Shown here: positions 1 through 64,000 of the stretch, in pieces
Position numbering within the stretch: position 1 is the first letter of the stretch
Layout of the letters: every line of letters starts with the position of its first letter
Assembly: GCF_004341235.1 (NCBI RefSeq)
Contig: NZ_SLUP01000002.1
Location: forward strand, 372,001 to 436,000
Direction of reading: 5' to 3'
DNA: 64,000 nucleotides
Source of the DNA: Mariniflexile fucanivorans
GTDB taxonomy: Bacteria > Bacteroidota > Bacteroidia > Flavobacteriales > Flavobacteriaceae
Program-made: the position numbers and the translations under genes
Notes under the pieces: generated by a model
Told to the model about the DNA's origin: nothing
Seen by the model: the letters and a program-made list of their open reading frames with translations, nothing else
The model's database searches: none

Positions 1-80
1 AGTGTTTCGTAGATGTTAATTTAACACTTACATTTGCCAAAATTTTAGGCTCCAAATATTATTTATTTTTTTAAGACTAT

Positions 81-980
81 ATGATTCAAAAGGTAATAAC
101 AATTTTTATATTATTTTATTCTTTTAATGCAATTTCTCAAACAAGATATCTTGATAGGGTTTTTGATAGCATTTCTTCTAAAACATACACGTATTCCATA
201 AGAGATAAAGACACCTTAAAATTGGACCTTTACCAACCTGTAAATGATTCGATACTTGACAGACCGCTTTTTGTAATAATACATGGTGGTGGTTTTATGA
301 ACGGTGAAAGAAATGATGGTTCTACAATTTATTTAGCTGAAAATGTAGCAAAAAAAGGGTTTGTTGTAGCTTCCGTTGATTATAGATTAGTAAAGAAAAA
401 ACTTATTAATTGTAGTTATCCAGCAAAAGATAAACTAAAAGCATTTTCTAATGGTGCTGAAGATTTACTAAATGCTATACAATATCTAGTTAAATATAAA
501 AACGCTTTTTTAATAGATGGAAGCAAAATAGTGCTATTTGGTGTTAGCGCAGGTGGTGAAACAGCATTAAATATTGTTTACAACAGGGAATTACTAATAA
601 AAAACAAAGAACTCTATAAAAATATTAAGCCAGCAGCAGTCATTTCACTTTCTGGTGCCGTAATTAAACCAGAATTAATAATCAAAGAAAATGCGATACC
701 TACCGTCATGTATCATGGGGTTAACGATAAGGTAGTGCCTTACGACACCAGTGCGCATCAATCGTGTTTGCCTACGGCTCCTGGTTTTTTGTTGCTAAGC
801 GGTTCTAAAATTATTTCTGAAAAATTAGAAACTTTCAACACCAGTTTTTTACTATATAGCTACCTGAATAAAGGTCACGACATTTTTAACTTACCTATGG
901 ACGATTTCTATCAAGCTTTTGTTTTCTTAAACAAAACGGTTTTTAACAATAAATTTTACCAAGCAAAAATTACTCAATAA
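81..980 (+). CDS. Secreted alpha/beta hydrolase (carboxylesterase-like)
   Basis: Probable exported esterase of the alpha/beta-hydrolase fold. The N-terminus (residues 1-20, ending NAISQ) is a signal peptide, so it likely acts in the periplasm or outside the cell. An HGGG oxyanion-hole motif is at about residue 69, the nucleophile elbow GVSAGGE at about 154-160, a GVNDKVVP acid segment at about 213-220 and a GHDI catalytic histidine near 266. The 299 aa length fits the family. It is not obviously part of the photolyase operon that starts 130 bp downstream. The natural substrate cannot be deduced. Confidence 0.85.
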   Translation: MIQKVITIFILFYSFNAISQTRYLDRVFDSISSKTYTYSIRDKDTLKLDLYQPVNDSILDRPLFVIIHGGGFMNGERNDGSTIYLAENVAKKGFVVASVDYRLVKKKLINCSYPAKDKLKAFSNGAEDLLNAIQYLVKYKNAFLIDGSKIVLFGVSAGGETALNIVYNRELLIKNKELYKNIKPAAVISLSGAVIKPELIIKENAIPTVMYHGVNDKVVPYDTSAHQSCLPTAPGFLLLSGSKIISEKLETFNTSFLLYSYLNKGHDIFNLPMDDFYQAFVFLNKTVFNNKFYQAKITQ

Positions 981-1052
981 CACTAAATAACACAAGTAAA
1001 CCTATTTTCTCTGTTGTTATCTATCTGAAATTCTTGTAATAAGTTAAATTTT

Positions 1053-1094
1053 GTTTAATCTTTACAAAATAAGGTTAAACATTTTGTATATTTG
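1053..1094 (+). promoter_or_regulatory. Promoter and 28-bp inverted-repeat operator of the TetR/photolyase operon
   Basis: GTTTAA (1053-1058) and TTAAAC (1075-1080) form an inverted repeat with a 16-nt spacer. It is followed after 6 nt by TATATTTG (1087-1094), a match to the Bacteroidota -7 consensus TAnnTTTG. The same layout occurs at 9625-9667 before the folE operon. The operator would cover the -33 to -10 zone, so repression by an operon-encoded or unlinked regulator is inferred. Confidence 0.55.
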
Positions 1095-1111
1095 CTATAT
1101 AATTCAATATC

Positions 1112-1768
1112 ATGGCAAAAAAGAAGACTATTACAAGCAACGACATAATTTCATTTTACATGGATTATGTCTTAGAACATAATGAAAATCCGAAATCGGT
1201 TTATGCTTTTGCTAAAGCAAACAATTTCGAAGAAGCTAAATTTTACGAACATTTCGGTTCTTTTGAAGCTGTAGAGAAATTCATTTTTAAAGCATTTTTT
1301 GATAATACTCTTTCTGCATTAATCAACAATGAAGAATATCAATCATTTGATGCTAGAAACAAGCTATTAAGTTTCTACTTTACATTCTTTGAAAATTTAA
1401 CAGCCAACAGAAGTTATGTTGTTTACGCTTTACATAAGCATAAAAACAGCATGAAAGGGTTATCGCTACTCTCTGAACTTAAAAAAAGTTTCACAAATTA
1501 CATTCAAAATTTAGGTATTGAAACCATCGATTTAAAACAAGAACAGCTAGAAAAAATTCAAAATAAAGCCATTCAAGAATCTGGATGGGTACAATTACTT
1601 TTAACCCTAAAGTTTTGGTTGGACGACACCTCTGCTTCTTTTGAAAAAACTGATATTTTTATTGAAAAATCGGTAAATACCTGTTTTGATGTATTAAATA
1701 TTGCACCACTAAAAAGTGTAATTGACTTTGGAAAATTCATTTTCAAAGAAAAAATGCACATGAAATAA
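1112..1768 (+). CDS. TetR-family transcriptional regulator
   Basis: First gene of the photolyase operon. Residues 8-55 form a TetR-like helix-turn-helix region (the SVYAFAKANNFEEAKFYEHF stretch is the HTH) and the remainder is an all-helical ligand-binding domain. Length (218 aa) fits TetR_N proteins with a Bacteroidota-type C-terminal domain. It lies 7 bp upstream of the ABC1 kinase and is probably cotranscribed with the genes up to 9570. The inverted repeat at 1053-1080 just upstream is a natural autoregulatory site and recurs before the folE operon; this link is inference. The effector is unknown. Confidence 0.85.
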   Translation: MAKKKTITSNDIISFYMDYVLEHNENPKSVYAFAKANNFEEAKFYEHFGSFEAVEKFIFKAFFDNTLSALINNEEYQSFDARNKLLSFYFTFFENLTANRSYVVYALHKHKNSMKGLSLLSELKKSFTNYIQNLGIETIDLKQEQLEKIQNKAIQESGWVQLLLTLKFWLDDTSASFEKTDIFIEKSVNTCFDVLNIAPLKSVIDFGKFIFKEKMHMK

Positions 1769-1775
1769 TATATAT

Positions 1776-3086
1776 ATGAAAACAATCGATTCTATTCCTG
1801 TTTCAAAAATACATCGTGCCTCAAAGTTAGTTTCTACGGGTGCTAAAGTTGGCGTCAATTATTTAAAATATTATGGTGATAAATTAACCAAAACAGAAAC
1901 CGAAGCCAGAGCTACTTTAAACGAAAGCAATGCTGAAGACATTTATGATGGCCTAAAGCAACTTAAAGGAAGTGCTTTAAAAGTAGCACAAATGCTAAGC
2001 ATGGAAAAAAGCATTATGCCACAGGCTTATGTTGAAAAATTTTCGTTGGCACAATTTTCTGTTCCGCCATTATCTCCGCCATTAGTATTAAAAACGTTTA
2101 AGAATTATTTTGGTAAACAACCAAATGAATTATATGATTCCTTCAACACAACTTCTGTAAATGCTGCTAGTATAGGTCAGGTACATGTAGCAACTAAAAA
2201 TGGGAAAAAACTTGCTGTGAAAATCCAATACCCAGGAGTTGCACAAAGTATTGCATCCGATTTGGCTCTGGTTAAGCCTATTGCTATGAAAATGTTTAAT
2301 ATCAAGGGAAAAGACTCGGATAAATACTTTAAAGAAGTTGAAGGAAAATTAATTGAGGAAACAAATTACATATTGGAAATGAAGCAAAGCAAAGAGATAT
2401 CTCTAGCTTGTAAGCACATTTCTAACCTTTTGTTTCCTCAATATTATGAAGAATTATCATCGGATAGAATTATTACTATGGATTACATGGAAGGTGAACA
2501 CCTTTCAGAATTTACCGCCTATAACACCAACCAAGATACTGCCAATAAATTAGGGCAAGCACTTTGGGATTTTTATATGTTTCAAATTCATAAGCTAAAA
2601 AAGGTACATGCCGATCCGCATCCGGGGAATTTTTTAGTATCTAAAAAAGGTGAATTAATTGCCTTAGATTTTGGTTGTATGAAAATAATTCCTAATGATT
2701 TTTACGTTCCTTATTTTGAATTGGCCAAACCAGAAAACTTATCAAATCACAAATATTTTGTATCTAAGTTATATGAATTAGAAATTCTTCGGGAAGATGA
2801 TTCTAAAGAAGAATTAGACTTTTTCACAGAGATGTTTTATGAATTATTGAGCTTATTCACGCAGCCTTTTCAAGTGGAAACCTTCGATTTCTCTGACTCA
2901 AATTTCTTTGGAAAAATAGCCGACTTAGGGCAACGTTATTCAAAAAATACCGAGTTACGCAAAATGAATGGTAACCGCGGTTCTAAACATTTTATTTATA
3001 TGAATCGAACCTTTTTTGGCTTATATAATTTAATGTTCGATTTAAAGGCAAAAGACATCAAAATCAATAATTTTAAAAATTTATAA
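1776..3086 (+). CDS. ABC1/AarF (UbiB-like) atypical kinase
   Basis: Atypical protein-kinase-like ATPase of the ABC1/ADCK/UbiB family. It has the KxGQ-like helix (QLKGSALKVAQML, about 63-75), the nucleotide-binding lysine in AVKIQYPG (about 147-154), the catalytic loop HADPHPGNFLV (about 279-289) and a DFG-type LDFGCMK (about 298-304). Members control quinone or isoprenoid lipid metabolism, but no ubi or men genes are nearby, so the role here is open. It ends at 3086, where the next gene starts (TAATG overlap), which indicates translational coupling. The same gene order is common in flavobacterial photolyase islands. Confidence 0.9.
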   Translation: MKTIDSIPVSKIHRASKLVSTGAKVGVNYLKYYGDKLTKTETEARATLNESNAEDIYDGLKQLKGSALKVAQMLSMEKSIMPQAYVEKFSLAQFSVPPLSPPLVLKTFKNYFGKQPNELYDSFNTTSVNAASIGQVHVATKNGKKLAVKIQYPGVAQSIASDLALVKPIAMKMFNIKGKDSDKYFKEVEGKLIEETNYILEMKQSKEISLACKHISNLLFPQYYEELSSDRIITMDYMEGEHLSEFTAYNTNQDTANKLGQALWDFYMFQIHKLKKVHADPHPGNFLVSKKGELIALDFGCMKIIPNDFYVPYFELAKPENLSNHKYFVSKLYELEILREDDSKEELDFFTEMFYELLSLFTQPFQVETFDFSDSNFFGKIADLGQRYSKNTELRKMNGNRGSKHFIYMNRTFFGLYNLMFDLKAKDIKINNFKNL

Positions 3087-3721
3087 TGCCACATTTTAAT
3101 AAAAACGATATTCAGCAATTAGAACATTTATATAAAATAAATCTTGTAAATAGTTGTTCTGGGTATAAATCGGCTAATTTAATTGGCACAAAATCATCAA
3201 AAGGAATTAGTAATGTTGCTATTTTTAGTTCTGTCACCCACATTGGTTCTAGCCCTGCTATGTTTGGCTTTTTTTTAAGACCAACTACGGTGATTAGAAA
3301 TACGTATGATAATATAAAGGAAACGGGTTATTTTACTATAAATCACATACACGAGTCCATTATTGAAGATGCGCATCATACCTCTGCGAAATACGAATCG
3401 AACACATCTGAGTTTGATGTAACGAATTTAGAAGAAGTATATAAAAATGATTTTTGGGCACCATTTGTAAATGGATCTCCTGTACAAATGGCGATGAAAT
3501 ATGTTGAAGAATACCCCATTCAAGCGAATGGAACCATATTAGTTATAGGTGAAATTATAGATTTACATATTGAAGATGATTTATTGGAAGACGATGGTTT
3601 TGTAAACCTTTCAAAAGCAAAAACTGTAGCTATAAATGGGTTAGATGGTTATACGCTTCCTAAATTAAAAACACGGTTAGAATATCAAAGACCAAAAAAA
3701 ATATCTGAAATTAAAACATAA
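3086..3721 (+). CDS. Flavin reductase-like (FMN-binding split barrel) protein
   Basis: Flavin-binding oxidoreductase of the flavin reductase-like domain family. The segment around residues 27-90 (KSANLIGTKSSKGISNVAIF, then a SSPAMFGFFLRP core and NTYDNIKETGYFTIN) is typical of the FMN-binding split barrel. Length 211 aa is normal. It is translationally coupled to the ABC1 kinase and 4 bp from the downstream epimerase. One plausible role is supplying reduced flavin to the FAD-dependent photolyases and cryptochromes of the operon; this is inferred from context only. Confidence 0.85.
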   Translation: MPHFNKNDIQQLEHLYKINLVNSCSGYKSANLIGTKSSKGISNVAIFSSVTHIGSSPAMFGFFLRPTTVIRNTYDNIKETGYFTINHIHESIIEDAHHTSAKYESNTSEFDVTNLEEVYKNDFWAPFVNGSPVQMAMKYVEEYPIQANGTILVIGEIIDLHIEDDLLEDDGFVNLSKAKTVAINGLDGYTLPKLKTRLEYQRPKKISEIKT

Positions 3722-3725
3722 AAAA

Positions 3726-5150
3726 ATGAAAATTCTAATTACAGGCGCTACAGGATATATCGGTAAACGACTTATACCCATACTTATTAACGAAGGTCAT
3801 CATGTAGTTTGCGCTGTAAGAGATGCTTTAAGGGCAGATAAAACCTATTTGGACGATGAACATATTAGCATTGTTGAGGCCGATTTTTTAAAACCCGAAA
3901 CTTTAATTAACATTCCAAAAGACATTGATGTTGCTTACTATCTTATACATTCTATGTCTAACACCTCAAAAGATTTTGAAAAGTTAGAAGCAAAATGTGC
4001 CGAGAATTTTAAATCCTATTTTGAAGATTCCAAATTAAAACAAACCATTTATTTAAGTGGCATTACCAACGAAGAAGACCTATCAAAACATTTACAGTCT
4101 AGAAAAAACGTTGAAGATTTATTAGCATCAAACACCTATGCGCTTACTGTATTTAAAGCGGGTATTATTGTAGGTTCTGGGAGTTCTTCTTTTGAAATTA
4201 TTCGCGATTTGGTTGAAAAATTACCCGTAATGGTTGCTCCCAAATGGTTGAATACCAAAACCCAACCATTGGCTGTTCGAGATGTTTTAGCTTTTCTTTC
4301 AAAAGCAAAAGGGAACGAAATGCTTTATAATAAATCTTATGATATTTTTGGACCTGAAGTCCTAACCTACAAGCAAATGTTACTACAATTTGCCAAAATT
4401 AGAGGTTTAAAACGCTACATTTTAACAGTTCCGGTAATGACCCCAAAACTGTCATCCTATTGGCTTTATTTTGTTACTTCAACATCATATAAATTAGCAT
4501 CAACCCTCGTGGATAGTATGGGTGTTGAAATTGTTGGAAACCCTAGTGATATTAATAACATTCTAAAAGTAGATCCTTTAACATATACGGAAGCTGTAAA
4601 ATTGGCTTTTGAAAAAATTGAACAAAATAGCATTGTTTCAAGTTGGAAAGATTCTATGATAAGCAGCGGACGTTTAAAAAATAGCCTTCATAAATATATT
4701 AACGTTCCTAAATACGGTTGTTTTAAAGATTACAAACAACGAACTATTGTAGACGAAACTTTCACTATTAACAGAATTTGGTCTATTGGAGGTTCTACAG
4801 GTTGGTATTACGGTAATGTTTTATGGAAAGTTAGAGGTTATCTCGATAAACTATTTGGAGGCATTGGATTAAGACGTGGAAGAACACATAATTCCGATTT
4901 AAATGCTGGTGATGCTCTCGATTTTTGGCGTGTCATATTTAGTGACAAAAAAGAGAAAAAATTATTGCTTTATGCTGAAATGAAACTTCCTGGTGAAGCG
5001 TGGTTAGAATTTAAAATTGAAGATGGTCTATTAAAACAAACCGCCACATTTAGACCTCGAGGATTGGCAGGTAGATTGTATTGGTATAGTGTTTTACCTT
5101 TTCATGGGCTTATTTTTAAAGGTATGATAAATAAGCTGATTAGTATTTGA
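3726..5150 (+). CDS. NAD(P)-dependent epimerase/SDR with DUF2867 C-terminal domain
   Basis: Two-domain protein. Residues 1-300 are an atypical short-chain dehydrogenase Rossmann domain with a nucleotide-binding [14 protein letters not shown] motif at positions 4-17. Residues 320-474 match the DUF2867 pattern ([71 protein letters not shown]). This fusion recurs in bacterial stress and photolyase operons but its substrate is not established. Its stop codon overlaps the TTG start of the next small gene (TTGA). Confidence 0.85.
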
Positions 5151-5287
5151 AAAAACAACATTTACCAGAAAAAATATGTCCTGTTTGCAATAAGCCTTTT
5201 ACTTGGCGAAAAAAATGGGAATTAAATTGGATTGACGTTAAATATTGTAGTGAAAAATGCAGGAGAAACAAAACAAAACGGCTTTAG
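5147..5287 (+). CDS. DUF2256 small zinc-ribbon-like protein (TTG start)
   Basis: 46-aa protein, easily missed because it starts with TTG and overlaps both neighbours. The TTG at 5147 shares bases with the upstream TGA, and its last 31 bases overlap the cryptochrome start at 5257. It carries a CPVC pair and a CSEKC pair around a FTWRKKWE core, the four-cysteine layout of DUF2256, which is predicted to bind zinc. DUF2256 is known to travel with cryptochrome/photolyase genes, sometimes fused to them. An accessory role for the DASH cryptochrome is inferred. Confidence 0.8.
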
Positions 5288-6552
5288 TATGGTTTAAAAA
5301 CAATTTACGTGTTCGTGATAATAGTGCTTTATATGAAGCTAGCTCCAAACATGAAAATTGTATTGCCATTTATTGTTTTGATCCTAGAGATTTTGAATTA
5401 ACTGAATATGGTTTTAAAAAAACTGAGAAGTATAGAGCTCAGTTTTTAATTCAATCGGTTTTAAATTTAAAATCAAATTTAGCCAATTTAAACATTAATT
5501 TACTTACATATTTTAAAAAGCCAGAAGACATTATTCCGATTTTAGTTTCAAAATATAATATTGAAACTATTTACACTCAAAAAGAATGGACTCCAGAGGA
5601 AGTCAATGTTTTACAAAATGTAAAGAATAATCTCCCAAATACCATTTCAATTATTGAAAATTATGATCAGTTTTTGTATCATCCAGATGATATTAAAATG
5701 GATATTAATCAAATTCCAGAAGTCTTCACCAATTTCAGAAAGCATCTAGAAAAAAACTGTTTGGTGCGTAAAGATGCTTTGTCTACAAGAGCAAATCAAG
5801 ATATTATCCAAATAAAACAAACTACCGTTCCAACTTTACAGGATTTAGGATTCGAAGCATTTAAAATGCATACAAAAACAGCCTTTCCATTTTTAGGCGG
5901 TGAAGAAAATGCTTTGAAGCGATTGAGAAACTATTTTTTTGAAACCAATAAATTAGGCGTTTATAAAAAAACTCGCAACGGGTTAATTGGTGCCGATTTT
6001 AGTTCCAAATTCTCGCCTTGGTTAGCCAATGGTAGCCTTTCCGCACGAACTATTTATTGGGAAGTAAAACAATTCGAAAAAGAACATTACAATAATGACT
6101 CTACCTATTGGCTTGTTTTTGAACTTATTTGGAGGGATTATTTTAAGTACATTTCACTCAAACATGGCCATAATATTTTTAAAATTCATGGCATTCTCAA
6201 CAGAAAATATCATTGGAATGTAGACCAAATTCATATTAACAATTGGATAAATGGCACCACTACTGAACCATTTGTAAATGCTAACATGATAGAGCTGAAA
6301 AAAACAGGTTGGATGAGCAATAGAGGCAGACAAAATGTAGCGTCCTTTTTTGCTAAAGAACTAGAAATAGATTGGCGCATTGGCGCTGCTTATTTTGAAG
6401 CTATGCTTATTGATTATGATGTACATAGCAATTACGGAAACTGGATGTACGTTTCCGGGGTTGGTAATGACCCCAGAGACCGAAAATTCAATATAAAACT
6501 ACAAGCCGAACGGTATGACCCAAAAGGGAAATTTCAAAATATTTGGCTTTAA
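5257..6552 (+). CDS. Cryptochrome DASH
   Basis: FAD-dependent blue-light photoreceptor/photolyase of the DASH class, whose members repair cyclobutane dimers mainly in single-stranded or looped DNA. The N-terminal alpha/beta antenna-binding domain starts [12 protein letters not shown]. The C-terminal FAD domain has [12 protein letters not shown] and the DASH hallmark near residues 330-357 ([20 protein letters not shown], then [14 protein letters not shown]), followed by [20 protein letters not shown]. Length 431 aa fits. It sits in a run of three photolyase-superfamily genes with short gaps. No deviation from the expected FAD-binding residues was noticed. Confidence 0.93.
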
Positions 6553-6566
6553 AACACACTTTTTGA

Positions 6567-8099
6567 ATGAAAACTTTACGACTCATATTAGGCGACCAAC
6601 TCAACATAAAACATTCGTGGTTTAAAAACACGGATGATGATGTTTTGTATTGCCTGTTTGAAATGCGCCAGGAAACAGATTATGTGAATCATCATATTCA
6701 AAAAGTAATAGGTTTTTTTGCTGCCATGCGTCAATTTTCAGACGATTTAAAAAACAAAAACCATAAGGTAATTTATTTCAAAATTAATGATTCAGAAAAC
6801 ACGCAAAGTCTTACCCAAAATATTGAAAAACTTATATCAAAATACAACATCAAAACCTTTGAATATCAACAACCTGATGAATACCGTCTTGATAAACAAC
6901 TAAGCGATTTCTGTAAAGCGTTAAACATTGATTCTGAAGTCTACGCTTCAGAACATTTTTACACAAAACGCAACGAGTTATCTGAGTTTTTTAAAGGTAA
7001 AAAACAATATCTCATGGAAAATTTTTATCGTTCCATGAGAAAAAAACACGACATATTAATGGTTGCCAATCAACCACAAGGCGGCAAGTGGAATTATGAT
7101 AAAAGCAATAGAAATAAGTGGAAAGGTGAAGCAGATATTCCAGAATTCATAAATTTCGAAAATAACGTATCTGAAATTTTAAATGATATTAAAAAGACAA
7201 ACATTCAAACCATTGGAACTTTTGAAAGTGACACATTCCAATACCCTATTTCACGCGTTCAAAGTTTACAACAATTAAAATATTTCTGCGAACATTTACT
7301 AGTTCATTTTGGCGATTATCAAGATGCCATGCACACAAATGAAACTTATTTATTTCACTCTAGGCTATCATTTGCTTTAAATACAAAGCTAATTTCACCT
7401 AAAGATGTCGTAAAAACTGTTTTAAACTATTATGAAGCAAACCAAGAAAGCATTCATATTTCACAAGTAGAAGGTTTTGTTAGACAAATAATTGGTTGGC
7501 GAGAATACATGCGTGGTATGTATTGGGCACTCATGCCAGATTACAAAAAAATAAATACACTAGAAAACACTAATAAACTCGCAAACTTTTTCTGGACTGG
7601 AAACACTAAAATGAATTGCTTAAAACATGCCATAACCAATAGTTTAAATAATGGGTATGCACACCATATACAACGCCTCATGATCACAGGTAATTATGCA
7701 CTTTTAACTCAAACAAATCCTGATGAAGTTGATGCTTGGTACTTGGGCGTGTATGTAGATGCTGTAGAATGGGTGCAACTTACCAATACAAGAGGCATGA
7801 GTCAATTTGCTGATGGCGGCAAAATTGCAACAAAACCCTATGTTTCATCAGGATCATACATACACAAAATGAGTAATTATTGCGATGGATGCCATTACGA
7901 TAAAAACAAAAAGACAGAAGATAACGCTTGCCCTTTCAACAGTTTGTATTGGAATTTTTTAGACGACAAACGTGCTTTTTTAAGTGACAATTTTAGAATG
8001 ACCATGATGTACAGTGTTTTAAACAAAATGAAACCTGAGGAATTACATAAACTAAAAAAAAAGGCAAAACACATTATAGAACATCAAGATGAATACTAA
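6567..8099 (+). CDS. Fe-S-containing bacterial (6-4) photolyase/cryptochrome (FeS-BCP, PhrB type)
   Basis: Member of the FeS-BCP class, prokaryotic (6-4) photolyases with FAD, a lumazine-type antenna and a [4Fe-4S] cluster. The four cluster cysteines are present at residues 351 (MNCLKHA), 439 and 442 (YCDGCHYDK) and 455 (NACPFNSLYW), in the class spacing. Other signatures are RLILGDQLN at the N-terminus and IGWREYMRGMYW near residue 310. Length 510 aa is typical. It overlaps the next photolyase-like gene by 11 bp, so the two are probably translated together. Confidence 0.92.
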   Translation: MKTLRLILGDQLNIKHSWFKNTDDDVLYCLFEMRQETDYVNHHIQKVIGFFAAMRQFSDDLKNKNHKVIYFKINDSENTQSLTQNIEKLISKYNIKTFEYQQPDEYRLDKQLSDFCKALNIDSEVYASEHFYTKRNELSEFFKGKKQYLMENFYRSMRKKHDILMVANQPQGGKWNYDKSNRNKWKGEADIPEFINFENNVSEILNDIKKTNIQTIGTFESDTFQYPISRVQSLQQLKYFCEHLLVHFGDYQDAMHTNETYLFHSRLSFALNTKLISPKDVVKTVLNYYEANQESIHISQVEGFVRQIIGWREYMRGMYWALMPDYKKINTLENTNKLANFFWTGNTKMNCLKHAITNSLNNGYAHHIQRLMITGNYALLTQTNPDEVDAWYLGVYVDAVEWVQLTNTRGMSQFADGGKIATKPYVSSGSYIHKMSNYCDGCHYDKNKKTEDNACPFNSLYWNFLDDKRAFLSDNFRMTMMYSVLNKMKPEELHKLKKKAKHIIEHQDEY

Positions 8100-9570
8100 C
8101 AAGCCCCATGTAAATATTGTTTGGTTAAAACGCGATTTACGCTTAGAAGATAACGAAGCTATTTTTAATGCTTTAGCTACTAAAAGAAACGTGCTTTTGG
8201 TATATGTATTTGAAAAATTACTTATAAATGATCCGCACTATAGCCAACGGCATTGGGATTTCATAAAACAATCGTTAGTTGATTTAAATGATAGATTGAA
8301 AAAACACAACTCGAAAGTACTTGTTGTAGAATCAGATATTATTGCCACAATTAACCAATTACTTACTAAATATAAGATATCCGATATTTATTCACATCAA
8401 GAAACAGGCATTTTAGTAACTTATAATAGAGACAAAGAATTTACACGATTTTGCAAAAATAATTTTATAGTATGGCATGAAAACATTCATAATGGTGTAC
8501 AAAGAGGCTTAAAAAACAGAATCGATTGGATAGAAAAATGTAATGCCTATTTTGAGATTGAACCCTTAAAATTCAATCCAGATTACAATCAATTAATAAG
8601 CATTGAAGATGTTAATACACTAGAAACATTATTTAGAAACCATTCTCTAGATACAAATCCTAATTCACCTTTTCAAAAAGGAGGAAGAACTATGGCTTTA
8701 AAATATCTAGATTCCTTTTTTGCTAAACGTTATGAAAACTACATGTTGCATATTTCAAAACCTGAATTAGCAAGAACAGGTTGCAGCAGGATATCACCTT
8801 ATATTGCCTGGGGAAACCTGTCAGTCAGAGAAGTGTATCATAGAGCTTATCACTTAAAAAAAATATCACCTCACAAAAAATCCCTAGAAGCCTTTATGTC
8901 AAGGTTGCGCTGGCAAGGACATTTTATACAAAAATTTGAAATGGAGCACACCATGGAAGAAGCCAGTATAAATAAAGGATTTCATAAACTAAAAAAAAGC
9001 ATTTCTAATAACTACCAAGAGGCTTGGAAAAGTGGAAAAACAGGCTTTCCTATCATAGACGCTTGCATGCGGTGCTTGAATGAAACCGGGTACCTTAATT
9101 TTAGAATGCGAGCGTTAGTTGTTTCCTTTTTTACACATAATTTATGGCAACCTTGGCAAGAGGCTACTACACACCTATCCCAAATGTTTCTAGATTTCGA
9201 ACCTGGCATTCATTTCCCTCAACTACAAATGCAAGCAGGAGAAACGGGTACCAATATGTTACGCATATACAACCCTGTTAAGAATAGCTACGAACATGAT
9301 CCCGAAGCTAACTTTATAAAAAAGTGGGTACCAGAACTAAGACGATTAAATACGCCATTTGCACACGAGCCATATTTAATGACAGAGATGGAACAAGGAT
9401 TGTATGACTTTAAATTAGGTGTAGATTACCCGAATCCTATTGTAAATCTAGATAAAACAAGAAAGAAAGCCAGTGATACGCTATGGGAATTACGAAACAA
9501 TATCACTGTAAAAAAAGAAGCCAAACGTATTTTAAACAAGCACACACTTCCTAATAGAAAACTGTCTTAA
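8089..9570 (+). CDS. Photolyase/cryptochrome-family protein of a less characterised subclade
   Basis: Photolyase-superfamily protein with the N-terminal VWLKRDLRLEDNEA domain and a C-terminal FAD-binding half (GKTGFPIIDACMRCLNETGY, then LNFRMRALVVSFF). After the FAD domain it has FEPGIHFPQLQMQAGETGTN in place of the class I 'SSNWQWVAG' segment, so it belongs to neither class I nor DASH. Such proteins are usually annotated only as FAD-binding photolyase. Lesion specificity is unknown. It overlaps the Fe-S photolyase upstream and is the last gene of the first operon; the next operator is at 9625. Confidence 0.85.
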   Translation: MNTNKPHVNIVWLKRDLRLEDNEAIFNALATKRNVLLVYVFEKLLINDPHYSQRHWDFIKQSLVDLNDRLKKHNSKVLVVESDIIATINQLLTKYKISDIYSHQETGILVTYNRDKEFTRFCKNNFIVWHENIHNGVQRGLKNRIDWIEKCNAYFEIEPLKFNPDYNQLISIEDVNTLETLFRNHSLDTNPNSPFQKGGRTMALKYLDSFFAKRYENYMLHISKPELARTGCSRISPYIAWGNLSVREVYHRAYHLKKISPHKKSLEAFMSRLRWQGHFIQKFEMEHTMEEASINKGFHKLKKSISNNYQEAWKSGKTGFPIIDACMRCLNETGYLNFRMRALVVSFFTHNLWQPWQEATTHLSQMFLDFEPGIHFPQLQMQAGETGTNMLRIYNPVKNSYEHDPEANFIKKWVPELRRLNTPFAHEPYLMTEMEQGLYDFKLGVDYPNPIVNLDKTRKKASDTLWELRNNITVKKEAKRILNKHTLPNRKLS

Positions 9571-9624
9571 AAATTATAGTAATAAGATCCAAAATATAGC
9601 TTCCAGTACAAGATGTTAATTTTT

Positions 9625-9667
9625 GTTTAATATTTTAACTAATAAGTTAAACAAATAAATATTTTTG
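9625..9667 (+). promoter_or_regulatory. Second copy of the 28-bp operator with -7 box, before the folE operon
   Basis: GTTTAA (9625-9630) and TTAAAC (9647-9652) are again separated by 16 nt, and TATTTTTG (9660-9667) follows after 7 nt. The resemblance to 1053-1094 extends into the spacer (both contain AATAAG next to the right arm) and the left flank (TTTT). The conserved spacing suggests that one regulator coordinates both operons. Confidence 0.55.
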
Positions 9668-9681
9668 CATATCTTTACTGT

Positions 9682-10104
9682 ATGCTATTGGATACCACAC
9701 ATTCTAACAAAGAACATGACAAACTAATTAATGATTTGGTTGGTAAACCTTTCTCTTTTTTACAATCGCTAAGAATGAAAGGTATCGGTTCAAAACGAAT
9801 GATTATTGAAGATGTAAGTCCGAACATGACATTATATCTTAATACAGTTTCCGATGTTAATTACGCAAATTTAGAATTACGTCCCATTGGCATTTTAGTA
9901 TTAATTAATAAAGGTTTAAAAAATTATACTTGGGTAATCCCCTACTATCAATTAGTTATTTACAAAACAAATGGTAGTAGTATTCATGCTCAAGGCCGTT
10001 TTATTCATTTTAGAAACAATAAAACGTTTAAAGAGAACAAATCGTTTTTTGATAAACTTTTAGATTTGAAAATACAGTACCAATCTCAATATAGTTTTTT
10101 ATGA
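9682..10104 (+). CDS. Conserved flavobacterial hypothetical protein
   Basis: 140-aa soluble protein with no signal peptide or membrane segment. I do not recognise a named domain. It begins with a charged region and has a beta-rich middle (MTLYLNTVSDVNYANLELRP, ILVLINKGLKNYTWVIPYYQ), followed by a positively charged tail. It is the first gene behind the second operator and overlaps the TIGR03643 gene by 4 bp (ATGA), which makes a real, coupled gene likely. A role linked to photoprotection is inferred only from position. Confidence 0.75.
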   Translation: MLLDTTHSNKEHDKLINDLVGKPFSFLQSLRMKGIGSKRMIIEDVSPNMTLYLNTVSDVNYANLELRPIGILVLINKGLKNYTWVIPYYQLVIYKTNGSSIHAQGRFIHFRNNKTFKENKSFFDKLLDLKIQYQSQYSFL

Positions 10105-10382
10105 ATTTAATGACATATTCTGAAACAGATATTGATAGAATTATTGAAATGGCCTGGGAAGATCGCACTCCTTTTGAAGCCATAACAATTCAATTCAACC
10201 TTAAAGAACAAGACATTATAGCATTGATGCGAAAAGAAATGAAACCTAGCAGTTTCAAAATGTGGCGAAAACGTGTTCAAGGAAGAAAAACTAAGCATGA
10301 AAAATTAAGAAACTTTGAAAAAGGCCGATTTAAATGTTCAAGACAGAAACAAATAACACATAACTCAATTTCAAAACGATAA
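10101..10382 (+). CDS. TIGR03643/DUF2805 family protein
   Basis: Small basic protein. Residues 6-60 read DIDRIIEMAWEDRTPFEAI, then QFNLKEQDIIALMRKEM and KPSSFKMWRKRVQGRKTKH, the signature of TIGR03643. The pattern looks like a small helix-turn-helix, so nucleic-acid binding is possible but unproven. It overlaps the upstream gene by ATGA. Family members are frequent next to photolyase and cryptochrome genes. The lysine-rich C-terminal tail is family-typical. Confidence 0.85.
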   Translation: MNLMTYSETDIDRIIEMAWEDRTPFEAITIQFNLKEQDIIALMRKEMKPSSFKMWRKRVQGRKTKHEKLRNFEKGRFKCSRQKQITHNSISKR

Positions 10383-10436
10383 CGTTGCTTTGTTTTATGA
10401 GATGAGTACATAAAAACAACACATAAAAAAGACATT

Positions 10437-11132
10437 ATGATTAAAGAAGCAGTAGTAAACAAAAAAAATGGTCACAACTTAAACGTTTTTTCGTTTGAAG
10501 ATATTGGAGACGATCACATATATACTGGTTTAGAAACTCCCATGAAAAAGGATGCTTTTAAACGCTCTGATACCGAAAAGAAACAAAGAATTGCTTTATT
10601 GTTCGAAGAAATTATGGACGTTATGGGGTTGGACCTAACCGACGATTCTTTAAAAGGAACTCCAGAGCGTGTAGCAAAAATGTACATAGATGAAATTTTC
10701 TCTGGTTTAAACCAAGCGAACAAACCAAAAATAGCATTGTTTGATAATAAGTATCAATACAATCAAATGTTGGTTGAGAAGAATATTTCTTTTTATTCTA
10801 ATTGCGAACACCATTTTGTACCTATTTATGGTAAAGCACATGTGGCATACATTTCATCTGGAAAAGTGATTGGACTTTCTAAATTAAATAGAATTGTTCA
10901 ATATTATTCCAAACGCCCGCAAGTACAGGAACGTTTAACCAATCAAATTGCAGAAGATTTAAAAAATATTTTAGAAACTGAAGATGTTGCCGTTATTATA
11001 GACGCCAAACATTTATGTGTATCATCACGAGGCATTAAAGATGAATCATCTGCAACAGTTACATCCTATTACGGAGGTCAATTTAACAACGCATCAAAAA
11101 TAGCAGAATTACAAAATTATTTAAAAGATTAA
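10437..11132 (+). CDS. folE: GTP cyclohydrolase I
   Basis: Catalyses GTP to 7,8-dihydroneopterin triphosphate, the first step of tetrahydrofolate (and some pterin) synthesis. Zinc ligands are visible: Cys123 in SNCEHHFVP with His125/126 nearby, and Cys194 in HLCVSSRGI. KVIGLSKLNRIV and RPQVQERLT are family signatures. Length 231 aa is normal. Its place in a photolyase island suggests that it feeds folate (MTHF) antenna synthesis. That is inference, and it may also be the only folE copy in the cell. Confidence 0.95.
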   Translation: MIKEAVVNKKNGHNLNVFSFEDIGDDHIYTGLETPMKKDAFKRSDTEKKQRIALLFEEIMDVMGLDLTDDSLKGTPERVAKMYIDEIFSGLNQANKPKIALFDNKYQYNQMLVEKNISFYSNCEHHFVPIYGKAHVAYISSGKVIGLSKLNRIVQYYSKRPQVQERLTNQIAEDLKNILETEDVAVIIDAKHLCVSSRGIKDESSATVTSYYGGQFNNASKIAELQNYLKD

Positions 11133-11136
11133 AACC

Positions 11137-11367
11137 ATGGATATTATTAACGAAGCATTAGAATTCGAACAAACAAAATTTAAATCGCTTTCTACAAGCG
11201 ACAGAGTTGAAATTTCTAGAAAGGCAAAAGCTTTAATTTTGGCTTTAAATGAAATTTACAAGCAAAAAAAAGATGATAAGATAATGGATATCATGAAACG
11301 TTTAACAGCTATAAAGCGTAAAGTTGAAAAAAGATTACATGGAAGAAGTTTAATTGCCAATATATAA
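11137..11367 (+). CDS. Small coiled-coil-like hypothetical protein, paralogue of 16430-16645
   Basis: 76-aa charged, helical protein starting MDIINEALEFEQ with a conserved MDIMKRLTAIKRKVEKRL segment near residues 48-65. The protein at 16430-16645 is clearly homologous, sharing ALEFEQ, the LIL-LN-IYK pattern and MD-MKRLT-IK-K-EKRL. It is 4 bp after folE and 4 bp before the next SDR, so it is in the operon. The function is unknown. Two copies flanking the island indicate a duplication. Confidence 0.75.
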   Translation: MDIINEALEFEQTKFKSLSTSDRVEISRKAKALILALNEIYKQKKDDKIMDIMKRLTAIKRKVEKRLHGRSLIANI

Positions 11368-11371
11368 CATA

Positions 11372-12055
11372 ATGAAGACCATTGTAATAGTTGGAGGGAG
11401 TAAAGGCATAGGACATGCTATTGTTGAAAATTTAGTAGATACACATAAAATTATAAATATTAGTAGGTCTGCACCAGAAAAAAATCATACTAATATGACA
11501 CATTATAATTGTGACATTTTAGCAGATGAACTGCCTGAAATAGATACGATAGACAGCCTAATTTATTGCCCAGGAAGCATCAATTTAAAACCATTTTCAC
11601 GATTAAGTTTAGATGAATTTCGTGAAGATTTTGAAATTAATGTACTTGGTGCAGTAAAAACCATTCAAAAGTATATTGAGGTTCTTAAAAAAGCTAATAA
11701 ACCCTCTATTTTACTATTTAGTACGGTGGCGTCAAAATTAGGGATGCCTTACCATGCTAGTATTGCCACGGCAAAATCGGGAGTAGAAGGTTTGGTAAAA
11801 TCTTTAGGAGCAGAATTTGCTCCTACTATTAGAATAAATGCCATTGCACCAACGGTTACAAACACGCAATTAGCTTCAAAATTGTTACGAAATGATAAAA
11901 TGATAGATGCCATTACTGAACGTCATCCTCTTAAAAAAATATTAAATCCGGACGAAGTTGCAGAAATGGCTGTATTTTTAATATCAGACAAAGCAACTTC
12001 CATATCTGGTCAAATTTTCGAGATGGATTGTGGTATTGTTTCTTTCAAAATATAA
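11372..12055 (+). CDS. Short-chain dehydrogenase/reductase
   Basis: Classical SDR oxidoreductase with the nucleotide-binding motif GGSKGIGHA at about residues 7-15, an active-site serine in LLFSTVASK and a Tyr/Lys-like region in YHASIATAKSGVEG, where the usual YxxxK appears as HASIATAKS. The canonical tyrosine is shifted, and Y131 or the histidine may serve. I chose the ATG at 11372; an in-frame TTG at 11354 would overlap the previous gene. The substrate is unknown. It lies in the photoprotection operon. Confidence 0.87.
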   Translation: MKTIVIVGGSKGIGHAIVENLVDTHKIINISRSAPEKNHTNMTHYNCDILADELPEIDTIDSLIYCPGSINLKPFSRLSLDEFREDFEINVLGAVKTIQKYIEVLKKANKPSILLFSTVASKLGMPYHASIATAKSGVEGLVKSLGAEFAPTIRINAIAPTVTNTQLASKLLRNDKMIDAITERHPLKKILNPDEVAEMAVFLISDKATSISGQIFEMDCGIVSFKI

Positions 12056-12059
12056 ACAC

Positions 12060-12602
12060 ATGAAAAAACTAATCTTATTAAGTCTTATGTTCTCCATATT
12101 CTCAAAATCGAAAGCACAAACAAGTCCTTCAGAATCTATTTATAACATCAAAATAAATAGTTTACAGGAAGAACCCATCGATTTATCTCAATTTAAAAAT
12201 AAATACATACTATTTGTTAATGTAGCATCAAAATGTGGCTTCACGGGGCAATATGACGATTTGCAAAAATTACATGAAACTTACCAAGATAAATTAGTTG
12301 TTATAGGTGTTCCTTGTAATCAATTTGGTGGTCAAGAACCTGGAACTTTTAAAGAAATTGAAACTTTTTGTAAGCAAAATTATGGTGTTACGTTTTTAAT
12401 GACTGAAAAGGTGGATGTTAAAGGCAATAACCAGCATCCACTCTACCAATGGCTTACAAAACAATCCAAAAACGGAAAAACCGATTCTTCTGTTAAGTGG
12501 AATTTTCAAAAATATTTAGTAGGAAAAAATGGAGAATTAATCGATTATTATTTTTCTGTTACAAATCCGTTAAACGATAAAATTATTAATCATTTAAAAT
12601 AA
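12060..12602 (+). CDS. Glutathione peroxidase, exported
   Basis: Thiol peroxidase of the glutathione peroxidase family, reducing hydroperoxides. The peroxidatic residue is a cysteine (C59 in NVASKCGFTGQY), and the GVPCNQFGGQEPG and VKWNFQKYLV motifs carry the Gln and Trp of the catalytic tetrad. I start at the ATG at 12060 because MKKLILLSLMFSIFSKSKAQ is a signal peptide; an upstream in-frame GTG at 12030 would overlap the SDR. Likely periplasmic and thioredoxin- or glutathione-dependent. It fits an island dealing with light-induced oxidative damage. Confidence 0.92.
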   Translation: MKKLILLSLMFSIFSKSKAQTSPSESIYNIKINSLQEEPIDLSQFKNKYILFVNVASKCGFTGQYDDLQKLHETYQDKLVVIGVPCNQFGGQEPGTFKEIETFCKQNYGVTFLMTEKVDVKGNNQHPLYQWLTKQSKNGKTDSSVKWNFQKYLVGKNGELIDYYFSVTNPLNDKIINHLK

Positions 12603-12608
12603 AAAGAT

Positions 12609-12779
12609 ATGTTTAATTTATTTAGAAAAAAATCTGAAATTGAAAAATTAGAATCTAATTTTAAAAAGTTAATGAGAGAATGGCACGATTTATCTAGTGT
12701 AAACAGAAAACTTAGTGATGAGAAATATGCTTTGGCTCAAGCTTTAATACCTAGAATTGAACAATTAAAAAATAAATAA
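12609..12779 (+). CDS. Lacal_2735-like small helical protein
   Basis: 56-aa protein (MFNLFRKKSEIEKLE at the N-terminus), highly charged and predicted helical, with a conserved NRKLSDEKYALAQ segment. This matches the short Lacal_2735-type family I remember from Flavobacteriaceae stress operons; that assignment is from memory. It starts 6 bp after the peroxidase and ends 9 bp before tspO, in the operon. The function is unknown. Confidence 0.7.
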   Translation: MFNLFRKKSEIEKLESNFKKLMREWHDLSSVNRKLSDEKYALAQALIPRIEQLKNK

Positions 12780-12788
12780 TACATACAC

Positions 12789-13250
12789 ATGAAACTTATT
12801 AAACTAATAATCATTTTTTTGATTATTAACTTTTCAGCCTTAGGTATTGGTAGTTGGCTCATGAATAATGGTCCACAAAGTGAATGGTATACCTCGCTTA
12901 ACCAAGCACCTTGGACGCCTCCAGGTTGGGTTTTTGGAGTTGCATGGACAACAATTATGATATTATTTTCCATTTACATGGCATACTTGTATTTAAAAAT
13001 GCCGACAAATAAAGTTAAAATTTTATTTTCAGTACAATTCATTTTAAACGTCAGTTGGAACTACATTTTTTTCAATCAGCATCTAGTTAGTTTGGGATTA
13101 ATGGTTATTGTAGCATTGACTATTTTAATAGCCATTTTTATGTTTTCATTTAAAAATGATTTAAAAGCAAAAACACTTTTAATACTGCCATATTTTATTT
13201 GGTTATGCATAGCAACATCACTAAATGCTTATATTTTAATCAATAATTAG
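12789..13250 (+). CDS. tspO: TspO/MBR family tryptophan-rich membrane protein
   Basis: Five-helix membrane protein of the TspO/peripheral benzodiazepine receptor family. The sequence shows the NNGPQSEWYTSLNQAPWTPP loop after helix 1, VFGVAWTTIMI, a SWNYIFF motif in helix 3-4 and a final YFIWLCIATSLNAYI helix. Length 153 aa is typical. TspO proteins bind porphyrins and respond to light and oxidative stress in bacteria, which agrees with its neighbours. It is probably in the same operon as folE and the downstream SRPBCC gene. Confidence 0.93.
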   Translation: MKLIKLIIIFLIINFSALGIGSWLMNNGPQSEWYTSLNQAPWTPPGWVFGVAWTTIMILFSIYMAYLYLKMPTNKVKILFSVQFILNVSWNYIFFNQHLVSLGLMVIVALTILIAIFMFSFKNDLKAKTLLILPYFIWLCIATSLNAYILINN

Positions 13251-13285
13251 ATTCCCACCTGATATCTATCGGGATTCAAGGGAAT
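13251..13285. repeat. REP-like nested hairpin between tspO and the SRPBCC gene
   Basis: An outer stem ATTCCC/GGGAAT (13251-13256 with 13280-13285) encloses an inner stem CCTGATA/TATCGGG with one G-T pair. It has no T-tract, so it is more like a dispersed palindromic element or mRNA-stabilising hairpin than a terminator. Related CCCGA/TCGGG palindromes are at 25199 and 49486. Confidence 0.5.
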
Positions 13286-13300
13286 GAAATCAAACACTCC

Positions 13301-13762
13301 ATGAAAATATATACGCTTCATAAAAAGCAAAATCTTCCAATTACATTACAACAAGCATGGGATTTTTTATCAGATCCAGGGAATTTAAAAGTAATAACAC
13401 CAGATTATATGGGTTTTCACATTCTATCGGGTGCAGACAGACCTATGTTTGCTGGACAAATAATTCAATACATAGTAACACCTGTTTTGGGTATTAAAAC
13501 AAAGTGGGTAACCGAAATTACACATGTTATTGATAAACATTATTTTGTTGATGAGCAACGTTTTGGACCCTATGCCCTTTGGCACCATAAACACTTTATA
13601 AAAGAAATTGATGGTGGTGTAGAAATGGAAGATATTATAGATTATAAAGTGCCTTTTGGCATATTAGGTCAAATGGTACATCCTATTTTAGTGAAACCAA
13701 AATTGGAGGAAATTTTTAATTACAGGACTAAAAAGCTTGAAGAACTCTTTGGTAAATACTAA
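13301..13762 (+). CDS. SRPBCC (START/Bet v1-like) family protein
   Basis: 153-aa ligand-binding helix-grip protein. The N-terminal pattern (LPITLQQAWDFLSDPGNLKVITPDYMGF) and FGPYALWHHKHFIKEIDGGV are those of the SRPBCC cyclase/dehydrase-like family often adjacent to photolyase genes in Bacteroidota. No catalytic residues can be assigned. It probably belongs to the folE-tspO operon and precedes phrB by 84 bp. Confidence 0.85.
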   Translation: MKIYTLHKKQNLPITLQQAWDFLSDPGNLKVITPDYMGFHILSGADRPMFAGQIIQYIVTPVLGIKTKWVTEITHVIDKHYFVDEQRFGPYALWHHKHFIKEIDGGVEMEDIIDYKVPFGILGQMVHPILVKPKLEEIFNYRTKKLEELFGKY

Positions 13763-13846
13763 ATGAAACGAGCATGTTAAAATTTTTATAACACAACGGA
13801 ATGATTAATAGCGATCAGTACCTGACCAATATAAGACAATAAACAG

Positions 13847-15151
13847 ATGAAAGAAACACTAAACATATTTTGGTTTCGTCGTGATTTACGTTTAGATGAC
13901 AACCATGGCTTATTTGAAGCTTTGAACGGAAACCACCCTGTACTTCCTATTTTTATTTTTGATGCTAACATATTAGAAAAACTCCCGAAAGATGATGCCA
14001 GAGTCACCTTCATACATAATACACTTCAAAACATAAATAAAACGCTTAAAACAAACTATAAAAGTAGTTTGGCGATGTATTTTGGAAAACCTTTTGACAT
14101 ATTTCAGCAATTAATTGAAGATTACAATATACATTCCGTCTATACAAATCATGACTACGAGCCTTATGCTAAAGAACGTGACACGAGCATAAAAAATTTA
14201 TTAAATGAAAATAACATCACATTTAATACTTATAAGGACCACGTTATATTTGAAAAAAATGAGATTGTAAAAAGTGATGGCACACCGTATATGGTTTACA
14301 CACCGTATATGAAAACTTGGAAATCTACTTTTAAAACAAGTGATATTGAAATATTTGACAACAAACCACTTTTAAATAATTTAGTTAAAACCAAAGAATT
14401 ACCGAATTTAAGTTTATCTGATATTGGATTCATTCAATCTAATCAAACCATCGCAGATTTTACGGTAAATACAGAACTCATAAAAAATTATGAAGAAACA
14501 CGTAATTTTCCATCGCAAGACAGCACATCAAAACTAGGACCTCACTTACGATTTGGTACGGTGAGCATTCGAAAAATGATACAAAAAGCCATTGCAGAAC
14601 AAAACGAAATATTTTGGCAAGAACTTATTTGGCGTGAATTTTTCATGACTATACTTTGGCATTTTCCACATACAGTAACCGAAAGTTTCAAACCTCAATA
14701 CGATAGAATTGTTTGGAGAAACAACGAAGATGAATTTAAACTGTGGTGCGAAGGTAAAACAGGATACCCACTAGTTGATGCAGGTATGCAACAATTAAAT
14801 AAAACCGGGTTTATGCATAACCGGGTACGCATGCTAGTTGGCAGCTTTTTATGCAAACACTTACTTATTGATTGGCGTTGGGGTGAAGCTTATTTTGCCG
14901 AAAAACTACATGATTATGAATTGTCTAGTAATGTTGGTAATTGGCAATGGGTTGCTGGTTGCGGAGTCGATGCTGCTCCGTATTTCCGTATTTTTAATCC
15001 AACTACACAAATAGAAAAATTTGATAAAAACTTAAAATACATTTCAAAATGGGTACCAAATTTTCAAGAACTCACATATTCTACACCTATAGTCGATCAT
15101 AAATTTGCCAGAGAACGTTGTTTGAAAGTGTATAAAGAAGCTTTGCAATAA
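13847..15151 (+). CDS. phrB: Deoxyribodipyrimidine photolyase (class I CPD)
   Basis: Light-dependent repair of cyclobutane pyrimidine dimers, with FADH- as catalytic cofactor. The N-terminal antenna domain begins FWFRRDLRLDDNHGLFEAL. The FAD domain has WQELIWREFFMTILW, GKTGYPLVDAGMQQLNKTGF (substrate pocket), MHNRVRMLVGSFL and the class I segment ELSSNVGNWQWVAGCGVDA, which includes the electron-transfer tryptophan. Length 434 aa fits. It is the fourth photolyase-superfamily gene of the island and the most canonical. Confidence 0.95.
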   Translation: MKETLNIFWFRRDLRLDDNHGLFEALNGNHPVLPIFIFDANILEKLPKDDARVTFIHNTLQNINKTLKTNYKSSLAMYFGKPFDIFQQLIEDYNIHSVYTNHDYEPYAKERDTSIKNLLNENNITFNTYKDHVIFEKNEIVKSDGTPYMVYTPYMKTWKSTFKTSDIEIFDNKPLLNNLVKTKELPNLSLSDIGFIQSNQTIADFTVNTELIKNYEETRNFPSQDSTSKLGPHLRFGTVSIRKMIQKAIAEQNEIFWQELIWREFFMTILWHFPHTVTESFKPQYDRIVWRNNEDEFKLWCEGKTGYPLVDAGMQQLNKTGFMHNRVRMLVGSFLCKHLLIDWRWGEAYFAEKLHDYELSSNVGNWQWVAGCGVDAAPYFRIFNPTTQIEKFDKNLKYISKWVPNFQELTYSTPIVDHKFARERCLKVYKEALQ

Positions 15152-15221
15152 CACGTTTAATATTCAGTTAAAACAATTATAGGTTCTCATTTTTTAGTAA
15201 TTTTGCATTTAACTTTTTTAT

Positions 15222-16154
15222 ATGCCAATTACAGGAAAACGCTATTTAGATTATTCTTCTTATATAAAATCTACGTTTGGAAATCGTGTTCAAAAAATAT
15301 CTATAGATGTAGGTTTTTCCTGTCCAAACAGAGACGGCTCTAAAGGTTTTGGAGGTTGTACTTATTGCAACAACAACACCTTTAATCCAGATTATTGTTC
15401 TCCTACAAAAAGCATTAAACAACAACTAGAAGAAGGCATTCATTGGTTTTCTAAAAAGTACACTACTCAAAAATACTTTGCTTATTTTCAAGCTTATACG
15501 AATACATATTCCGATTTAGCATCGTTAAAAAAAATGTATGAAGAAGCTTTAAGTGTTGATAATGTTATAGGACTGGTTATTGGCACACGCCCTGATTGTA
15601 TTTCTGAAGAAATTATAGATTACCTATCTTATTTGTCTAAACGCTATTACATTTCACTTGAATTTGGAGTAGAAAGCACATTAAACAAAACGCTCTTAAA
15701 CGTAAATAGATGTCACACCTTTGAAGATACCATAGCAGCATACAAACTATGTGAAAACAAAGGAATTCATTTAGGGGCACATTTAATCATTGGATTGCCT
15801 GGAGAATCTAAAGAAGAGTTACTAAATCACGCCATTGAAATTTCAAAATTACCTATTACCACATTGAAATTACACCATTTACAAATTGTAAAAAAATCAA
15901 TAATGGCTAGTCAATTTAAAAACGATCCTGAAAAATTTCAATTATTCACAGCTGAAAACTATATCGAATTTATTTCAGAATTTATAAGCTTGTTACGTCC
16001 TGATATTATTATAGAACGGTTTGTTAGTGAAGCCCCTCAAGAACTTTTGATTGCTCCTAAATGGAATGGACTAAAAAATTTTGAAATTGTAGATAAAATA
16101 GATAAATTACTTACCCAAAAAAACACATGGCAAGGTAAATTCTATGCTGAATAA
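15222..16154 (+). CDS. TIGR01212-type radical SAM protein (YhcC-like)
   Basis: Radical SAM enzyme. The Fe-S cysteines are in the family-specific spacing CPNRDGSKGFGGCTYC (residues 29-44). EFGVEST (about 147) and HLIIGLPGE (about 187-195) are SAM- and substrate-side motifs. Length 310 aa is normal. The reaction of this family is not firmly established. A -7-like TAATTTTG at 15198-15205 lies 17 bp before the ATG, so it probably has its own promoter separate from phrB. Confidence 0.9.
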   Translation: MPITGKRYLDYSSYIKSTFGNRVQKISIDVGFSCPNRDGSKGFGGCTYCNNNTFNPDYCSPTKSIKQQLEEGIHWFSKKYTTQKYFAYFQAYTNTYSDLASLKKMYEEALSVDNVIGLVIGTRPDCISEEIIDYLSYLSKRYYISLEFGVESTLNKTLLNVNRCHTFEDTIAAYKLCENKGIHLGAHLIIGLPGESKEELLNHAIEISKLPITTLKLHHLQIVKKSIMASQFKNDPEKFQLFTAENYIEFISEFISLLRPDIIIERFVSEAPQELLIAPKWNGLKNFEIVDKIDKLLTQKNTWQGKFYAE

Positions 16155-16429
16155 CTTATATAAATGATACTTATTTTAAGAATTGGCGATCCAAAAAGTG
16201 TAAATATTTATAGGTAGTCTCAATTTTTTGGGCCATTGGATTAGGTTAGATATGTTTATAATTATTCAAAATGTGTTAGAAATATATCAAAGTAAATTTG
16301 TAAAATACCTTTAAAATGTTAAGATTTCTTTAATAATTGCTATAAAACCGTATAACTTTATTAGTTTTATTACCTTGCAAAATTCTGATAAGTAACATTA
16401 TCACAAGATTATTAAAAAAATTAAAACAC

Positions 16430-16645
16430 ATGGAAATAATTGTAAGCGCTTTAGAGTTTGAACAAAGAAAACAAACCTTTAAAACAACAAGCGAACGCAT
16501 AGAAGCAGCGAGAGAAGTAAAAGACCTTATATTAAGTTTAAATACAATATACAAAAAGGAACAAGACCCAAAAATTATGGATCTTATGAAACGTTTAACG
16601 AGTATTAAACAAAAAATTGAAAAACGATTAAAAGGAAGACCTTAA
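16430..16645 (+). CDS. Small hypothetical protein, paralogue of 11137-11367
   Basis: 71-aa helical, basic protein (MEIIVSALEFEQRK) with the conserved MDLMKRLTSIKQKIEKRL block shared with the copy in the folE operon. Unlike that copy it stands alone, with a 275-bp upstream region containing a candidate -7 box TAAATTTG (16293-16300), and it is closed by the terminator at 16670. It is probably regulated separately. The function is unknown. Confidence 0.75.
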   Translation: MEIIVSALEFEQRKQTFKTTSERIEAAREVKDLILSLNTIYKKEQDPKIMDLMKRLTSIKQKIEKRLKGRP

Positions 16646-16669
16646 GTTTAGGTTCTTTATAAATATTAA

Positions 16670-16703
16670 AAAAGCCTCTATTTTTTTAAATAGGGGCTTT
16701 TTT
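16670..16703 (+). terminator. Rho-independent terminator
   Basis: Stem AAGCCTCTATTT/AAATAGGGGCTT (one G-T pair) with a TTTT loop, followed by TTTTTT. It lies 25 bp after the small gene at 16430-16645. The A-rich left flank could make it work in both directions. Confidence 0.85.
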
Positions 16704-16819
16704 AGTTTTAATTTCTTCATAAAGCAATTGAAAACAATATAAAAATACGTACTTATGCTTATTTTTTAAGAGTTTTTTTAGCCTTACATTTATCGTATCA
16801 CATTAAAAACCAACAAACT

Positions 16820-17053
16820 ATGATACGATTACATTTAAATCCTTCGATACTTAAAAGTTTAAGTTTCAATAAAAACAATAAAACTTTAGACATTGAATTT
16901 AAAGAAGGACTTAATATGGGCGATTTTCTAGACATTCCAATAGCTATTCTGGAAAACTATGTAAAATCAATGAAACATATTAGTCCTTTAAATACAGATG
17001 AAAAGTATCCAGCTAATTTAAAAATTGTACACTCAAACTTTAAAGCATCTTAA
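16820..17053 (+). CDS. Hypothetical 77-aa protein, weakly KTSC-like
   Basis: Small soluble protein starting MIRLHLNPSILKSLSFN. The stretch FNKNNKTLDIEFKEG followed by IPIAILENYVKSMK weakly recalls KTSC-domain proteins, but the match is not strong enough to name it. It is preceded by its own AT-rich leader and converges with murA, leaving 3 bp between the stop codons. The ORF could be a genuine lineage-specific gene. Confidence 0.6.
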   Translation: MIRLHLNPSILKSLSFNKNNKTLDIEFKEGLNMGDFLDIPIAILENYVKSMKHISPLNTDEKYPANLKIVHSNFKAS

Positions 17054-17056
17054 AAA

Positions 17057-18364
17057 TTAAAGACGCTCAATTTTAGCTCCAATAGCACGTAAACGTTCAT
17101 CTATACGCTCGTAACCTCTATCAATCTGTTCTATATTCTGAATGGTCGATGTGCCTTTTGCAGATAAAGCTGCAATTAGTAACGACACACCCGCACGAAT
17201 ATCTGGAGACGACATGTTTGTTGCTTTTAAAGTCGATTTAAAATCATGACCAATTACGGTAGCACGATGCGGATCGCAAAGAATAATTTTCGCACCCATA
17301 TCAATCAATTTATCAACGAAAAACAAGCGGCTTTCAAACATCTTTTGGTGAATAAGTACGCTTCCTCTAGCTTGTGTTGCCACTACTAAAATGATACTTA
17401 ACAAATCAGGTGTAAAACCTGGCCAAGGCGCATCAGAAATTGTTAAAATAGAACCATCAATAAAACTTTGTATTTCGTACCCATCTGTATGTGCAGGTAT
17501 ATGAATATCATCTCCACGTTTTTCAACCGTAATACCTAATTTTCTAAAAACTGATGGAATAATACCTAAATCATCCCAAGATACATTGGTAATGGTCAAT
17601 TCACTTTTGGTCATAGCAGCAAGACCTATCCAGCTACCAATTTCAATCATATCAGGTAACATAGTATGCTCTGTACCTCCTAAATTATCCACACCATCAA
17701 TAACTAATAAATTAGAGCCTACGCCACTAATTTTAGCACCCATACGGTTCAGCATTTTACATAACTGTTGTAAATACGGTTCGCATGCAGCATTATAAAT
17801 GGTAGTTTGTCCTTCGGCTAAAACAGCAGCCATCACGATGTTGGCAGTTCCTGTAACCGAAGCTTCTTCTAAAAGCATGTAAGCACCTTTTAGGCGTTTT
17901 GCTTCAACGCCATAAAACTGTTCTTCTTTACTGTATCTAAATTTGGCACCTAAATTAATAAGCCCTTCAAAATGAGTATCTAATCTACGACGACCAATTT
18001 TATCGCCACCTGGTTTTGGAATGTATCCTTTACCAAAACGTGCTAATAACGGACCAACAATCATAATAGAACCGCGTAAACCACGTCCGTCTACTTTAAA
18101 CTCATCCGATTCTAAGTATTTTAAATTAACATCGTCCGCTTGAAATGTATAAGTACCATGGGCCAATTTTTCAATTTTAACACCTAGTTTTCTTAATAAA
18201 TTAATAAGCTTGTTAACATCAACAATATCTGGGATATTTTTAATGGTTACCAATTCTGGCGTTAATAAAACAGCACATAAAATTTGTAATGCCTCATTTT
18301 TTGCACCTTGAGGTTGTATACTACCTTTTAACTGGTGGCCTCCTTCAATTTTAAATGTACCCAT
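17057..18364 (-). CDS. murA: UDP-N-acetylglucosamine 1-carboxyvinyltransferase
   Basis: First committed step of peptidoglycan synthesis: transfer of enolpyruvate from PEP to UDP-GlcNAc. The EPSP-synthase-like fold is evident, with the K22-N23 pair (QGAKNEAL), RGLRGSIMIVGPLLARFGKG, the Asp-containing DAPWPGFTPDLLS and the C-terminal RGYERIDERL. The loop residue that is the fosfomycin-target cysteine in E. coli (Cys115, GGCxIG) is aspartate here (D121 in PGGDKIGRRRLD; codon GAT at 18004-18002). Cys-to-Asp enzymes are active and fosfomycin-resistant in other bacteria. Length 435 aa is usual. It is transcribed with the DUF4290 gene 5 bp upstream. Confidence 0.95.
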   Translation of the reverse strand: MGTFKIEGGHQLKGSIQPQGAKNEALQILCAVLLTPELVTIKNIPDIVDVNKLINLLRKLGVKIEKLAHGTYTFQADDVNLKYLESDEFKVDGRGLRGSIMIVGPLLARFGKGYIPKPGGDKIGRRRLDTHFEGLINLGAKFRYSKEEQFYGVEAKRLKGAYMLLEEASVTGTANIVMAAVLAEGQTTIYNAACEPYLQQLCKMLNRMGAKISGVGSNLLVIDGVDNLGGTEHTMLPDMIEIGSWIGLAAMTKSELTITNVSWDDLGIIPSVFRKLGITVEKRGDDIHIPAHTDGYEIQSFIDGSILTISDAPWPGFTPDLLSIILVVATQARGSVLIHQKMFESRLFFVDKLIDMGAKIILCDPHRATVIGHDFKSTLKATNMSSPDIRAGVSLLIAALSAKGTSTIQNIEQIDRGYERIDERLRAIGAKIERL

Positions 18365-18369
18365 ATAGT

Positions 18370-19038
18370 TTAGAAACGTTTTCTTTTATAATTTGAAGCG
18401 TTTTTTTTATGATGTCCGCCTTTTTTGTTGTTTGAATTACTATTGCTATTAGAAAATTTCGTTTTGCTACGTAATAAACTTGTCGCATCCGATAAATCTT
18501 CATCAGTATTTTTTAAATTTATTTTTCCACCAGAAAGTTCATATAAATGGTCGTAAATCACATCGTCTTCCACAGTATCTTTATTCCAGTTTAAAAAACA
18601 CTTTTTCATATGGTTGGCAATCGTATAAGTTAAAGCCTCTTTAAGCTCGCCATCTTCCCAAGTATTCGCCACATCAATCATGGTTTTAATATTATTTCCG
18701 TAAAAACGATATTTCGGAAAATTCTGTGGGTAAGCCAAAGGCTCTGGATGTTCTTCCAAAAGTTCTTTGGTGGGCTTATCGTATGGAGAATCAACGTCCA
18801 ATTCAAAATTAGCCATTATAAAAAGTTGATCCCAAAGCTTATGTTGAAAATCTGGAACGTCTCTTAAATGCGGTTGCATGTTTCCCATTACCGAAATAAT
18901 GGCTTTGGCAACTTTATTACGTTCTTCTTTAGTATCGCGGGTTTTGGCGTAGTTAATCATTTTCTGCATATGGCGTCCATATTCAGGTATAATTAAATGT
19001 TCACGCTCTGTGTTGTATTCTAATTCGTCTATTGTCAA
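18370..19038 (-). CDS. DUF4290 family protein
   Basis: Bacteroidota-specific protein of unknown function. Conserved stretches are LIIPEYGRHMQKMI (15-28), LWDQLFIMANFELDVDSPYD (68-87) and ANHMKKCFLNWNKD (141-154). The C-terminal 40 residues are a low-complexity Asn/Lys-rich tail ending in basic residues, probably disordered. It sits directly upstream of murA (5 bp), an arrangement I recall as common in Flavobacteriia, which hints at a cell-envelope role. No catalytic motif is seen. Confidence 0.9.
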   Translation of the reverse strand: MTIDELEYNTEREHLIIPEYGRHMQKMINYAKTRDTKEERNKVAKAIISVMGNMQPHLRDVPDFQHKLWDQLFIMANFELDVDSPYDKPTKELLEEHPEPLAYPQNFPKYRFYGNNIKTMIDVANTWEDGELKEALTYTIANHMKKCFLNWNKDTVEDDVIYDHLYELSGGKINLKNTDEDLSDATSLLRSKTKFSNSNSNSNNKKGGHHKKNASNYKRKRF

Positions 19039-19102
19039 AATAATTGTGTAGATTTAATATTTGGCATGTAGTTGTTATGCCTGTGCAAAGTACAAAAAAA
19101 AA

Positions 19103-19396
19103 CTAAAGACTTATTACACCTTCTATTTTTTCTGCAACTTCCTTATACTTTTCAACGACAACCTCTGGATTTTCCAATAAAACATTAACAGAAACGCTCG
19201 TGTATTTACCATTTTTAGACTCGGTAGTTTGTATAACCGCACCCATATTATTAAAAATAGCTTCTAGTTTTGCTATTTTTTTAACGTCAGATTTTATTAT
19301 AAACTTATATAAATAATCCGAAGGCCAACTAGTAGTATCGTATAATTGCGATTTTAATTTTTCGTAAAATTCATCCGAATTTTGGGGTGTACTCAT
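19103..19396 (-). CDS. DUF493 family protein (YbeD-like)
   Basis: 97-aa protein of the ACT-like DUF493 family. It has WPSDYLYKFIIKSDVKKI near residues 19-36 and SKNGKYTSVSVNVLLENPEV near 60-79. In proteobacteria homologues lie near lipoate genes; the role is unknown. It is upstream of the DUF4290-murA pair on the same strand with a 64-bp gap, so it may share a transcript. Confidence 0.88.
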   Translation of the reverse strand: MSTPQNSDEFYEKLKSQLYDTTSWPSDYLYKFIIKSDVKKIAKLEAIFNNMGAVIQTTESKNGKYTSVSVNVLLENPEVVVEKYKEVAEKIEGVISL

Positions 19397-19462
19397 AGTA
19401 TTTTTTTCTATTGCAAATATACATTTAGTAAGTATATTATAAAAATAAACCTATTTTAATTT

Positions 19463-19563
19463 GGGCGTTTCCCTCCTACGTCGGGTCGGGCTATTCGCTG
19501 CAAGTCCTCGCTCCCCCGAAGCTTCGGGGTCGCTGTGGGCTTTCCGCTACTATCCCTAACGCG
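19463..19563. repeat. REP-like G+C-rich palindromic element
   Basis: A 101-bp block, much richer in G+C than its surroundings. It begins GGGCGTT and ends AACGCG, so its ends are complementary (GCGTT/AACGC), and contains the perfect 16-bp palindrome CCCCGAAGCTTCGGGG (19514-19529). Near-identical 'GGGCGTT...CCCTAACGC' blocks occur between genes in many Flavobacteriia, as I recall. It may act as a REP-type element or a transcription-end structure between the divergent DUF493 and ATPase genes. Confidence 0.7.
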
Positions 19564-19579
19564 AAACAATTGACAATGA

Positions 19580-19730
19580 ATAATTGATAATTAACAATTA
19601 AAAAAAACTTAAAATCAACTTTCAATCTCATTTAAAATAGCGTTTACATTTAGCTTTACACTCGTATATTTTCAAGATGAATGGGTGGTCAATATTAATT
19701 TTTAATTATCCATTGTTAATTATCAATTAT
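19580..19730. repeat. 19-bp perfect inverted repeat in the 19.4-19.76 kb gap
   Basis: ATAATTGATAATTAACAAT (19580-19598) is the exact reverse complement of 19712-19730, with 113 bp between the arms. Degenerate copies of the same AATTGATAATTAACAATT unit surround both arms. Together with the REP-like block this fills the 366-bp gap between divergent genes, and I see no gene in it. The layout resembles a small non-autonomous repeat rather than a regulatory site. Confidence 0.6.
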
Positions 19731-19762
19731 CAATTCTTAATTTTACAGCTAAATTTTCACTT

Positions 19763-20302
19763 TTGAGCTCAAGAAAAATCGTCATAACTGGTGGTCCAGG
19801 CACCGGAAAATCAACTTTAATAAATGAACTGATAAATAGAGGCCACGCCTGTCTTGAAGAAATATCGCGTCAAATTATTTTAGATGCCAAAAAAGAAGGT
19901 ATCGACCAGCTTTTTTTAACCGAGCCTTTATTGTTTAGTGAACTGCTTTTAAAAGGCAGACAACAACAATTTGAAGACGCTAACAAATTGCAAGCTGAGC
20001 TTATTTTTTTTGATAGAGGCTTGCCCGATGTTCTTGCCTACATGAATTTTATTGGAAATAATTACCCGCCTTCATTCGCTCTTAGCTGCGAAAAAGCCAT
20101 GTACGATACCGTTTTTATTTTAAAACCTTGGGAAAGCATTTATACCAACGACAGCGAACGCTATGAAAGTTTTGAACAAGCCTTAGAAATACACGACCAG
20201 TTACTAAGTATATACCAACAATTTAATTACCAGTTAATTGACGTACCTTTTGGTACCGTAGAAAATAGAACCAATTTCATATTAAAAGCGTTGAACCCAT
20301 AA
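19763..20302 (+). CDS. AAA/P-loop NTPase
   Basis: 179-aa ATPase with a Walker A motif GGPGTGKST at residues 8-16 and a DRG-type segment IFFDRGLPDVLAYM at about 74-87. It is of the AAA_28 type found widely in Bacteroidota, related in fold to nucleotide kinases and NadR-like domains. The start is a TTG at 19763, chosen because the protein begins SSRKIVITGGPGTG with no better codon upstream. The stop abuts the recQ ATG with no gap, which indicates a shared transcript. The substrate is unknown. Confidence 0.85.
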   Translation: MSSRKIVITGGPGTGKSTLINELINRGHACLEEISRQIILDAKKEGIDQLFLTEPLLFSELLLKGRQQQFEDANKLQAELIFFDRGLPDVLAYMNFIGNNYPPSFALSCEKAMYDTVFILKPWESIYTNDSERYESFEQALEIHDQLLSIYQQFNYQLIDVPFGTVENRTNFILKALNP

Positions 20303-22207
20303 ATGGAACAACCCATAAACATACTAGAACGTTATTGGAATTTTACAGAATTCCGTCCCGAGCAAGAAGCCATCATCAATGCGGTTATTGAAGGGGAAGA
20401 TACGTTTGTACTGCTTCCAACAGGCGGTGGTAAATCGTTATGTTTTCAAATACCTGCTTTAGCCAAAGAAGGTATTTGCGTGGTTATTTCACCTTTAATC
20501 GCCTTAATGAAAGACCAAGTTCAGCAATTAAATGATAAAGGCATTAAGGCCATGGCGCTTACCAGTGGCATCACCTATAGCCAATTAGATACACTTTTGG
20601 ATAATTGCATTTATGGCAATTACAAGTTCCTATATCTCTCGCCCGAACGTTTGCAACAAGAACTCGTGCAAGAACGCATCAAACAAATGAACGTGAATTT
20701 AATTGCGGTTGATGAGGCACATTGCATATCGCAATGGGGTAGCGATTTTAGACCAGCCTATAAAAACATTGTTCTTTTGCGCCAACTACAACCAACAGTT
20801 AATGTGGTCGCTTTAACAGCATCAGCAACTCCCGAGGTGGTAGATGATATAATAAAAGAACTGGATTTTATTCAACCAAAAGTATTTAAACAATCGTTTT
20901 CCCGTCCTAATTTAGGCTATATGGTGTATCATGAAAACGATAAATACTATCGCATTGAAACTATATTAAAAAAATATAAAGAATCATCCATTATTTACGT
21001 TCGCAATAGAAAATTAACACTGGAAGTTTCCACATTTCTAAATTCAAAAAAAATATCGGCTACTCACTATCATGGTGGTTTAACCAATGTTGAAAAAGAT
21101 ACTAATATGAACTTGTGGTTGCAAAACCAAAAACAAGTTATGGTGGCTACCAACGCTTTTGGAATGGGTATTGACAAACCCGATGTAAAAACCGTTATCC
21201 ACTTAAATTTACCCGAAAGCATCGAGAGTTATTTTCAAGAAGCAGGTCGTGTTGGTAGAAATGGAGCAAAAGCTTTTGCCGTTATTTTAAAAAATAACAG
21301 TGATGAAGTTTTAGTAAAAAATCAATTTTTAAATGTATTACCAACGGTAGATTTTGTAAAACAAGTGTATAGAAAATTGTGTAGCTATTTTCAAATATCA
21401 TATGGTGAGGGTGCATATGAAACCTTCGATTTCGATTTTAACACCTTTTGCAAAACATACAATTTTAGTCCCGTTTTATCCTATAACTCCTTATTGTTAT
21501 TAGATAGAAATAGCGTTATTACTCTTTCAAAACAATTTAAAAACAAAGTATCTGCACAATTTATTGTTTCGAGTGCAACACTTTTCAGTTATTTAGAAAA
21601 TCATACCAATTTCAATTTAATTGTAAAATCGATGCTTCGTATGTATGGTGGTATTTTTGATCATGATACAAAAATTGATTTAACTAAAATTTCCGAAAAA
21701 GCATCTACTTCAGAAAACACAGTGACGCAAGCACTTCAAAAGCTAGCAAGCGATGAAGTTATTACGCTTAATTTAGCAAAAACCGATGCACAAGTTACCT
21801 TTATTGAACCACGAGAAGATGATAAAACCATCAACCGCATAGCATCTATTATTGAACAACAAAATGAACTAAAACAGTTTCAAGTAAAAGCCATGCTTGA
21901 TTATGTTGAAAACGAATCGGTATGTAAAAGCATGCAACTACTCGCCTATTTTGGTGAGAAAGACACCAAACCTTGTGGTATTTGTTCGGTGTGTACAAGC
22001 ACAAAAAAAAGTGTAAAACCTCAAGATATTAATACCATTAAAAACCGCATTATAGAACTTTTGGAAAATGGCGATCAATCATCAAGAAAAATGATTTCAG
22101 CATTAAACTGTTCAGAAACCGAATTAAAAACTGTTTTAAAATTACTTTTAGAACACCAAATTATTTCTATAACGCCCAAAAACACATATAAATTAAGTCA
22201 TTTGTAA
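20303..22207 (+). CDS. recQ: ATP-dependent DNA helicase RecQ
   Basis: 3'-5' SF2 DNA helicase of recombinational repair. It has motif 0/I LLPTGGGKSLCFQIPA (about 36-51), DEAHCISQWG (about 137-146), VALTASAT, GRVGRNG and the C-terminal zinc-binding cysteines (ESVCKSM, CGICSVC). Length 634 aa is short but includes the RQC region. An HRDC domain, if present, would be a minimal C-terminal helix-turn-helix (residues 570-634). Confidence 0.95.
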   Translation: MEQPINILERYWNFTEFRPEQEAIINAVIEGEDTFVLLPTGGGKSLCFQIPALAKEGICVVISPLIALMKDQVQQLNDKGIKAMALTSGITYSQLDTLLDNCIYGNYKFLYLSPERLQQELVQERIKQMNVNLIAVDEAHCISQWGSDFRPAYKNIVLLRQLQPTVNVVALTASATPEVVDDIIKELDFIQPKVFKQSFSRPNLGYMVYHENDKYYRIETILKKYKESSIIYVRNRKLTLEVSTFLNSKKISATHYHGGLTNVEKDTNMNLWLQNQKQVMVATNAFGMGIDKPDVKTVIHLNLPESIESYFQEAGRVGRNGAKAFAVILKNNSDEVLVKNQFLNVLPTVDFVKQVYRKLCSYFQISYGEGAYETFDFDFNTFCKTYNFSPVLSYNSLLLLDRNSVITLSKQFKNKVSAQFIVSSATLFSYLENHTNFNLIVKSMLRMYGGIFDHDTKIDLTKISEKASTSENTVTQALQKLASDEVITLNLAKTDAQVTFIEPREDDKTINRIASIIEQQNELKQFQVKAMLDYVENESVCKSMQLLAYFGEKDTKPCGICSVCTSTKKSVKPQDINTIKNRIIELLENGDQSSRKMISALNCSETELKTVLKLLLEHQIISITPKNTYKLSHL

Positions 22208-22256
22208 ACATGTTTTTAGTTACAACTGATTCATTAAAAATAATAAACATCCACCG

Positions 22257-23204
22257 ATGAAAGATTTAAGAATTGTATTTATGGGCACGCCCGATTTCGC
22301 AGTAGCCACATTAAAAACTCTAGTAGAAAACAACTATAATATTGTGGGAGTTATAACGGCTCCCGATAAACCTGCTGGACGCGGACAAAAACTAAACGAA
22401 AGTGCCGTAAAACAATATGCTGTTTCAAAAAACTTAACTGTTTTACAACCTACAAATCTAAAAAAAGAGGAGTTTTTAAATGAATTGAAATCACTTAATG
22501 CCAACCTACAAATTGTGGTTGCTTTTAGAATGTTACCAAAAGTCGTATGGCAAATGCCAGAATATGGTACGTTTAATTTGCATGCTTCATTATTGCCTCA
22601 CTACCGTGGTGCTGCTCCCATTAATTGGGCTATAATAAATGGTGAAACCAAAACAGGTGTTTCAACATTCTTCATTGATGAAAAAATTGATACAGGTGAT
22701 ATGATTCTTCAAGAAAGCATCGAAATAAATCCTGAAGAAAATGCTGGTAGCTTACATGATAAATTAATGATTACTGGTAGCCAGTTAGTTTTAAAAACAG
22801 TAGAATCTATTCAAAATGAATCTGTAAAAACAATACCTCAAACAGATTCTTCAGAAATTAAAACCGCTTATAAATTAGATAGAGACAATTGTAAAATTGA
22901 TTGGAACGATTCTTTAGAAAATATTTACAACCTTATTCGTGGTTTAAGCCCCTATCCTGCTGCATGGTGTACTTTAATAAATGGAGAAGAAAACTTGGAT
23001 GTAAAAATTTATACTGCAGACAAAGAATCTACCCCTCATAATTATAGTAACGGAACAATCATTTCTACAAAAAAAGAACTAAAAGTTGCTGTATCAAACG
23101 GTTACATCTTTATTAAAGATATTAAGCTTCCTGGAAAGCGTACTATGGATGTGAAATCACTTTTAAATGGTTATAATTTTAATGAAAACGCAAAAATGCT
23201 CTAA
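22257..23204 (+). CDS. fmt: Methionyl-tRNA formyltransferase
   Basis: Formylates initiator Met-tRNA with 10-formyl-THF. Signatures are FMGTPDFAVATLKTL (8-22), HASLLPHYRGAAPINWAIIN (the catalytic core, with H and the following N at about 108-130) and GLSPYPAAW in the C-terminal OB domain. Length 315 aa is typical. It follows recQ by 49 bp on the same strand. Confidence 0.96.
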   Translation: MKDLRIVFMGTPDFAVATLKTLVENNYNIVGVITAPDKPAGRGQKLNESAVKQYAVSKNLTVLQPTNLKKEEFLNELKSLNANLQIVVAFRMLPKVVWQMPEYGTFNLHASLLPHYRGAAPINWAIINGETKTGVSTFFIDEKIDTGDMILQESIEINPEENAGSLHDKLMITGSQLVLKTVESIQNESVKTIPQTDSSEIKTAYKLDRDNCKIDWNDSLENIYNLIRGLSPYPAAWCTLINGEENLDVKIYTADKESTPHNYSNGTIISTKKELKVAVSNGYIFIKDIKLPGKRTMDVKSLLNGYNFNENAKML

Positions 23205-23309
23205 AGCCCTATTATTATTGCGATTGGTCTATTTAACGGTAAATCACACATTCTTTATTAACAAAAGCCTTAATTTATCAACAATAACATGCTTTTCGTT
23301 AGCTATAAC

Positions 23310-23339
23310 TTGCATGATTGCATAATCCGTATAAATTTG
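23310..23339 (+). promoter_or_regulatory. Promoter of the HU gene
   Basis: A -33 element TTG (23310-23312) and a -7 element TAAATTTG (23332-23339) are separated by 19 nt, an excellent fit to the Bacteroidota housekeeping promoter. It would give a leader of about 50 nt before the ATG at 23395. Confidence 0.7.
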
Positions 23340-23394
23340 TAGTAGGATTTAACAAAAATGTTTAACTAAATTATTAATAATTAAATATTACATT

Positions 23395-23667
23395 ATGAAC
23401 AAAACAGATTTAATCGATGCAATGGCAGAACATGCTGGAATTACTAAAGCAGCTGCAAAAAAAGCATTAGAATGCGCACTTATTGAAATTGAAGGTGCTT
23501 TACAAAAAGGTAACCGTGTTTCTTTGGTAGGATTTGGATCTTGGTCAGTTTCTAAAAGAGCTGCTAGAGAAGGTAGAAACCCACAAACTGGAGCTACTAT
23601 AAAAATTAAAGCTAAAAAAGTTGTAAAGTTTAAAGCTGGAGCAGACTTATCAAACGCTGTAAATTAA
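23395..23667 (+). CDS. DNA-binding protein HU
   Basis: Nucleoid-associated histone-like protein that bends DNA. The 90-aa sequence has the HU/IHF signature GFGSWSVSKRAAREGRNPQT (about 44-63) and the C-terminal KAKKVVKFKAG. It is a single-gene transcript with its own promoter (23310) and terminator (23691), as expected for an abundant protein. Confidence 0.96.
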   Translation: MNKTDLIDAMAEHAGITKAAAKKALECALIEIEGALQKGNRVSLVGFGSWSVSKRAAREGRNPQTGATIKIKAKKVVKFKAGADLSNAVN

Positions 23668-23690
23668 TCATTTACAATATTCATATTAAA

Positions 23691-23723
23691 AATGCCTTCA
23701 AGTTTTTTGAAGGCATTTTTTTT
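23691..23723 (+). terminator. Rho-independent terminator of the HU gene
   Basis: Strong stem AATGCCTTCAA/TTGAAGGCATT followed by eight T residues, 23 bp after the HU stop codon. Confidence 0.93.
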
Positions 23724-23791
23724 ATATTTTATGTAAAGAGTTGCTTTTTTAATAAATAAATATTAGATTTAGTTACTAATTCCTCAACAAT

Positions 23792-24352
23792 ATGGTAACA
23801 CTAACACCAAAGAAAGGCAATTTGTTAATCGCTGAACCTACCATTATTGGCGATGTTTCTTTTAATAGATCTATTATTTTATTGGCTGATCATTCTGCTG
23901 AAGGCTCCATAGGTTTTATTCTAAACAAGCCATTAGATTATACTATAAACGATTTAGTGCCAGAAGTTGAAGCGACTTTTAAAGTTTATAATGGTGGCCC
24001 AGTTGAACAAGACAACCTTTATTTTATTCATAAAATACCACACTTAATCCCCAATAGCATTGAAATTTCTTTAGGTATTTATTGGGGTGGCGATTTTAAT
24101 AATGTAGCAGAACTTATTGCCAAAGAAATTATTAGTGAAAATGATATCAAATTCTTTTTAGGCTATTCTGGTTGGGATGCCAATCAATTGGAAAATGAGC
24201 TAAAATCAAACTCGTGGGTGGTTACCGAAAATATTTATAAAAACGGTATCATTGAAAAAAACTACGAAACCTTTTGGAAAGAAAAAATGTTAGAGTTTGG
24301 AGATGAATATAGTATTTGGAGTAATGCGCCAGAAAACCCTAACTATAATTAA
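23792..24352 (+). CDS. YqgE/AlgH family protein (DUF179)
   Basis: 186-aa soluble protein. KKGNLLIAEPTIIGDVSFNR at the N-terminus, EGSIGFILNKPL near residue 37 and FFLGYSGWDANQLENELKSN near 112-131 are hallmarks of the YqgE/AlgH family, whose molecular function is unresolved. It converges with the aminotransferase gene, overlapping by 4 bp at the 3' ends. Confidence 0.93.
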   Translation: MVTLTPKKGNLLIAEPTIIGDVSFNRSIILLADHSAEGSIGFILNKPLDYTINDLVPEVEATFKVYNGGPVEQDNLYFIHKIPHLIPNSIEISLGIYWGGDFNNVAELIAKEIISENDIKFFLGYSGWDANQLENELKSNSWVVTENIYKNGIIEKNYETFWKEKMLEFGDEYSIWSNAPENPNYN

Positions 24353-25191
24353 CTTAAGCGTAGTTTTACATTCAATTTTTGCAAAATAATTTTCGATATA
24401 TCTGCGGTAAATAACTTTTTACGATATTTTGTTATGGGTTGAATACCTACAATAACATTGGTTATGAAAATTTCATCTGCTTTTTGAAGCTCAAAAGGAG
24501 ATATAGATTCCTCAACCATTTCATATTCTGGTAAGGTTTTTAAAACATCAATAATTTGTTTACGCATCACACCTTTTAAGCAACCATCAGTTATTGGTGG
24601 TGTTTTTATAGTGTTTCCTTTAACAACAAAAATATTACCGTTTAAGGCTTCAACAACTTGTTTATCCGTATTTAAAATGAAGCAATTATTCAAATTATTA
24701 TCTTCCGCATAAATGCTTCCAACTACGTTAAGAACTTTATTGTTTGTTTTTAAGGTTGATAGTAAACTTGGTGATAGGTAGTGGTCTTTAAACAAATCAA
24801 CCTCATAAAAATCATTTTTATACACATAAAAATCATCTTCAATTTGTATTACTGAAATTACAAAACTAACATCATTGTTTGTTGGTAAATACCGTCCTCC
24901 TTCATTTCTATGAATCTGTAACTTTACTCTTGTAGATACATTATCAAGATTATTAGCTTTTAGCGTTTTTTGAATTTCTTCTTCAAGAAATTCCATGGTA
25001 AAACTCATAGGGATATCCATGCGCATTATTCGCATAGAAGCCATGAGCCTGAAATAATGATCTTCCCAAAACAGTAATTTACCATACGATGCTTTTATAG
25101 TTTCAAAAAGAGCATCACCATATGCATAACCTCTGTTTTGGATTGATAATAATTGATTTTGATCTGTAATTGTTCCGTTAAAATTTGTCAT
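24349..25191 (-). CDS. Class IV aminotransferase (aminodeoxychorismate lyase/BCAT-like)
   Basis: PLP-dependent fold-type IV enzyme. NRGYAYGDALFETIK (about 18-32 from the chosen ATG) is the PLP-phosphate region, the probable Schiff-base lysine is in STLKTNNKVLNVVGS, and NIFVVKGNTIKTPP and CLKGVMRK are family motifs. It could be PabC-like (4-aminobenzoate) or a D/branched-chain aminotransferase; sequence alone does not decide. I use the ATG at 25191 because the longer reading frame from a TTG at 25221 would be translated through the terminator-like hairpin at 25199-25219. Confidence 0.85.
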   Translation of the reverse strand: MTNFNGTITDQNQLLSIQNRGYAYGDALFETIKASYGKLLFWEDHYFRLMASMRIMRMDIPMSFTMEFLEEEIQKTLKANNLDNVSTRVKLQIHRNEGGRYLPTNNDVSFVISVIQIEDDFYVYKNDFYEVDLFKDHYLSPSLLSTLKTNNKVLNVVGSIYAEDNNLNNCFILNTDKQVVEALNGNIFVVKGNTIKTPPITDGCLKGVMRKQIIDVLKTLPEYEMVEESISPFELQKADEIFITNVIVGIQPITKYRKKLFTADISKIILQKLNVKLRLS

Positions 25192-25219
25192 AAAAAAAGT
25201 CCCGAAGTAAATTCGGGAC
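25192..25219 (-). terminator. Terminator or attenuator abutting the aminotransferase start codon
   Basis: On the minus strand GTCCCGAA/TTCGGGAC (8-bp stem, 5-nt loop, 25199-25219) is followed by seven T residues that run straight into the ATG at 25191. It lies downstream of the START-domain gene. It can terminate that transcript, or it can attenuate read-through into the aminotransferase or sequester its ribosome-binding region. Confidence 0.75.
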
Positions 25220-25248
25220 AAATATAATTCAAATATATTGTTTTGGAA

Positions 25249-25638
25249 TTAAGCAGAGCCTAATACTTGCTTTAAACTAGAAATTTGATTTTCCCAAAGC
25301 ATTTTAGACTCTTCAACTTCGTCTTCTTCTGCAAAATCTGTAATTATTAACGAAACATCTTTAGTAATTTCATCTACCTGAATTTTAATTTCAAAATAAG
25401 AGGTTTGGTCATCCTCATCGGTTATCCATCTAAATTTGATGCGTTCTCCTGTTTTTTTACTTATCAATTTTGCTTTTTCTTCGCTATCATCCCAAATAAA
25501 TGTAAACAATTCGCCTCTAGAGTTCACATTATCTGAAAACCACTCTGATAACCCAGAAGGTGTTGAGATATATTGATAGATTAATTGAGGTGATGCTTGT
25601 ATTGTAAATTCAATTTCAAATTTAATTTTCTCGTCCAT
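25249..25638 (-). CDS. START-like (SRPBCC/AHSA1-type) domain protein
   Basis: About 129-aa helix-grip protein (MDEKIKFEIEFTIQASPQLI at the start) with the AHSA1-type pattern YQYISTPSGLSEWFSDNVNS. The tail is acidic (EEDEVEESKMLWENQI). I prefer the ATG at 25638 over an upstream one at 25674 because homologues of this Bacteroidota family begin near MDEKIKFE. A terminator-like hairpin lies 30 bp downstream. The ligand is unknown. Confidence 0.85.
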   Translation of the reverse strand: MDEKIKFEIEFTIQASPQLIYQYISTPSGLSEWFSDNVNSRGELFTFIWDDSEEKAKLISKKTGERIKFRWITDEDDQTSYFEIKIQVDEITKDVSLIITDFAEEDEVEESKMLWENQISSLKQVLGSA

Positions 25639-25768
25639 AAGTACTATAAAATATTTAGTTCCCAATATATACATTAATTACTAAGTAAAGCAGAAAATTT
25701 TAATAATAATTTACTCAACTATTATTTGCAGACAACAATAATGTTTTTATATTTGCAGCCTCAAATTA

Positions 25769-25842
25769 GGCGAGGTAGCTCAGTTGGTTAGAGCGTCGGA
25801 TTCATAACCCGGAGGTCGGGGGATCGTGCCCCCCTCTCGCTA
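25769..25842 (+). tRNA. tRNA-Met (anticodon CAT)
   Basis: 74-nt cloverleaf: acceptor stem GGCGAGG/TCTCGCT, D arm GCTC/GAGC, anticodon loop TTCATAA, T stem GGGGG/CCCCC and discriminator A. CCA is not encoded (the sequence continues CAAGG). The D-arm and body fit elongator Met rather than initiator. The T loop reads ATCGTGC rather than the usual TTCGANT, so positions 54 and 58 are A and T instead of T and A. A tRNA 3' end next to element genes is a typical integration site. Confidence 0.88.
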
Positions 25843-25857
25843 CAAGGTAAACAAAGG

Positions 25858-25892
25858 AAAGTCAAGAAAAAAATTTCTTGACTTTTTTTTTT
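25858..25892 (+). terminator. Terminator after tRNA-Met
   Basis: Stem AAAGTCAAGAAA/TTTCTTGACTTT with an AAAA loop, followed by a run of T residues, 15 bp downstream of the tRNA. Confidence 0.9.
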
Positions 25893-25986
25893 GCTAAAAC
25901 ATAGCTAAAACATTTTGTGTTTTTTTACACTAATACACCAAACAAACACAAATGGCAACAAATTCAATTAAACTCATATTATTTTC
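25893..25986 (+). other. Possible element end with a decayed integrase start
   Basis: After the tRNA terminator comes an AT-rich stretch with the repeat GCTAAAACATAGCTAAAACAT and then an ATG at 25952 reading MATNSIKLILFSYINSL before running into the oppositely oriented dcyD. In tRNA-integrated Bacteroidota islands a tyrosine recombinase often starts in this position, so this may be the truncated 5' end of one. The support is only positional and the peptide is too short to identify. Confidence 0.25.
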
Positions 25987-26964
25987 TTACATTAATTCTT
26001 TAGAATAATAAAAATTAGCTGGTAAACCTCCTGTATGCCAAAAAAGAACATTGGAATTTTTTTTAATTTTATTACTTTTAAGATGGTCTAACATACCATA
26101 AAATGCCCTTCCTGAATAAACAGGGTCAAGCAAAATACCTTCGCTGTGTGCTAATTCTTTTATTGCATTCCTTTCGTTTGAAGTAACAACACCATATCCT
26201 TGTGAATCATAACCTCTAATTAGTGTTGCATCTTCAATTGTATATGTTTTTTCAATACCCAATGTTTTCTGACCTTCCAGCAATAGTTCTAGTACAGCTT
26301 CATCCAATGTTGTATCTCCGTAGCCCAATTTATCAATACTTATAGGCATTAATATTACATCAAGTCCATATAAATCTACTCCAAGTTTGAGTCCAGCCTG
26401 CGTTCCACCAGAACTAGAAGCAAAGAATATATAATCCATTTTCAAGTTCATGTTGGATAGTTGTTCTTTTAACTCTTTTACAGCATCAACAAACCCATAG
26501 GCACCAAGCAAGTTAGAACCTCCATAGGGCACTACATAAACTTTTTTGTTTTGTGCCTCTAATTTTTTCTTTAAAGAAAATAAATCTTCACCCTTTCTAT
26601 TTTCTCCTGCAAAATGGATATTGGCACCTAATAAATGTGAAAGCAATAAATTACCTGTGTAATTTTCTGGTTGATTACCCCCTAACAATAGGTGGCACTC
26701 TAAACCTGCCTTTGCACATGCTGCAGCGGTTTGTCTACAATGGTTAGATTGTTGTGCCCCCGCGGTAATAATGGTATCAAACCCTTTTTCTAAAGCTTCA
26801 TAAATAAAAAATTGTAGTTTCCTTACCTTATTACCTCCAGACGCTAGACCAGAGTTATCATCCCGTTTGATAAATAAATTGTAATCAGGATGTTTTTTTG
26901 ACAAGTTTTCCATCTTCTCCAATGGTGTTGGAAAAAAACCTAATGAATATTTTTTTGAAAGCAT
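25987..26964 (-). CDS. D-cysteine desulfhydrase / ACC deaminase-like PLP enzyme
   Basis: Fold-type II PLP enzyme of the ACC deaminase/D-cysteine desulfhydrase family. The PLP lysine is K46 in SGGNKVRKLQF, and AGAQQSNHCRQTAAACAKAG (about 68-87) and SSSGGTQAGLKLG (about 188-200, phosphate-binding) are present. Length 325 aa is typical. Substrate choice between D-cysteine and ACC cannot be settled from the sequence. It is divergent from a LuxR-type regulator 86 bp away, which may control it. It lies inside the tRNA-bounded element and is probably cargo. Confidence 0.87.
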   Translation of the reverse strand: MLSKKYSLGFFPTPLEKMENLSKKHPDYNLFIKRDDNSGLASGGNKVRKLQFFIYEALEKGFDTIITAGAQQSNHCRQTAAACAKAGLECHLLLGGNQPENYTGNLLLSHLLGANIHFAGENRKGEDLFSLKKKLEAQNKKVYVVPYGGSNLLGAYGFVDAVKELKEQLSNMNLKMDYIFFASSSGGTQAGLKLGVDLYGLDVILMPISIDKLGYGDTTLDEAVLELLLEGQKTLGIEKTYTIEDATLIRGYDSQGYGVVTSNERNAIKELAHSEGILLDPVYSGRAFYGMLDHLKSNKIKKNSNVLFWHTGGLPANFYYSKELM

Positions 26965-27050
26965 CTTGGTGTTTTTTAATTAATACTAAGATAAAACTTC
27001 TTTAATTGTAAAAAAAATATTATATTAATGTTTTGTAATTCAACACTTTA

Positions 27051-27968
27051 ATGCTTTTTATTCAAAAAAATTATTATTATACACCAGAGTATGAATACTC
27101 ATCATCAATGCATTGGATTGTACTTTTCATGTGCATTGTTATTAGTATAATCATTATTTTTCAATTATTTAAAATAGTTTTCAATCGACAAAAAACTAAC
27201 AAGGCATCCTACAGATATTTGGTTTTAGCAATCCTATTTCTTTTATACAACCTATTGAATGGATTATTACCAAATAAATCTCTTCCAGGACCACTATTTA
27301 TGCAATATATAGTAACATATAGCATCTCTATTTTTATGTGTATTTACCTTGTCTGGTATTTATATATTGAATTCAACATCATGACACCTAACCACTTTTT
27401 TAAAATTAAAAACTTGTCAATCATATTGTCGCTTAGCTTTTTCATATTCTTCATAATACCTTATTACTATACTAAGTCCCTTAACTTCGCAAGAAGTCTT
27501 TTCTTAATAATACCTATAGTTTTGTCCATTACATTCCTTATTTATTTCTTTCTAACTATAAAAAATGAGGTAAAAAGGCAACGCTATTTTAAAGTCCAAA
27601 CTTATATGGGTCTATCATCTATATTATCAATTATTCTTTTGCCATTGCTTACTTATTTTGGCGATTTTCAACCCATTACCCAGCCATTGGTTACTATGGC
27701 TTTTTTTATAGTTACCACGATGGAAATTAATAGTTATTTGTATAGACTGAAAAACACTTTTATATTAAAACGAAATATTGGGAAAGAATATAATTTTACA
27801 AATAGAGAAAATGAGATTGCCATTCAAATTATAAAAGGTAATAGCTATAAAAAAATAGCTAAAAATATGTTTCTAGCTTATAGTACGGTAAGGAAACATG
27901 CTTCCAATGTTTTTATAAAATCGCGAGTTTCCAATAAAGAAGATTTTATAAAAAAATTTGAAAAATAG
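27051..27968 (+). CDS. Membrane-anchored LuxR-type regulator
   Basis: 305-aa protein. Residues 20-225 form about six or seven hydrophobic helices and the C-terminal 60 residues are a LuxR/GerE helix-turn-helix (NFTNRENEIAIQIIKGNSYK, then KIAKNMFLAYSTVRKHASNV). Such 7TM-HTH regulators occur in Bacteroidota. It is transcribed away from the dcyD-like gene and could regulate it in response to a membrane signal; this is inference. Confidence 0.82.
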   Translation: MLFIQKNYYYTPEYEYSSSMHWIVLFMCIVISIIIIFQLFKIVFNRQKTNKASYRYLVLAILFLLYNLLNGLLPNKSLPGPLFMQYIVTYSISIFMCIYLVWYLYIEFNIMTPNHFFKIKNLSIILSLSFFIFFIIPYYYTKSLNFARSLFLIIPIVLSITFLIYFFLTIKNEVKRQRYFKVQTYMGLSSILSIILLPLLTYFGDFQPITQPLVTMAFFIVTTMEINSYLYRLKNTFILKRNIGKEYNFTNRENEIAIQIIKGNSYKKIAKNMFLAYSTVRKHASNVFIKSRVSNKEDFIKKFEK

Positions 27969-28217
27969 CTTTAATTTCAACTATTACTTAGAAATTGTGA
28001 ATAATATTCACATTAAATACGCATAAATTACGCAACTATTTATTTGCTTCATAAATATTATTTTATACATTTTGTGAAAATAATAATAAACCTAAATTAA
28101 GAGAAACATAAAAAATGAACGATTAATTATATAAATGCTTCTCTCTTTTCTTCATCGATATTGTCCTTTTAATTTGAAATCTTTTTCAATAAGCACTAAT
28201 TATATTAGTAAATCAAA

Positions 28218-29054
28218 ATGGACTTCAAACTACATAATAAGAACCTTCTTAGAAAATTGGATGATATAAAATATGACACTCAAGAAAATATTGAACGTGC
28301 TAACCAAAGCATAATAACCTGTCGAAACCTTCTCAATACTTTTAAAAAAGAAATCATTAAACAAGGGTTCAAATCAATAAATGAAGAAATATTTTTTTTT
28401 AAAAACATAAAGCAAATTCCCCTTAACCAACTTATTTACTATTCTGAAATCCGTTCATTCGAAATCCAATTTCCAAGAGCTGACATAAACAAACAACGAA
28501 AACATGTAAAAAAGAAATTGAGCAAACTAAATCGTTTTTTTCTTTATAATATGGACTTTGCACATTATATAGAGTCAAAACACACGCATCTTGACGAGCA
28601 ATACTTCACAAGAGATTATTTTGACAATCTTCCTATTACTTCTTCAAAATTCTACTTTCAAGATCCCGATTTCTGTACACCTTATGATATGTTATTAGGC
28701 AAACTCACGGCGTACAATAATTTTATTTCCTACCTCCAAAACAGATTGATTAACTCTAAAAATCCAAAAATAAATAGCAAATTAAAAGTTACAAATGAGG
28801 TAGAACTACAATGGACTTCAACAAAAACAGATCTAACCGAATTAATCTATGCCCTTCATCATAATAGAGTTATTAATAATGGTAAATCCGATATTAAAGA
28901 AATCGCTTCTGCACTAGAAAGGGTTTTACATTTTGACATTGGGGATTGCTACAAAACCTTTGCCGAAATAAAAACAAGAAAAATGAGCCGTACAAAATTT
29001 TTGGATGACCTATCAGAAGGACTAACTACCTACATCAATAATTCTGAGGAATAA
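28218..29054 (+). CDS. rteC: RteC-family conjugative-transposon regulator
   Basis: RteC proteins activate excision genes of CTnDOT-type elements in Bacteroides. The 278-aa protein shows the family pattern: YYSEIRSFEIQFPRAD (about 74-89), a KFYFQDPDFCTPYDMLLGKL block (about 144-163) and a C-terminal winged-helix-like TDLTELIYALHHNRVINNGK, then IKEIASALERVL. It precedes the HTH/replication genes, as expected if it controls excision. The RteC label is by sequence pattern; regulation in this element is inferred. Confidence 0.88.
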   Translation: MDFKLHNKNLLRKLDDIKYDTQENIERANQSIITCRNLLNTFKKEIIKQGFKSINEEIFFFKNIKQIPLNQLIYYSEIRSFEIQFPRADINKQRKHVKKKLSKLNRFFLYNMDFAHYIESKHTHLDEQYFTRDYFDNLPITSSKFYFQDPDFCTPYDMLLGKLTAYNNFISYLQNRLINSKNPKINSKLKVTNEVELQWTSTKTDLTELIYALHHNRVINNGKSDIKEIASALERVLHFDIGDCYKTFAEIKTRKMSRTKFLDDLSEGLTTYINNSEE

Positions 29055-29066
29055 TACTTCAAAATC

Positions 29067-29206
29067 ACCGTAGTCGGGTGCACCTCCTGTAATTACCATT
29101 TTATTTACTTTTTTTCTATTTACTCCACCCAAACAGTCCTTTGAAAAACTCAAATCACTACAAATTCCAACTTTTTTACAACTAAAAAATCTAACCCGAC
29201 TACGGT
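29067..29206. repeat. 13-bp inverted repeat enclosing the region downstream of rteC (ncRNA/excision-site candidate)
   Basis: ACCGTAGTCGGGT (29067-29079) and its perfect complement ACCCGACTACGGT (29194-29206) enclose 114 bp of non-coding, T/C-rich sequence between rteC and the excisionase-like gene. In CTnDOT the small RNA RteR lies directly downstream of rteC, so an RNA in this gap is plausible. It could equally be a binding site for RteC or a replication initiator. Confidence 0.45.
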
Positions 29207-29295
29207 TCAACTACTGCTTAAACACCATCAAAACTTATCAAATTTGCTAAACGAATGTCAAACACCTACATAAATAATAATGTAATAATCTTATC

Positions 29296-29586
29296 ATGGC
29301 AACAAGTATTATAACCACCGACGACCTAAGAGAATTCAAAATTGAACTACTAAATGATATTAAAAAGATACTATTCAAACAATCTGGCACAGGATTAAAA
29401 AAGTATCTCAAATCATCCGAAGTCATGGATTTACTTAGCATAAGCGCTGGAACTTTACAAAACTTTAGAATGAATGGCACAATCCCACACACTAAAATGG
29501 GAAATATTAATTTTTATGAAGCTGATGAAATCCAGAAAATCATGATAGAAAACCGGGTTCAAATTAAATTGAGTGAAGATTTATGA
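29296..29586 (+). CDS. Excisionase-like helix-turn-helix protein
   Basis: 96-aa protein with a MerR/excisionase-type HTH: YLKSSEVMDLLSISAGTLQN followed by FRMNGTIPHTKMGNINFYEA (about 36-75). In CTnDOT-like elements the homologous proteins (Xis2c/Xis2d type) act as excisionase or regulators. It overlaps the next gene by 4 bp and is separated from rteC by the inverted-repeat region. Confidence 0.82.
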   Translation: MATSIITTDDLREFKIELLNDIKKILFKQSGTGLKKYLKSSEVMDLLSISAGTLQNFRMNGTIPHTKMGNINFYEADEIQKIMIENRVQIKLSEDL

Positions 29587-30230
29587 ATTATATAAAACAT
29601 TTAAACGCTGTGTTTCAACAATTCTCGAAAGACTCCCGATTAAATCCCACCCATATCAGTTTGTATATGTCCTTGTTTCAGTTTTGGAATATCAATCGCT
29701 TCCCTGAAGAATTTTATATTAATAGGGAAGAAGTTATGGGAATAGCCAAAATTGGCGGAATTGCAACCTATCACAAATGCTTAAAAAACCTTAACGACTG
29801 GAAGTATCTGTGCTATTTACCTTCATATAACATTTTTAAAGGGAGTAAGGTTAGGATGTTCATTTTTAAAACAAGCTCTGAACAGGCTCTGAATAAGCCC
29901 GAAACAGGCTCTGAACAGGCATTGATACATAATACAAACATTAATAAACAAATAGAAAACATTAATAAACTTAAGCTACCAAAAAATAAAAATGAAGCTG
30001 TCGCTTTTTTTAAAATGAACAATTGGCCTGAAATTGAAGCCTTAAAATTTTATAACCATTACAAATCAATTGATTGGAAACTTGGAGGCAAAATCAAAAT
30101 TACAGATTGGCACGCAACCGCTTCAAATTGGATGATAAAAGCAAATGAAATAAAAAAAATTGAGCCAGTGTCTCAAAACAAGGATAACCTTAAAACCTCA
30201 AAAATCAAAGATTATGACCAACCCCTCTAA
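29583..30230 (+). CDS. Winged-helix replication-initiator-like protein
   Basis: 215-aa protein with an N-terminal winged-helix region (RLNPTHISLYMSLFQFWNIN, then REEVMGIAKIGGIATYHKCL, residues 20-64), a short linker with a duplicated SEQAL motif (about 99-120) and a C-terminal block (WKLGGKIKITDWHATASNWM) of the kind seen at the end of phage/plasmid initiator proteins. It overlaps the ATPase gene downstream. It is probably the replication initiator of the element; the exact family is not recognised. Confidence 0.65.
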   Translation: MNYIKHLNAVFQQFSKDSRLNPTHISLYMSLFQFWNINRFPEEFYINREEVMGIAKIGGIATYHKCLKNLNDWKYLCYLPSYNIFKGSKVRMFIFKTSSEQALNKPETGSEQALIHNTNINKQIENINKLKLPKNKNEAVAFFKMNNWPEIEALKFYNHYKSIDWKLGGKIKITDWHATASNWMIKANEIKKIEPVSQNKDNLKTSKIKDYDQPL

Positions 30231-30870
30231 AATCACCGAAGGTGGTGTAGAATTTTCGATTGGTACATTCGATGGAAATGCTGTTACCTATGATTTTAAG
30301 AAAATACTAATCTACCTCGATGCCAAAGGAAAACTGCTCTTTGGTAAACATTTTAAAATCTATGAAGAAGACCATAATATCATTATGAAACTGTGCCATT
30401 ATTTTATTAAAGACATTGAAAATTGCGAACGAAATGACATCGACCCGAACAAAGGCATCTTACTTTCTGGTCCAGTTGGCTGTGGCAAAACTAGTTTAAT
30501 GAGACTTTTAAAATTCATTGTGCCACATCAGCGTCCATACGTTTTAGTGCCTTCTCGTAACATCGTTTTCGGGTTTAACCACATAGGTTACAAAACCATT
30601 GAAGATTACGGCTGCAGTCAGTTTTTTTGTTTTGATGATTTGGGTATCGAACCCATTGGAAGACACTATGCAAAAGATTGCAATGTAATGGGAGAAATAC
30701 TCTTGTCTCGCTACGAATTTTTCTTAAATCACAACATAAAAACCCATGCCACAACAAACTTAAATGCCGAAGAATTAGAAGAATTGTACGGAAACAGAGT
30801 ACGAAGTAGAATGCGCCTTCTATTCAATCTTATTGCATTTGATAAGCACACAAACGATAAACGAAAATAA
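30214..30870 (+). CDS. DnaC-like helicase-loader ATPase
   Basis: 219-aa AAA+ ATPase with Walker A SGPVGCGKTSL (about 86-96), Walker B FFCFDDLGIEP (about 137-147) and a sensor-like HATTNLNAEEL. The pattern fits DnaC/IstB-type loaders. I use the ATG at 30214; an earlier GTG at 30160 would put 18 residues inside the preceding gene. Together with the winged-helix gene it forms a compact replication module. Confidence 0.75.
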   Translation: MTNPSKITEGGVEFSIGTFDGNAVTYDFKKILIYLDAKGKLLFGKHFKIYEEDHNIIMKLCHYFIKDIENCERNDIDPNKGILLSGPVGCGKTSLMRLLKFIVPHQRPYVLVPSRNIVFGFNHIGYKTIEDYGCSQFFCFDDLGIEPIGRHYAKDCNVMGEILLSRYEFFLNHNIKTHATTNLNAEELEELYGNRVRSRMRLLFNLIAFDKHTNDKRK

Positions 30871-30882
30871 AACCAAAACATT

Positions 30883-31977
30883 ATGAAAATAGCAACCTTT
30901 AACATCCAGAATTTATTCCATCGTGATAAAAGCTTATTAGAAAAATCTTTTGGAAAAAATTTAACCGATTGGATTAACGAGCTTGATGATTTAATGCGAA
31001 AACCATCCGTATCTTTAATAGATCAAACCCGCATTAGGGAGCTCTCTTTTTTAACTGGTTTTGAAAAATCTAGTCCTCGACCTTATGCTGTTTTACGCAG
31101 AAAAGCAGGTTTTTTATATATGAAAGGCTTAAACTATTCCACCGATTCCAAAGCCAGTGACCTCACAAAATGGAATGGTTGGATAGAATTACAAACCACA
31201 CCCATTCGACCAGAAGCCACCGATAACAAAGGGCGCGTTATTGCAGCTGTTAATCCAGATATATTATTGCTTCAAGAAATTGAAGATAGAGCCTCTTTGG
31301 AAGAATTCAACCAATTGATTTTACCTAAATTTGATTGCAAACCTTATGCACAATCCTTTGTTGTTCAAAGTAAAGAATTGAATGGATTGGAATTGGGCAT
31401 TTTACTCCGTACGGATCATAAATTAGTTTCAATAAAAACCCATCCCATAAATTGCCTTATTGAATATGAAGTTTTAACACCAAATAATTTAACCATTCAT
31501 ATTTTATCAACCCAATTACAAAAGCAAACTAAAGATAAGGATTTCACGGATGCCTTAAGAAAAAACCAGGCAAACTACATTGCAACTATCTATCAGGAAC
31601 AGATAGCTGAAGATAAAACCAACATCATAATTGCAGGCACACTTAATGCGCCGTCCTATTGCGATTCTTTATCGCCTTTACTCCAACAAACCAATTTAAA
31701 AGACATTACTAAACACTTGTCTTTTGAGGTAGATTGTGATGCTGGAAATGATGCCACTTACCACCGATTAGGAGCCTATAGAAAAGGCGTTAACATCAAG
31801 CAAAAAGATTATATGCTAGTATCTCCTGCCCTATTTGAAATCATGAAAGATAGCGGCTTAAACCGTAAGGCGATGTGGCCAGAAAAGCGACCTCAATGGT
31901 CTATTTATAAATCTGTAACTAATAAAAATGTTGCTGCTAGTGAGCATCCTTTGGTTTGGGGGAATTTAGAAATTTGA
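30883..31977 (+). CDS. Endonuclease/exonuclease/phosphatase-family protein with atypical catalytic residues
   Basis: 364-aa protein with an EEP fold: TFNIQNLFHRD at the start, LLLQEIEDRASLEEF with the metal-binding Glu (about residue 130), and a C-terminal SEHPLVWG. The usual GDFN motif reads AGTLN (catalytic Asp replaced by Thr) and the usual SDHxP reads SEHPL. The protein may be inactive or have altered chemistry. The substrate is unknown. It follows the replication ATPase by 12 bp and is probably cotranscribed. Confidence 0.75.
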   Translation: MKIATFNIQNLFHRDKSLLEKSFGKNLTDWINELDDLMRKPSVSLIDQTRIRELSFLTGFEKSSPRPYAVLRRKAGFLYMKGLNYSTDSKASDLTKWNGWIELQTTPIRPEATDNKGRVIAAVNPDILLLQEIEDRASLEEFNQLILPKFDCKPYAQSFVVQSKELNGLELGILLRTDHKLVSIKTHPINCLIEYEVLTPNNLTIHILSTQLQKQTKDKDFTDALRKNQANYIATIYQEQIAEDKTNIIIAGTLNAPSYCDSLSPLLQQTNLKDITKHLSFEVDCDAGNDATYHRLGAYRKGVNIKQKDYMLVSPALFEIMKDSGLNRKAMWPEKRPQWSIYKSVTNKNVAASEHPLVWGNLEI

Positions 31978-32067
31978 AAGACTATCTCTCTTTTTTCTTA
32001 AGTACTTGATGATATATTGATATCAAAATATCTTTGACACATTTTATTAACTCGATAAAAAATTCGT

Positions 32068-32718
32068 TCATAATCTTGAAAATTTATTAATTGATTGAAG
32101 TATAACCATGGCTATGAAATATTTTGAAGCTTCTTTATTTAAGTAATTTGCTTCTTCTTTTTGAGATAAAAACCCTAATTCTACAAGAACTGTGGGACAA
32201 TTATGATGGGTTTCCCTTAAAACCTGAAAATCCCCAAACTTCACCCCTCTACTTTCAAGTCCAAGCTTCGTTTTCATTTGTTTTTCTAATTTATAAGCTA
32301 ACAGAACAGACTCCCTTAAAAAACTACCACCATTTGCACTAACATAAACCTCCACACCCCTAGCATTTTGGTTTTCAGACTGATTACAGTGCAAGGAAAT
32401 AAACAAATCTGCTTTTAGCATATTTGCTAATCGTGTTCTATCCGATAATGAAATTAAAGTGTCTTTATAGCGTGTTAAATAGATTTCAAAATTACTTTTG
32501 GTATTTTTATTTAATCGATCCATCTTCCTTGCTATACTTAACACAATATCCTTCTCCATTATTCCATTCAGTCCAATAGCTCCAGAATCCTTTCCACCAT
32601 GCCCAGGATCAATAACCACCACTTTTTTATCTTCAATATTTTGTGAATTAAGAGATAAAACCATGAGACATAAATTCATGGTAAGTAGTATTTTATAAAA
32701 AGGATTTAAAATGTTCAT
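32068..32718 (-). CDS. N-acetylmuramoyl-L-alanine amidase
   Basis: Zinc amidase of the Amidase_3 family that cleaves the peptide-glycan link in peptidoglycan. Zinc ligands are visible in IDPGHGGKDSGA (His) and EKDIVLSIA (Glu), with a third His in DLFISLHCN and the catalytic Glu in VLVELGFLSQKEEA. The ATG at 32718 gives a signal peptide (NPFYKILLTMNLCLMVLSLN). Placed just upstream of and divergent from the tra operon, it likely opens the cell wall for the mating apparatus. Confidence 0.85.
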   Translation of the reverse strand: MNILNPFYKILLTMNLCLMVLSLNSQNIEDKKVVVIDPGHGGKDSGAIGLNGIMEKDIVLSIARKMDRLNKNTKSNFEIYLTRYKDTLISLSDRTRLANMLKADLFISLHCNQSENQNARGVEVYVSANGGSFLRESVLLAYKLEKQMKTKLGLESRGVKFGDFQVLRETHHNCPTVLVELGFLSQKEEANYLNKEASKYFIAMVILQSINKFSRL

Positions 32719-32836
32719 CTCGATTGTTGTTTGAACAAAATTCAACAAATCCTTCACAACATTAAGAATCTTCCAAAGTTTAACATGAAGTTGCGTTAAA
32801 ATTTAGTTTTTTTCTTCCATAAGCTTCAATTCATAA

Positions 32837-32854
32837 TAGATTTCGTAAAATCTA
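32837..32854 (+). promoter_or_regulatory. Inverted repeat 14 bp before the traE start codon
   Basis: TAGATTT-CGTA-AAATCTA, a perfect 7-bp inverted repeat with a 4-nt loop, ends 14 bp before the first gene of the transfer operon. It could be an operator or an RNA hairpin in the tra leader. In CTnDOT transfer genes are regulated in the leader by RteR, which makes an RNA role conceivable. Confidence 0.4.
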
Positions 32855-32868
32855 AAAAACAAACTATT

Positions 32869-33156
32869 ATGAAAAAATCAATTCTATTATTAACTTTTCT
32901 GTTATTACTATCTGCATCAAGCTTCGCACAAATTGGAGGTATTGAAGACTCCGTAAATGATGTTTCAGACACCATTAGAACGATCTTCCCAATCATTCTA
33001 GGTGTCATCTTTCTTGTCGGATTTCTATTTAATGCTGGTCATTTTTTTGGTGAGAATGCAGACCTTAAAAAAGGTATTACTCGTGTTTTAGTTTTTGTAC
33101 TCATAGCAGGTGCTGTGGTAGGCATCTTCACATACTTAATTACAATAGTGGTGTAA
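32869..33156 (+). CDS. traE: Conjugative transfer protein TraE (DUF4134)
   Basis: 95-aa protein with a signal peptide (KKSILLLTFLLLLSASSFAQ) and two transmembrane segments separated by HFFGENADLKKGITR. This is the DUF4134/TraE layout, a small pilin-like (VirB2-like) subunit of Bacteroidota T4SS. It ends at 33156, where the next gene begins (TAATG overlap). First gene of the operon that runs to traN. Confidence 0.9.
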   Translation: MKKSILLLTFLLLLSASSFAQIGGIEDSVNDVSDTIRTIFPIILGVIFLVGFLFNAGHFFGENADLKKGITRVLVFVLIAGAVVGIFTYLITIVV

Positions 33157-33434
33157 TGAAGAAATATGAAGTCTATAAAAACATAAGAAAACGGGCAGTC
33201 ATTTTTGGATTGCCCATTTCCCTGTTTGCCTTAATGATGGTTTCTATTCTTGCATCATTATTGGTCATCATTTTCTCTTTCAGCTTTGGGGTGATCATTG
33301 GTATACTGATTTTCAATGCCACTTTATATGTTGTCTTGACGCGGATAACCAACAATCCGCAGCTTTTTCAAATGGTAAATGCCTTTCCAAGAATTATAAG
33401 TAACAAAAGAAATTCAGGCTTTAATTATGAATAA
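33156..33434 (+). CDS. traF: Conjugative transfer protein TraF (DUF4133)
   Basis: 92-aa membrane protein with two long hydrophobic helices (residues 15-70), a VirB3-like component. It overlaps traE by one base and traG by 8 bp. Its position between DUF4134 and the VirB4-type ATPase is invariant in Bacteroidota transfer operons. Confidence 0.87.
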   Translation: MKKYEVYKNIRKRAVIFGLPISLFALMMVSILASLLVIIFSFSFGVIIGILIFNATLYVVLTRITNNPQLFQMVNAFPRIISNKRNSGFNYE

Positions 33435-35829
33435 GATTAACATTTCAGCATATCAACCCATTGTAGATATTCAGGACCATATCGTATTTGCCAATAATGG
33501 TAATGTGGCATTGTGTTATGAAGGGAATCTGCCAGAAATCTATTCACTATCCGAAAAAGATTTTGAGGATATGCATGCTGCCTGGTTTCAAGCTCTGAAA
33601 TCGTTGCCAATTGGAACTGTTGTACACAAACAGGACATTTATCTTAAAAAATCTTATACTTCAGAAAAACTTCCGAATACTACCTTTTTAGAAAAAGCCA
33701 CCCATCAACATTTTAAAGGTCGTGAACATATTGAACACAAATGCTATTTGTTCTTCATATTAACCAAAAACAAAGCACTCAACAATCCGAAGTATGTCAA
33801 TCCTTTCAAAAAAATATCAAAAGGAATTATACAAGAACTAGATGACAACATTAAAAGCTTCGTCAACTCGGTAAGCGACTCTGTTTCCTTTATAAATAAT
33901 AGTCGAAAAATGGCGTTTTTCCCGCTTAAATCGGAAGAAATTCAGCAACTCACAAATGGTTATTTTAATGGTTTCAACGAAGGATTTGATACTGATATTT
34001 TACTGGATAAGAAAAGCGTTAAAATTGGCGAAAACCATTTTGATGCACTAGCTATTAACAGCGAACTGTGCTTTGGTGAAAATGTACAAAGTAGTAAAAC
34101 CAATGAGAAATTCACTTCGGACGATTTTGTATTTAATCAAGGTTTTATTGATGGTTTAGGACTTACGCTTAATGAAAACCATATTGTCAATCAGATTCTT
34201 TATTTGGATGATAAACAAAAGTGGCGTAAGCTGCTAGATAAGAAAATTGAGGAGCTCAATAAAAGTTCCAATTTTGGTTCACAGAACAAAGTGGTTTTGG
34301 GTAAAATTCAACATATTCTTGATCAAATTAATGCTGATGATAATTCACGCATTATACGGGGTCATCTCAATATTGTCTATTGGGCGAAGGAAGCCAAAGA
34401 GCTTGATAAAATCACCTCAAAAATCAAAACCGAATTTAAAGAATTGGATATCATTCCTTACTATCCAAGAGGCGAAGAACGCAAAAATTATATACTGAAC
34501 AGTTACTGCTGTTTTTCTTCTAATTTCTCGAATAATGATTTGTATGTAACCGATTTAAAACATGCGCTTTGTCTGTTTATCAACAACACCAATTACAAAT
34601 CGGATACTACAGGCATCATCTTTAATGATAGAGAGCATAATATTCCGGTATTAAAAGATGTTTGGGATGAAAAAAAGAAACGAATTAAAGCACGTAACTT
34701 TGCCATTTTTGCACCCACCGGAGAAGGCAAATCGTTTTTAGCGAATAACATATTGCGTCAATATTTTGAAAGTGGCGTTCGTTTGGTCATCATTGATTTG
34801 GGAGGTTCTTATACCAAATTTGCCAAACTTTATCCTGAAAAATATACCGTGCTGCGTTACGAAAGTGGAAAGAATTTAGGCATCAATCCATTTTACATTA
34901 GCGATGTTAATGACTTGACCCCAGAACGTCTTGAAGATTTGTCTGTTTTCTTATTTGAATTATTTGCTTCAGATATGAAAGTGACCAAAGCACAATCAGT
35001 TTCAATTAAGAAAATACTGCGCCATTATTTTGATAGCACTTCCGATAATCATTCATTAGAAGGTTTCTACAGCTTTATAGAAAGTAAACAGAAAGACCTT
35101 CTGAAAAACCTAAAAATCCATCCCGACTACTTTAATGTTACAAGCTTCTTGCATGTCATGTCTGAGTATGTTGGAGATGGTCTATATAGTTTTCTATTTG
35201 AAGTCAGTGAAGATCAAACCTATAAAATTGAAGACAAACGTTTGATTGTTTTTGAATTGGATGAAGTGAAGGACAACAAGGAAATTCTGTCCGTAATGTT
35301 GAAGCTGATTAAGTCTGCTATCCAAAGAACCATTTGGAAAAACAGAGCTGAAAAAGGTATCATACTTTTTGATGAGTTTGCAAAACAACTGAAGTTTGAA
35401 AACGTACTGGAAAGTGTGGAGTTTTATTACCAAGCTATTAGGAAACAAAACGGTGCCATTGGTATTATTCTGCAATCTATTAATCAGCTTCCCAACAATT
35501 CGACATCAGCAAGCATTTTAGAAAACACACAAGTTATCTATAGCCTAAATAATGAAAAAGGTTATGACGAATTAGTTAAGAGACTCAACCTATCTAGCCA
35601 CGACCTAAACCAATTAAAATCTATAAAGAACAACTTATCTGGACCACGAAAGTACACGGAAATGTTCATCAAGATTGGTAGAGAAAGTAACATTTTCCGT
35701 CTTGAAGTCCCGAAAGAAGTCTATGCAGCCTATTTAACCGATGGACAAGAAAACGAGACCATAATGGCCATTTATGAAAAAAGCCAAAATATGGAATTGG
35801 CTATAAAAGAATTCACATCTAAAACATAG
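33427..35829 (+). CDS. traG: TraG-family conjugation ATPase (VirB4-like)
   Basis: 800-aa ATPase that powers the mating pore. Walker A is IFAPTGEGKSFLANN at about residues 427-441 and Walker B is GIILFDEFAKQLKF at about 644-657. AIRKQNGAIGIILQSINQLP and ENTQVIYSL are the conserved C-terminal VirB4 motifs. Length matches the Bacteroidota TraG family. Confidence 0.94.
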   Translation: MNKINISAYQPIVDIQDHIVFANNGNVALCYEGNLPEIYSLSEKDFEDMHAAWFQALKSLPIGTVVHKQDIYLKKSYTSEKLPNTTFLEKATHQHFKGREHIEHKCYLFFILTKNKALNNPKYVNPFKKISKGIIQELDDNIKSFVNSVSDSVSFINNSRKMAFFPLKSEEIQQLTNGYFNGFNEGFDTDILLDKKSVKIGENHFDALAINSELCFGENVQSSKTNEKFTSDDFVFNQGFIDGLGLTLNENHIVNQILYLDDKQKWRKLLDKKIEELNKSSNFGSQNKVVLGKIQHILDQINADDNSRIIRGHLNIVYWAKEAKELDKITSKIKTEFKELDIIPYYPRGEERKNYILNSYCCFSSNFSNNDLYVTDLKHALCLFINNTNYKSDTTGIIFNDREHNIPVLKDVWDEKKKRIKARNFAIFAPTGEGKSFLANNILRQYFESGVRLVIIDLGGSYTKFAKLYPEKYTVLRYESGKNLGINPFYISDVNDLTPERLEDLSVFLFELFASDMKVTKAQSVSIKKILRHYFDSTSDNHSLEGFYSFIESKQKDLLKNLKIHPDYFNVTSFLHVMSEYVGDGLYSFLFEVSEDQTYKIEDKRLIVFELDEVKDNKEILSVMLKLIKSAIQRTIWKNRAEKGIILFDEFAKQLKFENVLESVEFYYQAIRKQNGAIGIILQSINQLPNNSTSASILENTQVIYSLNNEKGYDELVKRLNLSSHDLNQLKSIKNNLSGPRKYTEMFIKIGRESNIFRLEVPKEVYAAYLTDGQENETIMAIYEKSQNMELAIKEFTSKT

Positions 35830-35833
35830 TATT

Positions 35834-36421
35834 ATGAAATCGAAAATCAAAACAATTTTATTTGGGCTAATTTTTACAATTGCCCTTTTATTGCCTGGTG
35901 GTGCTACCGCCCAAGGCATGCCAACTTATGACAACACCAATTTTATCAGTTTAGTAAAACAACTTGTAGAATCAGGTAAACAAACAGCTCAAATGATTAA
36001 GTCTGTACAATTCCTGAAAGACGCAAAAGAAGCCATAGAAAAAGTATCTAGTGTAGTACAACAACTTAGAGCAGTTGATAAAATTGCACAAAACAACCAA
36101 CATCTTATCAATGTAATGCAGAACGATTTGCAGGATATTTTGAACTCGCCTTATATAAAACCAGAGGAAGTTACACGAATTGCAGAATCATTCGATGCCA
36201 TAGTGCAAAACTCATTGGACACCGTTGAATTTATGAGTGAAATATTATCTAGCGATAATCTTAAAATGACAGATGCCGAACGTGCAGAAGTCCTAAAAGA
36301 AAAAGAATTAGAATCGAAAGAAATGGTTTCAAACATCAAAACCAAAACGAAACGTTACAAGGATATTATTTCCTTCAGAAAAATGCAAGATAAAGTCAAT
36401 AATCGCGAAACAAACTATTAG
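35834..36421 (+). CDS. Secreted conjugation protein, TraI/VirB5-like (DUF4141-type)
   Basis: 195-aa protein with a signal peptide (LLPGGATAQG cleavage region) and a long helical body rich in coiled-coil-like heptads (QLVESGKQTAQMIKSVQFL, then EKVSSVVQQLRAV). This is the layout of the periplasmic VirB5-like/TraI subunit found between VirB4- and VirB6-like genes. Strong positional support, moderate sequence support. Confidence 0.75.
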   Translation: MKSKIKTILFGLIFTIALLLPGGATAQGMPTYDNTNFISLVKQLVESGKQTAQMIKSVQFLKDAKEAIEKVSSVVQQLRAVDKIAQNNQHLINVMQNDLQDILNSPYIKPEEVTRIAESFDAIVQNSLDTVEFMSEILSSDNLKMTDAERAEVLKEKELESKEMVSNIKTKTKRYKDIISFRKMQDKVNNRETNY

Positions 36422-36423
36422 AA

Positions 36424-37266
36424 ATGACCGCAGTTATCCTTTTAGGGATTGGGCTAGAATATATCGATACGATATTTCAATCTATTCAAAACAGCAGCTT
36501 TTCGCAATATACTATTGCAGGAATGAAAACGCTTGCCGTATTGTTTTTCCTGATTAATATCCTAAAAAAGTATAATGAAGGTATTGCGGATAAAGATGGT
36601 TATTCTTGGGGATTGAGTCCTGGCGAACTCGCAAAAAATTTTGCGGTGATACTCTTGGTTATATTTTCAACACATATTTTAGGATTTTTTGATGGTATAT
36701 TAGTTGCTATTGAAGGAAAATATCGTGGTACCGCACCTGCACTATTGCCGTTACAATTACAAGATTTACCGCTTGAGGAAGAAGTAGGTCTACTGGATGC
36801 AGCAAGTATGGCAATGACATTACTTTATGAAGCATTAATAACACCGCTATATGGATTCAAGATACTAGCGTTTATACTCAGTACCATCTTGTGGATTCTT
36901 GACCTGTTTATCTACCCCCTATTTTTAGCAGAACGCTTCTTTCTATTAGGTATTATGCAAGCGTTTTTCCCATTGGTTATAAGTCTGGCTGTTTTTGAAA
37001 AATTCCGTTCCCTTGCCTACACTTTTTTTAAACTTTATGCAGCTGTATATATGCTAGTGCCAGCATTTTTTCTAGTTAATGTATTTGTCAACGCCATATA
37101 TACTGAAATAAATACCAATTTCTGGACCAATTTGTTTGGTACCGATTTTGGCCAAGGCTTCTTTGCGCCTGTTGTGCAATTAGGTTCGGTAGGCTTCATC
37201 GTATTCCTGAAATTCAAATTATATAAACGCGCCACATCTTTTACACTCAGACTGTTTACCAGCTAA
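36424..37266 (+). CDS. traJ: Conjugative transfer protein TraJ (VirB6-like)
   Basis: 280-aa polytopic membrane protein with about six or seven transmembrane helices (residues 25-45, 70-90, 130-150, 155-175, 180-230, 245-270). TraJ is the VirB6-like inner-membrane channel subunit. It starts 2 bp after the TraI-like gene and is followed by TraK after 11 bp. Confidence 0.85.
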   Translation: MTAVILLGIGLEYIDTIFQSIQNSSFSQYTIAGMKTLAVLFFLINILKKYNEGIADKDGYSWGLSPGELAKNFAVILLVIFSTHILGFFDGILVAIEGKYRGTAPALLPLQLQDLPLEEEVGLLDAASMAMTLLYEALITPLYGFKILAFILSTILWILDLFIYPLFLAERFFLLGIMQAFFPLVISLAVFEKFRSLAYTFFKLYAAVYMLVPAFFLVNVFVNAIYTEINTNFWTNLFGTDFGQGFFAPVVQLGSVGFIVFLKFKLYKRATSFTLRLFTS

Positions 37267-37277
37267 TTCAACCTATT

Positions 37278-37901
37278 ATGAAAACACCTTACAAAAACAT
37301 TTATAACGTTCTTAAAATTAATAGACTCATCGTTTTAGCAGTAGTCATTTGTGCATTGGCAACCAGCACCTTTTCAGTTTGGATGGTATTTACCACCAAT
37401 AAAAATGCGATGAATAGTGCATTTGCCATTAATACAGACGGTAGCATCATCCCGCTGAAGCTTGTTAGTCAAAAAGAAAATTTCATGGTTGAAGCTTTGG
37501 CACATTTAGAATTATTTCACAATTACTTCTATAATATCGATGCGAGTAATTATGAAAAGAATTTAGAAAAGGCACTTTGGTTGGGTAATAGTTCAGTGGA
37601 TAATCTATATCGCCAGAAAAAAGCAGATGGTGTTTATAATCGGTTATTGCAATATTCCTTAGTTCAAAAAGTGCTTAGCATTGATTCACAAATAACTGAG
37701 AATAATGGTTCTTATGGATTTACTACAACAACCATTTTTGAAATCAATCGAGGTTCTATAATAGATACTTATGAATTGTTATCCACAGGAAACCTAATTA
37801 TGGTTTACCGAAACTTTCCAAACAATCCACATGGACTTTTAATTACAAATTATTTCGAAAACACTTTAAAAAAACTAAATGATGAAAGTAGAAAAGAATA
37901 A
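37278..37901 (+). CDS. traK: Conjugative transfer protein TraK (VirB8-like)
   Basis: 207-aa protein with one N-terminal transmembrane helix (residues 15-40) and a periplasmic domain including FMVEALAHLELFHNYFYNID, typical of the TraK/VirB8-like family. It overlaps traM by 23 bp, indicating coupled translation. Confidence 0.88.
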   Translation: MKTPYKNIYNVLKINRLIVLAVVICALATSTFSVWMVFTTNKNAMNSAFAINTDGSIIPLKLVSQKENFMVEALAHLELFHNYFYNIDASNYEKNLEKALWLGNSSVDNLYRQKKADGVYNRLLQYSLVQKVLSIDSQITENNGSYGFTTTTIFEINRGSIIDTYELLSTGNLIMVYRNFPNNPHGLLITNYFENTLKKLNDESRKE

Positions 37902-38811
37902 AATAGTATTTATAGCAGTATTGGTTATTGTTTTCATATTCCTTATTTCCTATTCCATGATAGTAATGGGTGACGATGAAAATGAGAATGAAAACCTTGA
38001 ACAGACCTTGATACCAGATTTGGAAGAAAACCAAAAAGAGTATGATTCCAAACTGGATGCTATCAATGATTTGAAAGAAGTTCGTGAAAACAATGCACCT
38101 AGCATTTATGATGAAAAATTAATTGATTCTATGGGTTACTACAATCCAGATTTACCAGAACGTGAAAAACAACGTATTGTAGATAGTATTTACGACACTA
38201 ATAAAATTCAATATACCGAAAAGAAATATCAAAGCTTTGGTCAAAAGAAAATTGAGAAGAAGCAAACTGTAGAAATTGATTCTACAGAAATTATCAGAGA
38301 ACTTAAAATTGAAGCCAAAGAATTAGGCTTGGAACATCAACTGTTTTTTGCAGCTGCACCCAAACCCTATGAGTTTTCAATTATCGGTAATACAGATGCC
38401 ACCATTTATGTTGTTGTTGATGGCGACCAAATTGTAAAAGCAAATACCAGATTGAGAATGCGACTTACAAAAGCTGCAACTATAAATGGTAAACTAATGA
38501 AAAAGAACACGCCAGTTTTTGGTTTTATTAGTTTTCAGCCTAATCGTGCTTTAATTGCTATAGAAAACATAAAGCATCATCCCACAAAGCTTAAAGCTTT
38601 CGATTTACAGGATGGTAGTGAAGGTATTTATGTTGAAAACAACTTTAGAGCGGAAGCTACAAGCGAAGTTTTGGACGATGTGATAGGTGATATAAATATC
38701 CCTTCTGTTCCGCAAGTTGGGGGCATTACAAAAGTACTTAAACGTAGTAATCGGAACGTAAAGGTTACTGTACTGAACAATTATAAACTTATTTTAAAAC
38801 CCAAATTATGA
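37879..38811 (+). CDS. traM: Conjugative transfer protein TraM (VirB10-like)
   Basis: 310-aa protein with an N-terminal transmembrane helix (residues 8-30), a Pro/acidic linker and a C-terminal conserved domain (GNTDATIYVVVDGDQIVKAN, then TRLRMRL and TPVFGFISFQPNRALIAIEN). This is the VirB10-like TraM subunit linking inner and outer membrane. The start could be either Met of the leading MMK. It overlaps traN by 4 bp. Confidence 0.9.
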   Translation: MMKVEKNKIVFIAVLVIVFIFLISYSMIVMGDDENENENLEQTLIPDLEENQKEYDSKLDAINDLKEVRENNAPSIYDEKLIDSMGYYNPDLPEREKQRIVDSIYDTNKIQYTEKKYQSFGQKKIEKKQTVEIDSTEIIRELKIEAKELGLEHQLFFAAAPKPYEFSIIGNTDATIYVVVDGDQIVKANTRLRMRLTKAATINGKLMKKNTPVFGFISFQPNRALIAIENIKHHPTKLKAFDLQDGSEGIYVENNFRAEATSEVLDDVIGDINIPSVPQVGGITKVLKRSNRNVKVTVLNNYKLILKPKL

Positions 38812-39638
38812 GACCAATACTAATTATAGCCATTGTTTTGATTTCAGTTTTAGCACAAGCACAAACAATAGAAGTCCTCGACACTATTTATGCCAATGAC
38901 AGCAAAAATGTTGCACTATTTTTTCCAGAACCTATACGACAAGGCATAACAGGTTCAGAAAATTTTGTTTTTACATACAATCGTGAAAAAGAACAATACT
39001 TCGGTTTACTGCAAGCGCAACCAGGAAAAGAAAGTAATCTGCTGGTAATCAATATAAATGGTTCAATTTTTTCGTATATTGTAAGGTATAAAGCGCAGCT
39101 TTCAAAACTCAATTACTTTGTCCCGTTATCTAATAGTATTGGGAATGAAAAACCAAAAGTAGTAGATTCCATTCAGACTGAAACTTCTGAAAAAAGTATT
39201 GATAACGACACGTATTATTATCAAAAATTTTGCTCTTATCTTCTTGATAGAAGACAATATCTGGGAAGGCATACTAGGCATAAAGAAGGTGTTATTTTAA
39301 GGGTTGAAAATATTGTTTTTGATAAAGAAGAGCTCTACTTCGTTATTCAAATTAGGAATAATTCCACCTTGGATTACGATTTAAATTTTTTGAACCTTTC
39401 AATCGAAACTCGACAAAAAGGAAAAAAGAAATCCTTGCAACGTTTGTACCAAGAGCCTATTTTTAAACATCATCTGCCTTCTAAAATTGCAGTAAATGAA
39501 ACGGTAAGATTTATTTATGTCATGCCGAAATTTTCATTATCCAATGACAGAAGGGTGATTTTAGAACTGAACGAGAAAGATGGCGAAAGAAATATTGAAC
39601 TGAAAATATCACATAAATATATCAATAACCCAAATTAA
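38808..39638 (+). CDS. traN: Conjugative transfer protein TraN (VirB9-like, DUF4138)
   Basis: 276-aa protein with a signal peptide (RPILIIAIVLISVLAQAQ) and a beta-rich DUF4138 body (ENFVFTYNREKEQYFGLLQA, SNLLVININGSIFSYIVRYK). In Bacteroidota T4SS TraN is the outer-membrane-associated VirB9-like subunit. TraO, TraP and TraQ homologues are not seen after it, so the operon is shorter than that of CTnDOT. Confidence 0.88.
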   Translation: MRPILIIAIVLISVLAQAQTIEVLDTIYANDSKNVALFFPEPIRQGITGSENFVFTYNREKEQYFGLLQAQPGKESNLLVININGSIFSYIVRYKAQLSKLNYFVPLSNSIGNEKPKVVDSIQTETSEKSIDNDTYYYQKFCSYLLDRRQYLGRHTRHKEGVILRVENIVFDKEELYFVIQIRNNSTLDYDLNFLNLSIETRQKGKKKSLQRLYQEPIFKHHLPSKIAVNETVRFIYVMPKFSLSNDRRVILELNEKDGERNIELKISHKYINNPN

Positions 39639-39645
39639 TAGTATT

Positions 39646-40011
39646 ATGAAAAAAATTGTCATTTATTCACTCGTACTTTTATTCATTTCCTGTGCAGGAA
39701 CACAAGATTCATCACCTGCTTCCATAGCAGAAATCGTTGCTCAAAGCTTTTATCAGGGTGATGAAGACATGCTTAAAAAACATACCACACCAGAAGGTTT
39801 TGCTACATTTTCCAACCTTCAGAAAATGTTTGCCAAACCAAAAGGCTCAGAATCTAATTTTAAACTTATCGATGAAGTAATTGAAGGGGATGTCGCTTGG
39901 GTAAAATACGCGACCTCTTATGATAAAACACCGGGAATTTTTAAATTGGTAAAACTGGATGGTGCATGGATAGTTACCATTAGAGATCCTAAGGAAAAAG
40001 CGCCACTATAA
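39646..40011 (+). CDS. Small lipoprotein, NTF2/DUF4878-like
   Basis: 121-aa lipoprotein with a lipobox at about residues 13-17 (LLFISCAGT, lipidated Cys). The mature part (AEIVAQSFYQGDEDMLKKHT, then KLIDEVIEGDVAWVKYATSY) has the small NTF2-like pattern of DUF4878 proteins. It follows traN by 7 bp and may be an envelope accessory of the mating apparatus (for example entry exclusion); that is inference. Confidence 0.75.
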   Translation: MKKIVIYSLVLLFISCAGTQDSSPASIAEIVAQSFYQGDEDMLKKHTTPEGFATFSNLQKMFAKPKGSESNFKLIDEVIEGDVAWVKYATSYDKTPGIFKLVKLDGAWIVTIRDPKEKAPL

Positions 40012-40162
40012 AATTTGACTGTCTGATTTTCTACTAGGTATTTAACTTTGGCTCATTGTGTTTTCATAAAGGCCTGCCGAGTTAAATATAACTGAAATAA
40101 ATAATTGGAATAAATATTGTTGCCAATATAAAACTGAGCTATACATTAATTCTAATATTTTA

Positions 40163-40900
40163 CTAAAAAACTTCATTTAATTCAGCATATTCGACCTTTT
40201 CAATAATAGCTTCCGTATTACTATCCACTTTAGGACTGAACAAATCCTTACTTACGGTATAAGCATCTAACTTATCCTCAGGATAAAACTCATCTAGAAT
40301 TGTTATGATTTCTTCTTGTGATAAATCTTTAGATAACCAATTTTGAATATGTTCCGCATCAATAATAACAGGTTGGCGCTTTTTGGTGTTATGGATTTTT
40401 TCAAATAAAGGAGACGCCGCTTTTGTTAGTATCGAAAAAGTAATGTAGGTATCAATAACCGAATAAATACCAGCAAGCGCCAAGGGTTCTTTGTCTTTCC
40501 CTTGGATATAAAAAGGATATTTCTTTTTTTTATGTTCATGAGGTTCGTAAAACCCATTGACAGGTATGATGCAGCGCTTCGTCATAACCGATTCACGGTA
40601 CATATAATGTTGGAATAGTTTTTCCGACCTCGCATTGAGGCCTCCTCCATATTTAACAGCTTCCTTATAATAATCCTTTATTTCATCTGCTTTTTTGTTC
40701 GATGGGACAATGCCCCAAACCCCGGGAGCCAATACTTGGCTTTTTTCCTGCGGGATGATCAACATATTAGGATGACTGAATCCGTTTAAATGATAGTTGG
40801 GTATATCAAAAATCGGTCGAATACTTTCCGTATTTAACTTTACCTTAAAATAAGCTTCAAGCTTTTTAGTTTTATGGGTTGTACTGGTATGAAAACACAT
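40163..40900 (-). CDS. SOS response-associated peptidase (SRAP/YedK family)
   Basis: SRAP proteins crosslink to abasic sites in single-stranded DNA. The catalytic Cys2 follows the start Met (MCFHTSTTH), and the family motifs NARSEKLF, RCIIPVNGFYEPHEHKKKKY (Glu) and HNTKKRQPVII (His) are present. Length 245 aa is usual. It sits on the same strand as the adjacent dnaE-dinB operon, consistent with a joint DNA-damage-tolerance role. Confidence 0.92.
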   Translation of the reverse strand: MCFHTSTTHKTKKLEAYFKVKLNTESIRPIFDIPNYHLNGFSHPNMLIIPQEKSQVLAPGVWGIVPSNKKADEIKDYYKEAVKYGGGLNARSEKLFQHYMYRESVMTKRCIIPVNGFYEPHEHKKKKYPFYIQGKDKEPLALAGIYSVIDTYITFSILTKAASPLFEKIHNTKKRQPVIIDAEHIQNWLSKDLSQEEIITILDEFYPEDKLDAYTVSKDLFSPKVDSNTEAIIEKVEYAELNEVF

Positions 40901-40956
40901 AGTGTAAATTTAATAAATAATTATTATCTTACTTAAAGAATTTCAATCAAGCGATT

Positions 40957-41139
40957 ATGAAATTTATTGATTTAGAAGATAACACACCAAAAAATTCTAG
41001 AATTTACTTGGTTTGTATAGGACAAGTATTTAATACTAACACCAGAAAGGCATATGCCGATTGGACTGAAAATGGATTTATTTTAGTTGACACTATACTT
41101 TTCAATGATGAATATGTTTTTGGTTTTTATTCAGAATAG
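40957..41139 (+). CDS. Hypothetical 60-aa protein
   Basis: Small acidic, soluble protein (MKFIDLEDNTPKNSRIYLVC at the start) without a recognised domain. It lies between the SRAP gene and the dnaE gene on the opposite strand, with a coding-like composition. It may be real but unsupported by family knowledge. Confidence 0.45.
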   Translation: MKFIDLEDNTPKNSRIYLVCIGQVFNTNTRKAYADWTENGFILVDTILFNDEYVFGFYSE

Positions 41140-41175
41140 GCTATAAATAGAAAATAGATTTCTTACTTTATTCAT

Positions 41176-44130
41176 CTAACTTCTTGGATCTGGTTTTAAA
41201 GACATTTTTTTTGACCAAATAATATCCAAACTGCAAAAATCAAATTCTTCAGTTACTTTTCCATAACACCCATACACCCCCATGCCGTTAATGGGGTATG
41301 TATCAACCACCTTTGTAAAATGTACCGTATCAAAATAATGACCATCTCTATCTATAAAGGTGCAAAACCTGATTAATTTTCCTTGGGATGTTTTATGGAA
41401 TCGGGTATTTACCAATACGCCATAAAGTAATGCGTTTTGATTGGTGTGTTTATGCATATCACTTGCCTTGATATTATCATGAAAGACGTCATCCACTAAA
41501 TCAAAATAGCTACATAACGGGAACCCAAGCAATTCAATTTGATCATAAGCCTCTTCAACATAGGTAATCGTAATTGATGGCAGATCAAACTGTTTATGGT
41601 TTGGCTTAAATAAACGGGCTTGGGTACTGCCCTGCTTATGTACATGCAGTTTAAAAATAGCTTCCCATAACAATTCAGTTTTTGAACGCTGGGTAAATCT
41701 AAAAGCATCTATTCGGATTAATATGGTTAATTGCTCAATACTGATGGTGACACGATCGATAAAATCATCTAAAGATTGAAACGGACCATTGAAATTCCGT
41801 TCCGTTAAAAACCGACCAATGGTTAAAGATTCCAAACTTTTTAAATAACCAAAGCCCAAGTAAATGGTTTTTCCTTTAATACTATTGGGGTGCTCACTAT
41901 TATTAATACAGGGGGGATACACGATACCGCCACACATTTTAGCTTCATGAATATAATGTTCTGCACTATAAAATCCGCCTCCATTATTCAAAACAGCCAC
42001 CATAAACTCTAAAGGAAAATAACACTTAAGATATAAACTTTGGTAACTTTCAACAGCGTACGATGCCGAATGCCCTTTAGCAAATGCATAACCTGCAAAA
42101 CTCTTTATTTGTTCCCATACCACCATGGTCAAATCGTCGGGGTAGCCTTTATCTTTACAATTTTTAAGGAACTTTGCCTCTACTTCTAAAAACTCTGCTC
42201 GTGATCTAAACTTACCGCTCATGCCCCTGCGTAATACATCGGCTTCCCCTAAAGTCAATCCTGCAAATTGATTGGCGACCTTCAGCACATCTTCTTGATA
42301 TACCATAATACCATAAGTTTCGGGCATTATTTTCAGTAACATCGGGTTCGCATCTTTACGTTTTTCAGGATACCGTTGCCTGATGATAAATTCCTTTTTC
42401 ATTCCAGAACCCGACACCCCGGGTCGAATGATTGAACTAGCAGCTACCAATCCCAAATAATCCTGTGTTTGCAGTTTTTGCATCAACCCACGCATGGCAG
42501 GTGATTCTACATAATAGGCACCAATTGCTTTGCCGCCCTTTAAAAGTTCATTGATGTTGGGATCGTTTTTAAAGGTCTCCACTTGGGTAATATCTATAGG
42601 TGGTAGTTCAGGTCTGTTATACTGAATAATTTCAATGGCTTCCTTTATTTTTGCTAATCCCCGTTGTCCCAGAATATCGAATTTAAAAACACCCACATCT
42701 TCAGCAATAATCATATCAAACTGAATGGTAGGAAAGCCTTTTGGTGGCATATCGGTGGCGGAATAATAATGGATGGGTTTTTCCAAAATAAGTACCCCAC
42801 AGGAATGAACACTTAAATGGTTTGGAAACCCTCTAATAAGTTGCCCGTATTTCAGTACCAACTTCCCCATCTCATCGAGACTCTTAGCGGCATATTTACC
42901 ATCGCTTAATTTATCTATTTCTTCTTTGGGCAATCCAAATACTTTGCCCAATTCCCTAACCACGCCTCGGTATTTAAAAGTGTTATAAGTTGCTAGCAGC
43001 GCCACATGTTTAAACCGCTTAAAAATGTATTGGGTAATATCTTCCCGGTCCTTCCACGAAAAATCAATATCAAAATCTGGTGGGGAGGCTCGAAAGGGAT
43101 TAATAAAACGTTCAAAATAAAGATCTAATTCAATGGGATCAACATCCGTTATACCAATAATATAGGCCACAATACTATTGGCACCACTTCCCCGCCCCAC
43201 ATGGATGTACCCCATGCGCTTTGAATAGGAAATAATATCATAATTGATTAAAAAATAGGACACAAAATCCATCGCCTTGATGGTTGTCAACTCGGTCTGT
43301 AAGCGCCCCTTGACCTTGGCATCGGGTTTAGCATACCTTTTATGTAAATTGTCATCACACAGCTTCACCAACATGTCGTAATCTGCTTGCGGTGATTCTA
43401 AATACAGCTGTTGGTTTTGTGAGACCCTTTCTTTACCAAAACTAAAATTAATGGTACAGGCATTTAACAGGTTTTCAGTATTAGTCAATATGTGTGGAAA
43501 TTGTGCATATGCTTTTTTCAATGCTTCAAGGGATAACATGACATCTGTTATCCTGCACTCTTCCGTTTTTTGCAGCTTGCTCAATAAGGTATTGTTATCA
43601 ATGGCCCTTAGCAATCGGTGTGCATTAAAGTCCCTTTTGTTCCTAAGGGTTACCTGTTGTTGAACAACCAACTTGTCGGTATAGGATTTATAAATAGAAA
43701 ACGGTAATTTCTTTAATTCTTCTACCGAAACACCAATAAACTCATGATCCTTAAATTGTTTCTTTTCGTTTTGCAGTACCTTTTCAAACGGGTATACAAT
43801 TACAACGTCATTAAATGTTGGTGCGTCATTAGGAATACTTTTCTTTTCGTGTAGATGCTCCGATAAAAAAGCATTCAGCTCATAAAACCCATTATTGTTT
43901 TTTGCCAAACCCACAAATTGCTGTACGGCTCCATTTCTAAAATCTATGCCTATAACGGGTTTTATATCAAACTCTTTTGCTTTACGCACAAAGTTCAAAC
44001 AAGCGGAGGTGTTGTTTATATCGGTCAACGCCAACGTGGTCAGGCTGTTTTCTTTTGCAAGTTCCAAGAGTTCCACTTCGGAAAAAGTTCCGAAACGCAA
44101 TGAATAATATGTATGGCAGTTGAGATACAT
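41176..44130 (-). CDS. dnaE: DNA polymerase III alpha subunit, element-encoded error-prone type
   Basis: 984-aa C-family polymerase. An N-terminal PHP domain (YSLRFGTFSEVELLELAKEN), the catalytic aspartates in PPDFDIDFSWKDRE (about 331-344), the fingers/palm GRGSGANSIVAYIIG and a C-terminal OB-like segment (FHKTSQGKLIRFCTFIDRDG) are visible. It is shorter than a replicative DnaE (about 1150-1450 aa), resembling DnaE2-type translesion polymerases. Its ATG overlaps the dinB stop codon (TAATG), so the two polymerases are made together. Confidence 0.92.
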   Translation of the reverse strand: MYLNCHTYYSLRFGTFSEVELLELAKENSLTTLALTDINNTSACLNFVRKAKEFDIKPVIGIDFRNGAVQQFVGLAKNNNGFYELNAFLSEHLHEKKSIPNDAPTFNDVVIVYPFEKVLQNEKKQFKDHEFIGVSVEELKKLPFSIYKSYTDKLVVQQQVTLRNKRDFNAHRLLRAIDNNTLLSKLQKTEECRITDVMLSLEALKKAYAQFPHILTNTENLLNACTINFSFGKERVSQNQQLYLESPQADYDMLVKLCDDNLHKRYAKPDAKVKGRLQTELTTIKAMDFVSYFLINYDIISYSKRMGYIHVGRGSGANSIVAYIIGITDVDPIELDLYFERFINPFRASPPDFDIDFSWKDREDITQYIFKRFKHVALLATYNTFKYRGVVRELGKVFGLPKEEIDKLSDGKYAAKSLDEMGKLVLKYGQLIRGFPNHLSVHSCGVLILEKPIHYYSATDMPPKGFPTIQFDMIIAEDVGVFKFDILGQRGLAKIKEAIEIIQYNRPELPPIDITQVETFKNDPNINELLKGGKAIGAYYVESPAMRGLMQKLQTQDYLGLVAASSIIRPGVSGSGMKKEFIIRQRYPEKRKDANPMLLKIMPETYGIMVYQEDVLKVANQFAGLTLGEADVLRRGMSGKFRSRAEFLEVEAKFLKNCKDKGYPDDLTMVVWEQIKSFAGYAFAKGHSASYAVESYQSLYLKCYFPLEFMVAVLNNGGGFYSAEHYIHEAKMCGGIVYPPCINNSEHPNSIKGKTIYLGFGYLKSLESLTIGRFLTERNFNGPFQSLDDFIDRVTISIEQLTILIRIDAFRFTQRSKTELLWEAIFKLHVHKQGSTQARLFKPNHKQFDLPSITITYVEEAYDQIELLGFPLCSYFDLVDDVFHDNIKASDMHKHTNQNALLYGVLVNTRFHKTSQGKLIRFCTFIDRDGHYFDTVHFTKVVDTYPINGMGVYGCYGKVTEEFDFCSLDIIWSKKMSLKPDPRS

Positions 44131-45344
44131 TATTGTTTTCTATGTGCCAATAAAATAGGCGGTTCACCATTAAAGGGGTTTTGAAAACGTCCAATAGTTT
44201 TTGCTCCCATTGAAGATGCTTTTTGAATGCTTAACTCCCCGTAACGGCTGCGGATAGTATCCATGGCATGGTACAGGCTTAACATCTCTTCGGTGTCATC
44301 AAATAAATTGATTTGATAGTTTCCGGACACCAAATCGGTAAACTTGACCCCCACCAAACGGATCAACAATCGACGTTCGTAAAGTTTATCAAATAGCTCC
44401 AACACTTTAGGTATGATTACATGATCGGCACTGGTGTAGGGAATTTTAAGTTGCTTGGAATACGTATTAAAATCTGAATAACGGATCTTCACACTGATAC
44501 AGGACGCCAATTTATCTCCCCTACGTAATTGAAACGCTAGGTTTTCCGCCATGGCAAAAATGGTGGTACGCAATTTTACCATATCGATGGTATCCTTGGT
44601 AAAGGTACGTTCGGTAGAAATGGATTTCCGCTCATGGAACGGAATGAGTGGCGGATTGTCCAACCCGTTGGCTCGTTTCCAAATGGTGGTACCGTTGACG
44701 CCCAAAACACTGGTCATCATCTCAATAGGCATTTGCTGTACGACACTCACTTTATCAATGCCTAGATTCCTTAAAATTTGATAGGTTTTATCTCCTACTG
44801 ATGGGATTTTTCTTATGGATAAAGGAGCTAAAAATGACTTTTCAAAGCCTGGATCAATCCGCAATTGGTTATTCGGTTTAGCCTCACCTGTAGCCACTTT
44901 GGACACTATTTTATTACCCGATAGACCAAACGAAATGGGCAAGCCTGTTTCCTTGATAATTGTTGTTCGCAATTCGGAAGCATATTTATAACTACCAAAA
45001 AATTTATCCATGCCTGTTAAGTCTGCATAAAATTCATCCACACTTGCCTTTTCAAAAATGGGTACTTTTTCCTTAATGATTTCGGTTACCTGATGTGAAT
45101 ATTTGGTATAAATAGATGAATTTCCACGGATGATCACCGCTTCTGGACATAAGCGTTTTGCCAAACGCATCGGCATACCAGAATGCACACCGAAACGTCT
45201 GGTTTCATAACTACAAGCTGCCACAACACCCCGATCTCCTGTGCCTCCGACAAGCAAAGGTCGTTTTTGTAATCGACTATCAATCAGTCGTTCACAAGAC
45301 ACAAAGAAGGTGTCCAGGTCCAGATGTAATATATTTTTATTCAT
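44130..45344 (-). CDS. dinB: Y-family DNA polymerase (DinB/Pol IV-like)
   Basis: 404-aa translesion polymerase. The metal-binding aspartates are intact in HLDLDTFFVSCERL (about 7-20) and KASVDEFYADLTG (about 97-109), so this is an active Y-family enzyme and not an inactive ImuB-like subunit. Other motifs are VVAACSYETRRFGVHSGMPM and GLSGNKIVSKVATG. The start codon is only 4 nt after a TAATTTTG box (45356-45349 on the minus strand), so the mRNA may be leaderless or nearly so. It is divergent from the S24 repressor. Confidence 0.93.
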   Translation of the reverse strand: MNKNILHLDLDTFFVSCERLIDSRLQKRPLLVGGTGDRGVVAACSYETRRFGVHSGMPMRLAKRLCPEAVIIRGNSSIYTKYSHQVTEIIKEKVPIFEKASVDEFYADLTGMDKFFGSYKYASELRTTIIKETGLPISFGLSGNKIVSKVATGEAKPNNQLRIDPGFEKSFLAPLSIRKIPSVGDKTYQILRNLGIDKVSVVQQMPIEMMTSVLGVNGTTIWKRANGLDNPPLIPFHERKSISTERTFTKDTIDMVKLRTTIFAMAENLAFQLRRGDKLASCISVKIRYSDFNTYSKQLKIPYTSADHVIIPKVLELFDKLYERRLLIRLVGVKFTDLVSGNYQINLFDDTEEMLSLYHAMDTIRSRYGELSIQKASSMGAKTIGRFQNPFNGEPPILLAHRKQ

Positions 45345-45348
45345 AAAG

Positions 45349-45389
45349 CAAAATTAGCTAAAATATCAAGCAATTATTGCTTAATTTTG
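45349..45389. promoter_or_regulatory. Divergent promoter pair with a 15-bp operator palindrome (dinB-dnaE / S24 repressor)
   Basis: AAGCAATTATTGCTT (45368-45382) is a perfect 6-bp inverted repeat with a 3-nt centre. TAATTTTG is present on the plus strand (45382-45389) for the S24 gene and on the minus strand (45356-45349) for dinB. Both start codons lie 4-7 nt downstream of their -7 boxes. Binding by the S24 repressor would cover both promoters. Confidence 0.6.
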
Positions 45390-45396
45390 TAGCATT

Positions 45397-46170
45397 ATGA
45401 AAATGATCGCAAAAAATTTAAAACATTTAAGACATCTTAAAGGTGTTACCCAAGAAACCCTTGCTGATGATTTGCAAGTACTCCGTTCACGCATAAGTTC
45501 TTATGAAGAAGGACGCTCTACCCCCTCCATAGAACTCCTTATTCTTATATCTGATTATTTCAGACTCCCCATTGATATTTTATTGCGGAACGATTTAACC
45601 AAGGCCACAGACACCTCTTTTATGGAAGTTGGCAATCAAAGAATCTTGTTTCCCATAGCCGTGGATCATGATAACAATAATTTAATAGAAGTGGTACCCA
45701 TCAAGACTTCTGCCGGTTATTTGTTGGGTTACGACGATCCCGAATATATTGAGCAGTTAGAAAAAATAAAATTGCCTTTTTTACCAACGGGAAAACACAG
45801 AGCATTCCCCATAAAAGGAGATTCTATGTTACCTATGAAAAGTGGTTCCTATGTGGTGGGGCATTTTGTGGAAGACAGACATGATATTATTAGTGGCAAG
45901 ACTTACGTTCTTATAACCCTTAATGATGGTATGGTATACAAAAGGGTGTACAACCATATCAAAGAGAAAAATGCATTGCTATTGGTGTCTGACAACACCT
46001 CTTATAAACCCTATGAAATACCCATAAATGAAGTGTTGGAACTTTGGGAGTTTACTTGCAGTATCCATACCCAAGAATATGAAGAGCAGGATCTAAAAAT
46101 AAGCAGTATTGTTAATATGTTTAATGATTTAGGAGTGGCGTTAAAAGCCTTAGAAAAACTGCAACGCTAA
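45397..46170 (+). CDS. XRE-S24 (LexA/CI-like) repressor
   Basis: 257-aa regulator: an N-terminal XRE helix-turn-helix (LKHLRHLKGVTQETLADDLQ, about 8-27) and a C-terminal S24 peptidase domain with the nucleophile serine in GDSMLPMKSG (about 146-155) and the general-base lysine in MVYKRVYN (about 183-190). Self-cleavage under RecA control would derepress genes, as for LexA and CI. It is divergent from dinB-dnaE, with a palindromic operator between them. It is very likely the switch for this SOS cassette. Confidence 0.88.
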   Translation: MKMIAKNLKHLRHLKGVTQETLADDLQVLRSRISSYEEGRSTPSIELLILISDYFRLPIDILLRNDLTKATDTSFMEVGNQRILFPIAVDHDNNNLIEVVPIKTSAGYLLGYDDPEYIEQLEKIKLPFLPTGKHRAFPIKGDSMLPMKSGSYVVGHFVEDRHDIISGKTYVLITLNDGMVYKRVYNHIKEKNALLLVSDNTSYKPYEIPINEVLELWEFTCSIHTQEYEEQDLKISSIVNMFNDLGVALKALEKLQR

Positions 46171-46316
46171 TTTATATCTCATCGATGTTGAGAATGGTTC
46201 TATTAAAATATTTGAACAAACAACTACTCCTGACCAATAGAAAAGTACTTAATTTCTTAAAAGGATAATGTAGTTACTCAAAAAAATAAACCTATTATTT
46301 TGAATGTTAAATTTAA

Positions 46317-47912
46317 CTAACTTTTAAATATGGATCTTATATCCTGATAAATACTATCAAAATTAGCTTTTAAATCTTCTTCAGAATAATTATGGGCTTC
46401 CATAGGCAACCGTCTATCAATTTTAGATAGTTTGAATTGCACTTTTTTATCCTCACCATCAGCAAAAGTAATAAATTCGCCTTCTTTTAATCTGAAAAAC
46501 ACATCAGCTCTTATCTTAGCGACTTCACGTTCGCCAGTTGTAATTCGTGTGTCAAAATTGAGGTTATGACCTCGATTAATACTTGTGGTTTCTTTCTTTA
46601 CAATTTCAAAAAAACGTTCATAATATTTCGCTGTATCTGGATCGTTTACCTTTCCAAAAAATTGATAAGACAGATTGCTTAAAATCGCTTTACTCGCCTT
46701 ATCTCCATACATCATATCATTTTGAATTTTATCTTGCATCACATAAATGGTGGCAATATTATAACTTCTTAAAGTAGCTGGAATACGGTGCATATTCAAT
46801 AACCTAATCGTGGGCGCTTCTTCCATCAGTAGAAATGAGTGATTTGAATTTCGAACACTCATTTGTTTTGTTACGGTATGTATGATTGTTGCAATAATGG
46901 GCGAATAAGCAGTTTCATATTTCGGATTGTTTACTACTGAAATAACTAAAGGTTTTTCTTGATTATTAATGTCGAGTGTAACATCATCTGCCGACAAAAC
47001 CATAAAAATACGTTGTGTACTTATTTTTTTTAGCGCATTGGCCAAGGTGCTTTTTACTCCCGCGGTTTGTCTATCGGAATCCTTGCCACTAATAAAAGCA
47101 TCTGCCATTGCGCGTGATGTCGTGTTGGAACTCAAAAAAGTAATCAAACTAGTTGTGTCTAAAGTTTGATAAAGAGCTATTAAATGTGGTAAGGTGCATA
47201 AATGTGGATAGGATGTTCGAAGTTTCCAAATTAAACCGCCAATAAGACCTTCTGCTGCGTCATTGAAGAATTTTGTTGTTCCTATACTTCCGGATTCTCT
47301 TTGCTCTAATAAATTCTCTATAAGCACTCTTGCAACCTCGTTTACACTTTCTTCATTGGTCATATATCTTGGTGCTATGGGGTTTACTCGGTCATAAATA
47401 GTATCGAATGAAATGACTTTAAAATCAATCTCATTTTTTTCGAATAATGGGTATGCCATTTCAGTAATTTCGAAATTTTTATAATCGTGAATAACTCCAG
47501 AAAATTTATGCTTACTGAAATGCTGAAGAAAATTATAAACCACACTTTCGGTTTTTCCGCTTCCTGCTGAACCAATTATTGAAGCACCTCGTTTAATGTT
47601 ATCTATTTTAAAATTTCCTCCCTTGACCTTAAAATGGACTTGGTGTTTATTATTGGAATCGAAAGTTGCATTCTCCTTATGAAGAAAGACATATAGAACT
47701 GTATTGATAAGCAATAGCGGACAGCCAATATATAATAGTTGTGTAAACCATTGGATTAAAAAGGCATTCCGTTTAAAAAGCAAAACTAAACAAATCAGAG
47801 TTAAAATTAGATTTATAAAAAAGGCATATCTTGCCATTTTGAATAGACTTAAAAACACCAAGCTCATTCCAAATAATAATCCAATTGTAAATGTAATACC
47901 TTGTATTTCCAT
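46317..47912 (-). CDS. Type IV coupling protein (VirD4/TraG-type)
   Basis: 531-aa T4CP. N-terminal membrane helices (residues 5-75) are followed by Walker A SIIGSAGSGKTESVVYNF (about 112-129) and Walker B HSFLLMEEAPTIRL (about 358-371). It couples the relaxosome to the T4SS. It is immediately downstream (1 bp) of the relaxase gene on the same strand, as usual in mobilisation regions. Confidence 0.9.
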   Translation of the reverse strand: MEIQGITFTIGLLFGMSLVFLSLFKMARYAFFINLILTLICLVLLFKRNAFLIQWFTQLLYIGCPLLLINTVLYVFLHKENATFDSNNKHQVHFKVKGGNFKIDNIKRGASIIGSAGSGKTESVVYNFLQHFSKHKFSGVIHDYKNFEITEMAYPLFEKNEIDFKVISFDTIYDRVNPIAPRYMTNEESVNEVARVLIENLLEQRESGSIGTTKFFNDAAEGLIGGLIWKLRTSYPHLCTLPHLIALYQTLDTTSLITFLSSNTTSRAMADAFISGKDSDRQTAGVKSTLANALKKISTQRIFMVLSADDVTLDINNQEKPLVISVVNNPKYETAYSPIIATIIHTVTKQMSVRNSNHSFLLMEEAPTIRLLNMHRIPATLRSYNIATIYVMQDKIQNDMMYGDKASKAILSNLSYQFFGKVNDPDTAKYYERFFEIVKKETTSINRGHNLNFDTRITTGEREVAKIRADVFFRLKEGEFITFADGEDKKVQFKLSKIDRRLPMEAHNYSEEDLKANFDSIYQDIRSIFKS

Positions 47913-47913
47913 C

Positions 47914-48942
47914 TTATATACCTATCGAACCAGATTTAATTGCTACTTCTACACCACGTTTTAGATACCTTATCGTTTTAAGTGCTAACTGCACTTGATT
48001 AGTTGGAATACTGGCTATAGGAACTCCAGATTTTGCGAGCATTTTAAAAGCTATCGCTTTTTCACTAGCTGGTAATCCCAACAATGTTGTGAAGTACAAT
48101 TTTGGATTTTTAATAAAATCTTTCTTCGACTTATAGGATTCTGCATAATTACGTTTGTAACCAAAAGTTTTGTCAAAGGTACTTTCAGCTTTTGTAAAAA
48201 ATGAATCCCTGTCAAATCCTCGTTTTACTAATTTTCCATGCATTACAACCTCTGAAGCTTTGTGTTTGGATCCTGGTGATAAGCTCACAGAATTAAAAGT
48301 ATCCTTTCTACTTACTATGATATGAATATGACTTTGGTTGCCTTCTTTTTTCATGCCTTGAACAATACGCTTTCCGTTTTGTTGGTGTGGTGCCTCAGCT
48401 TCAAGTTTGGATATTTGAAATTTCAATTTCTTAATATCCCCTTCCAATTGTCCATTCTCAATTTTTCGGATATCTTGTTTAAGCTGAAGTATTTTAGTGG
48501 CAAATGGTTGGTTTTCTCTTACTTGCTTATCTGTACCCTTAAATGTTCTTTGGTGCTCAATTTTAGCAAAGTATTTTATATCATCAACAGTTATCGGTTT
48601 GCCATTAATGTCTCTATTAAATGATGTTGCATAATCGTTCATGATTGCTCTAGTGTATTTTTTTAAATCTTCAGAATTGTTTTGTAATTTCCGTAGCTCA
48701 AATTGACTTGGGCTTACGGTAATTGAATAAAATTTTGGTTCTTTCTTTTTTAGTTTTGCAGTATTATCATCGATTTCTTTAACAACGTCTTTAGCTTCAA
48801 TTTCATCACCATATTGGTTAAAAAAATGCTCCTGACTCTCTTGCTCTAAACTTTGATTTTCTTTCTCTAGATACTCCACAAAATCGGTTGAACTTTGTGA
48901 ATAATCTCCACCTAATTTTTGAGCTGTAATTGAAATGTACAT
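47914..48942 (-). CDS. Relaxase/mobilisation nuclease (MobB/DUF5712-like)
   Basis: 342-aa relaxase. NQSHIHIIVSRKD at about residues 198-210 is the HxH metal-binding motif, and FYSITVSPSQFELRKLQ near residue 71-87 and PGSKHKASEVV are typical of the Bacteroidota DUF5712/MOBB-type family. It nicks oriT and stays bound to the transferred strand. It is preceded by bfmA (4 bp) and followed by the coupling protein. Confidence 0.85.
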   Translation of the reverse strand: MYISITAQKLGGDYSQSSTDFVEYLEKENQSLEQESQEHFFNQYGDEIEAKDVVKEIDDNTAKLKKKEPKFYSITVSPSQFELRKLQNNSEDLKKYTRAIMNDYATSFNRDINGKPITVDDIKYFAKIEHQRTFKGTDKQVRENQPFATKILQLKQDIRKIENGQLEGDIKKLKFQISKLEAEAPHQQNGKRIVQGMKKEGNQSHIHIIVSRKDTFNSVSLSPGSKHKASEVVMHGKLVKRGFDRDSFFTKAESTFDKTFGYKRNYAESYKSKKDFIKNPKLYFTTLLGLPASEKAIAFKMLAKSGVPIASIPTNQVQLALKTIRYLKRGVEVAIKSGSIGI

Positions 48943-48946
48943 AATT

Positions 48947-49306
48947 TTACAATTGATTATTCGTGTCTAATTTTTCCACAAACTGAACTTTCTTTTCTTT
49001 GGGTTCAAACTCCATAAACAAGGATTGCAACATGGCAGTCGTGGGTTTGTCATGGTTCTTTTCGATGTCTTTTATAATGGCAATTACGGCATTGATTCGT
49101 TTCTTAATTTCGCTCTCCAGGGTTTGCATATTTGGACCCATAGTTTCATTTGGGGAAATACCATTTTCCTCAAAAAAGTCCAGCATCAAAAGCAAGGTCA
49201 TGGATTGCGACTTTGACATTTTTTTGCAAAATTTTCGAAATCTTATTGCCACGGAAACTTTTATTCCAAGCTTCTCAAAGCGTTCTTTTTCATATCCTTT
49301 ATCCAT
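48947..49306 (-). CDS. BfmA/BtgA-family mobilisation protein
   Basis: 119-aa basic protein (KERFEKLGIKVSVAIRFRKF, then CKKMSKSQSMTLLLMLDFFE) of the BfmA/BtgA relaxosome accessory family, predicted ribbon-helix-helix-like DNA binding. It is the first gene of the mob operon. The 16-bp repeat TTTTTTCTGAAAAAAT overlaps its start codon. Confidence 0.85.
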   Translation of the reverse strand: MDKGYEKERFEKLGIKVSVAIRFRKFCKKMSKSQSMTLLLMLDFFEENGISPNETMGPNMQTLESEIKKRINAVIAIIKDIEKNHDKPTTAMLQSLFMEFEPKEKKVQFVEKLDTNNQL

Positions 49307-49363
49307 TTTTTCTGAAAAAATTTATTGTTTTTATTGGGCTGCGAGGGTTTTTTCTGAAAAAAT
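49306..49363. repeat. Two 16-bp direct repeats upstream of bfmA
   Basis: TTTTTTCTGAAAAAAT occurs exactly at 49306-49321 and at 49348-49363, 42 bp apart start to start (about four helical turns). The unit is itself nearly palindromic. The first copy touches the bfmA start codon. This looks like a pair of protein-binding sites for BfmA or another relaxosome protein. Confidence 0.55.
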
Positions 49364-49450
49364 AATGCTAAAAACACAAAGTCCATAACACTCAAACGCT
49401 GTGAAGCACTGATTTCACTGGTGTTTTGAAAAAACTGAACAATATAACAT

Positions 49451-49503
49451 CGCGCTAGCGTGTTACCCTCTTGCTATTCCTTTTCGTCCCGATTTATCGG
49501 GAC
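49451..49503. other. Candidate origin of transfer (oriT)
   Basis: Within the 391-bp gap before bfmA are the palindrome CGCTAGCG (49453-49460), an adjacent TGTTACCCTCTTGCT stretch and a hairpin GTCCCGAT-TT-ATCGGGAC (49486-49503). Palindromes next to a mobilisation operon are the usual oriT setting in Bacteroidota elements. The nick site is not identified. The remainder of the gap (49364-49450 and 49504-49645) shows no gene. Confidence 0.4.
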
Positions 49504-49645
49504 AAAAAAAATACCATGACATCCAAAAATGTAATGGCTTTTCCAGTAATACGAATTGAAATTTAGTTTTTTAAGAGTGTTTAATTTGAAGTTTAAAAGT
49601 ATCCTTAGAAAACTACCCTTTTTGTTGCAAAATTCAAAATAACAG

Positions 49646-49680
49646 AACAAAAAAAGGACCTTTAAAAACTTAAAGATCCT
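49646..49680 (-). terminator. Terminator of the ssb-side operon
   Basis: On the minus strand AGGATCTTTAA and TTAAAGGTCCT form a stem with one mismatch, followed by a T-rich tract. It lies 18 bp after the stop of the gene at 49698-49895. Confidence 0.7.
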
Positions 49681-49697
49681 GGATTAATAATTAGCTT

Positions 49698-49895
49698 TTA
49701 AATATTAAAAACATAGTCATAAGAATACAAATTTCTTAGGGCTTCTTCTTCCAAAAGCGTTTCATATTTTAAATGATGTTCTTTGGCGTATCGTTTCAAA
49801 TCATTTCCAAATTTCTGTTCAACATCTTTTTTGGAAACCGAAACCAAACGTTCTTGGGTTTCGTTATCAAGGTTCGAATAATTGAGATATACCAT
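49698..49895 (-). CDS. Hypothetical 65-aa protein
   Basis: Small charged protein (MVYLNYSNLDNETQERLVSV at the start) with a helical KKDVEQKFGNDLKRYAKEHH core. It follows the DUF6876 gene by 9 bp and ends at a terminator, so it is probably a real last gene of a small accessory operon. No family assigned. Confidence 0.6.
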   Translation of the reverse strand: MVYLNYSNLDNETQERLVSVSKKDVEQKFGNDLKRYAKEHHLKYETLLEEEALRNLYSYDYVFNI

Positions 49896-49904
49896 GATAG
49901 AAAA

Positions 49905-50285
49905 TCAATATTCACTAGGAAGCATCAACGTATTATCCACAAAAAATAATCGCAATTCATCCAATGGAAAATCGGTTACATTATATCTATGTGTTTCAAA
50001 AATGTTGTCATTTCCATCGCTATAATTAATGATAGCTTCACATTGCTTTTCGGCTCTTTCTTTTTCAGAAAGCCGTTTAAAATCGACTGTCACAAAATAG
50101 CTTTTGCTCATTAAACTTTTTGCTATAACTGAAGCATCGGTTACTAACCAAAAACACTCAGCAGTATCTGCCAAATATTTAATACCATCTGTAAATCTAG
50201 TTCCTATTAAAGGAATTTTATAAAAGGTTTCTGAACCTATAAAATGTTGCAGATCCGCTTTTATTTTGTTAACTTGTGTTTTCAT
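49905..50285 (-). CDS. DUF6876 family protein
   Basis: 126-aa protein with the pattern LQHFIGSETFYKIPLIGTRF, then TDGIKYLADTAECFWLVTDA, characteristic of the DUF6876 family common on Bacteroidota mobile elements. Function unknown. It lies 76 bp downstream of ssb, after a hairpin terminator. Confidence 0.8.
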   Translation of the reverse strand: MKTQVNKIKADLQHFIGSETFYKIPLIGTRFTDGIKYLADTAECFWLVTDASVIAKSLMSKSYFVTVDFKRLSEKERAEKQCEAIINYSDGNDNIFETHRYNVTDFPLDELRLFFVDNTLMLPSEY

Positions 50286-50314
50286 TTTGATTTTCTTTTT
50301 AGAAGTTAATAATG

Positions 50315-50352
50315 AAAAAGAGGGCGCACTTTTCCAGAGGGACGCTCTCTTT
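50315..50352 (-). terminator. Terminator between ssb and the DUF6876 gene
   Basis: On the minus strand AAAGAGAGCG pairs with CGCCCTCTTT (one mismatch), followed by five T residues. It lies 10 bp after the ssb stop. Read-through is possible given the imperfect stem. Confidence 0.65.
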
Positions 50353-50361
50353 TAATTTTAG

Positions 50362-50718
50362 TTATTCACTGGCGTTATCATCACCTTTAATGCCTAAAAG
50401 CAGGATTTCATTGGCTACCACTTCGGTAACATATCTTTTTTCTCCCTCTTTGGTTTCATAAGAGCGTGATGTCAATTTACCCTCTAAGGCAACTTCTTTT
50501 CCTTTGCCTACGTATTTTTCAACGATTTCGGCAATCTTGCCCCATGCCACCACATTGTGCCATTGGGTGTTCTGTTCTTTCTCCCCATTTGAGTTTTTAT
50601 AAAACTCATTCGTTGCGATTGAAAATTTAGCAACTTTCTTTCCGCTTTCTAGGTTCGTAATTTCTGGCTCGTTTCCTACGTTGCCAATTAACTGTACTTT
50701 GTTTTTTAGAGTACTCAT
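50362..50718 (-). CDS. ssb: Single-stranded DNA-binding protein
   Basis: 118-aa OB-fold SSB (LKNKVQLIGNVGNEPEITNL, TQWHNVVAWGKIAEIVEKYV, GKEVALEGKLTSRSYE). It lacks the DDDIPF-type C-terminal tip of chromosomal SSB, ending in a short acidic tail (GDDNASE). Element-encoded SSBs help the transferred strand establish itself in a recipient. Confidence 0.93.
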   Translation of the reverse strand: MSTLKNKVQLIGNVGNEPEITNLESGKKVAKFSIATNEFYKNSNGEKEQNTQWHNVVAWGKIAEIVEKYVGKGKEVALEGKLTSRSYETKEGEKRYVTEVVANEILLLGIKGDDNASE

Positions 50719-50760
50719 AATTATAAAATTTAAAGATTAATATTGACCTATCTGAACCCT

Positions 50761-50940
50761 TCAGAAAGGTTTTGTTATTGATTTACTTATTATATCCAGA
50801 GCGTTTTCCTTTTTTTGTTTTTTTAACTTTTGCTGCGCTTCCTTTTTATTGATTTTGTAAGATTTCATTAGATTCATTTTAGATTTACTTCCCACAGAGC
50901 CGTCACTGTTACCTTCTTTTTGTTGCTTGGTGCTGTTCAA
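50761..50940 (-). CDS. Possible small basic protein upstream of ssb
   Basis: Reading frame of 59 codons starting at a TTG (50940), with internal ATGs giving shorter versions. The product is very Lys/Gln-rich (NKKEAQQKLKKQKKEN) and ends SKSITKPF. It is on the ssb strand, 42 bp upstream. Composition fits a disordered or DNA-binding peptide; there is no family evidence, so it may be spurious. Confidence 0.3.
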   Translation of the reverse strand: MNSTKQQKEGNSDGSVGSKSKMNLMKSYKINKKEAQQKLKKQKKENALDIISKSITKPF

Positions 50941-51320
50941 TATTCAGCTTTGTGAAGACATATAAAAAGTGCGAAGCATGAGCCTGGTTATGCTGTCGTT
51001 CAAAGCGGAATGTTGTTATTTTGCTGTCAAAAAAAGGTAAAGCGGTGTTGGCTTGGTAAGTGAGTCTGAATTCTTTGTGAAATACAGAATCAAAGGAAGT
51101 GGAACAAAATGCAAATATATTTTCATCCTATTAAGCGGACTTGATTTACACTTTTTACTGGAAATGAAGGATCCCTTGCCAGAGAAGCGGAAAGGGTTAA
51201 CGGAATGGAAAGTCAAAAGTGTGGATTATGTCCAAGACCTTTGTTAATGAAGCGCTTTTCCCGAAATGAAGTTTTTCGCGGCATGCAGGGGAATGTGCTG
51301 CAATGGATTTGAAAGGAACA
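50941..51320. other. 380-bp region without a supportable gene, locally G+C-rich
   Basis: Both strands carry an open frame of about 65 codons here (plus strand 51053-51247, minus strand 51016-51216), but neither resembles a protein family I know. The segment 51165-51300 is visibly richer in G and C than its surroundings. It may hold an RNA, a replication origin or a decayed gene. Confidence 0.3.
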
Positions 51321-51362
51321 AAATAAAAAAAGCCACTAATCATCAATTGACAATTAGTGGCT
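51321..51362 (-). terminator. Rho-independent terminator after the small gene at 51368-51508
   Basis: Perfect stem AGCCACTAAT/ATTAGTGGCT (51331-51340 with 51353-51362), followed on the minus strand by TTTTTTTATTTT. It ends transcripts arriving from the right, including possible read-through from the defence cassette. Confidence 0.85.
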
Positions 51363-51367
51363 CCGAT

Positions 51368-51508
51368 TTATGACTTAACCAAATTTTTGAGTTTAACAAT
51401 GCGCTCTTTTAGTCGGTTTATCCTTTTATTGGCAATGGCTTTTTGTTCTTTTTCAAAATTATCACAAATTTTATAAGTTATGAGTCTCACCAGACCCCCT
51501 CTTTTCAA
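51368..51508 (-). CDS. Possible 46-aa basic protein
   Basis: TTG-started reading frame (51508) encoding KRGGLVRLITYKICDNFEKE, then QKAIANKRINRLKERIVKLK and a short tail. The Lys/Arg-rich helix and the strong terminator 5 bp after its stop codon argue for a real small gene. No family is recognised. Confidence 0.45.
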   Translation of the reverse strand: MKRGGLVRLITYKICDNFEKEQKAIANKRINRLKERIVKLKNLVKS

Positions 51509-51633
51509 CTACATTAACATTATGAATATAATCTAAAATACTAATCTAAAGGCCGTCTCTTTTCTATGAAATATTTTGCAAGTTAAACTTATTACAAATT
51601 TTGTTATATATCCCCTCTTAATTGCAAAAAACG

Positions 51634-51963
51634 ACAAGACAATACCACCCTCGGCGGAAAAAAGTGAGCATAGTTAAATTATCAATAACTCATTGTATTG
51701 TATTAGTTTAAAGCCGTAAATGAGCTGGTTCAAATTATCCGCTTTTAATGGTTCTTATCATCCGTCCCATTCATCAAGTGCATTACTTTGATCTGAAGTA
51801 AGGTTTATTTGCTTAAAATGATCGAATATGTTCATGATTTTTTATTTCTATTCAAATATTAAAAACATCTATGCATTAGATGTGCATATAAAAAATTACT
51901 CAATGAAAAGTTTACTTAGTAATAGACTAATATTTAATTAAAATATCTAACAAGACAATACCA
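51634..51963. repeat. 14-bp direct repeat flanking a scar region
   Basis: ACAAGACAATACCA occurs at 51634-51647 and again at 51950-51963, 316 bp apart; the second copy lies 18 bp beyond the stop of the CARF-nuclease gene. The 473-bp stretch 51509-51981 holds no intact gene, only this repeat, a 7-bp inverted repeat (ACATCTA/TAGATGT, 51865-51883) and a gene fragment at 51758-51835. It looks like a junction left by insertion or loss of cargo. Confidence 0.5.
51758..51835 (-). pseudogene. 25-codon fragment resembling the N-terminus of an ATP-dependent helicase/AAA protein
   Basis: An ATG at 51835 opens the frame MNIFDHFKQINLTSDQ, then SNALDEW and a stop at 51760-51758. The 'INLTSDQ-NAL' pattern recalls the Q-motif start of RecD-like or AAA helicases (LTxDQxxAL). 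No downstream part remains. A truncated cargo gene is the simplest reading, but a chance frame cannot be excluded at this length. Confidence 0.3.
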
Positions 51964-51981
51964 AGATAAATTCATCTTAAT

Positions 51982-53055
51982 TTATATCTCCATTTCTGAT
52001 AGAACATGATCCAATTTGTTGGGTAAATTTTTTAAATTTTTATCAAAAAAGATATAAATACCTAAATCATTACATTTTTCAATAATATCAGTTCTAGGTT
52101 TATATTTACATACTAAAATAGACTTACTTGTTACCCCACCGTAAAGACGGTTAACAGCTCGAATTTTATTAATATCACTTTGAATCACATTTCCAGATTT
52201 ACACTCTATAAAAATTAAATTCTTACCTGTATTTACAACAATATCAATTTCATTTTTCTTATTAGAATTATCCAGTTTTGAGAATAATTGAACATTTAGT
52301 TGAAGTTCGTAAATCTTTTTCCAATTTTTAATTGCGTCTGCAACAACCAATTCCCACCATATACCACAAAAAGCTATTTCGAATGCTTTACTATTTCTAA
52401 ATTTAATTTGATTTTGATTATCTTTTAAAGTAATCAATGGCTTATTCCAATTAAGCAGATTTTTTCCTTTTGAAAAACTGAAATTATTACATTTTCCTAA
52501 ATCTTTAATTTTGAACCTAACATCCTTCGCTGATTCTTTATATAGTTCAGTGCTTGAGATTCTTGAAATTTCTTTTGAAAAATTAAATTCATCTGTATTA
52601 AAATCAGTGATATTATTTGAAGAATAATTATTGTGCCCTGATAAAGTAATAAAAATCTTTAATTTAATTTTAGAATTAATCGCGGAATACGATTGTGTTC
52701 TAAAATCATATATTTTATGACCCTGATCAATGTAGAAAGAGCTAAGTGAAAAATCTTTGAATACATGTTGACATGCCAAAGCCATTACCTTCGTGCCACC
52801 TGTAAGATTTAGTTCAAAAGTATTTCCTTCATGTTCGATTAAAATCTCTTCAATTGAAGTCTTAATTTCTTCAAAATCATATGGCTTAACCTGTTTTGAA
52901 TGAAATACTATTTTTGGAAAAAGACTCTCTAGTATAGGAATATGATGTCTCGAATCCTTAGTGTAAATTAGATGAGCTATCTCAGGTTGTTTTTCAAATA
53001 AACCCCAAAATACTGGTGAAATCTGACCGCCTAGAATTGTTATTTGATGTGTCAT
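51982..53055 (-). CDS. CARF-PD-(D/E)XK nuclease, Card1/Can2-like (DUF1887-type)
   Basis: 357-aa two-domain protein. The N-terminal CARF (Rossmann-like) domain has its ligand-binding signature NLTGGTKVM at residues 83-91, with ILGGQISP (7-14) as the first strand-loop. The C-terminal PD-(D/E)XK nuclease has the conserved Glu in GIWWELVVAD (Glu235) and KNEIDIVV (Asp271), followed by IECKSG (Glu284, Lys286). This is the architecture of Card1/Can2, cA4-activated nucleases of type III CRISPR systems, and of stand-alone VC1899. There is no CRISPR locus here. Its ATG overlaps the upstream CARF gene's stop (TAATG). Last gene of the cassette. Confidence 0.85.
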   Translation of the reverse strand: MTHQITILGGQISPVFWGLFEKQPEIAHLIYTKDSRHHIPILESLFPKIVFHSKQVKPYDFEEIKTSIEEILIEHEGNTFELNLTGGTKVMALACQHVFKDFSLSSFYIDQGHKIYDFRTQSYSAINSKIKLKIFITLSGHNNYSSNNITDFNTDEFNFSKEISRISSTELYKESAKDVRFKIKDLGKCNNFSFSKGKNLLNWNKPLITLKDNQNQIKFRNSKAFEIAFCGIWWELVVADAIKNWKKIYELQLNVQLFSKLDNSNKKNEIDIVVNTGKNLIFIECKSGNVIQSDINKIRAVNRLYGGVTSKSILVCKYKPRTDIIEKCNDLGIYIFFDKNLKNLPNKLDHVLSEMEI

Positions 53056-53633
53056 TATTTTAGAAATATTTCTGGTTGGTTAGTGTCTGGATCGTAAACA
53101 ATATTTAGAACTTCAGTACCCGGTAGTGGTTTCCTTAATTCCTTTATATAACCTTCGAAATCTACATAAGTAATTTTACATCTATAATCTTTACCAAAAA
53201 TAGAAGCTGCTGCGACCATAGATTTTTTACCTCCGGTTATATCGATTGTAATTTTTTGTGAATCAATTTCATATAATATCTCTTTTAAAGACTTATAAAT
53301 AGTGTTAAAACTTGTATCTGAAATAGTAATCAAATTAAATTCGTTCTGTACAAACTCTTCAACCCGATTAATAACCTCTTCCTTATGTTCAGTTGTAATC
53401 ACATAATGCTTAATTGGCTTTATAGTATTTGCTGTTAAAATAATAGGTTCTGGTGAGAATCCGAGCATTGATATTAGTACCTCATCTTCATTAAAGAGTT
53501 TTTTATATTTACTTTGAAAACTTTCAATAATTTCAGGAAATAATTTATCGAAATAAAGCTTTTCAGCCAATTGAAAGTTTCCATGTTTAGCTAAAGCCAA
53601 CCATTCGTCTGTATATTTTAAATTAGATTCCAT
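53055..53633 (-). CDS. Stand-alone CARF-domain protein
   Basis: 192-aa protein. Residues 50-192 form a CARF-like Rossmann domain: EVLISMLGFSPEPIILTANT (first strand and loop), then KITIDITGGKKSMVAAASIF (residues 127-146), whose D-x-TGG-K-x-M motif is the CARF signature. The first 45 residues are helical (WLALAKHGNFQLAEKLYFDK). It has no effector domain, so it may be a sensor subunit, a ring nuclease that degrades the ligand, or a partner of the CARF nuclease encoded next to it. It lies 4 bp after the PLD gene. Confidence 0.75.
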   Translation of the reverse strand: MESNLKYTDEWLALAKHGNFQLAEKLYFDKLFPEIIESFQSKYKKLFNEDEVLISMLGFSPEPIILTANTIKPIKHYVITTEHKEEVINRVEEFVQNEFNLITISDTSFNTIYKSLKEILYEIDSQKITIDITGGKKSMVAAASIFGKDYRCKITYVDFEGYIKELRKPLPGTEVLNIVYDPDTNQPEIFLK

Positions 53634-53637
53634 TTAA

Positions 53638-55071
53638 TTATTCAAGTGTTATTTTAGCATTTTTGTATTTTAGGAGATACGACTCTAAATTGTAATCCCT
53701 TATCTTTATCTGATTTCCAATATTTAATATATTATTGTCAAAAGAAGCTTCATAAGAATATTTACCTATTTGTAATTGCGATATTTTATTATTTTTTACT
53801 TTATAATAACAGGGAATTTCATCAATCAGTTTTACAAGGTCACTGTTAGACTTATTCAACTTAATTGTTATATCATCTGGTAGCGGTTTAGGGTTAATTT
53901 CTTTTAATTTACAGTGATAAGTGTAATAATCAAAATAATTACTTTTATGTGGCGATATTGTGAAAACATAAGGAGCTGTTCTAATTTGCCATTCAATAAA
54001 AGCTTTCAAATTTATATTTTGATTATCTTCCAAAATAACACCAACTTCAAATCCATTTTTCAATCCATGATTGCCATCAATATTTGCGGTAAAAATCATA
54101 CTTTGCTCTGGAGTAATAATCCCTTTAGAATGATTAAAAACATCTCCATAAATTATACAACCCAAATTTGCTAACTGGGTGCATCCTTCTAAATGATCTG
54201 CTCTATAATTCATTCCTCTTGAAAAAATATAAACGCTAAACCCTTTTTTTAAAACAGACCTGAGAGCGCCAATAAATTCTGGTAAACTATTTAGGCCTAC
54301 AATATTATAAGTAGATAAAAACACATCTCCAGAAGAATTTTCAATAGTTTTAACTATTTCATCATATAAGGATTGATTATAATCCTCAAAAGTGAATTTT
54401 AATTTTGATTTAATCTCTAAAACTTTTGTGTTTTCAGAAATATTTTGTCGTCTTGAAACAACAAACTGTTTATTTAAATTTGCTGTTATGAACCTTGTAT
54501 ATTCTGTGCCATTTTGAAAAATTTCATCAAAAAGTCTATCCAAATGATTTAAGGCTTTTGTATCACTTATAAAAATTCCAGTTTCAGGATTACTGGTTAA
54601 AGATGGCGTAGTTATGTTGGCACTTGTTAATAATCCTTTTTCTTTATCTGAAATGATAAACTTTGCATGTGCTGTTCTCGTTGCTCTAACGTGTGCACCA
54701 TTTGAATAAAGTTTTTTAACTATATCTAAATGAACTTGATTGAAGTTTTCAATCATTTCCTCTTCAGACAATAGTGAAGTCGAAAATTTTGAATCATCTA
54801 ATTGGGTTAAAATAAAAACAGCAACATTCGAATTCTTTAAAACCCTCTCAATTTCTTCGTAAATTTCATGGTCTGTAATAATAAATGAACATAATTTTAT
54901 AGATGCCTTTGAGTTTCTTATTAACTCGATGATTTCTGTTTTTATTGAATTTTGACTAGGTAATGTGACAAAAAAATCATCTCGCTCTAACCATGGATTG
55001 TTATTTCTATCTTCATTCAGAACGAAATACCCACCTTTAAATTTACCCTTATCGTTTATTATATTATTCAT
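53638..55071 (-). CDS. Phospholipase-D-family protein with two HKD-like sites
   Basis: 477-aa protein with a duplicated PLD fold. The first site is complete: HAKFIISDKEKG (His135, Lys137, Asp142), then SAN (150-152). The second has His314 and Lys316 in NHSKGIITPEQS but no Asp at the expected position 321, then TAN (328-330). PLD-fold enzymes are phosphodiesterases and many defence members are nucleases; similar PLD proteins occur in DISARM (DrmC) and other systems. The C-terminal 100 residues are beta-rich without a known domain. It lies 4 bp after the winged-helix gene. Confidence 0.8.
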   Translation of the reverse strand: MNNIINDKGKFKGGYFVLNEDRNNNPWLERDDFFVTLPSQNSIKTEIIELIRNSKASIKLCSFIITDHEIYEEIERVLKNSNVAVFILTQLDDSKFSTSLLSEEEMIENFNQVHLDIVKKLYSNGAHVRATRTAHAKFIISDKEKGLLTSANITTPSLTSNPETGIFISDTKALNHLDRLFDEIFQNGTEYTRFITANLNKQFVVSRRQNISENTKVLEIKSKLKFTFEDYNQSLYDEIVKTIENSSGDVFLSTYNIVGLNSLPEFIGALRSVLKKGFSVYIFSRGMNYRADHLEGCTQLANLGCIIYGDVFNHSKGIITPEQSMIFTANIDGNHGLKNGFEVGVILEDNQNINLKAFIEWQIRTAPYVFTISPHKSNYFDYYTYHCKLKEINPKPLPDDITIKLNKSNSDLVKLIDEIPCYYKVKNNKISQLQIGKYSYEASFDNNILNIGNQIKIRDYNLESYLLKYKNAKITLE

Positions 55072-55075
55072 TGAT

Positions 55076-56395
55076 TTATTCTTCTATATGCATATGTTTG
55101 TTGATATCAATCTTTTCGAGTAACTCAAACTCTTCGAGTAAAACTAAAGCTTGTCTGTAGTTTTTATAACTAAACAATCTTTCAGTAATGTGACTTATTT
55201 CCAGCTTTTTATCTATAGCATCTTTCAAAAAATTATTTATTTCTAATAAATTATATACGAATGTTGAATCTGTTTTAAATGAAATAAAGACTATCCAAAT
55301 ACCATTATTAACTGATATTCTTTGATACTCTCTACCTCTCTCTAAATTCCTTAATAACTGACTTCTATTTGATTTTTGGTTCAGTAGTAATTCTTCAGTA
55401 ATATTTATTCCAATTTCAAACTTGGTATTGATAATCTCTTCTTCAGATGAAAACTTCACATTATAAAGCTTACTTAAAGCCAATTTTAAATCCTCACTAG
55501 TTATAAATTGAAGTTTATCTTCAACATTCTCCTTATCAATTTCTACCCAATTGGATACAAATGCGAATTTATCGTTCTCACTTTTATCCTTCCATGTATC
55601 AATTCTTAATTCAAGTTTTTGAATTTGATTTTTGATTTTTGATGCAAAAGACCTTATTTTTTCAAAATCGCCTACATTAGAAAAGCCATCAATAATCTCT
55701 CTATATGGCTTATTATCCTTAATCATTAAACCCACTAAAATAGGCATTGACATTTTGGTAAAATCAATCGTTTCAATTACCTCTAGACCTAATGGTATTG
55801 CCCAAAACTCCCTATCATTTTGATGAATATTAAATATGTTTTCAAGGACTTTTTCTTTATTCAATGGTTCATGAACAATATTGGGTTTGAATGGCTTGTA
55901 CGAAATTGTATCACCTTTTGAATTCGTGTAATATGTAAATTCGTTTTCATTAAAAAAAGATTTTAGATACTTAGTAGAATATAGTTCATTGCTTAAAGGC
56001 TTAAAGTCTATACCATCCAAATAAAAATTATGCTGTCGCTTTTGAAATCTCTTCTCTGTAGCATTAATCAAAATATCTTTTCCTCTCTCGGTAACAGTAA
56101 ATTTATTTTCTCCTTCAATCAAATCTTCTGATTTCATTTGCTGAATTCTCAATTCAATACCTCTTTTTTGAACACTTAAAAAATTTGCAATATCAAAAGC
56201 AGACATGCTATTGTTTAAAAGAATACATTTAATAATTGCTCTATCTAATTTTTCTAATGGGTCTGGTGTACTATCTAAAATGGTTGCATGAATACAATAA
56301 ATAGGATATTGCAGGTAAGCAATTGATTTTAATTCAATGCCCTCTTCTTTTTTAACTTGATAATACCTTTCTATGTCTAAATTAAATAATGCCAT
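55076..56395 (-). CDS. Winged-helix-containing protein of unknown function
   Basis: 439-aa protein I cannot name. Residues 45-110 form a winged helix (RAIIKCILLNNSMSAFDIAN, then FLSVQKRGIELRIQQMKSED and FTVTERGKDIL). The rest (120-439) is a mixed domain with a conserved-looking EFWAIPLGLEVIETIDF (about 196-212) and a helical C-terminus. It shares one base with the helicase stop (TAATG) and is 4 bp from the PLD gene, so it is a core cassette component. It could be a DNA-binding adaptor for the helicase or the operon regulator. Confidence 0.6.
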   Translation of the reverse strand: MALFNLDIERYYQVKKEEGIELKSIAYLQYPIYCIHATILDSTPDPLEKLDRAIIKCILLNNSMSAFDIANFLSVQKRGIELRIQQMKSEDLIEGENKFTVTERGKDILINATEKRFQKRQHNFYLDGIDFKPLSNELYSTKYLKSFFNENEFTYYTNSKGDTISYKPFKPNIVHEPLNKEKVLENIFNIHQNDREFWAIPLGLEVIETIDFTKMSMPILVGLMIKDNKPYREIIDGFSNVGDFEKIRSFASKIKNQIQKLELRIDTWKDKSENDKFAFVSNWVEIDKENVEDKLQFITSEDLKLALSKLYNVKFSSEEEIINTKFEIGINITEELLLNQKSNRSQLLRNLERGREYQRISVNNGIWIVFISFKTDSTFVYNLLEINNFLKDAIDKKLEISHITERLFSYKNYRQALVLLEEFELLEKIDINKHMHIEE

Positions 56396-59300
56396 TAACC
56401 TCTTATTAATTTAAGTGATACTTGTTTCTTTGATTTATTAACTTCATCGATTGAAACATAAAGCACCATTCCTTTTTTATATTCTTCTTTAAAATTTCTT
56501 CTCGCACTAAATGGTAAGTTTGAGTAATGTAAAAGCCCTGTTATTCCTTCTACAATTTCCACAAACAAACCATAATCAACTATATTCTCAACTTTACCAA
56601 TAAACTTTTCTCCTCTTTTAAAACTTATGTTGTCCCATGGGTTTGGTTGAGTTTGCTTCAATCCGAGCGATACCTGCTTCTTTTTTAAGTCGTAATTTAA
56701 AATCTTAACTTTAACATCCTCATTTATTTCAACCACATCACTAGGTTGATTTACTTTAGACCAACTTAAATCTGATATATAAACAAGACCATCAAGATTA
56801 CCTAATGAAACAAACGCACCATAACTCTCTAACCTCTTAATTCTTCCTTCAATGATACTCCCTTTCTTATTTTTTTCCATAAAAATTTCAAACGGTGATT
56901 TTAAATCAGTGTAATCGGTTAATTCAACAAAATTTCCGATTTTATCAATTTTACTTAAATCCACTAATCTTGAAAATAATCCTGTATAGTCAAACAAAGT
57001 ATCATAGTGGCTTCTTGGGTCTGTTAGTGTCTCTGAATTACCAACTAGAATTAATTTCTTTTTAGCTCGTGAAAAAGCAACATTTAATCTTCTTGCATCA
57101 TCTAGAAAACCAACTTTTTTGTTTCGTTGATCTGGTGATGCAGCTCTGGTAAAGCTGAAAACGATTACATCAAACTCCATTCCTTGAAAAGAGTCTAATG
57201 TAGAAACTTCTATTAAATGTGAGTTATTATCATGTTCTTTCAGGAATTTTTTAATATGCTTTACTTGTGATTTATATGGTGCCACAACAGCAAAATCATT
57301 TGATGTAAGCCCTGATTCAAGAAGTTTAGGTATAACTAAATTACTAATACAATACGCTTCGGAGTCGTTTTGAGCAGAAAAACCATCAAAACTTTCATAA
57401 GAGTTTTGTGCACTTGATGTATTTATGAAAATCACTTCTTTTTCAAAAGGACTTGGTAGCTTTAAAGTATTTCCAAAAGTATGCTCTCCCATTTTAACTT
57501 TACCTTCATAAAAAGAATCTGAAATAAATTCTCCAATGTGAGGGTGCATTCTATGCTGGTAATTTAGTAATTCCTTATTTTCTACGGGAAAAAGTTTGTT
57601 TTTAATTCTCGTCACAAGAAATTCAAAAAATGAAGTTTTTAAGGCATGTTGAATATCTTCTTTCAAAAAATTCTTGCCATATTTGGATAAAGGAAAACTT
57701 GTAGCCTCTTTTTCATCAAGTAAGCTTCCATCGATATACGGTGGCAATTGCATTTGGTCACCCACAAGAATTACTTTTTTTGCCATTGAGATTGCAGCTA
57801 GAGTTTCCGAAATATTAGCCTTGCCTGCTTCATCAATGATAACAGTATCAAATTTTAAATTATATTCATTTAATTCTCTATCCGTTCTAACACCAATACA
57901 AGTTGCAAAAGCCACATCAATGGATTTATATAAAAGTGGTTTGATTAATATCTCTTTTTCATGAGATAAGTTTTTTCTCCATTCAATTAATAAGCTTTTC
58001 AACCCACTTAAGAATGTGAATGATGTTTTAGACAGCATTTCTAAAAATTCATAATTCTTATTGAGTAATACCTCTTTGAAATTTTCTCTATAATTAGCAC
58101 TATTTTCTGATATAATTTTCTTAAGAGCAGGTCTTACCGCAATAAACTCAACATCTCCACCTTGTGTTAATAGGTAATCTATTTGATTAATGTTTGTTAT
58201 AATTAATTTTTCAAAATCTTCCGAATAAACTTCGATCAAATTATCGATTTGATATTGTCTTAAATCTTCCTTTATCCTTTGAGCATTTCCAAGTCTTATA
58301 CAGGTTATGGCTTTATTTCTTGACACTTTCTCAAGTACATTATCAACTGCAATATGGGTTTGACTAGCAACAAGAATTTTTTCTCCTTTAGATATTAATT
58401 GCTCAACTACCTCTGCTATAACCGTAGTTTTACCGGTTCCTGGGGGGCCTTGTATCAAAAAAACATTGTTATTCCCAACTGCTTTTTTAACCGCCTTAAC
58501 TTGATTATTATTTGGCTGTTTCTTTTCTGTTTCCTCCAGAAGTTTATTTATATAAGATAAATTAATTTCTTCAGGCGGTTTTATTTTATCAGGTCTTACT
58601 AGCAATGATTCAATATGGTCTAAATTTAATTTCTTATCAAAAAAATCTCGAATAACTTCTCTTTGAACTTGATATTGACGAAGGGAAACCTTTGGCTCTA
58701 TGTAAAATCCTTTATCCAAAATATCTAGAGGTTTATTGAGGTATTTTAAGTGTAATTTGGTTTTGTCATTAGATGCTTCAACTATGGCATCACAGAAAAT
58801 AACTAATTCTTTATCTCTGTTTTCTCTATGAGACATTTCTTCCGTTCTAATAGCTACCATCTGATTTTCATCACCATTTTCTACAAATAAATCATCTAAA
58901 TCAAAATGTATCTCAATAGCAGTTTCAGTAATTGTATTAGGTATTACCTTATAACTACCTACAAAAACCCTAGCCGTTTCATTACCCTTTCTTTCAATAT
59001 CCAACTGATATTCTAAAAATTTATCGAAAATAGAAATGGAAAGTCCTTCTTCTCTTAAAATAGCTCCCGACTCCTTTTTTAATCTATTCAGAGCTTCAAA
59101 TGCCAATACTTTATTTTGAATTTTTAAAAAATTATCTATTTGACTGGACTCCAATGGTTTTGGATCTAAAGGCGATAATACTCTAACTTTACTATTTAGT
59201 AAAAAAGTTCCTTTATTTAAATTCCTCTCCTTATTTAATGAGTCCTTTTTCTTTGTTCTCTCTAAAGACAAATTAGTCACTAAAAAACTAATTTCATCAT

Positions 59301-60606
59301 AATCTGTGGTCACTAAACCTGACAGATAAACCTTTTCATTAAACAAAATCCAATTATTCTTAATACTTTCTTCACTTTTATCATACCAAGTATTTAATCT
59401 AACCCAATACTTTTGCTCTTCTAAAAACTTTAAGGCTTCTTTTTCAGTCGAATTTTCACCCATAAAAGGTAGTAAGGCATTTTTAAAATCATTCTCCCAT
59501 GCTTTTGTATTAAAATCAAAACTCACAATTAATGTTTTCTTAAGACTTAAAGCACTTGAAAACAATTTGTTGTCTTCTTCAAACCACTTTAAAACATTTT
59601 CACGGTCTTCTTTGTTTGCAACGGAATAATAAATTGATCTTTTGAACGTAGCTACCGATTTTAAATCCAAATCTTGAGTTTGAAAATCCTCATTATCAGT
59701 TGCAATTTCATCATCTAATTCAACTTCTTCATGAATTCCTAATCTTAAAAACTGATTGACTTCATCCCTACCATTTAAAATAAGATTTAAGGAATCACCA
59801 ATTTTAAAAACCGACCTTTGATCAGAAGTTATATTAATAATACCAAAAAGTTCTTCTTTATATTTTACAATTAGCTTGTTAATTAATATTTCCTCAATGA
59901 CACCATTTAGTTTTTGGTTAATCTTGAGATTACTCCATATTCTTTTTTCGCTTGGCCGTTCATAAAAATGTTTTCTACTTACAATAACATTCTTATTTAA
60001 TTCATTCTCGACCACTACAACTTTTATTCTATACCCTACTTTTAGATCAGAAAATATTTTTTGAGAATTGAAAATATTCCAAGATAAATTTTGAAGAGGA
60101 AGAATTGCTTTTTGTTTATTAAAGAAATCAACAATAATCAATGAAGGATATATTATTTCAATAATATCGGTTTCGATTACGGTACCTCTTTCGATCACTG
60201 CAGCTGTTTCTACCTCATCAATATTATCGCTATTATGTTTTAAACTATTAGCATAATTCACTAATTCCTTATAATTCTCTATTGAAATTTTTGCATTCGG
60301 ACTAGTTTCAATTTCTACATTAATTTCATCGAAATATTTTATTGCTTGATGCAAAGAAATATTTAATTCCCTTAAAACTTTATTTAACCTGATAAAATTA
60401 TATTGAGGTTTATTGATAGACTTTAAATTAACCGCTCTATCAAAAGTTTGTTCTGTTCCTACAATAGGCTTTTTCACAAGTTCAAAGTAGACAAAATCTC
60501 CAATGTTAAAATCTTTAAATTCTTTAAATATATAAGAGACTCTTTTATCGAGATCATATTCGATAAAACCCAAATTTGAACTTATTTTAATTATTTCGCC
60601 TTCCAT
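56395..60606 (-). CDS. UPF1-like SF1 helicase with N- and C-terminal S1/OB domains
   Basis: 1403-aa protein (an in-frame GTG at 60627 would add 7 residues; I prefer the ATG at 60606, which begins MEGEIIKISSNLGFIEYD, an OB start). OB/S1-like strands occupy about residues 1-60 and 140-290. The SF1 core follows: GPPGTGKTT, DEAGK, GDQMQLPP, NYQHRMHP, TLDSFQGMEFDVIVFSF and RRLNVAFSRAKKKL, the UPF1/DNA2-type set. Two classical S1 domains end the protein (KGSIIEGRIKRLESYGAFVS and RGEKFIGKVENIVDYGLFVE, last 155 residues). RNA or RNA-DNA hybrid recognition is inferred from S1. First gene of the cassette, behind its own candidate promoter. Confidence 0.87.
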   Translation of the reverse strand: MEGEIIKISSNLGFIEYDLDKRVSYIFKEFKDFNIGDFVYFELVKKPIVGTEQTFDRAVNLKSINKPQYNFIRLNKVLRELNISLHQAIKYFDEINVEIETSPNAKISIENYKELVNYANSLKHNSDNIDEVETAAVIERGTVIETDIIEIIYPSLIIVDFFNKQKAILPLQNLSWNIFNSQKIFSDLKVGYRIKVVVVENELNKNVIVSRKHFYERPSEKRIWSNLKINQKLNGVIEEILINKLIVKYKEELFGIINITSDQRSVFKIGDSLNLILNGRDEVNQFLRLGIHEEVELDDEIATDNEDFQTQDLDLKSVATFKRSIYYSVANKEDRENVLKWFEEDNKLFSSALSLKKTLIVSFDFNTKAWENDFKNALLPFMGENSTEKEALKFLEEQKYWVRLNTWYDKSEESIKNNWILFNEKVYLSGLVTTDYDEISFLVTNLSLERTKKKDSLNKERNLNKGTFLLNSKVRVLSPLDPKPLESSQIDNFLKIQNKVLAFEALNRLKKESGAILREEGLSISIFDKFLEYQLDIERKGNETARVFVGSYKVIPNTITETAIEIHFDLDDLFVENGDENQMVAIRTEEMSHRENRDKELVIFCDAIVEASNDKTKLHLKYLNKPLDILDKGFYIEPKVSLRQYQVQREVIRDFFDKKLNLDHIESLLVRPDKIKPPEEINLSYINKLLEETEKKQPNNNQVKAVKKAVGNNNVFLIQGPPGTGKTTVIAEVVEQLISKGEKILVASQTHIAVDNVLEKVSRNKAITCIRLGNAQRIKEDLRQYQIDNLIEVYSEDFEKLIITNINQIDYLLTQGGDVEFIAVRPALKKIISENSANYRENFKEVLLNKNYEFLEMLSKTSFTFLSGLKSLLIEWRKNLSHEKEILIKPLLYKSIDVAFATCIGVRTDRELNEYNLKFDTVIIDEAGKANISETLAAISMAKKVILVGDQMQLPPYIDGSLLDEKEATSFPLSKYGKNFLKEDIQHALKTSFFEFLVTRIKNKLFPVENKELLNYQHRMHPHIGEFISDSFYEGKVKMGEHTFGNTLKLPSPFEKEVIFINTSSAQNSYESFDGFSAQNDSEAYCISNLVIPKLLESGLTSNDFAVVAPYKSQVKHIKKFLKEHDNNSHLIEVSTLDSFQGMEFDVIVFSFTRAASPDQRNKKVGFLDDARRLNVAFSRAKKKLILVGNSETLTDPRSHYDTLFDYTGLFSRLVDLSKIDKIGNFVELTDYTDLKSPFEIFMEKNKKGSIIEGRIKRLESYGAFVSLGNLDGLVYISDLSWSKVNQPSDVVEINEDVKVKILNYDLKKKQVSLGLKQTQPNPWDNISFKRGEKFIGKVENIVDYGLFVEIVEGITGLLHYSNLPFSARRNFKEEYKKGMVLYVSIDEVNKSKKQVSLKLIRG

Positions 60607-60627
60607 AAATTGATAAAAAAAAGACAC

Positions 60628-60685
60628 CTAAATACGTAATATTTAGATTATGTTATAAAATTAGCAAGTATGTATGCAGTACAAA
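60628..60685 (-). promoter_or_regulatory. Candidate promoter and palindromic operator of the helicase cassette
   Basis: On the minus strand TTTG (60685-60682) and TAATTTTA (60663-60656) are 18 nt apart, close to the Bacteroidota -33/-7 pattern (last G replaced by A). A perfect 7-bp inverted repeat CTAAATA-CGTAA-TATTTAG (60628-60646) lies right after the predicted transcription start. The cassette may therefore be transcribed and repressed independently of BREX. Confidence 0.42.
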
Positions 60686-60697
60686 TGCATAAAAGAT

Positions 60698-62710
60698 TTA
60701 CAATTTCAAATACGTCACCTCACAAGACTTACACTTTCTTCTGGTTTGATCCAATTCAGCAACATTAAAACGCCCCTCTATCTTTTCAAAAATGTCTAAG
60801 CCTCTGCCAAGAGTAATTTTCCAACCATTATCTGCTGCAATAAAACGGTCATGATGTTGTTCTAACCTATAAGTCAAATTGATTCCTAATTCTAAGACAC
60901 TTGAAATCAACTCTTCAAAATAGCCTATTGATTCATTGATGTATTCTTCATTATTCCACGATATAACTTCAAGATTAATTTCTTGCTCAGGACCTTTATT
61001 ATTACCTAGCATGACACAAAACTCCAATAAGTTATTGAACTGATATGGCATCCGGATATATGGGTCTTGTATTGTAATATTCTCCGCTGTTTTTAGATAC
61101 TCAGCAAATAGTTTTTTATAGGATATACCTGTTTGATTGTCTTTTAAAATAACCTGATGCGGTTTTAACTGTATAATTGGTTTTACAACTTCTGAATGCC
61201 CATCCTCAATTTTTGAGTCTTCTTGCACCTCAATTGCGGCCTTATAATTTAAATTTTCTAAAGTTTCAGGAAACACCTCTTTTCCAGAAGAATGTATGGT
61301 ATATTTAAACTCTACAGGTTCCGACCTGAAGGTTTCATCAATGATGTATAATTGATCTTTTACGCGTTTCCTACCTTCGATACTAAAGTCCAATAATTCA
61401 AAAATTTCTTCGTCTGTTAGTATTTGGTTAGGATAAATAATTTTCACCAAACCAGAAAATGTTTTTCTAATGGCCGTTTTATCTCTCGTTGTTAATGATC
61501 CATCTAAAGACACTTTATCATCTAATATTGCTGAGAAATCAGACTTTCGCATTTCACGAAGCAATTCTGCTAAATAATCCACGATAAAACCATATTCCGA
61601 CGAGAAAACAGATGTTTTTAAAATGCGAACCTCCCAACCAGGAATATACATATGCATTCTATCTAAAAAAGCACCTTTTAAATAGCCTTCTGGAATGGAT
61701 TCAAACAAATGAGAGTTTTTCAACATATAAGGCACATTGTGCTTTGTGTTCCCAATAAAAGCCATGGAAGCCGTTGCTTGATAGGTTTCTTTACCACGGT
61801 TAAAACTTTGGTTAGCCATATAGTTTTGCATGATTTTTACCAAATCTCCGTCGGTTCGCTTCCCTCCTTTTTCTTGTTCAAATTCATCCAAGGCAACTAC
61901 GTCCCAATAACCCACTAAACCAATAGCTCCTTTTCCTGTATTATTAACAAAAAGTCTAGCCTTTGAAACATCACCACCTGAAACTAAGACACCATGTGGT
62001 GACAATTCAGAAAATATATGTGACTTCCCTGTACCTTTTGGTCCAAGTTCTATAAAGTTATAGTTATTCTCAACGTGAGGAATTAAGCGTGATAACTGAA
62101 TAAACTTATCGCGTTTATTAAAGTATTCTGGATTCAATCCAATACTATGCATTAATAAATCCAGCCATTCATCAGTTGTAAATTCTTTTCTTAAACCTAC
62201 ATATTCTGATAAGTTTATATTAGCTACTTGAATAGGTTTTAAATCTATTATCATCCATCTCATATTTATATCATCAGCATGAGAATAGCCAACAGTTAGA
62301 ATACACCAGACTCCACCACCACTTAATAATTTAGGATTATCCAATACCATCTGATCTGCAATAGGGACTTTGCGTATACCTAGACTAGCAAAATCCGCCT
62401 CATACATATTTGCTTGCGCATCGTTTAAGGTCACATTTATCTTATCTATAATTTTATAGCTTCCGGTATTTCGTATTCTTGCCTTTACGAGTTCCGCATC
62501 CGACCTATGTACATAATTATTCTGTATCACATTTCTAACCGTCTCTACACCTGTATTTATGATTTCATCATCATCAATAGCACAATGTTGACCTAATAAA
62601 TATTCTAATACATAAGCAGGAACAGGATTGTTACCCTTTACCAATGCTGTTAAATCTTTTCTAACAACCTTCCCTTCAAAGTGCTTTAATATTTTCTCTT
62701 TTAATTCCAT
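60698..62710 (-). CDS. brxL: BREX protein BrxL with a C-terminal MIT_C-like domain
   Basis: 670-aa AAA+ protein of the BREX phage-defence system. The N-terminal domain (residues 1-180) precedes Walker A LGPKGTGKSHIF (about 222-233), Walker B DVVALDEFEQE (about 270-280) and an arginine-finger region FLDRMHMYIPGW. Residues about 505-670 do not look like a Lon-type protease end. They read TGISYKKLFAEYL, IQDPYIRMPYQFNNLLEFC and HDRFIAADNGWKITLGRGLD, which closely match the MIT_C (PLD-fold) domain of eukaryotic MITD1 as I remember it. A CKSC pair is at the end. It is 2 bp from pglZ. Confidence 0.85.
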   Translation of the reverse strand: MELKEKILKHFEGKVVRKDLTALVKGNNPVPAYVLEYLLGQHCAIDDDEIINTGVETVRNVIQNNYVHRSDAELVKARIRNTGSYKIIDKINVTLNDAQANMYEADFASLGIRKVPIADQMVLDNPKLLSGGGVWCILTVGYSHADDINMRWMIIDLKPIQVANINLSEYVGLRKEFTTDEWLDLLMHSIGLNPEYFNKRDKFIQLSRLIPHVENNYNFIELGPKGTGKSHIFSELSPHGVLVSGGDVSKARLFVNNTGKGAIGLVGYWDVVALDEFEQEKGGKRTDGDLVKIMQNYMANQSFNRGKETYQATASMAFIGNTKHNVPYMLKNSHLFESIPEGYLKGAFLDRMHMYIPGWEVRILKTSVFSSEYGFIVDYLAELLREMRKSDFSAILDDKVSLDGSLTTRDKTAIRKTFSGLVKIIYPNQILTDEEIFELLDFSIEGRKRVKDQLYIIDETFRSEPVEFKYTIHSSGKEVFPETLENLNYKAAIEVQEDSKIEDGHSEVVKPIIQLKPHQVILKDNQTGISYKKLFAEYLKTAENITIQDPYIRMPYQFNNLLEFCVMLGNNKGPEQEINLEVISWNNEEYINESIGYFEELISSVLELGINLTYRLEQHHDRFIAADNGWKITLGRGLDIFEKIEGRFNVAELDQTRRKCKSCEVTYLKL

Positions 62711-62712
62711 AA

Positions 62713-64000
62713 TTAAAATTCATCTTTTTCCATTAATGTATTCACTTTAATTAAATCATTTGTGCCTAATGGATTTAATCTTGATTTGTCATCTTTATGG
62801 AAGCCTTTGAGGTAACAAAAGCTTGCATTAGATCCTAATGTATTCAATGACAATATGATTTCGAAAATGCGTTCTTTGGGGTTGCCAGATGTAGAATTGA
62901 AATGCACTTCTACTTCTTTTGAATATAAATCTCCTTTTTCGGAATATAATGCAAATAGCACATCTGCACTTTTCAATTCATTGTCTACTGGTTGATCTTG
63001 TAATAAGGTAATCTTAATACTTCCTGATGCTATTCTATCGTTTTGATCTATTCGGTTAAAGGTTACTAAATCACTTTTCTCTTTTTTAGTATCCTTATAA
63101 AACTTAACCACAGGAACCAATAACTCTTGTAAACTTGCACCACCATGAACAAATTGTACTCCTATATTGCCTTGTTTTCTATATCTGTTAATTGCTCTTG
63201 GAATCGCTATTTTTAAATCTGTATCTATATTTGTTGTGTTTTTCATTTCTAGACCATAGCCATCCAATTCCCCTTCAAAATCATCTGCAACAACAAAGCG
63301 TGAATGATCTCTACTGTAACCTATAGGTTTTGGTAATTGTTCTCTACTTGATTCAGTAAGTGTTGTATTATTATATAGAAATCCATGGTCCGACGTTACT
63401 AAAACATGATAGACATTCCAACCATAAATTTTCATGATTAGATTCTTAATGTCTTCTATGGCTTTAGCAGAAACATTAAAAGTTTCGTGCTCCGTTCTTC
63501 TAGTATCACCAATGGAATCCATCCAATCATGATATATATAAAGTACTCTATTATCTTTAAAAAAGTCCCGTCCTTCATCTCGACTAAGTTTCATAGCTTG
63601 TGAATAGTCTAAACAAGCACTTTTAGGTTCACTGTTTTGTAATATTTTAGCTCTGTTTGTGCTTATTGTGGATTTACCATCAATTTTGAACACCAAATCT
63701 TTATCTCCTTTTTCAACACTTATGCCTTTATTTGGCAATAAATTAGACATTCCTAAATTGGTATAGGATGGTAAGGAAGCTAAATAAGGTTCAATTTCCA
63801 CCAAATTCTTACTATCTGCCATTAGCTCATCATACAATTCGTAACCCAATTCATATCTAAATGCATCCGAAATTATAACCACAACTTTAGCACTAAAATC
63901 TTGCAAGTAGTTTTTATGAAAATCAAATTGTTTAGGAACTTTAATATCGTGAAAATTAAAGTTTGTCTCTTGTAATATTTTCTGCCACTCTGTATTTAAT
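62713..64000 (-). CDS. pglZ: BREX alkaline-phosphatase-like protein PglZ (5' end outside the window)
   Basis: Only the C-terminal part is present. The frame is open to the right edge (LNTEWQKILQETNFNFHDIK before the first internal start-like codon at 63906), so the true start lies beyond 64000. VVVIISDAFRYELGYEL carries the nucleophile-region Asp and LVTSDHGFLYN the metal-binding Asp-His of the PglZ alkaline-phosphatase fold. The downstream order pglZ-brxL is that of type I BREX, so brxA/B/C and pglX are expected to the right. Confidence 0.87.
   Translation of the reverse strand, partial: LNTEWQKILQETNFNFHDIKVPKQFDFHKNYLQDFSAKVVVIISDAFRYELGYELYDELMADSKNLVEIEPYLASLPSYTNLGMSNLLPNKGISVEKGDKDLVFKIDGKSTISTNRAKILQNSEPKSACLDYSQAMKLSRDEGRDFFKDNRVLYIYHDWMDSIGDTRRTEHETFNVSAKAIEDIKNLIMKIYGWNVYHVLVTSDHGFLYNNTTLTESSREQLPKPIGYSRDHSRFVVADDFEGELDGYGLEMKNTTNIDTDLKIAIPRAINRYRKQGNIGVQFVHGGASLQELLVPVVKFYKDTKKEKSDLVTFNRIDQNDRIASGSIKITLLQDQPVDNELKSADVLFALYSEKGDLYSKEVEVHFNSTSGNPKERIFEIILSLNTLGSNASFCYLKGFHKDDKSRLNPLGTNDLIKVNTLMEKDEF

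What the first reader, a model, noticed from the sequence alone, without database searches (positions are those of the whole stretch)
60698..62710. BrxL whose C-terminus is an MIT_C (MITD1-like) phospholipase-D-fold domain
The last 165 residues show the full MIT_C pattern: GISYKKLFAEYL, then IQDPYIRMPYQFNNLLEFC, then HDRFIAADNGWKITLGRGLD. In eukaryotic MITD1 this domain is a PLD-like fold that binds membrane lipids during cytokinesis. Classical BrxL ends in a Lon-like protease fold. A BREX effector with an MIT_C end would imply a different output, such as nucleic-acid or membrane binding. Notably the cassette next door also encodes a PLD-fold protein.
Basis: partly seen in the sequence, partly recalled or inferred. 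Interest (0 to 1): 0.68.

Follow-up and report, generated by a model that had tools for sequence, protein, structure and literature searches.

The report
BrxL with MITD1-like PLD-fold tail
A bacterial phage-defence protein ends in the same fold as the human cell-division protein MITD1; such tails on this protein are already known as likely DNA-cutting domains, and the new points are the close kinship with the human protein and signs that the tail was gained more than once.

Summary
Residues 528-669 of the 670-residue BrxL (60698-62710, minus strand) match Pfam MIT_C over its whole length (E 1.4e-37). The predicted domain (pLDDT 96) superposes on human MITD1 (Z 22.5, 1.8 A over 153 residues). 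Residues 1-488 are ordinary BrxL (Z 40.2 to 8emh), in a full Type-1 BREX operon.

It is not a new kind. A 2026 survey counts 1,030 of 2,913 Type-1 BREX taxa whose BrxL carries a C-terminal 'HKD-endoDNase' with an HRD motif instead of the Lon-like domain (PMC12839542). The window protein has that motif (H620, R622, D627).

Most likely it is a nuclease-type effector, not a membrane tether: H620, R622, R636, D639 and R658 are identical in 79 of 79 aligned domains, and 4 of 6 non-BrxL MIT_C genes found sit beside restriction or defence genes.

Not met in the survey text I read: the MITD1 relation; a BrxL subclade nearer to human MITD1 (44-49% identity, joint clade 100/99) than the window's domain (37%); and signs that BrxL gained MIT_C more than once, once on a Type-4-like core.

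The parts
60698..62710 (-). brxL gene, 670 aa, BrxL_N + AAA+ + MIT_C; last BREX gene of a Type-1 BREX operon
62285..62686 (-). BrxL_N domain, residues 9-142
   Evidence: Pfam PF20442 1.3e-42
61319..62257 (-). BrxL AAA+ ATPase domain, residues 152-464 (GPKGTGKS at 223-230; VVALDEF at 271-277)
   Evidence: Pfam PF13337 1.1e-120; strings located
61175..61219 (-). low-confidence linker, residues 498-512, between BrxL core and MIT_C
   Evidence: pLDDT under 50 in full-length model; stretch 471-523 has the highest dN of the three parts compared
60704..61129 (-). MIT_C (MITD1-like PLD-fold) domain, residues 528-669
60830..60853 (-). HxR(x)4D motif, residues 620-627 (H620, R622, D627)
   Evidence: H and R 79 of 79; position 627 D 57, N 21, S 1 of 79
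60794..60808 (-). GRGLD motif, residues 635-639 (R636, D639)
   Evidence: R636 and D639 79 of 79
62713..64000 (-). pglZ (runs beyond the window; 852 aa in the genome), Type-1A PglZ, directly upstream of brxL
   Evidence: TIGR02687 364.9 bits against cut-off 270.35

Best explanation
This is a BREX Type-1 BrxL in which the non-proteolytic Lon-like C-terminal domain is replaced by an MIT_C domain: a single-motif PLD-fold domain related to that of human MITD1. The most likely working: the BrxL AAA+ core loads on invading DNA as a ring, driven by ATP (published for Acinetobacter BrxL, PMC10164562). The C-terminal domains pair, within or between rings, and each pair forms an HKD-type phosphodiesterase site (H620, R622, D627/D639, R636, R658) that nicks or cuts that DNA, next to the PglZ nuclease of the same operon. 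Shown here: domain identity, fold (as a prediction), conservation, operon, family context. Inferred: catalysis, dimeric active site, DNA as substrate.
For: Domain and fold. H620, R622, G629, R636, D639 and R658 are identical in 79 of 79 aligned bacterial MIT_C domains; H620, R622, D639 and R658 lie outside the search patterns used to fetch most loci, and they hold in 12 of 12 rows that are the window or were found by HMM. The window has the full HxR(x)4D. Fold neighbours after MITD1 include the restriction enzymes SauUSI (Z 9.7) and NgoAVII R-protein (8.9) and NucT (8.5). Of six non-BrxL MIT_C genes looked at, four have restriction or defence neighbours: L053 beside an AAA_5 (McrB-like by my reading) and a McrC gene, L038 beside homologues of both by my reading; L154, a weak match, beside a ResIII plus endonuclease-domain protein; L153 in an island with DruE-like and SNF2 helicases and an Mrr-like PDC-S02 protein. 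In 15 comparisons dN is 0.12-0.34 in the domain, 0.30-0.82 in the linker and 0.04-0.21 in the core, so the domain is under selection. A published survey reaches the same nuclease reading for this BrxL class. BREX operon.
Against: No activity is shown for any MIT_C domain in what I read. The HKD lysine is arginine throughout, and the Asp position is Asn or Ser in 22 of 79. The weak member L020, not in that alignment, keeps HDRQVLTD but not GRGLD. Human MITD1 keeps H, R, R, D and R too, with Asn at the Asp position (alignment), and is described as a membrane binder (PMC6015221 passages), so conservation alone does not prove catalysis. Two of six non-BrxL MIT_C genes have no restriction neighbours that I saw: a dynamin-type GTPase fusion, which suits a membrane role (L118), and an IF2_N fusion (L119). 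The nuclease Z values (8.5-9.7) are only a little above the usual best background of 7-8 given by the tool, and lipid enzymes score alike (phosphatidylserine synthase 9.0; phospholipases D).
Confidence: 0.62

Rival explanations
1. The MIT_C domain is a non-catalytic pairing module: it replaces the Lon-like domain in joining two BrxL rings tail to tail, and any phosphate-binding pocket only grips DNA.
For: In Acinetobacter BrxL the Lon-like domain has no obvious protease motif and mediates tail-to-tail dimerisation of rings (PMC10164562 passages). The Asp of the HKD motif is not fixed (22 of 79 differ) and Lys is always Arg. MITD1 is described as a dimer (recalled from the 2012 abstract, not read here).
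Against: Five polar residues of an HKD-like site (H620, R622, R636, D639, R658) are 79 of 79 identical; the domain also occurs on proteins without an AAA+ part (L053, L038, L119).
Confidence: 0.22
2. The domain binds the inner membrane, as MITD1's does in cytokinesis, and tethers BREX to the site of phage DNA entry or acts on lipids.
For: Close structural match to a membrane-binding domain (membrane role from PMC6015221 passages). A bacterial dynamin-GTPase-MIT_C fusion exists (L118). Lipid enzymes are among the fold neighbours.
Against: BREX acts on DNA; 4 of 6 other MIT_C genes found have restriction or defence neighbours; the window domain lies in the main BrxL branch away from MITD1 (37% identity). 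No test of lipid binding was possible.
Confidence: 0.11
3. Vestigial or decorative tail: a domain left over from a fusion, without function.
For: None direct.
Against: Lower dN in the domain than in the linker in 15 of 15 comparisons; invariant residues; more than one change of the label on the BrxL tree.
Confidence: 0.05

Closest known systems
BrxL with C-terminal HKD-endoDNase in Type-1 BREX (Rakesh & Krishnan 2026, PMC12839542; they credit Li et al. 2025 on Menshen, not held here)
   Same: N-terminal BrxL domains plus AAA+, Lon-like domain replaced by a PLD/HKD-fold domain with an HRD motif, Type-1 BREX with PglZ; 1,030 of 2,913 taxa
   Different: The survey's main text has no occurrence of 'MITD1' or of the whole word 'MIT'; it calls such fusions specific to Type-1 BREX, whereas L161 carries one on a Type-4-like BrxL core
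Human MITD1 C-terminal domain (PDB 4a5z, 2ymb; Pfam MIT_C)
   Same: Same fold (Z 22.5), 37% identity to the window domain, same H/R/R/D/R residues
   Different: MITD1 has an N-terminal MIT domain and is not joined to a BrxL AAA+ core; Asn in place of D627; role in ESCRT-III cytokinesis
Acinetobacter BrxL (PDB 8emc/8emh)
   Same: Residues 1-488 superpose, Z 40.2, 43% identity
   Different: C-terminal domain is Lon-like in Acinetobacter BrxL (PMC10164562 passages), MIT_C here
PLD-fold restriction nucleases SauUSI and NgoAVII R-protein
   Same: PLD fold, Z 9.7 and 8.9; nuclease part of ATP-dependent DNA restriction (class recalled)
   Different: 9-13% identity over the superposition; not found as MIT_C relatives by sequence

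Membership tests
Pfam MIT_C (PF16565) | Full-length profile match above the gathering score | tested here: met
   129 bits against 25, 1-142 of 142
Pfam MIT_C (PF16565) | MITD1-type PLD fold | tested here: met
   Predicted model Z 22.5, 1.8 A, 153 residues to 4a5z
MITD1 proper | N-terminal MIT domain that binds ESCRT-III | tested here: not met
   Only BrxL_N, BrxL_ATPase and MIT_C in Pfam at E up to 1
BrxL | BrxL_N and BrxL AAA+ domains in a BREX operon beside PglZ | tested here: met
Classical BrxL (TIGR02653, Lon-related) | Lon-like C-terminal domain | tested here: not met
   TIGR02653 matches 2-480 only, 542.6 bits against cut-off 628.25; PDB BrxL aligns only to 2-474; residues 516-670 model as MITD1 fold
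BrxL-HKD variant of Type-1 BREX (PMC12839542) | HRD motif in C-terminal PLD-fold domain, Type-1 BREX, PglZ present | tested here: met
   H620, R622, D627; PglZ type A, PglX, BrxC over cut-off, BrxB and BrxA by PADLOC
PLD/HKD phosphodiesterases | HxK(x)4D | tested here: inconclusive
   H fixed, K is R in 79 of 79, D is D in 57 of 79
PLD/HKD phosphodiesterases | Phosphodiesterase or nuclease activity | not testable with these tools
   needs biochemistry

The most novel reading that the evidence does not exclude
The membrane-binding domain of the animal cytokinesis protein MITD1 is a domesticated bacterial anti-phage effector domain. Bacteria use MIT_C as a movable restriction-nuclease module, joined to BrxL apparently more than once and also placed beside McrBC, Type III-like and other restriction genes. 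One BrxL subclade (Hymenobacter, Thioflavicoccus, G201 and IMG/VR contigs; 44-49% identical to human MITD1, joint clade 100/99) is its nearest kin found here, so MITD1's domain was gained from bacteria and may still carry a working or recently lost phosphodiesterase site.
Probability: 0.4. Interest if true: 0.78.

Novelty: new member of a known kind. Interest (0 to 1): 0.45.

Why it matters
It gives BREX, long without a clear nuclease, a second candidate cutting subunit that can be tested by one point mutation. It also ties a human ESCRT-III partner to a bacterial defence domain: the MITD1 PLD domain keeps the same H, R, R, D and R as the bacterial domains, so whether MITD1 is or was an enzyme becomes a direct question. 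Repeated replacement of the BrxL C-terminus would show that this position of the ring is an interchangeable effector slot.

Tried and rejected
Lon-like end: sequence profiles stop at residue about 480, so rejected. Kinship of the neighbouring PLD protein with MIT_C: hhalign probability 0.3% against a single sequence, no support. MIT_C in phage records: no match in 50,697. The downstream cassette (helicase, 439-aa protein, PLD, two CARF proteins) as a fixed partner of this BrxL: among 93 loci (L025-L117, many cut short) only L032 has the helicase, the 439-aa protein and a 131-residue stretch of the PLD protein; L034 and L050 gave partial helicase hits; so it looks like a separate module. One clade of all BrxL-MIT_C: rejected by the AU test (p 4e-8 with 20 rows; 3e-8 with 16 rows), but that rests on one long-branch row, L015; without it p is 0.069 (0.30 in the smaller tree), so a third event is likely, not shown. 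The tool notes that three changes can also mean one gain and two losses. Direction of transfer between bacteria and eukaryotes: not decided; with the distant L020 as outgroup, bacterial monophyly is not rejected (p 0.48). Reading L153 as DISARM: my note says so; PADLOC gives DruE-like and DpdE/DrmD-like helicases, so I call it only a defence island. The Trichomonas 'MIT_C in actin' remark (PMC9222396, passages) was not followed. A broken MIT_C stretch beside an IS21 element on a Sphingobium plasmid (L121) was set aside.

Structure search absences: in the domain search no Lon-like or BrxL C-terminal structure was among the 50 rows shown; that alone proves nothing.

Literature: MIT_C with BrxL, MITD1 with phospholipase D and bacterial, a broad MITD1/evolution search, BrxL with HKD, MITD1 with PLD fold, 'MIT_C domain', MITD1 with BREX, MITD1 with prokaryotic, MITD1 with horizontal gene transfer: no title or abstract start in these lists links MITD1 to BREX or to bacterial defence. 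The library is open-access only; I read passages of five papers (PMC10164562, PMC6015221, PMC9477494, PMC3789837, PMC9222396) and sections of one (PMC12839542).

Full report
What is there. The gene at 60698-62710 (minus strand) is an intact 670-aa BrxL. It is the last BREX gene of a complete Type-1 BREX operon that runs past the window end. In the genome (L002) the order is WYL regulator, DUF2130 protein, BrxA, BrxB, BrxC, PglX, a GmrSD_N/HEC-05 protein, PglZ type A, BrxL. PglX, BrxC and PglZ pass their NCBIfam cut-offs (1,059, 700 and 365 bits against 500, 400 and 270); BrxA and BrxB are called by PADLOC and by no NCBIfam model at 1e-5. A tyrosine integrase lies beyond.

The C-terminus. Pfam gives BrxL_N, BrxL_ATPase and then MIT_C over its full length at 528-669 (E 1.4e-37). 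Against the PDB, solved BrxL covers only 2-474 and human MITD1 covers 518-664. The domain alone was modelled from 66 sequences at pLDDT 96.3; MITD1 superposes at Z 22.5, rmsd 1.8 over 153 residues (Foldseek E 6e-18). The full-length model (pLDDT 78.8, 32 sequences, weak in parts of the AAA+ domain and at 498-512) aligns to BrxL 8emh over 1-488 at Z 40.2 and to MITD1 over 516-670 at Z 22.3.

How common. In 296 genomes of the window's phylum, MIT_C is found in 22 (19 over the cut-off); 17 of the 20 matches over the cut-off lie in open frames of 673-709 aa, BrxL length. BrxL_ATPase is found in 28 of 296 (27 over the cut-off), 38 matches; 30 loci were returned, and 28 ORFs in them hit my BrxL profile: 16 end in MIT_C, 8 look Lon-like by length and lack of MIT_C (one of them, L122, is 60% identical over its length to plasmid BrxL annotated as Lon-related), 2 are short, 2 are cut by the locus end. 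In 72,556 plasmids there are 25 records with a match; 18 of the 25 rows are annotated brxL or Lon protease, in organisms of Bacteroidota, Pseudomonadota and Actinomycetota. No match in 50,697 phage records.

Known already. Rakesh and Krishnan (PMC12839542; I read its BrxL section, part 1 of 2 of the auxiliary-effector section, the effector section, the outline and passages) report 1,030 of 2,913 Type-1 BREX taxa with an HKD-endoDNase in place of the Lon-like domain, with Lys to Arg (HRD), and propose that it degrades invading DNA. They credit an earlier paper (Li et al. 2025) that is not held. The PADLOC model PDLC02508 (698 positions) spans the whole L161 protein including MIT_C, so the form is in that library too; two plasmid proteins are labelled 'MIT C-terminal domain-containing' in their records. 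In the main text of PMC12839542 'MITD1' and the whole word 'MIT' do not occur; its supplements were not read.

Site. In 79 aligned bacterial domains D549, Q557, H620, R622, G629, R636, D639 and R658 are 79 of 79; R553 is 78 of 79; position 627, the Asp of HxK(x)4D, is D 57, N 21, S 1. The rows had been thinned at 85% identity (113 to 77), then the window's double was dropped and the window, L118 and L119 added; the weak L020, which keeps HDRQVLTD but lacks GRGLD, was not in. Most loci came from two peptide patterns that contain D549, R553, Q557, G629 and R636, so those counts are inflated; H620, R622, D639 and R658 are outside the patterns. In the 12 rows that are the window or HMM-found, the same residues are 12 of 12 and position 627 is D 10, N 2. 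Human MITD1 has H, R, R, D and R and Asn at 627 (alignment). So the published 'HRD' holds for the window, but the D is not universal. Recalled, not tested: PLD-family enzymes such as TDP1 and BfiI work without that Asp. dN against the window in 15 relatives is 0.04-0.21 in the core, 0.12-0.34 in MIT_C and 0.30-0.82 in the linker, with dS mostly saturated: the domain is under selection, though in 14 of 15 less strongly than the core.

Other bacterial MIT_C proteins. Six were looked at. L053 (Christiangramia, 307 aa): beside a McrC gene (Pfam 8.8e-66) and an AAA_5 protein that I read as McrB-like. L038 (Gillisia MAG, 310 aa): beside homologues of both by my reading of the sequence (PADLOC gives a Type II restriction model for the ATPase and nothing for the McrC-like protein). 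L017/L153 (G157): a 1,065-aa MIT_C plus Sel1-repeat protein in a defence island with DruE-like and SNF2 helicases and an Mrr-like PDC-S02 protein. L020/L154 (G123): a weak MIT_C (1.3e-7) beside a ResIII plus RE_endonuc protein and an AAA_15/AAA_21 ATPase. L118 (Thiodictyon plasmid): Dynamin_N plus MIT_C, no defence neighbours seen. L119 (Paenarthrobacter plasmid): IF2_N plus MIT_C, no clear defence context. Four favour DNA; the dynamin fusion favours membranes.

More than one gain. A tree of the BrxL core (without MIT_C) from 32 rows needs three changes of the MIT_C label, and its starred branches force three; one clade of all 20 MIT_C rows is rejected (p 4e-8), without L015 p is 0.069. One gain with two losses would also fit three changes. 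The three groups are the main clade with the window; a clade of Thioflavicoccus, Hymenobacter, G201 and an IMG/VR contig next to a Lon-like BrxL (98/96); and L015. L015's core groups with two short BrxL (100/99). One of these, in L163, lies in an operon with a PAPS-reductase-like protein and a PglZ that matches the BREX-4 model just under its cut-off (137.5 of 140 bits), as in Type-4 BREX; the operon of the other (L162) gave no type-specific match. L015 itself (TIGR02688 432 bits against 243 for TIGR02653) lies in an operon with an Eco57I-type methylase, an SspB/DUF4007-like protein, an SspC-like ATPase, a weak PglZ, BrxL-MIT_C and an AIPR protein; none of the six scanned genes is a PAPS reductase. 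I therefore call the core Type-4-like, not the system Type 4. If right, it departs from the survey's statement that such fusions are specific to Type-1 BREX. L015 is a long branch.

MITD1. The G201 BrxL domain is 47% identical to human MITD1 over 143 residues (E 4e-45); the window's is 37%. Global identities to human are 44-49% in the subclade and at most 40.5% in the other BrxL domains. In a 35-row tree without the long non-BrxL rows, human MITD1, Hymenobacter L120, G201 L003 and Thioflavicoccus L186 form one clade at 100/99, with the bootstrap marked as rough; the 80-row tree agrees (99/86, with a long-branch warning). In G201 the gene stands after PglX and BrxC (both over cut-off) and a PglZ-like gene (under cut-off), with two small ORFs of BrxB and BrxA size that I did not scan. 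Ten IMG/VR loci encode relatives at 77-100% (one of them is the contig of L109). A 2013 paper lists MITD1 among conserved metazoan innovations (PMC3789837, one passage). Together these suggest, without showing it, that animals took the domain from bacteria; the root and direction are open (p 0.48) and only one eukaryotic sequence was available.

Mechanism. [quoted passage not shown] I infer that MIT_C takes that place and that pairing of single HKD-type domains builds the active site. Nuclease action is the best-supported output, at 0.62; a non-catalytic pairing role is the main rival.

Verdict. True observation, already published kind, with a new angle in the MITD1 kinship, the repeated gain and the Type-4-like core.

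Noticed in passing
51982-60627 (minus strand): Cassette directly after brxL: 1,410-aa S1-domain plus SF1 (AAA_11/12, MkoA-like) helicase, 439-aa protein with weak winged-helix matches, 477-aa DrmC-like PLD protein, CARF-like 192-aa protein, Card1-like CARF plus PD-(D/E)XK 357-aa protein; helicase, 439-aa protein and a stretch of the PLD protein recur in the same order in L032 (Ulvibacter).
   Followed up: partly
46317-48942 (minus strand) and L002:18595-19797: T4SS coupling-type ATPase and a DUF5712 protein on one side and a tyrosine integrase on the other side of the BREX region: it may lie in an integrative mobilisable element.
   Followed up: partly
L002:5273-7129: GmrSD_N/HEC-05 protein placed between pglX and pglZ inside the BREX operon.
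   Followed up: partly
L161:98-14926 (G140 contig 10): BREX/Ssp-like hybrid operon (Eco57I-type methylase, SspB- and SspC-like, weak PglZ, BrxL with Type-4-like core and MIT_C, AIPR).
   Followed up: partly
L093:4453-6843: Kaistella BrxL with an extra tail after MIT_C that weakly resembles an ASCH domain (E 0.0009, under the cut-off).
   Followed up: partly
L118:5637-8480: Thiodictyon plasmid protein joining a dynamin-type GTPase to MIT_C, two domains linked with membranes in animals.
   Followed up: partly
L053:1503-8426 and L038:5527-10274: MIT_C proteins with an N-terminal part without a Pfam match, beside McrB-like and McrC-type genes: a possible McrBC variant with its own PLD-fold subunit.
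   Followed up: partly
41176-46170: DnaE-type polymerase, Y-family polymerase and an XRE/S24 regulator: an SOS mutagenesis-type cassette.
   Followed up: partly
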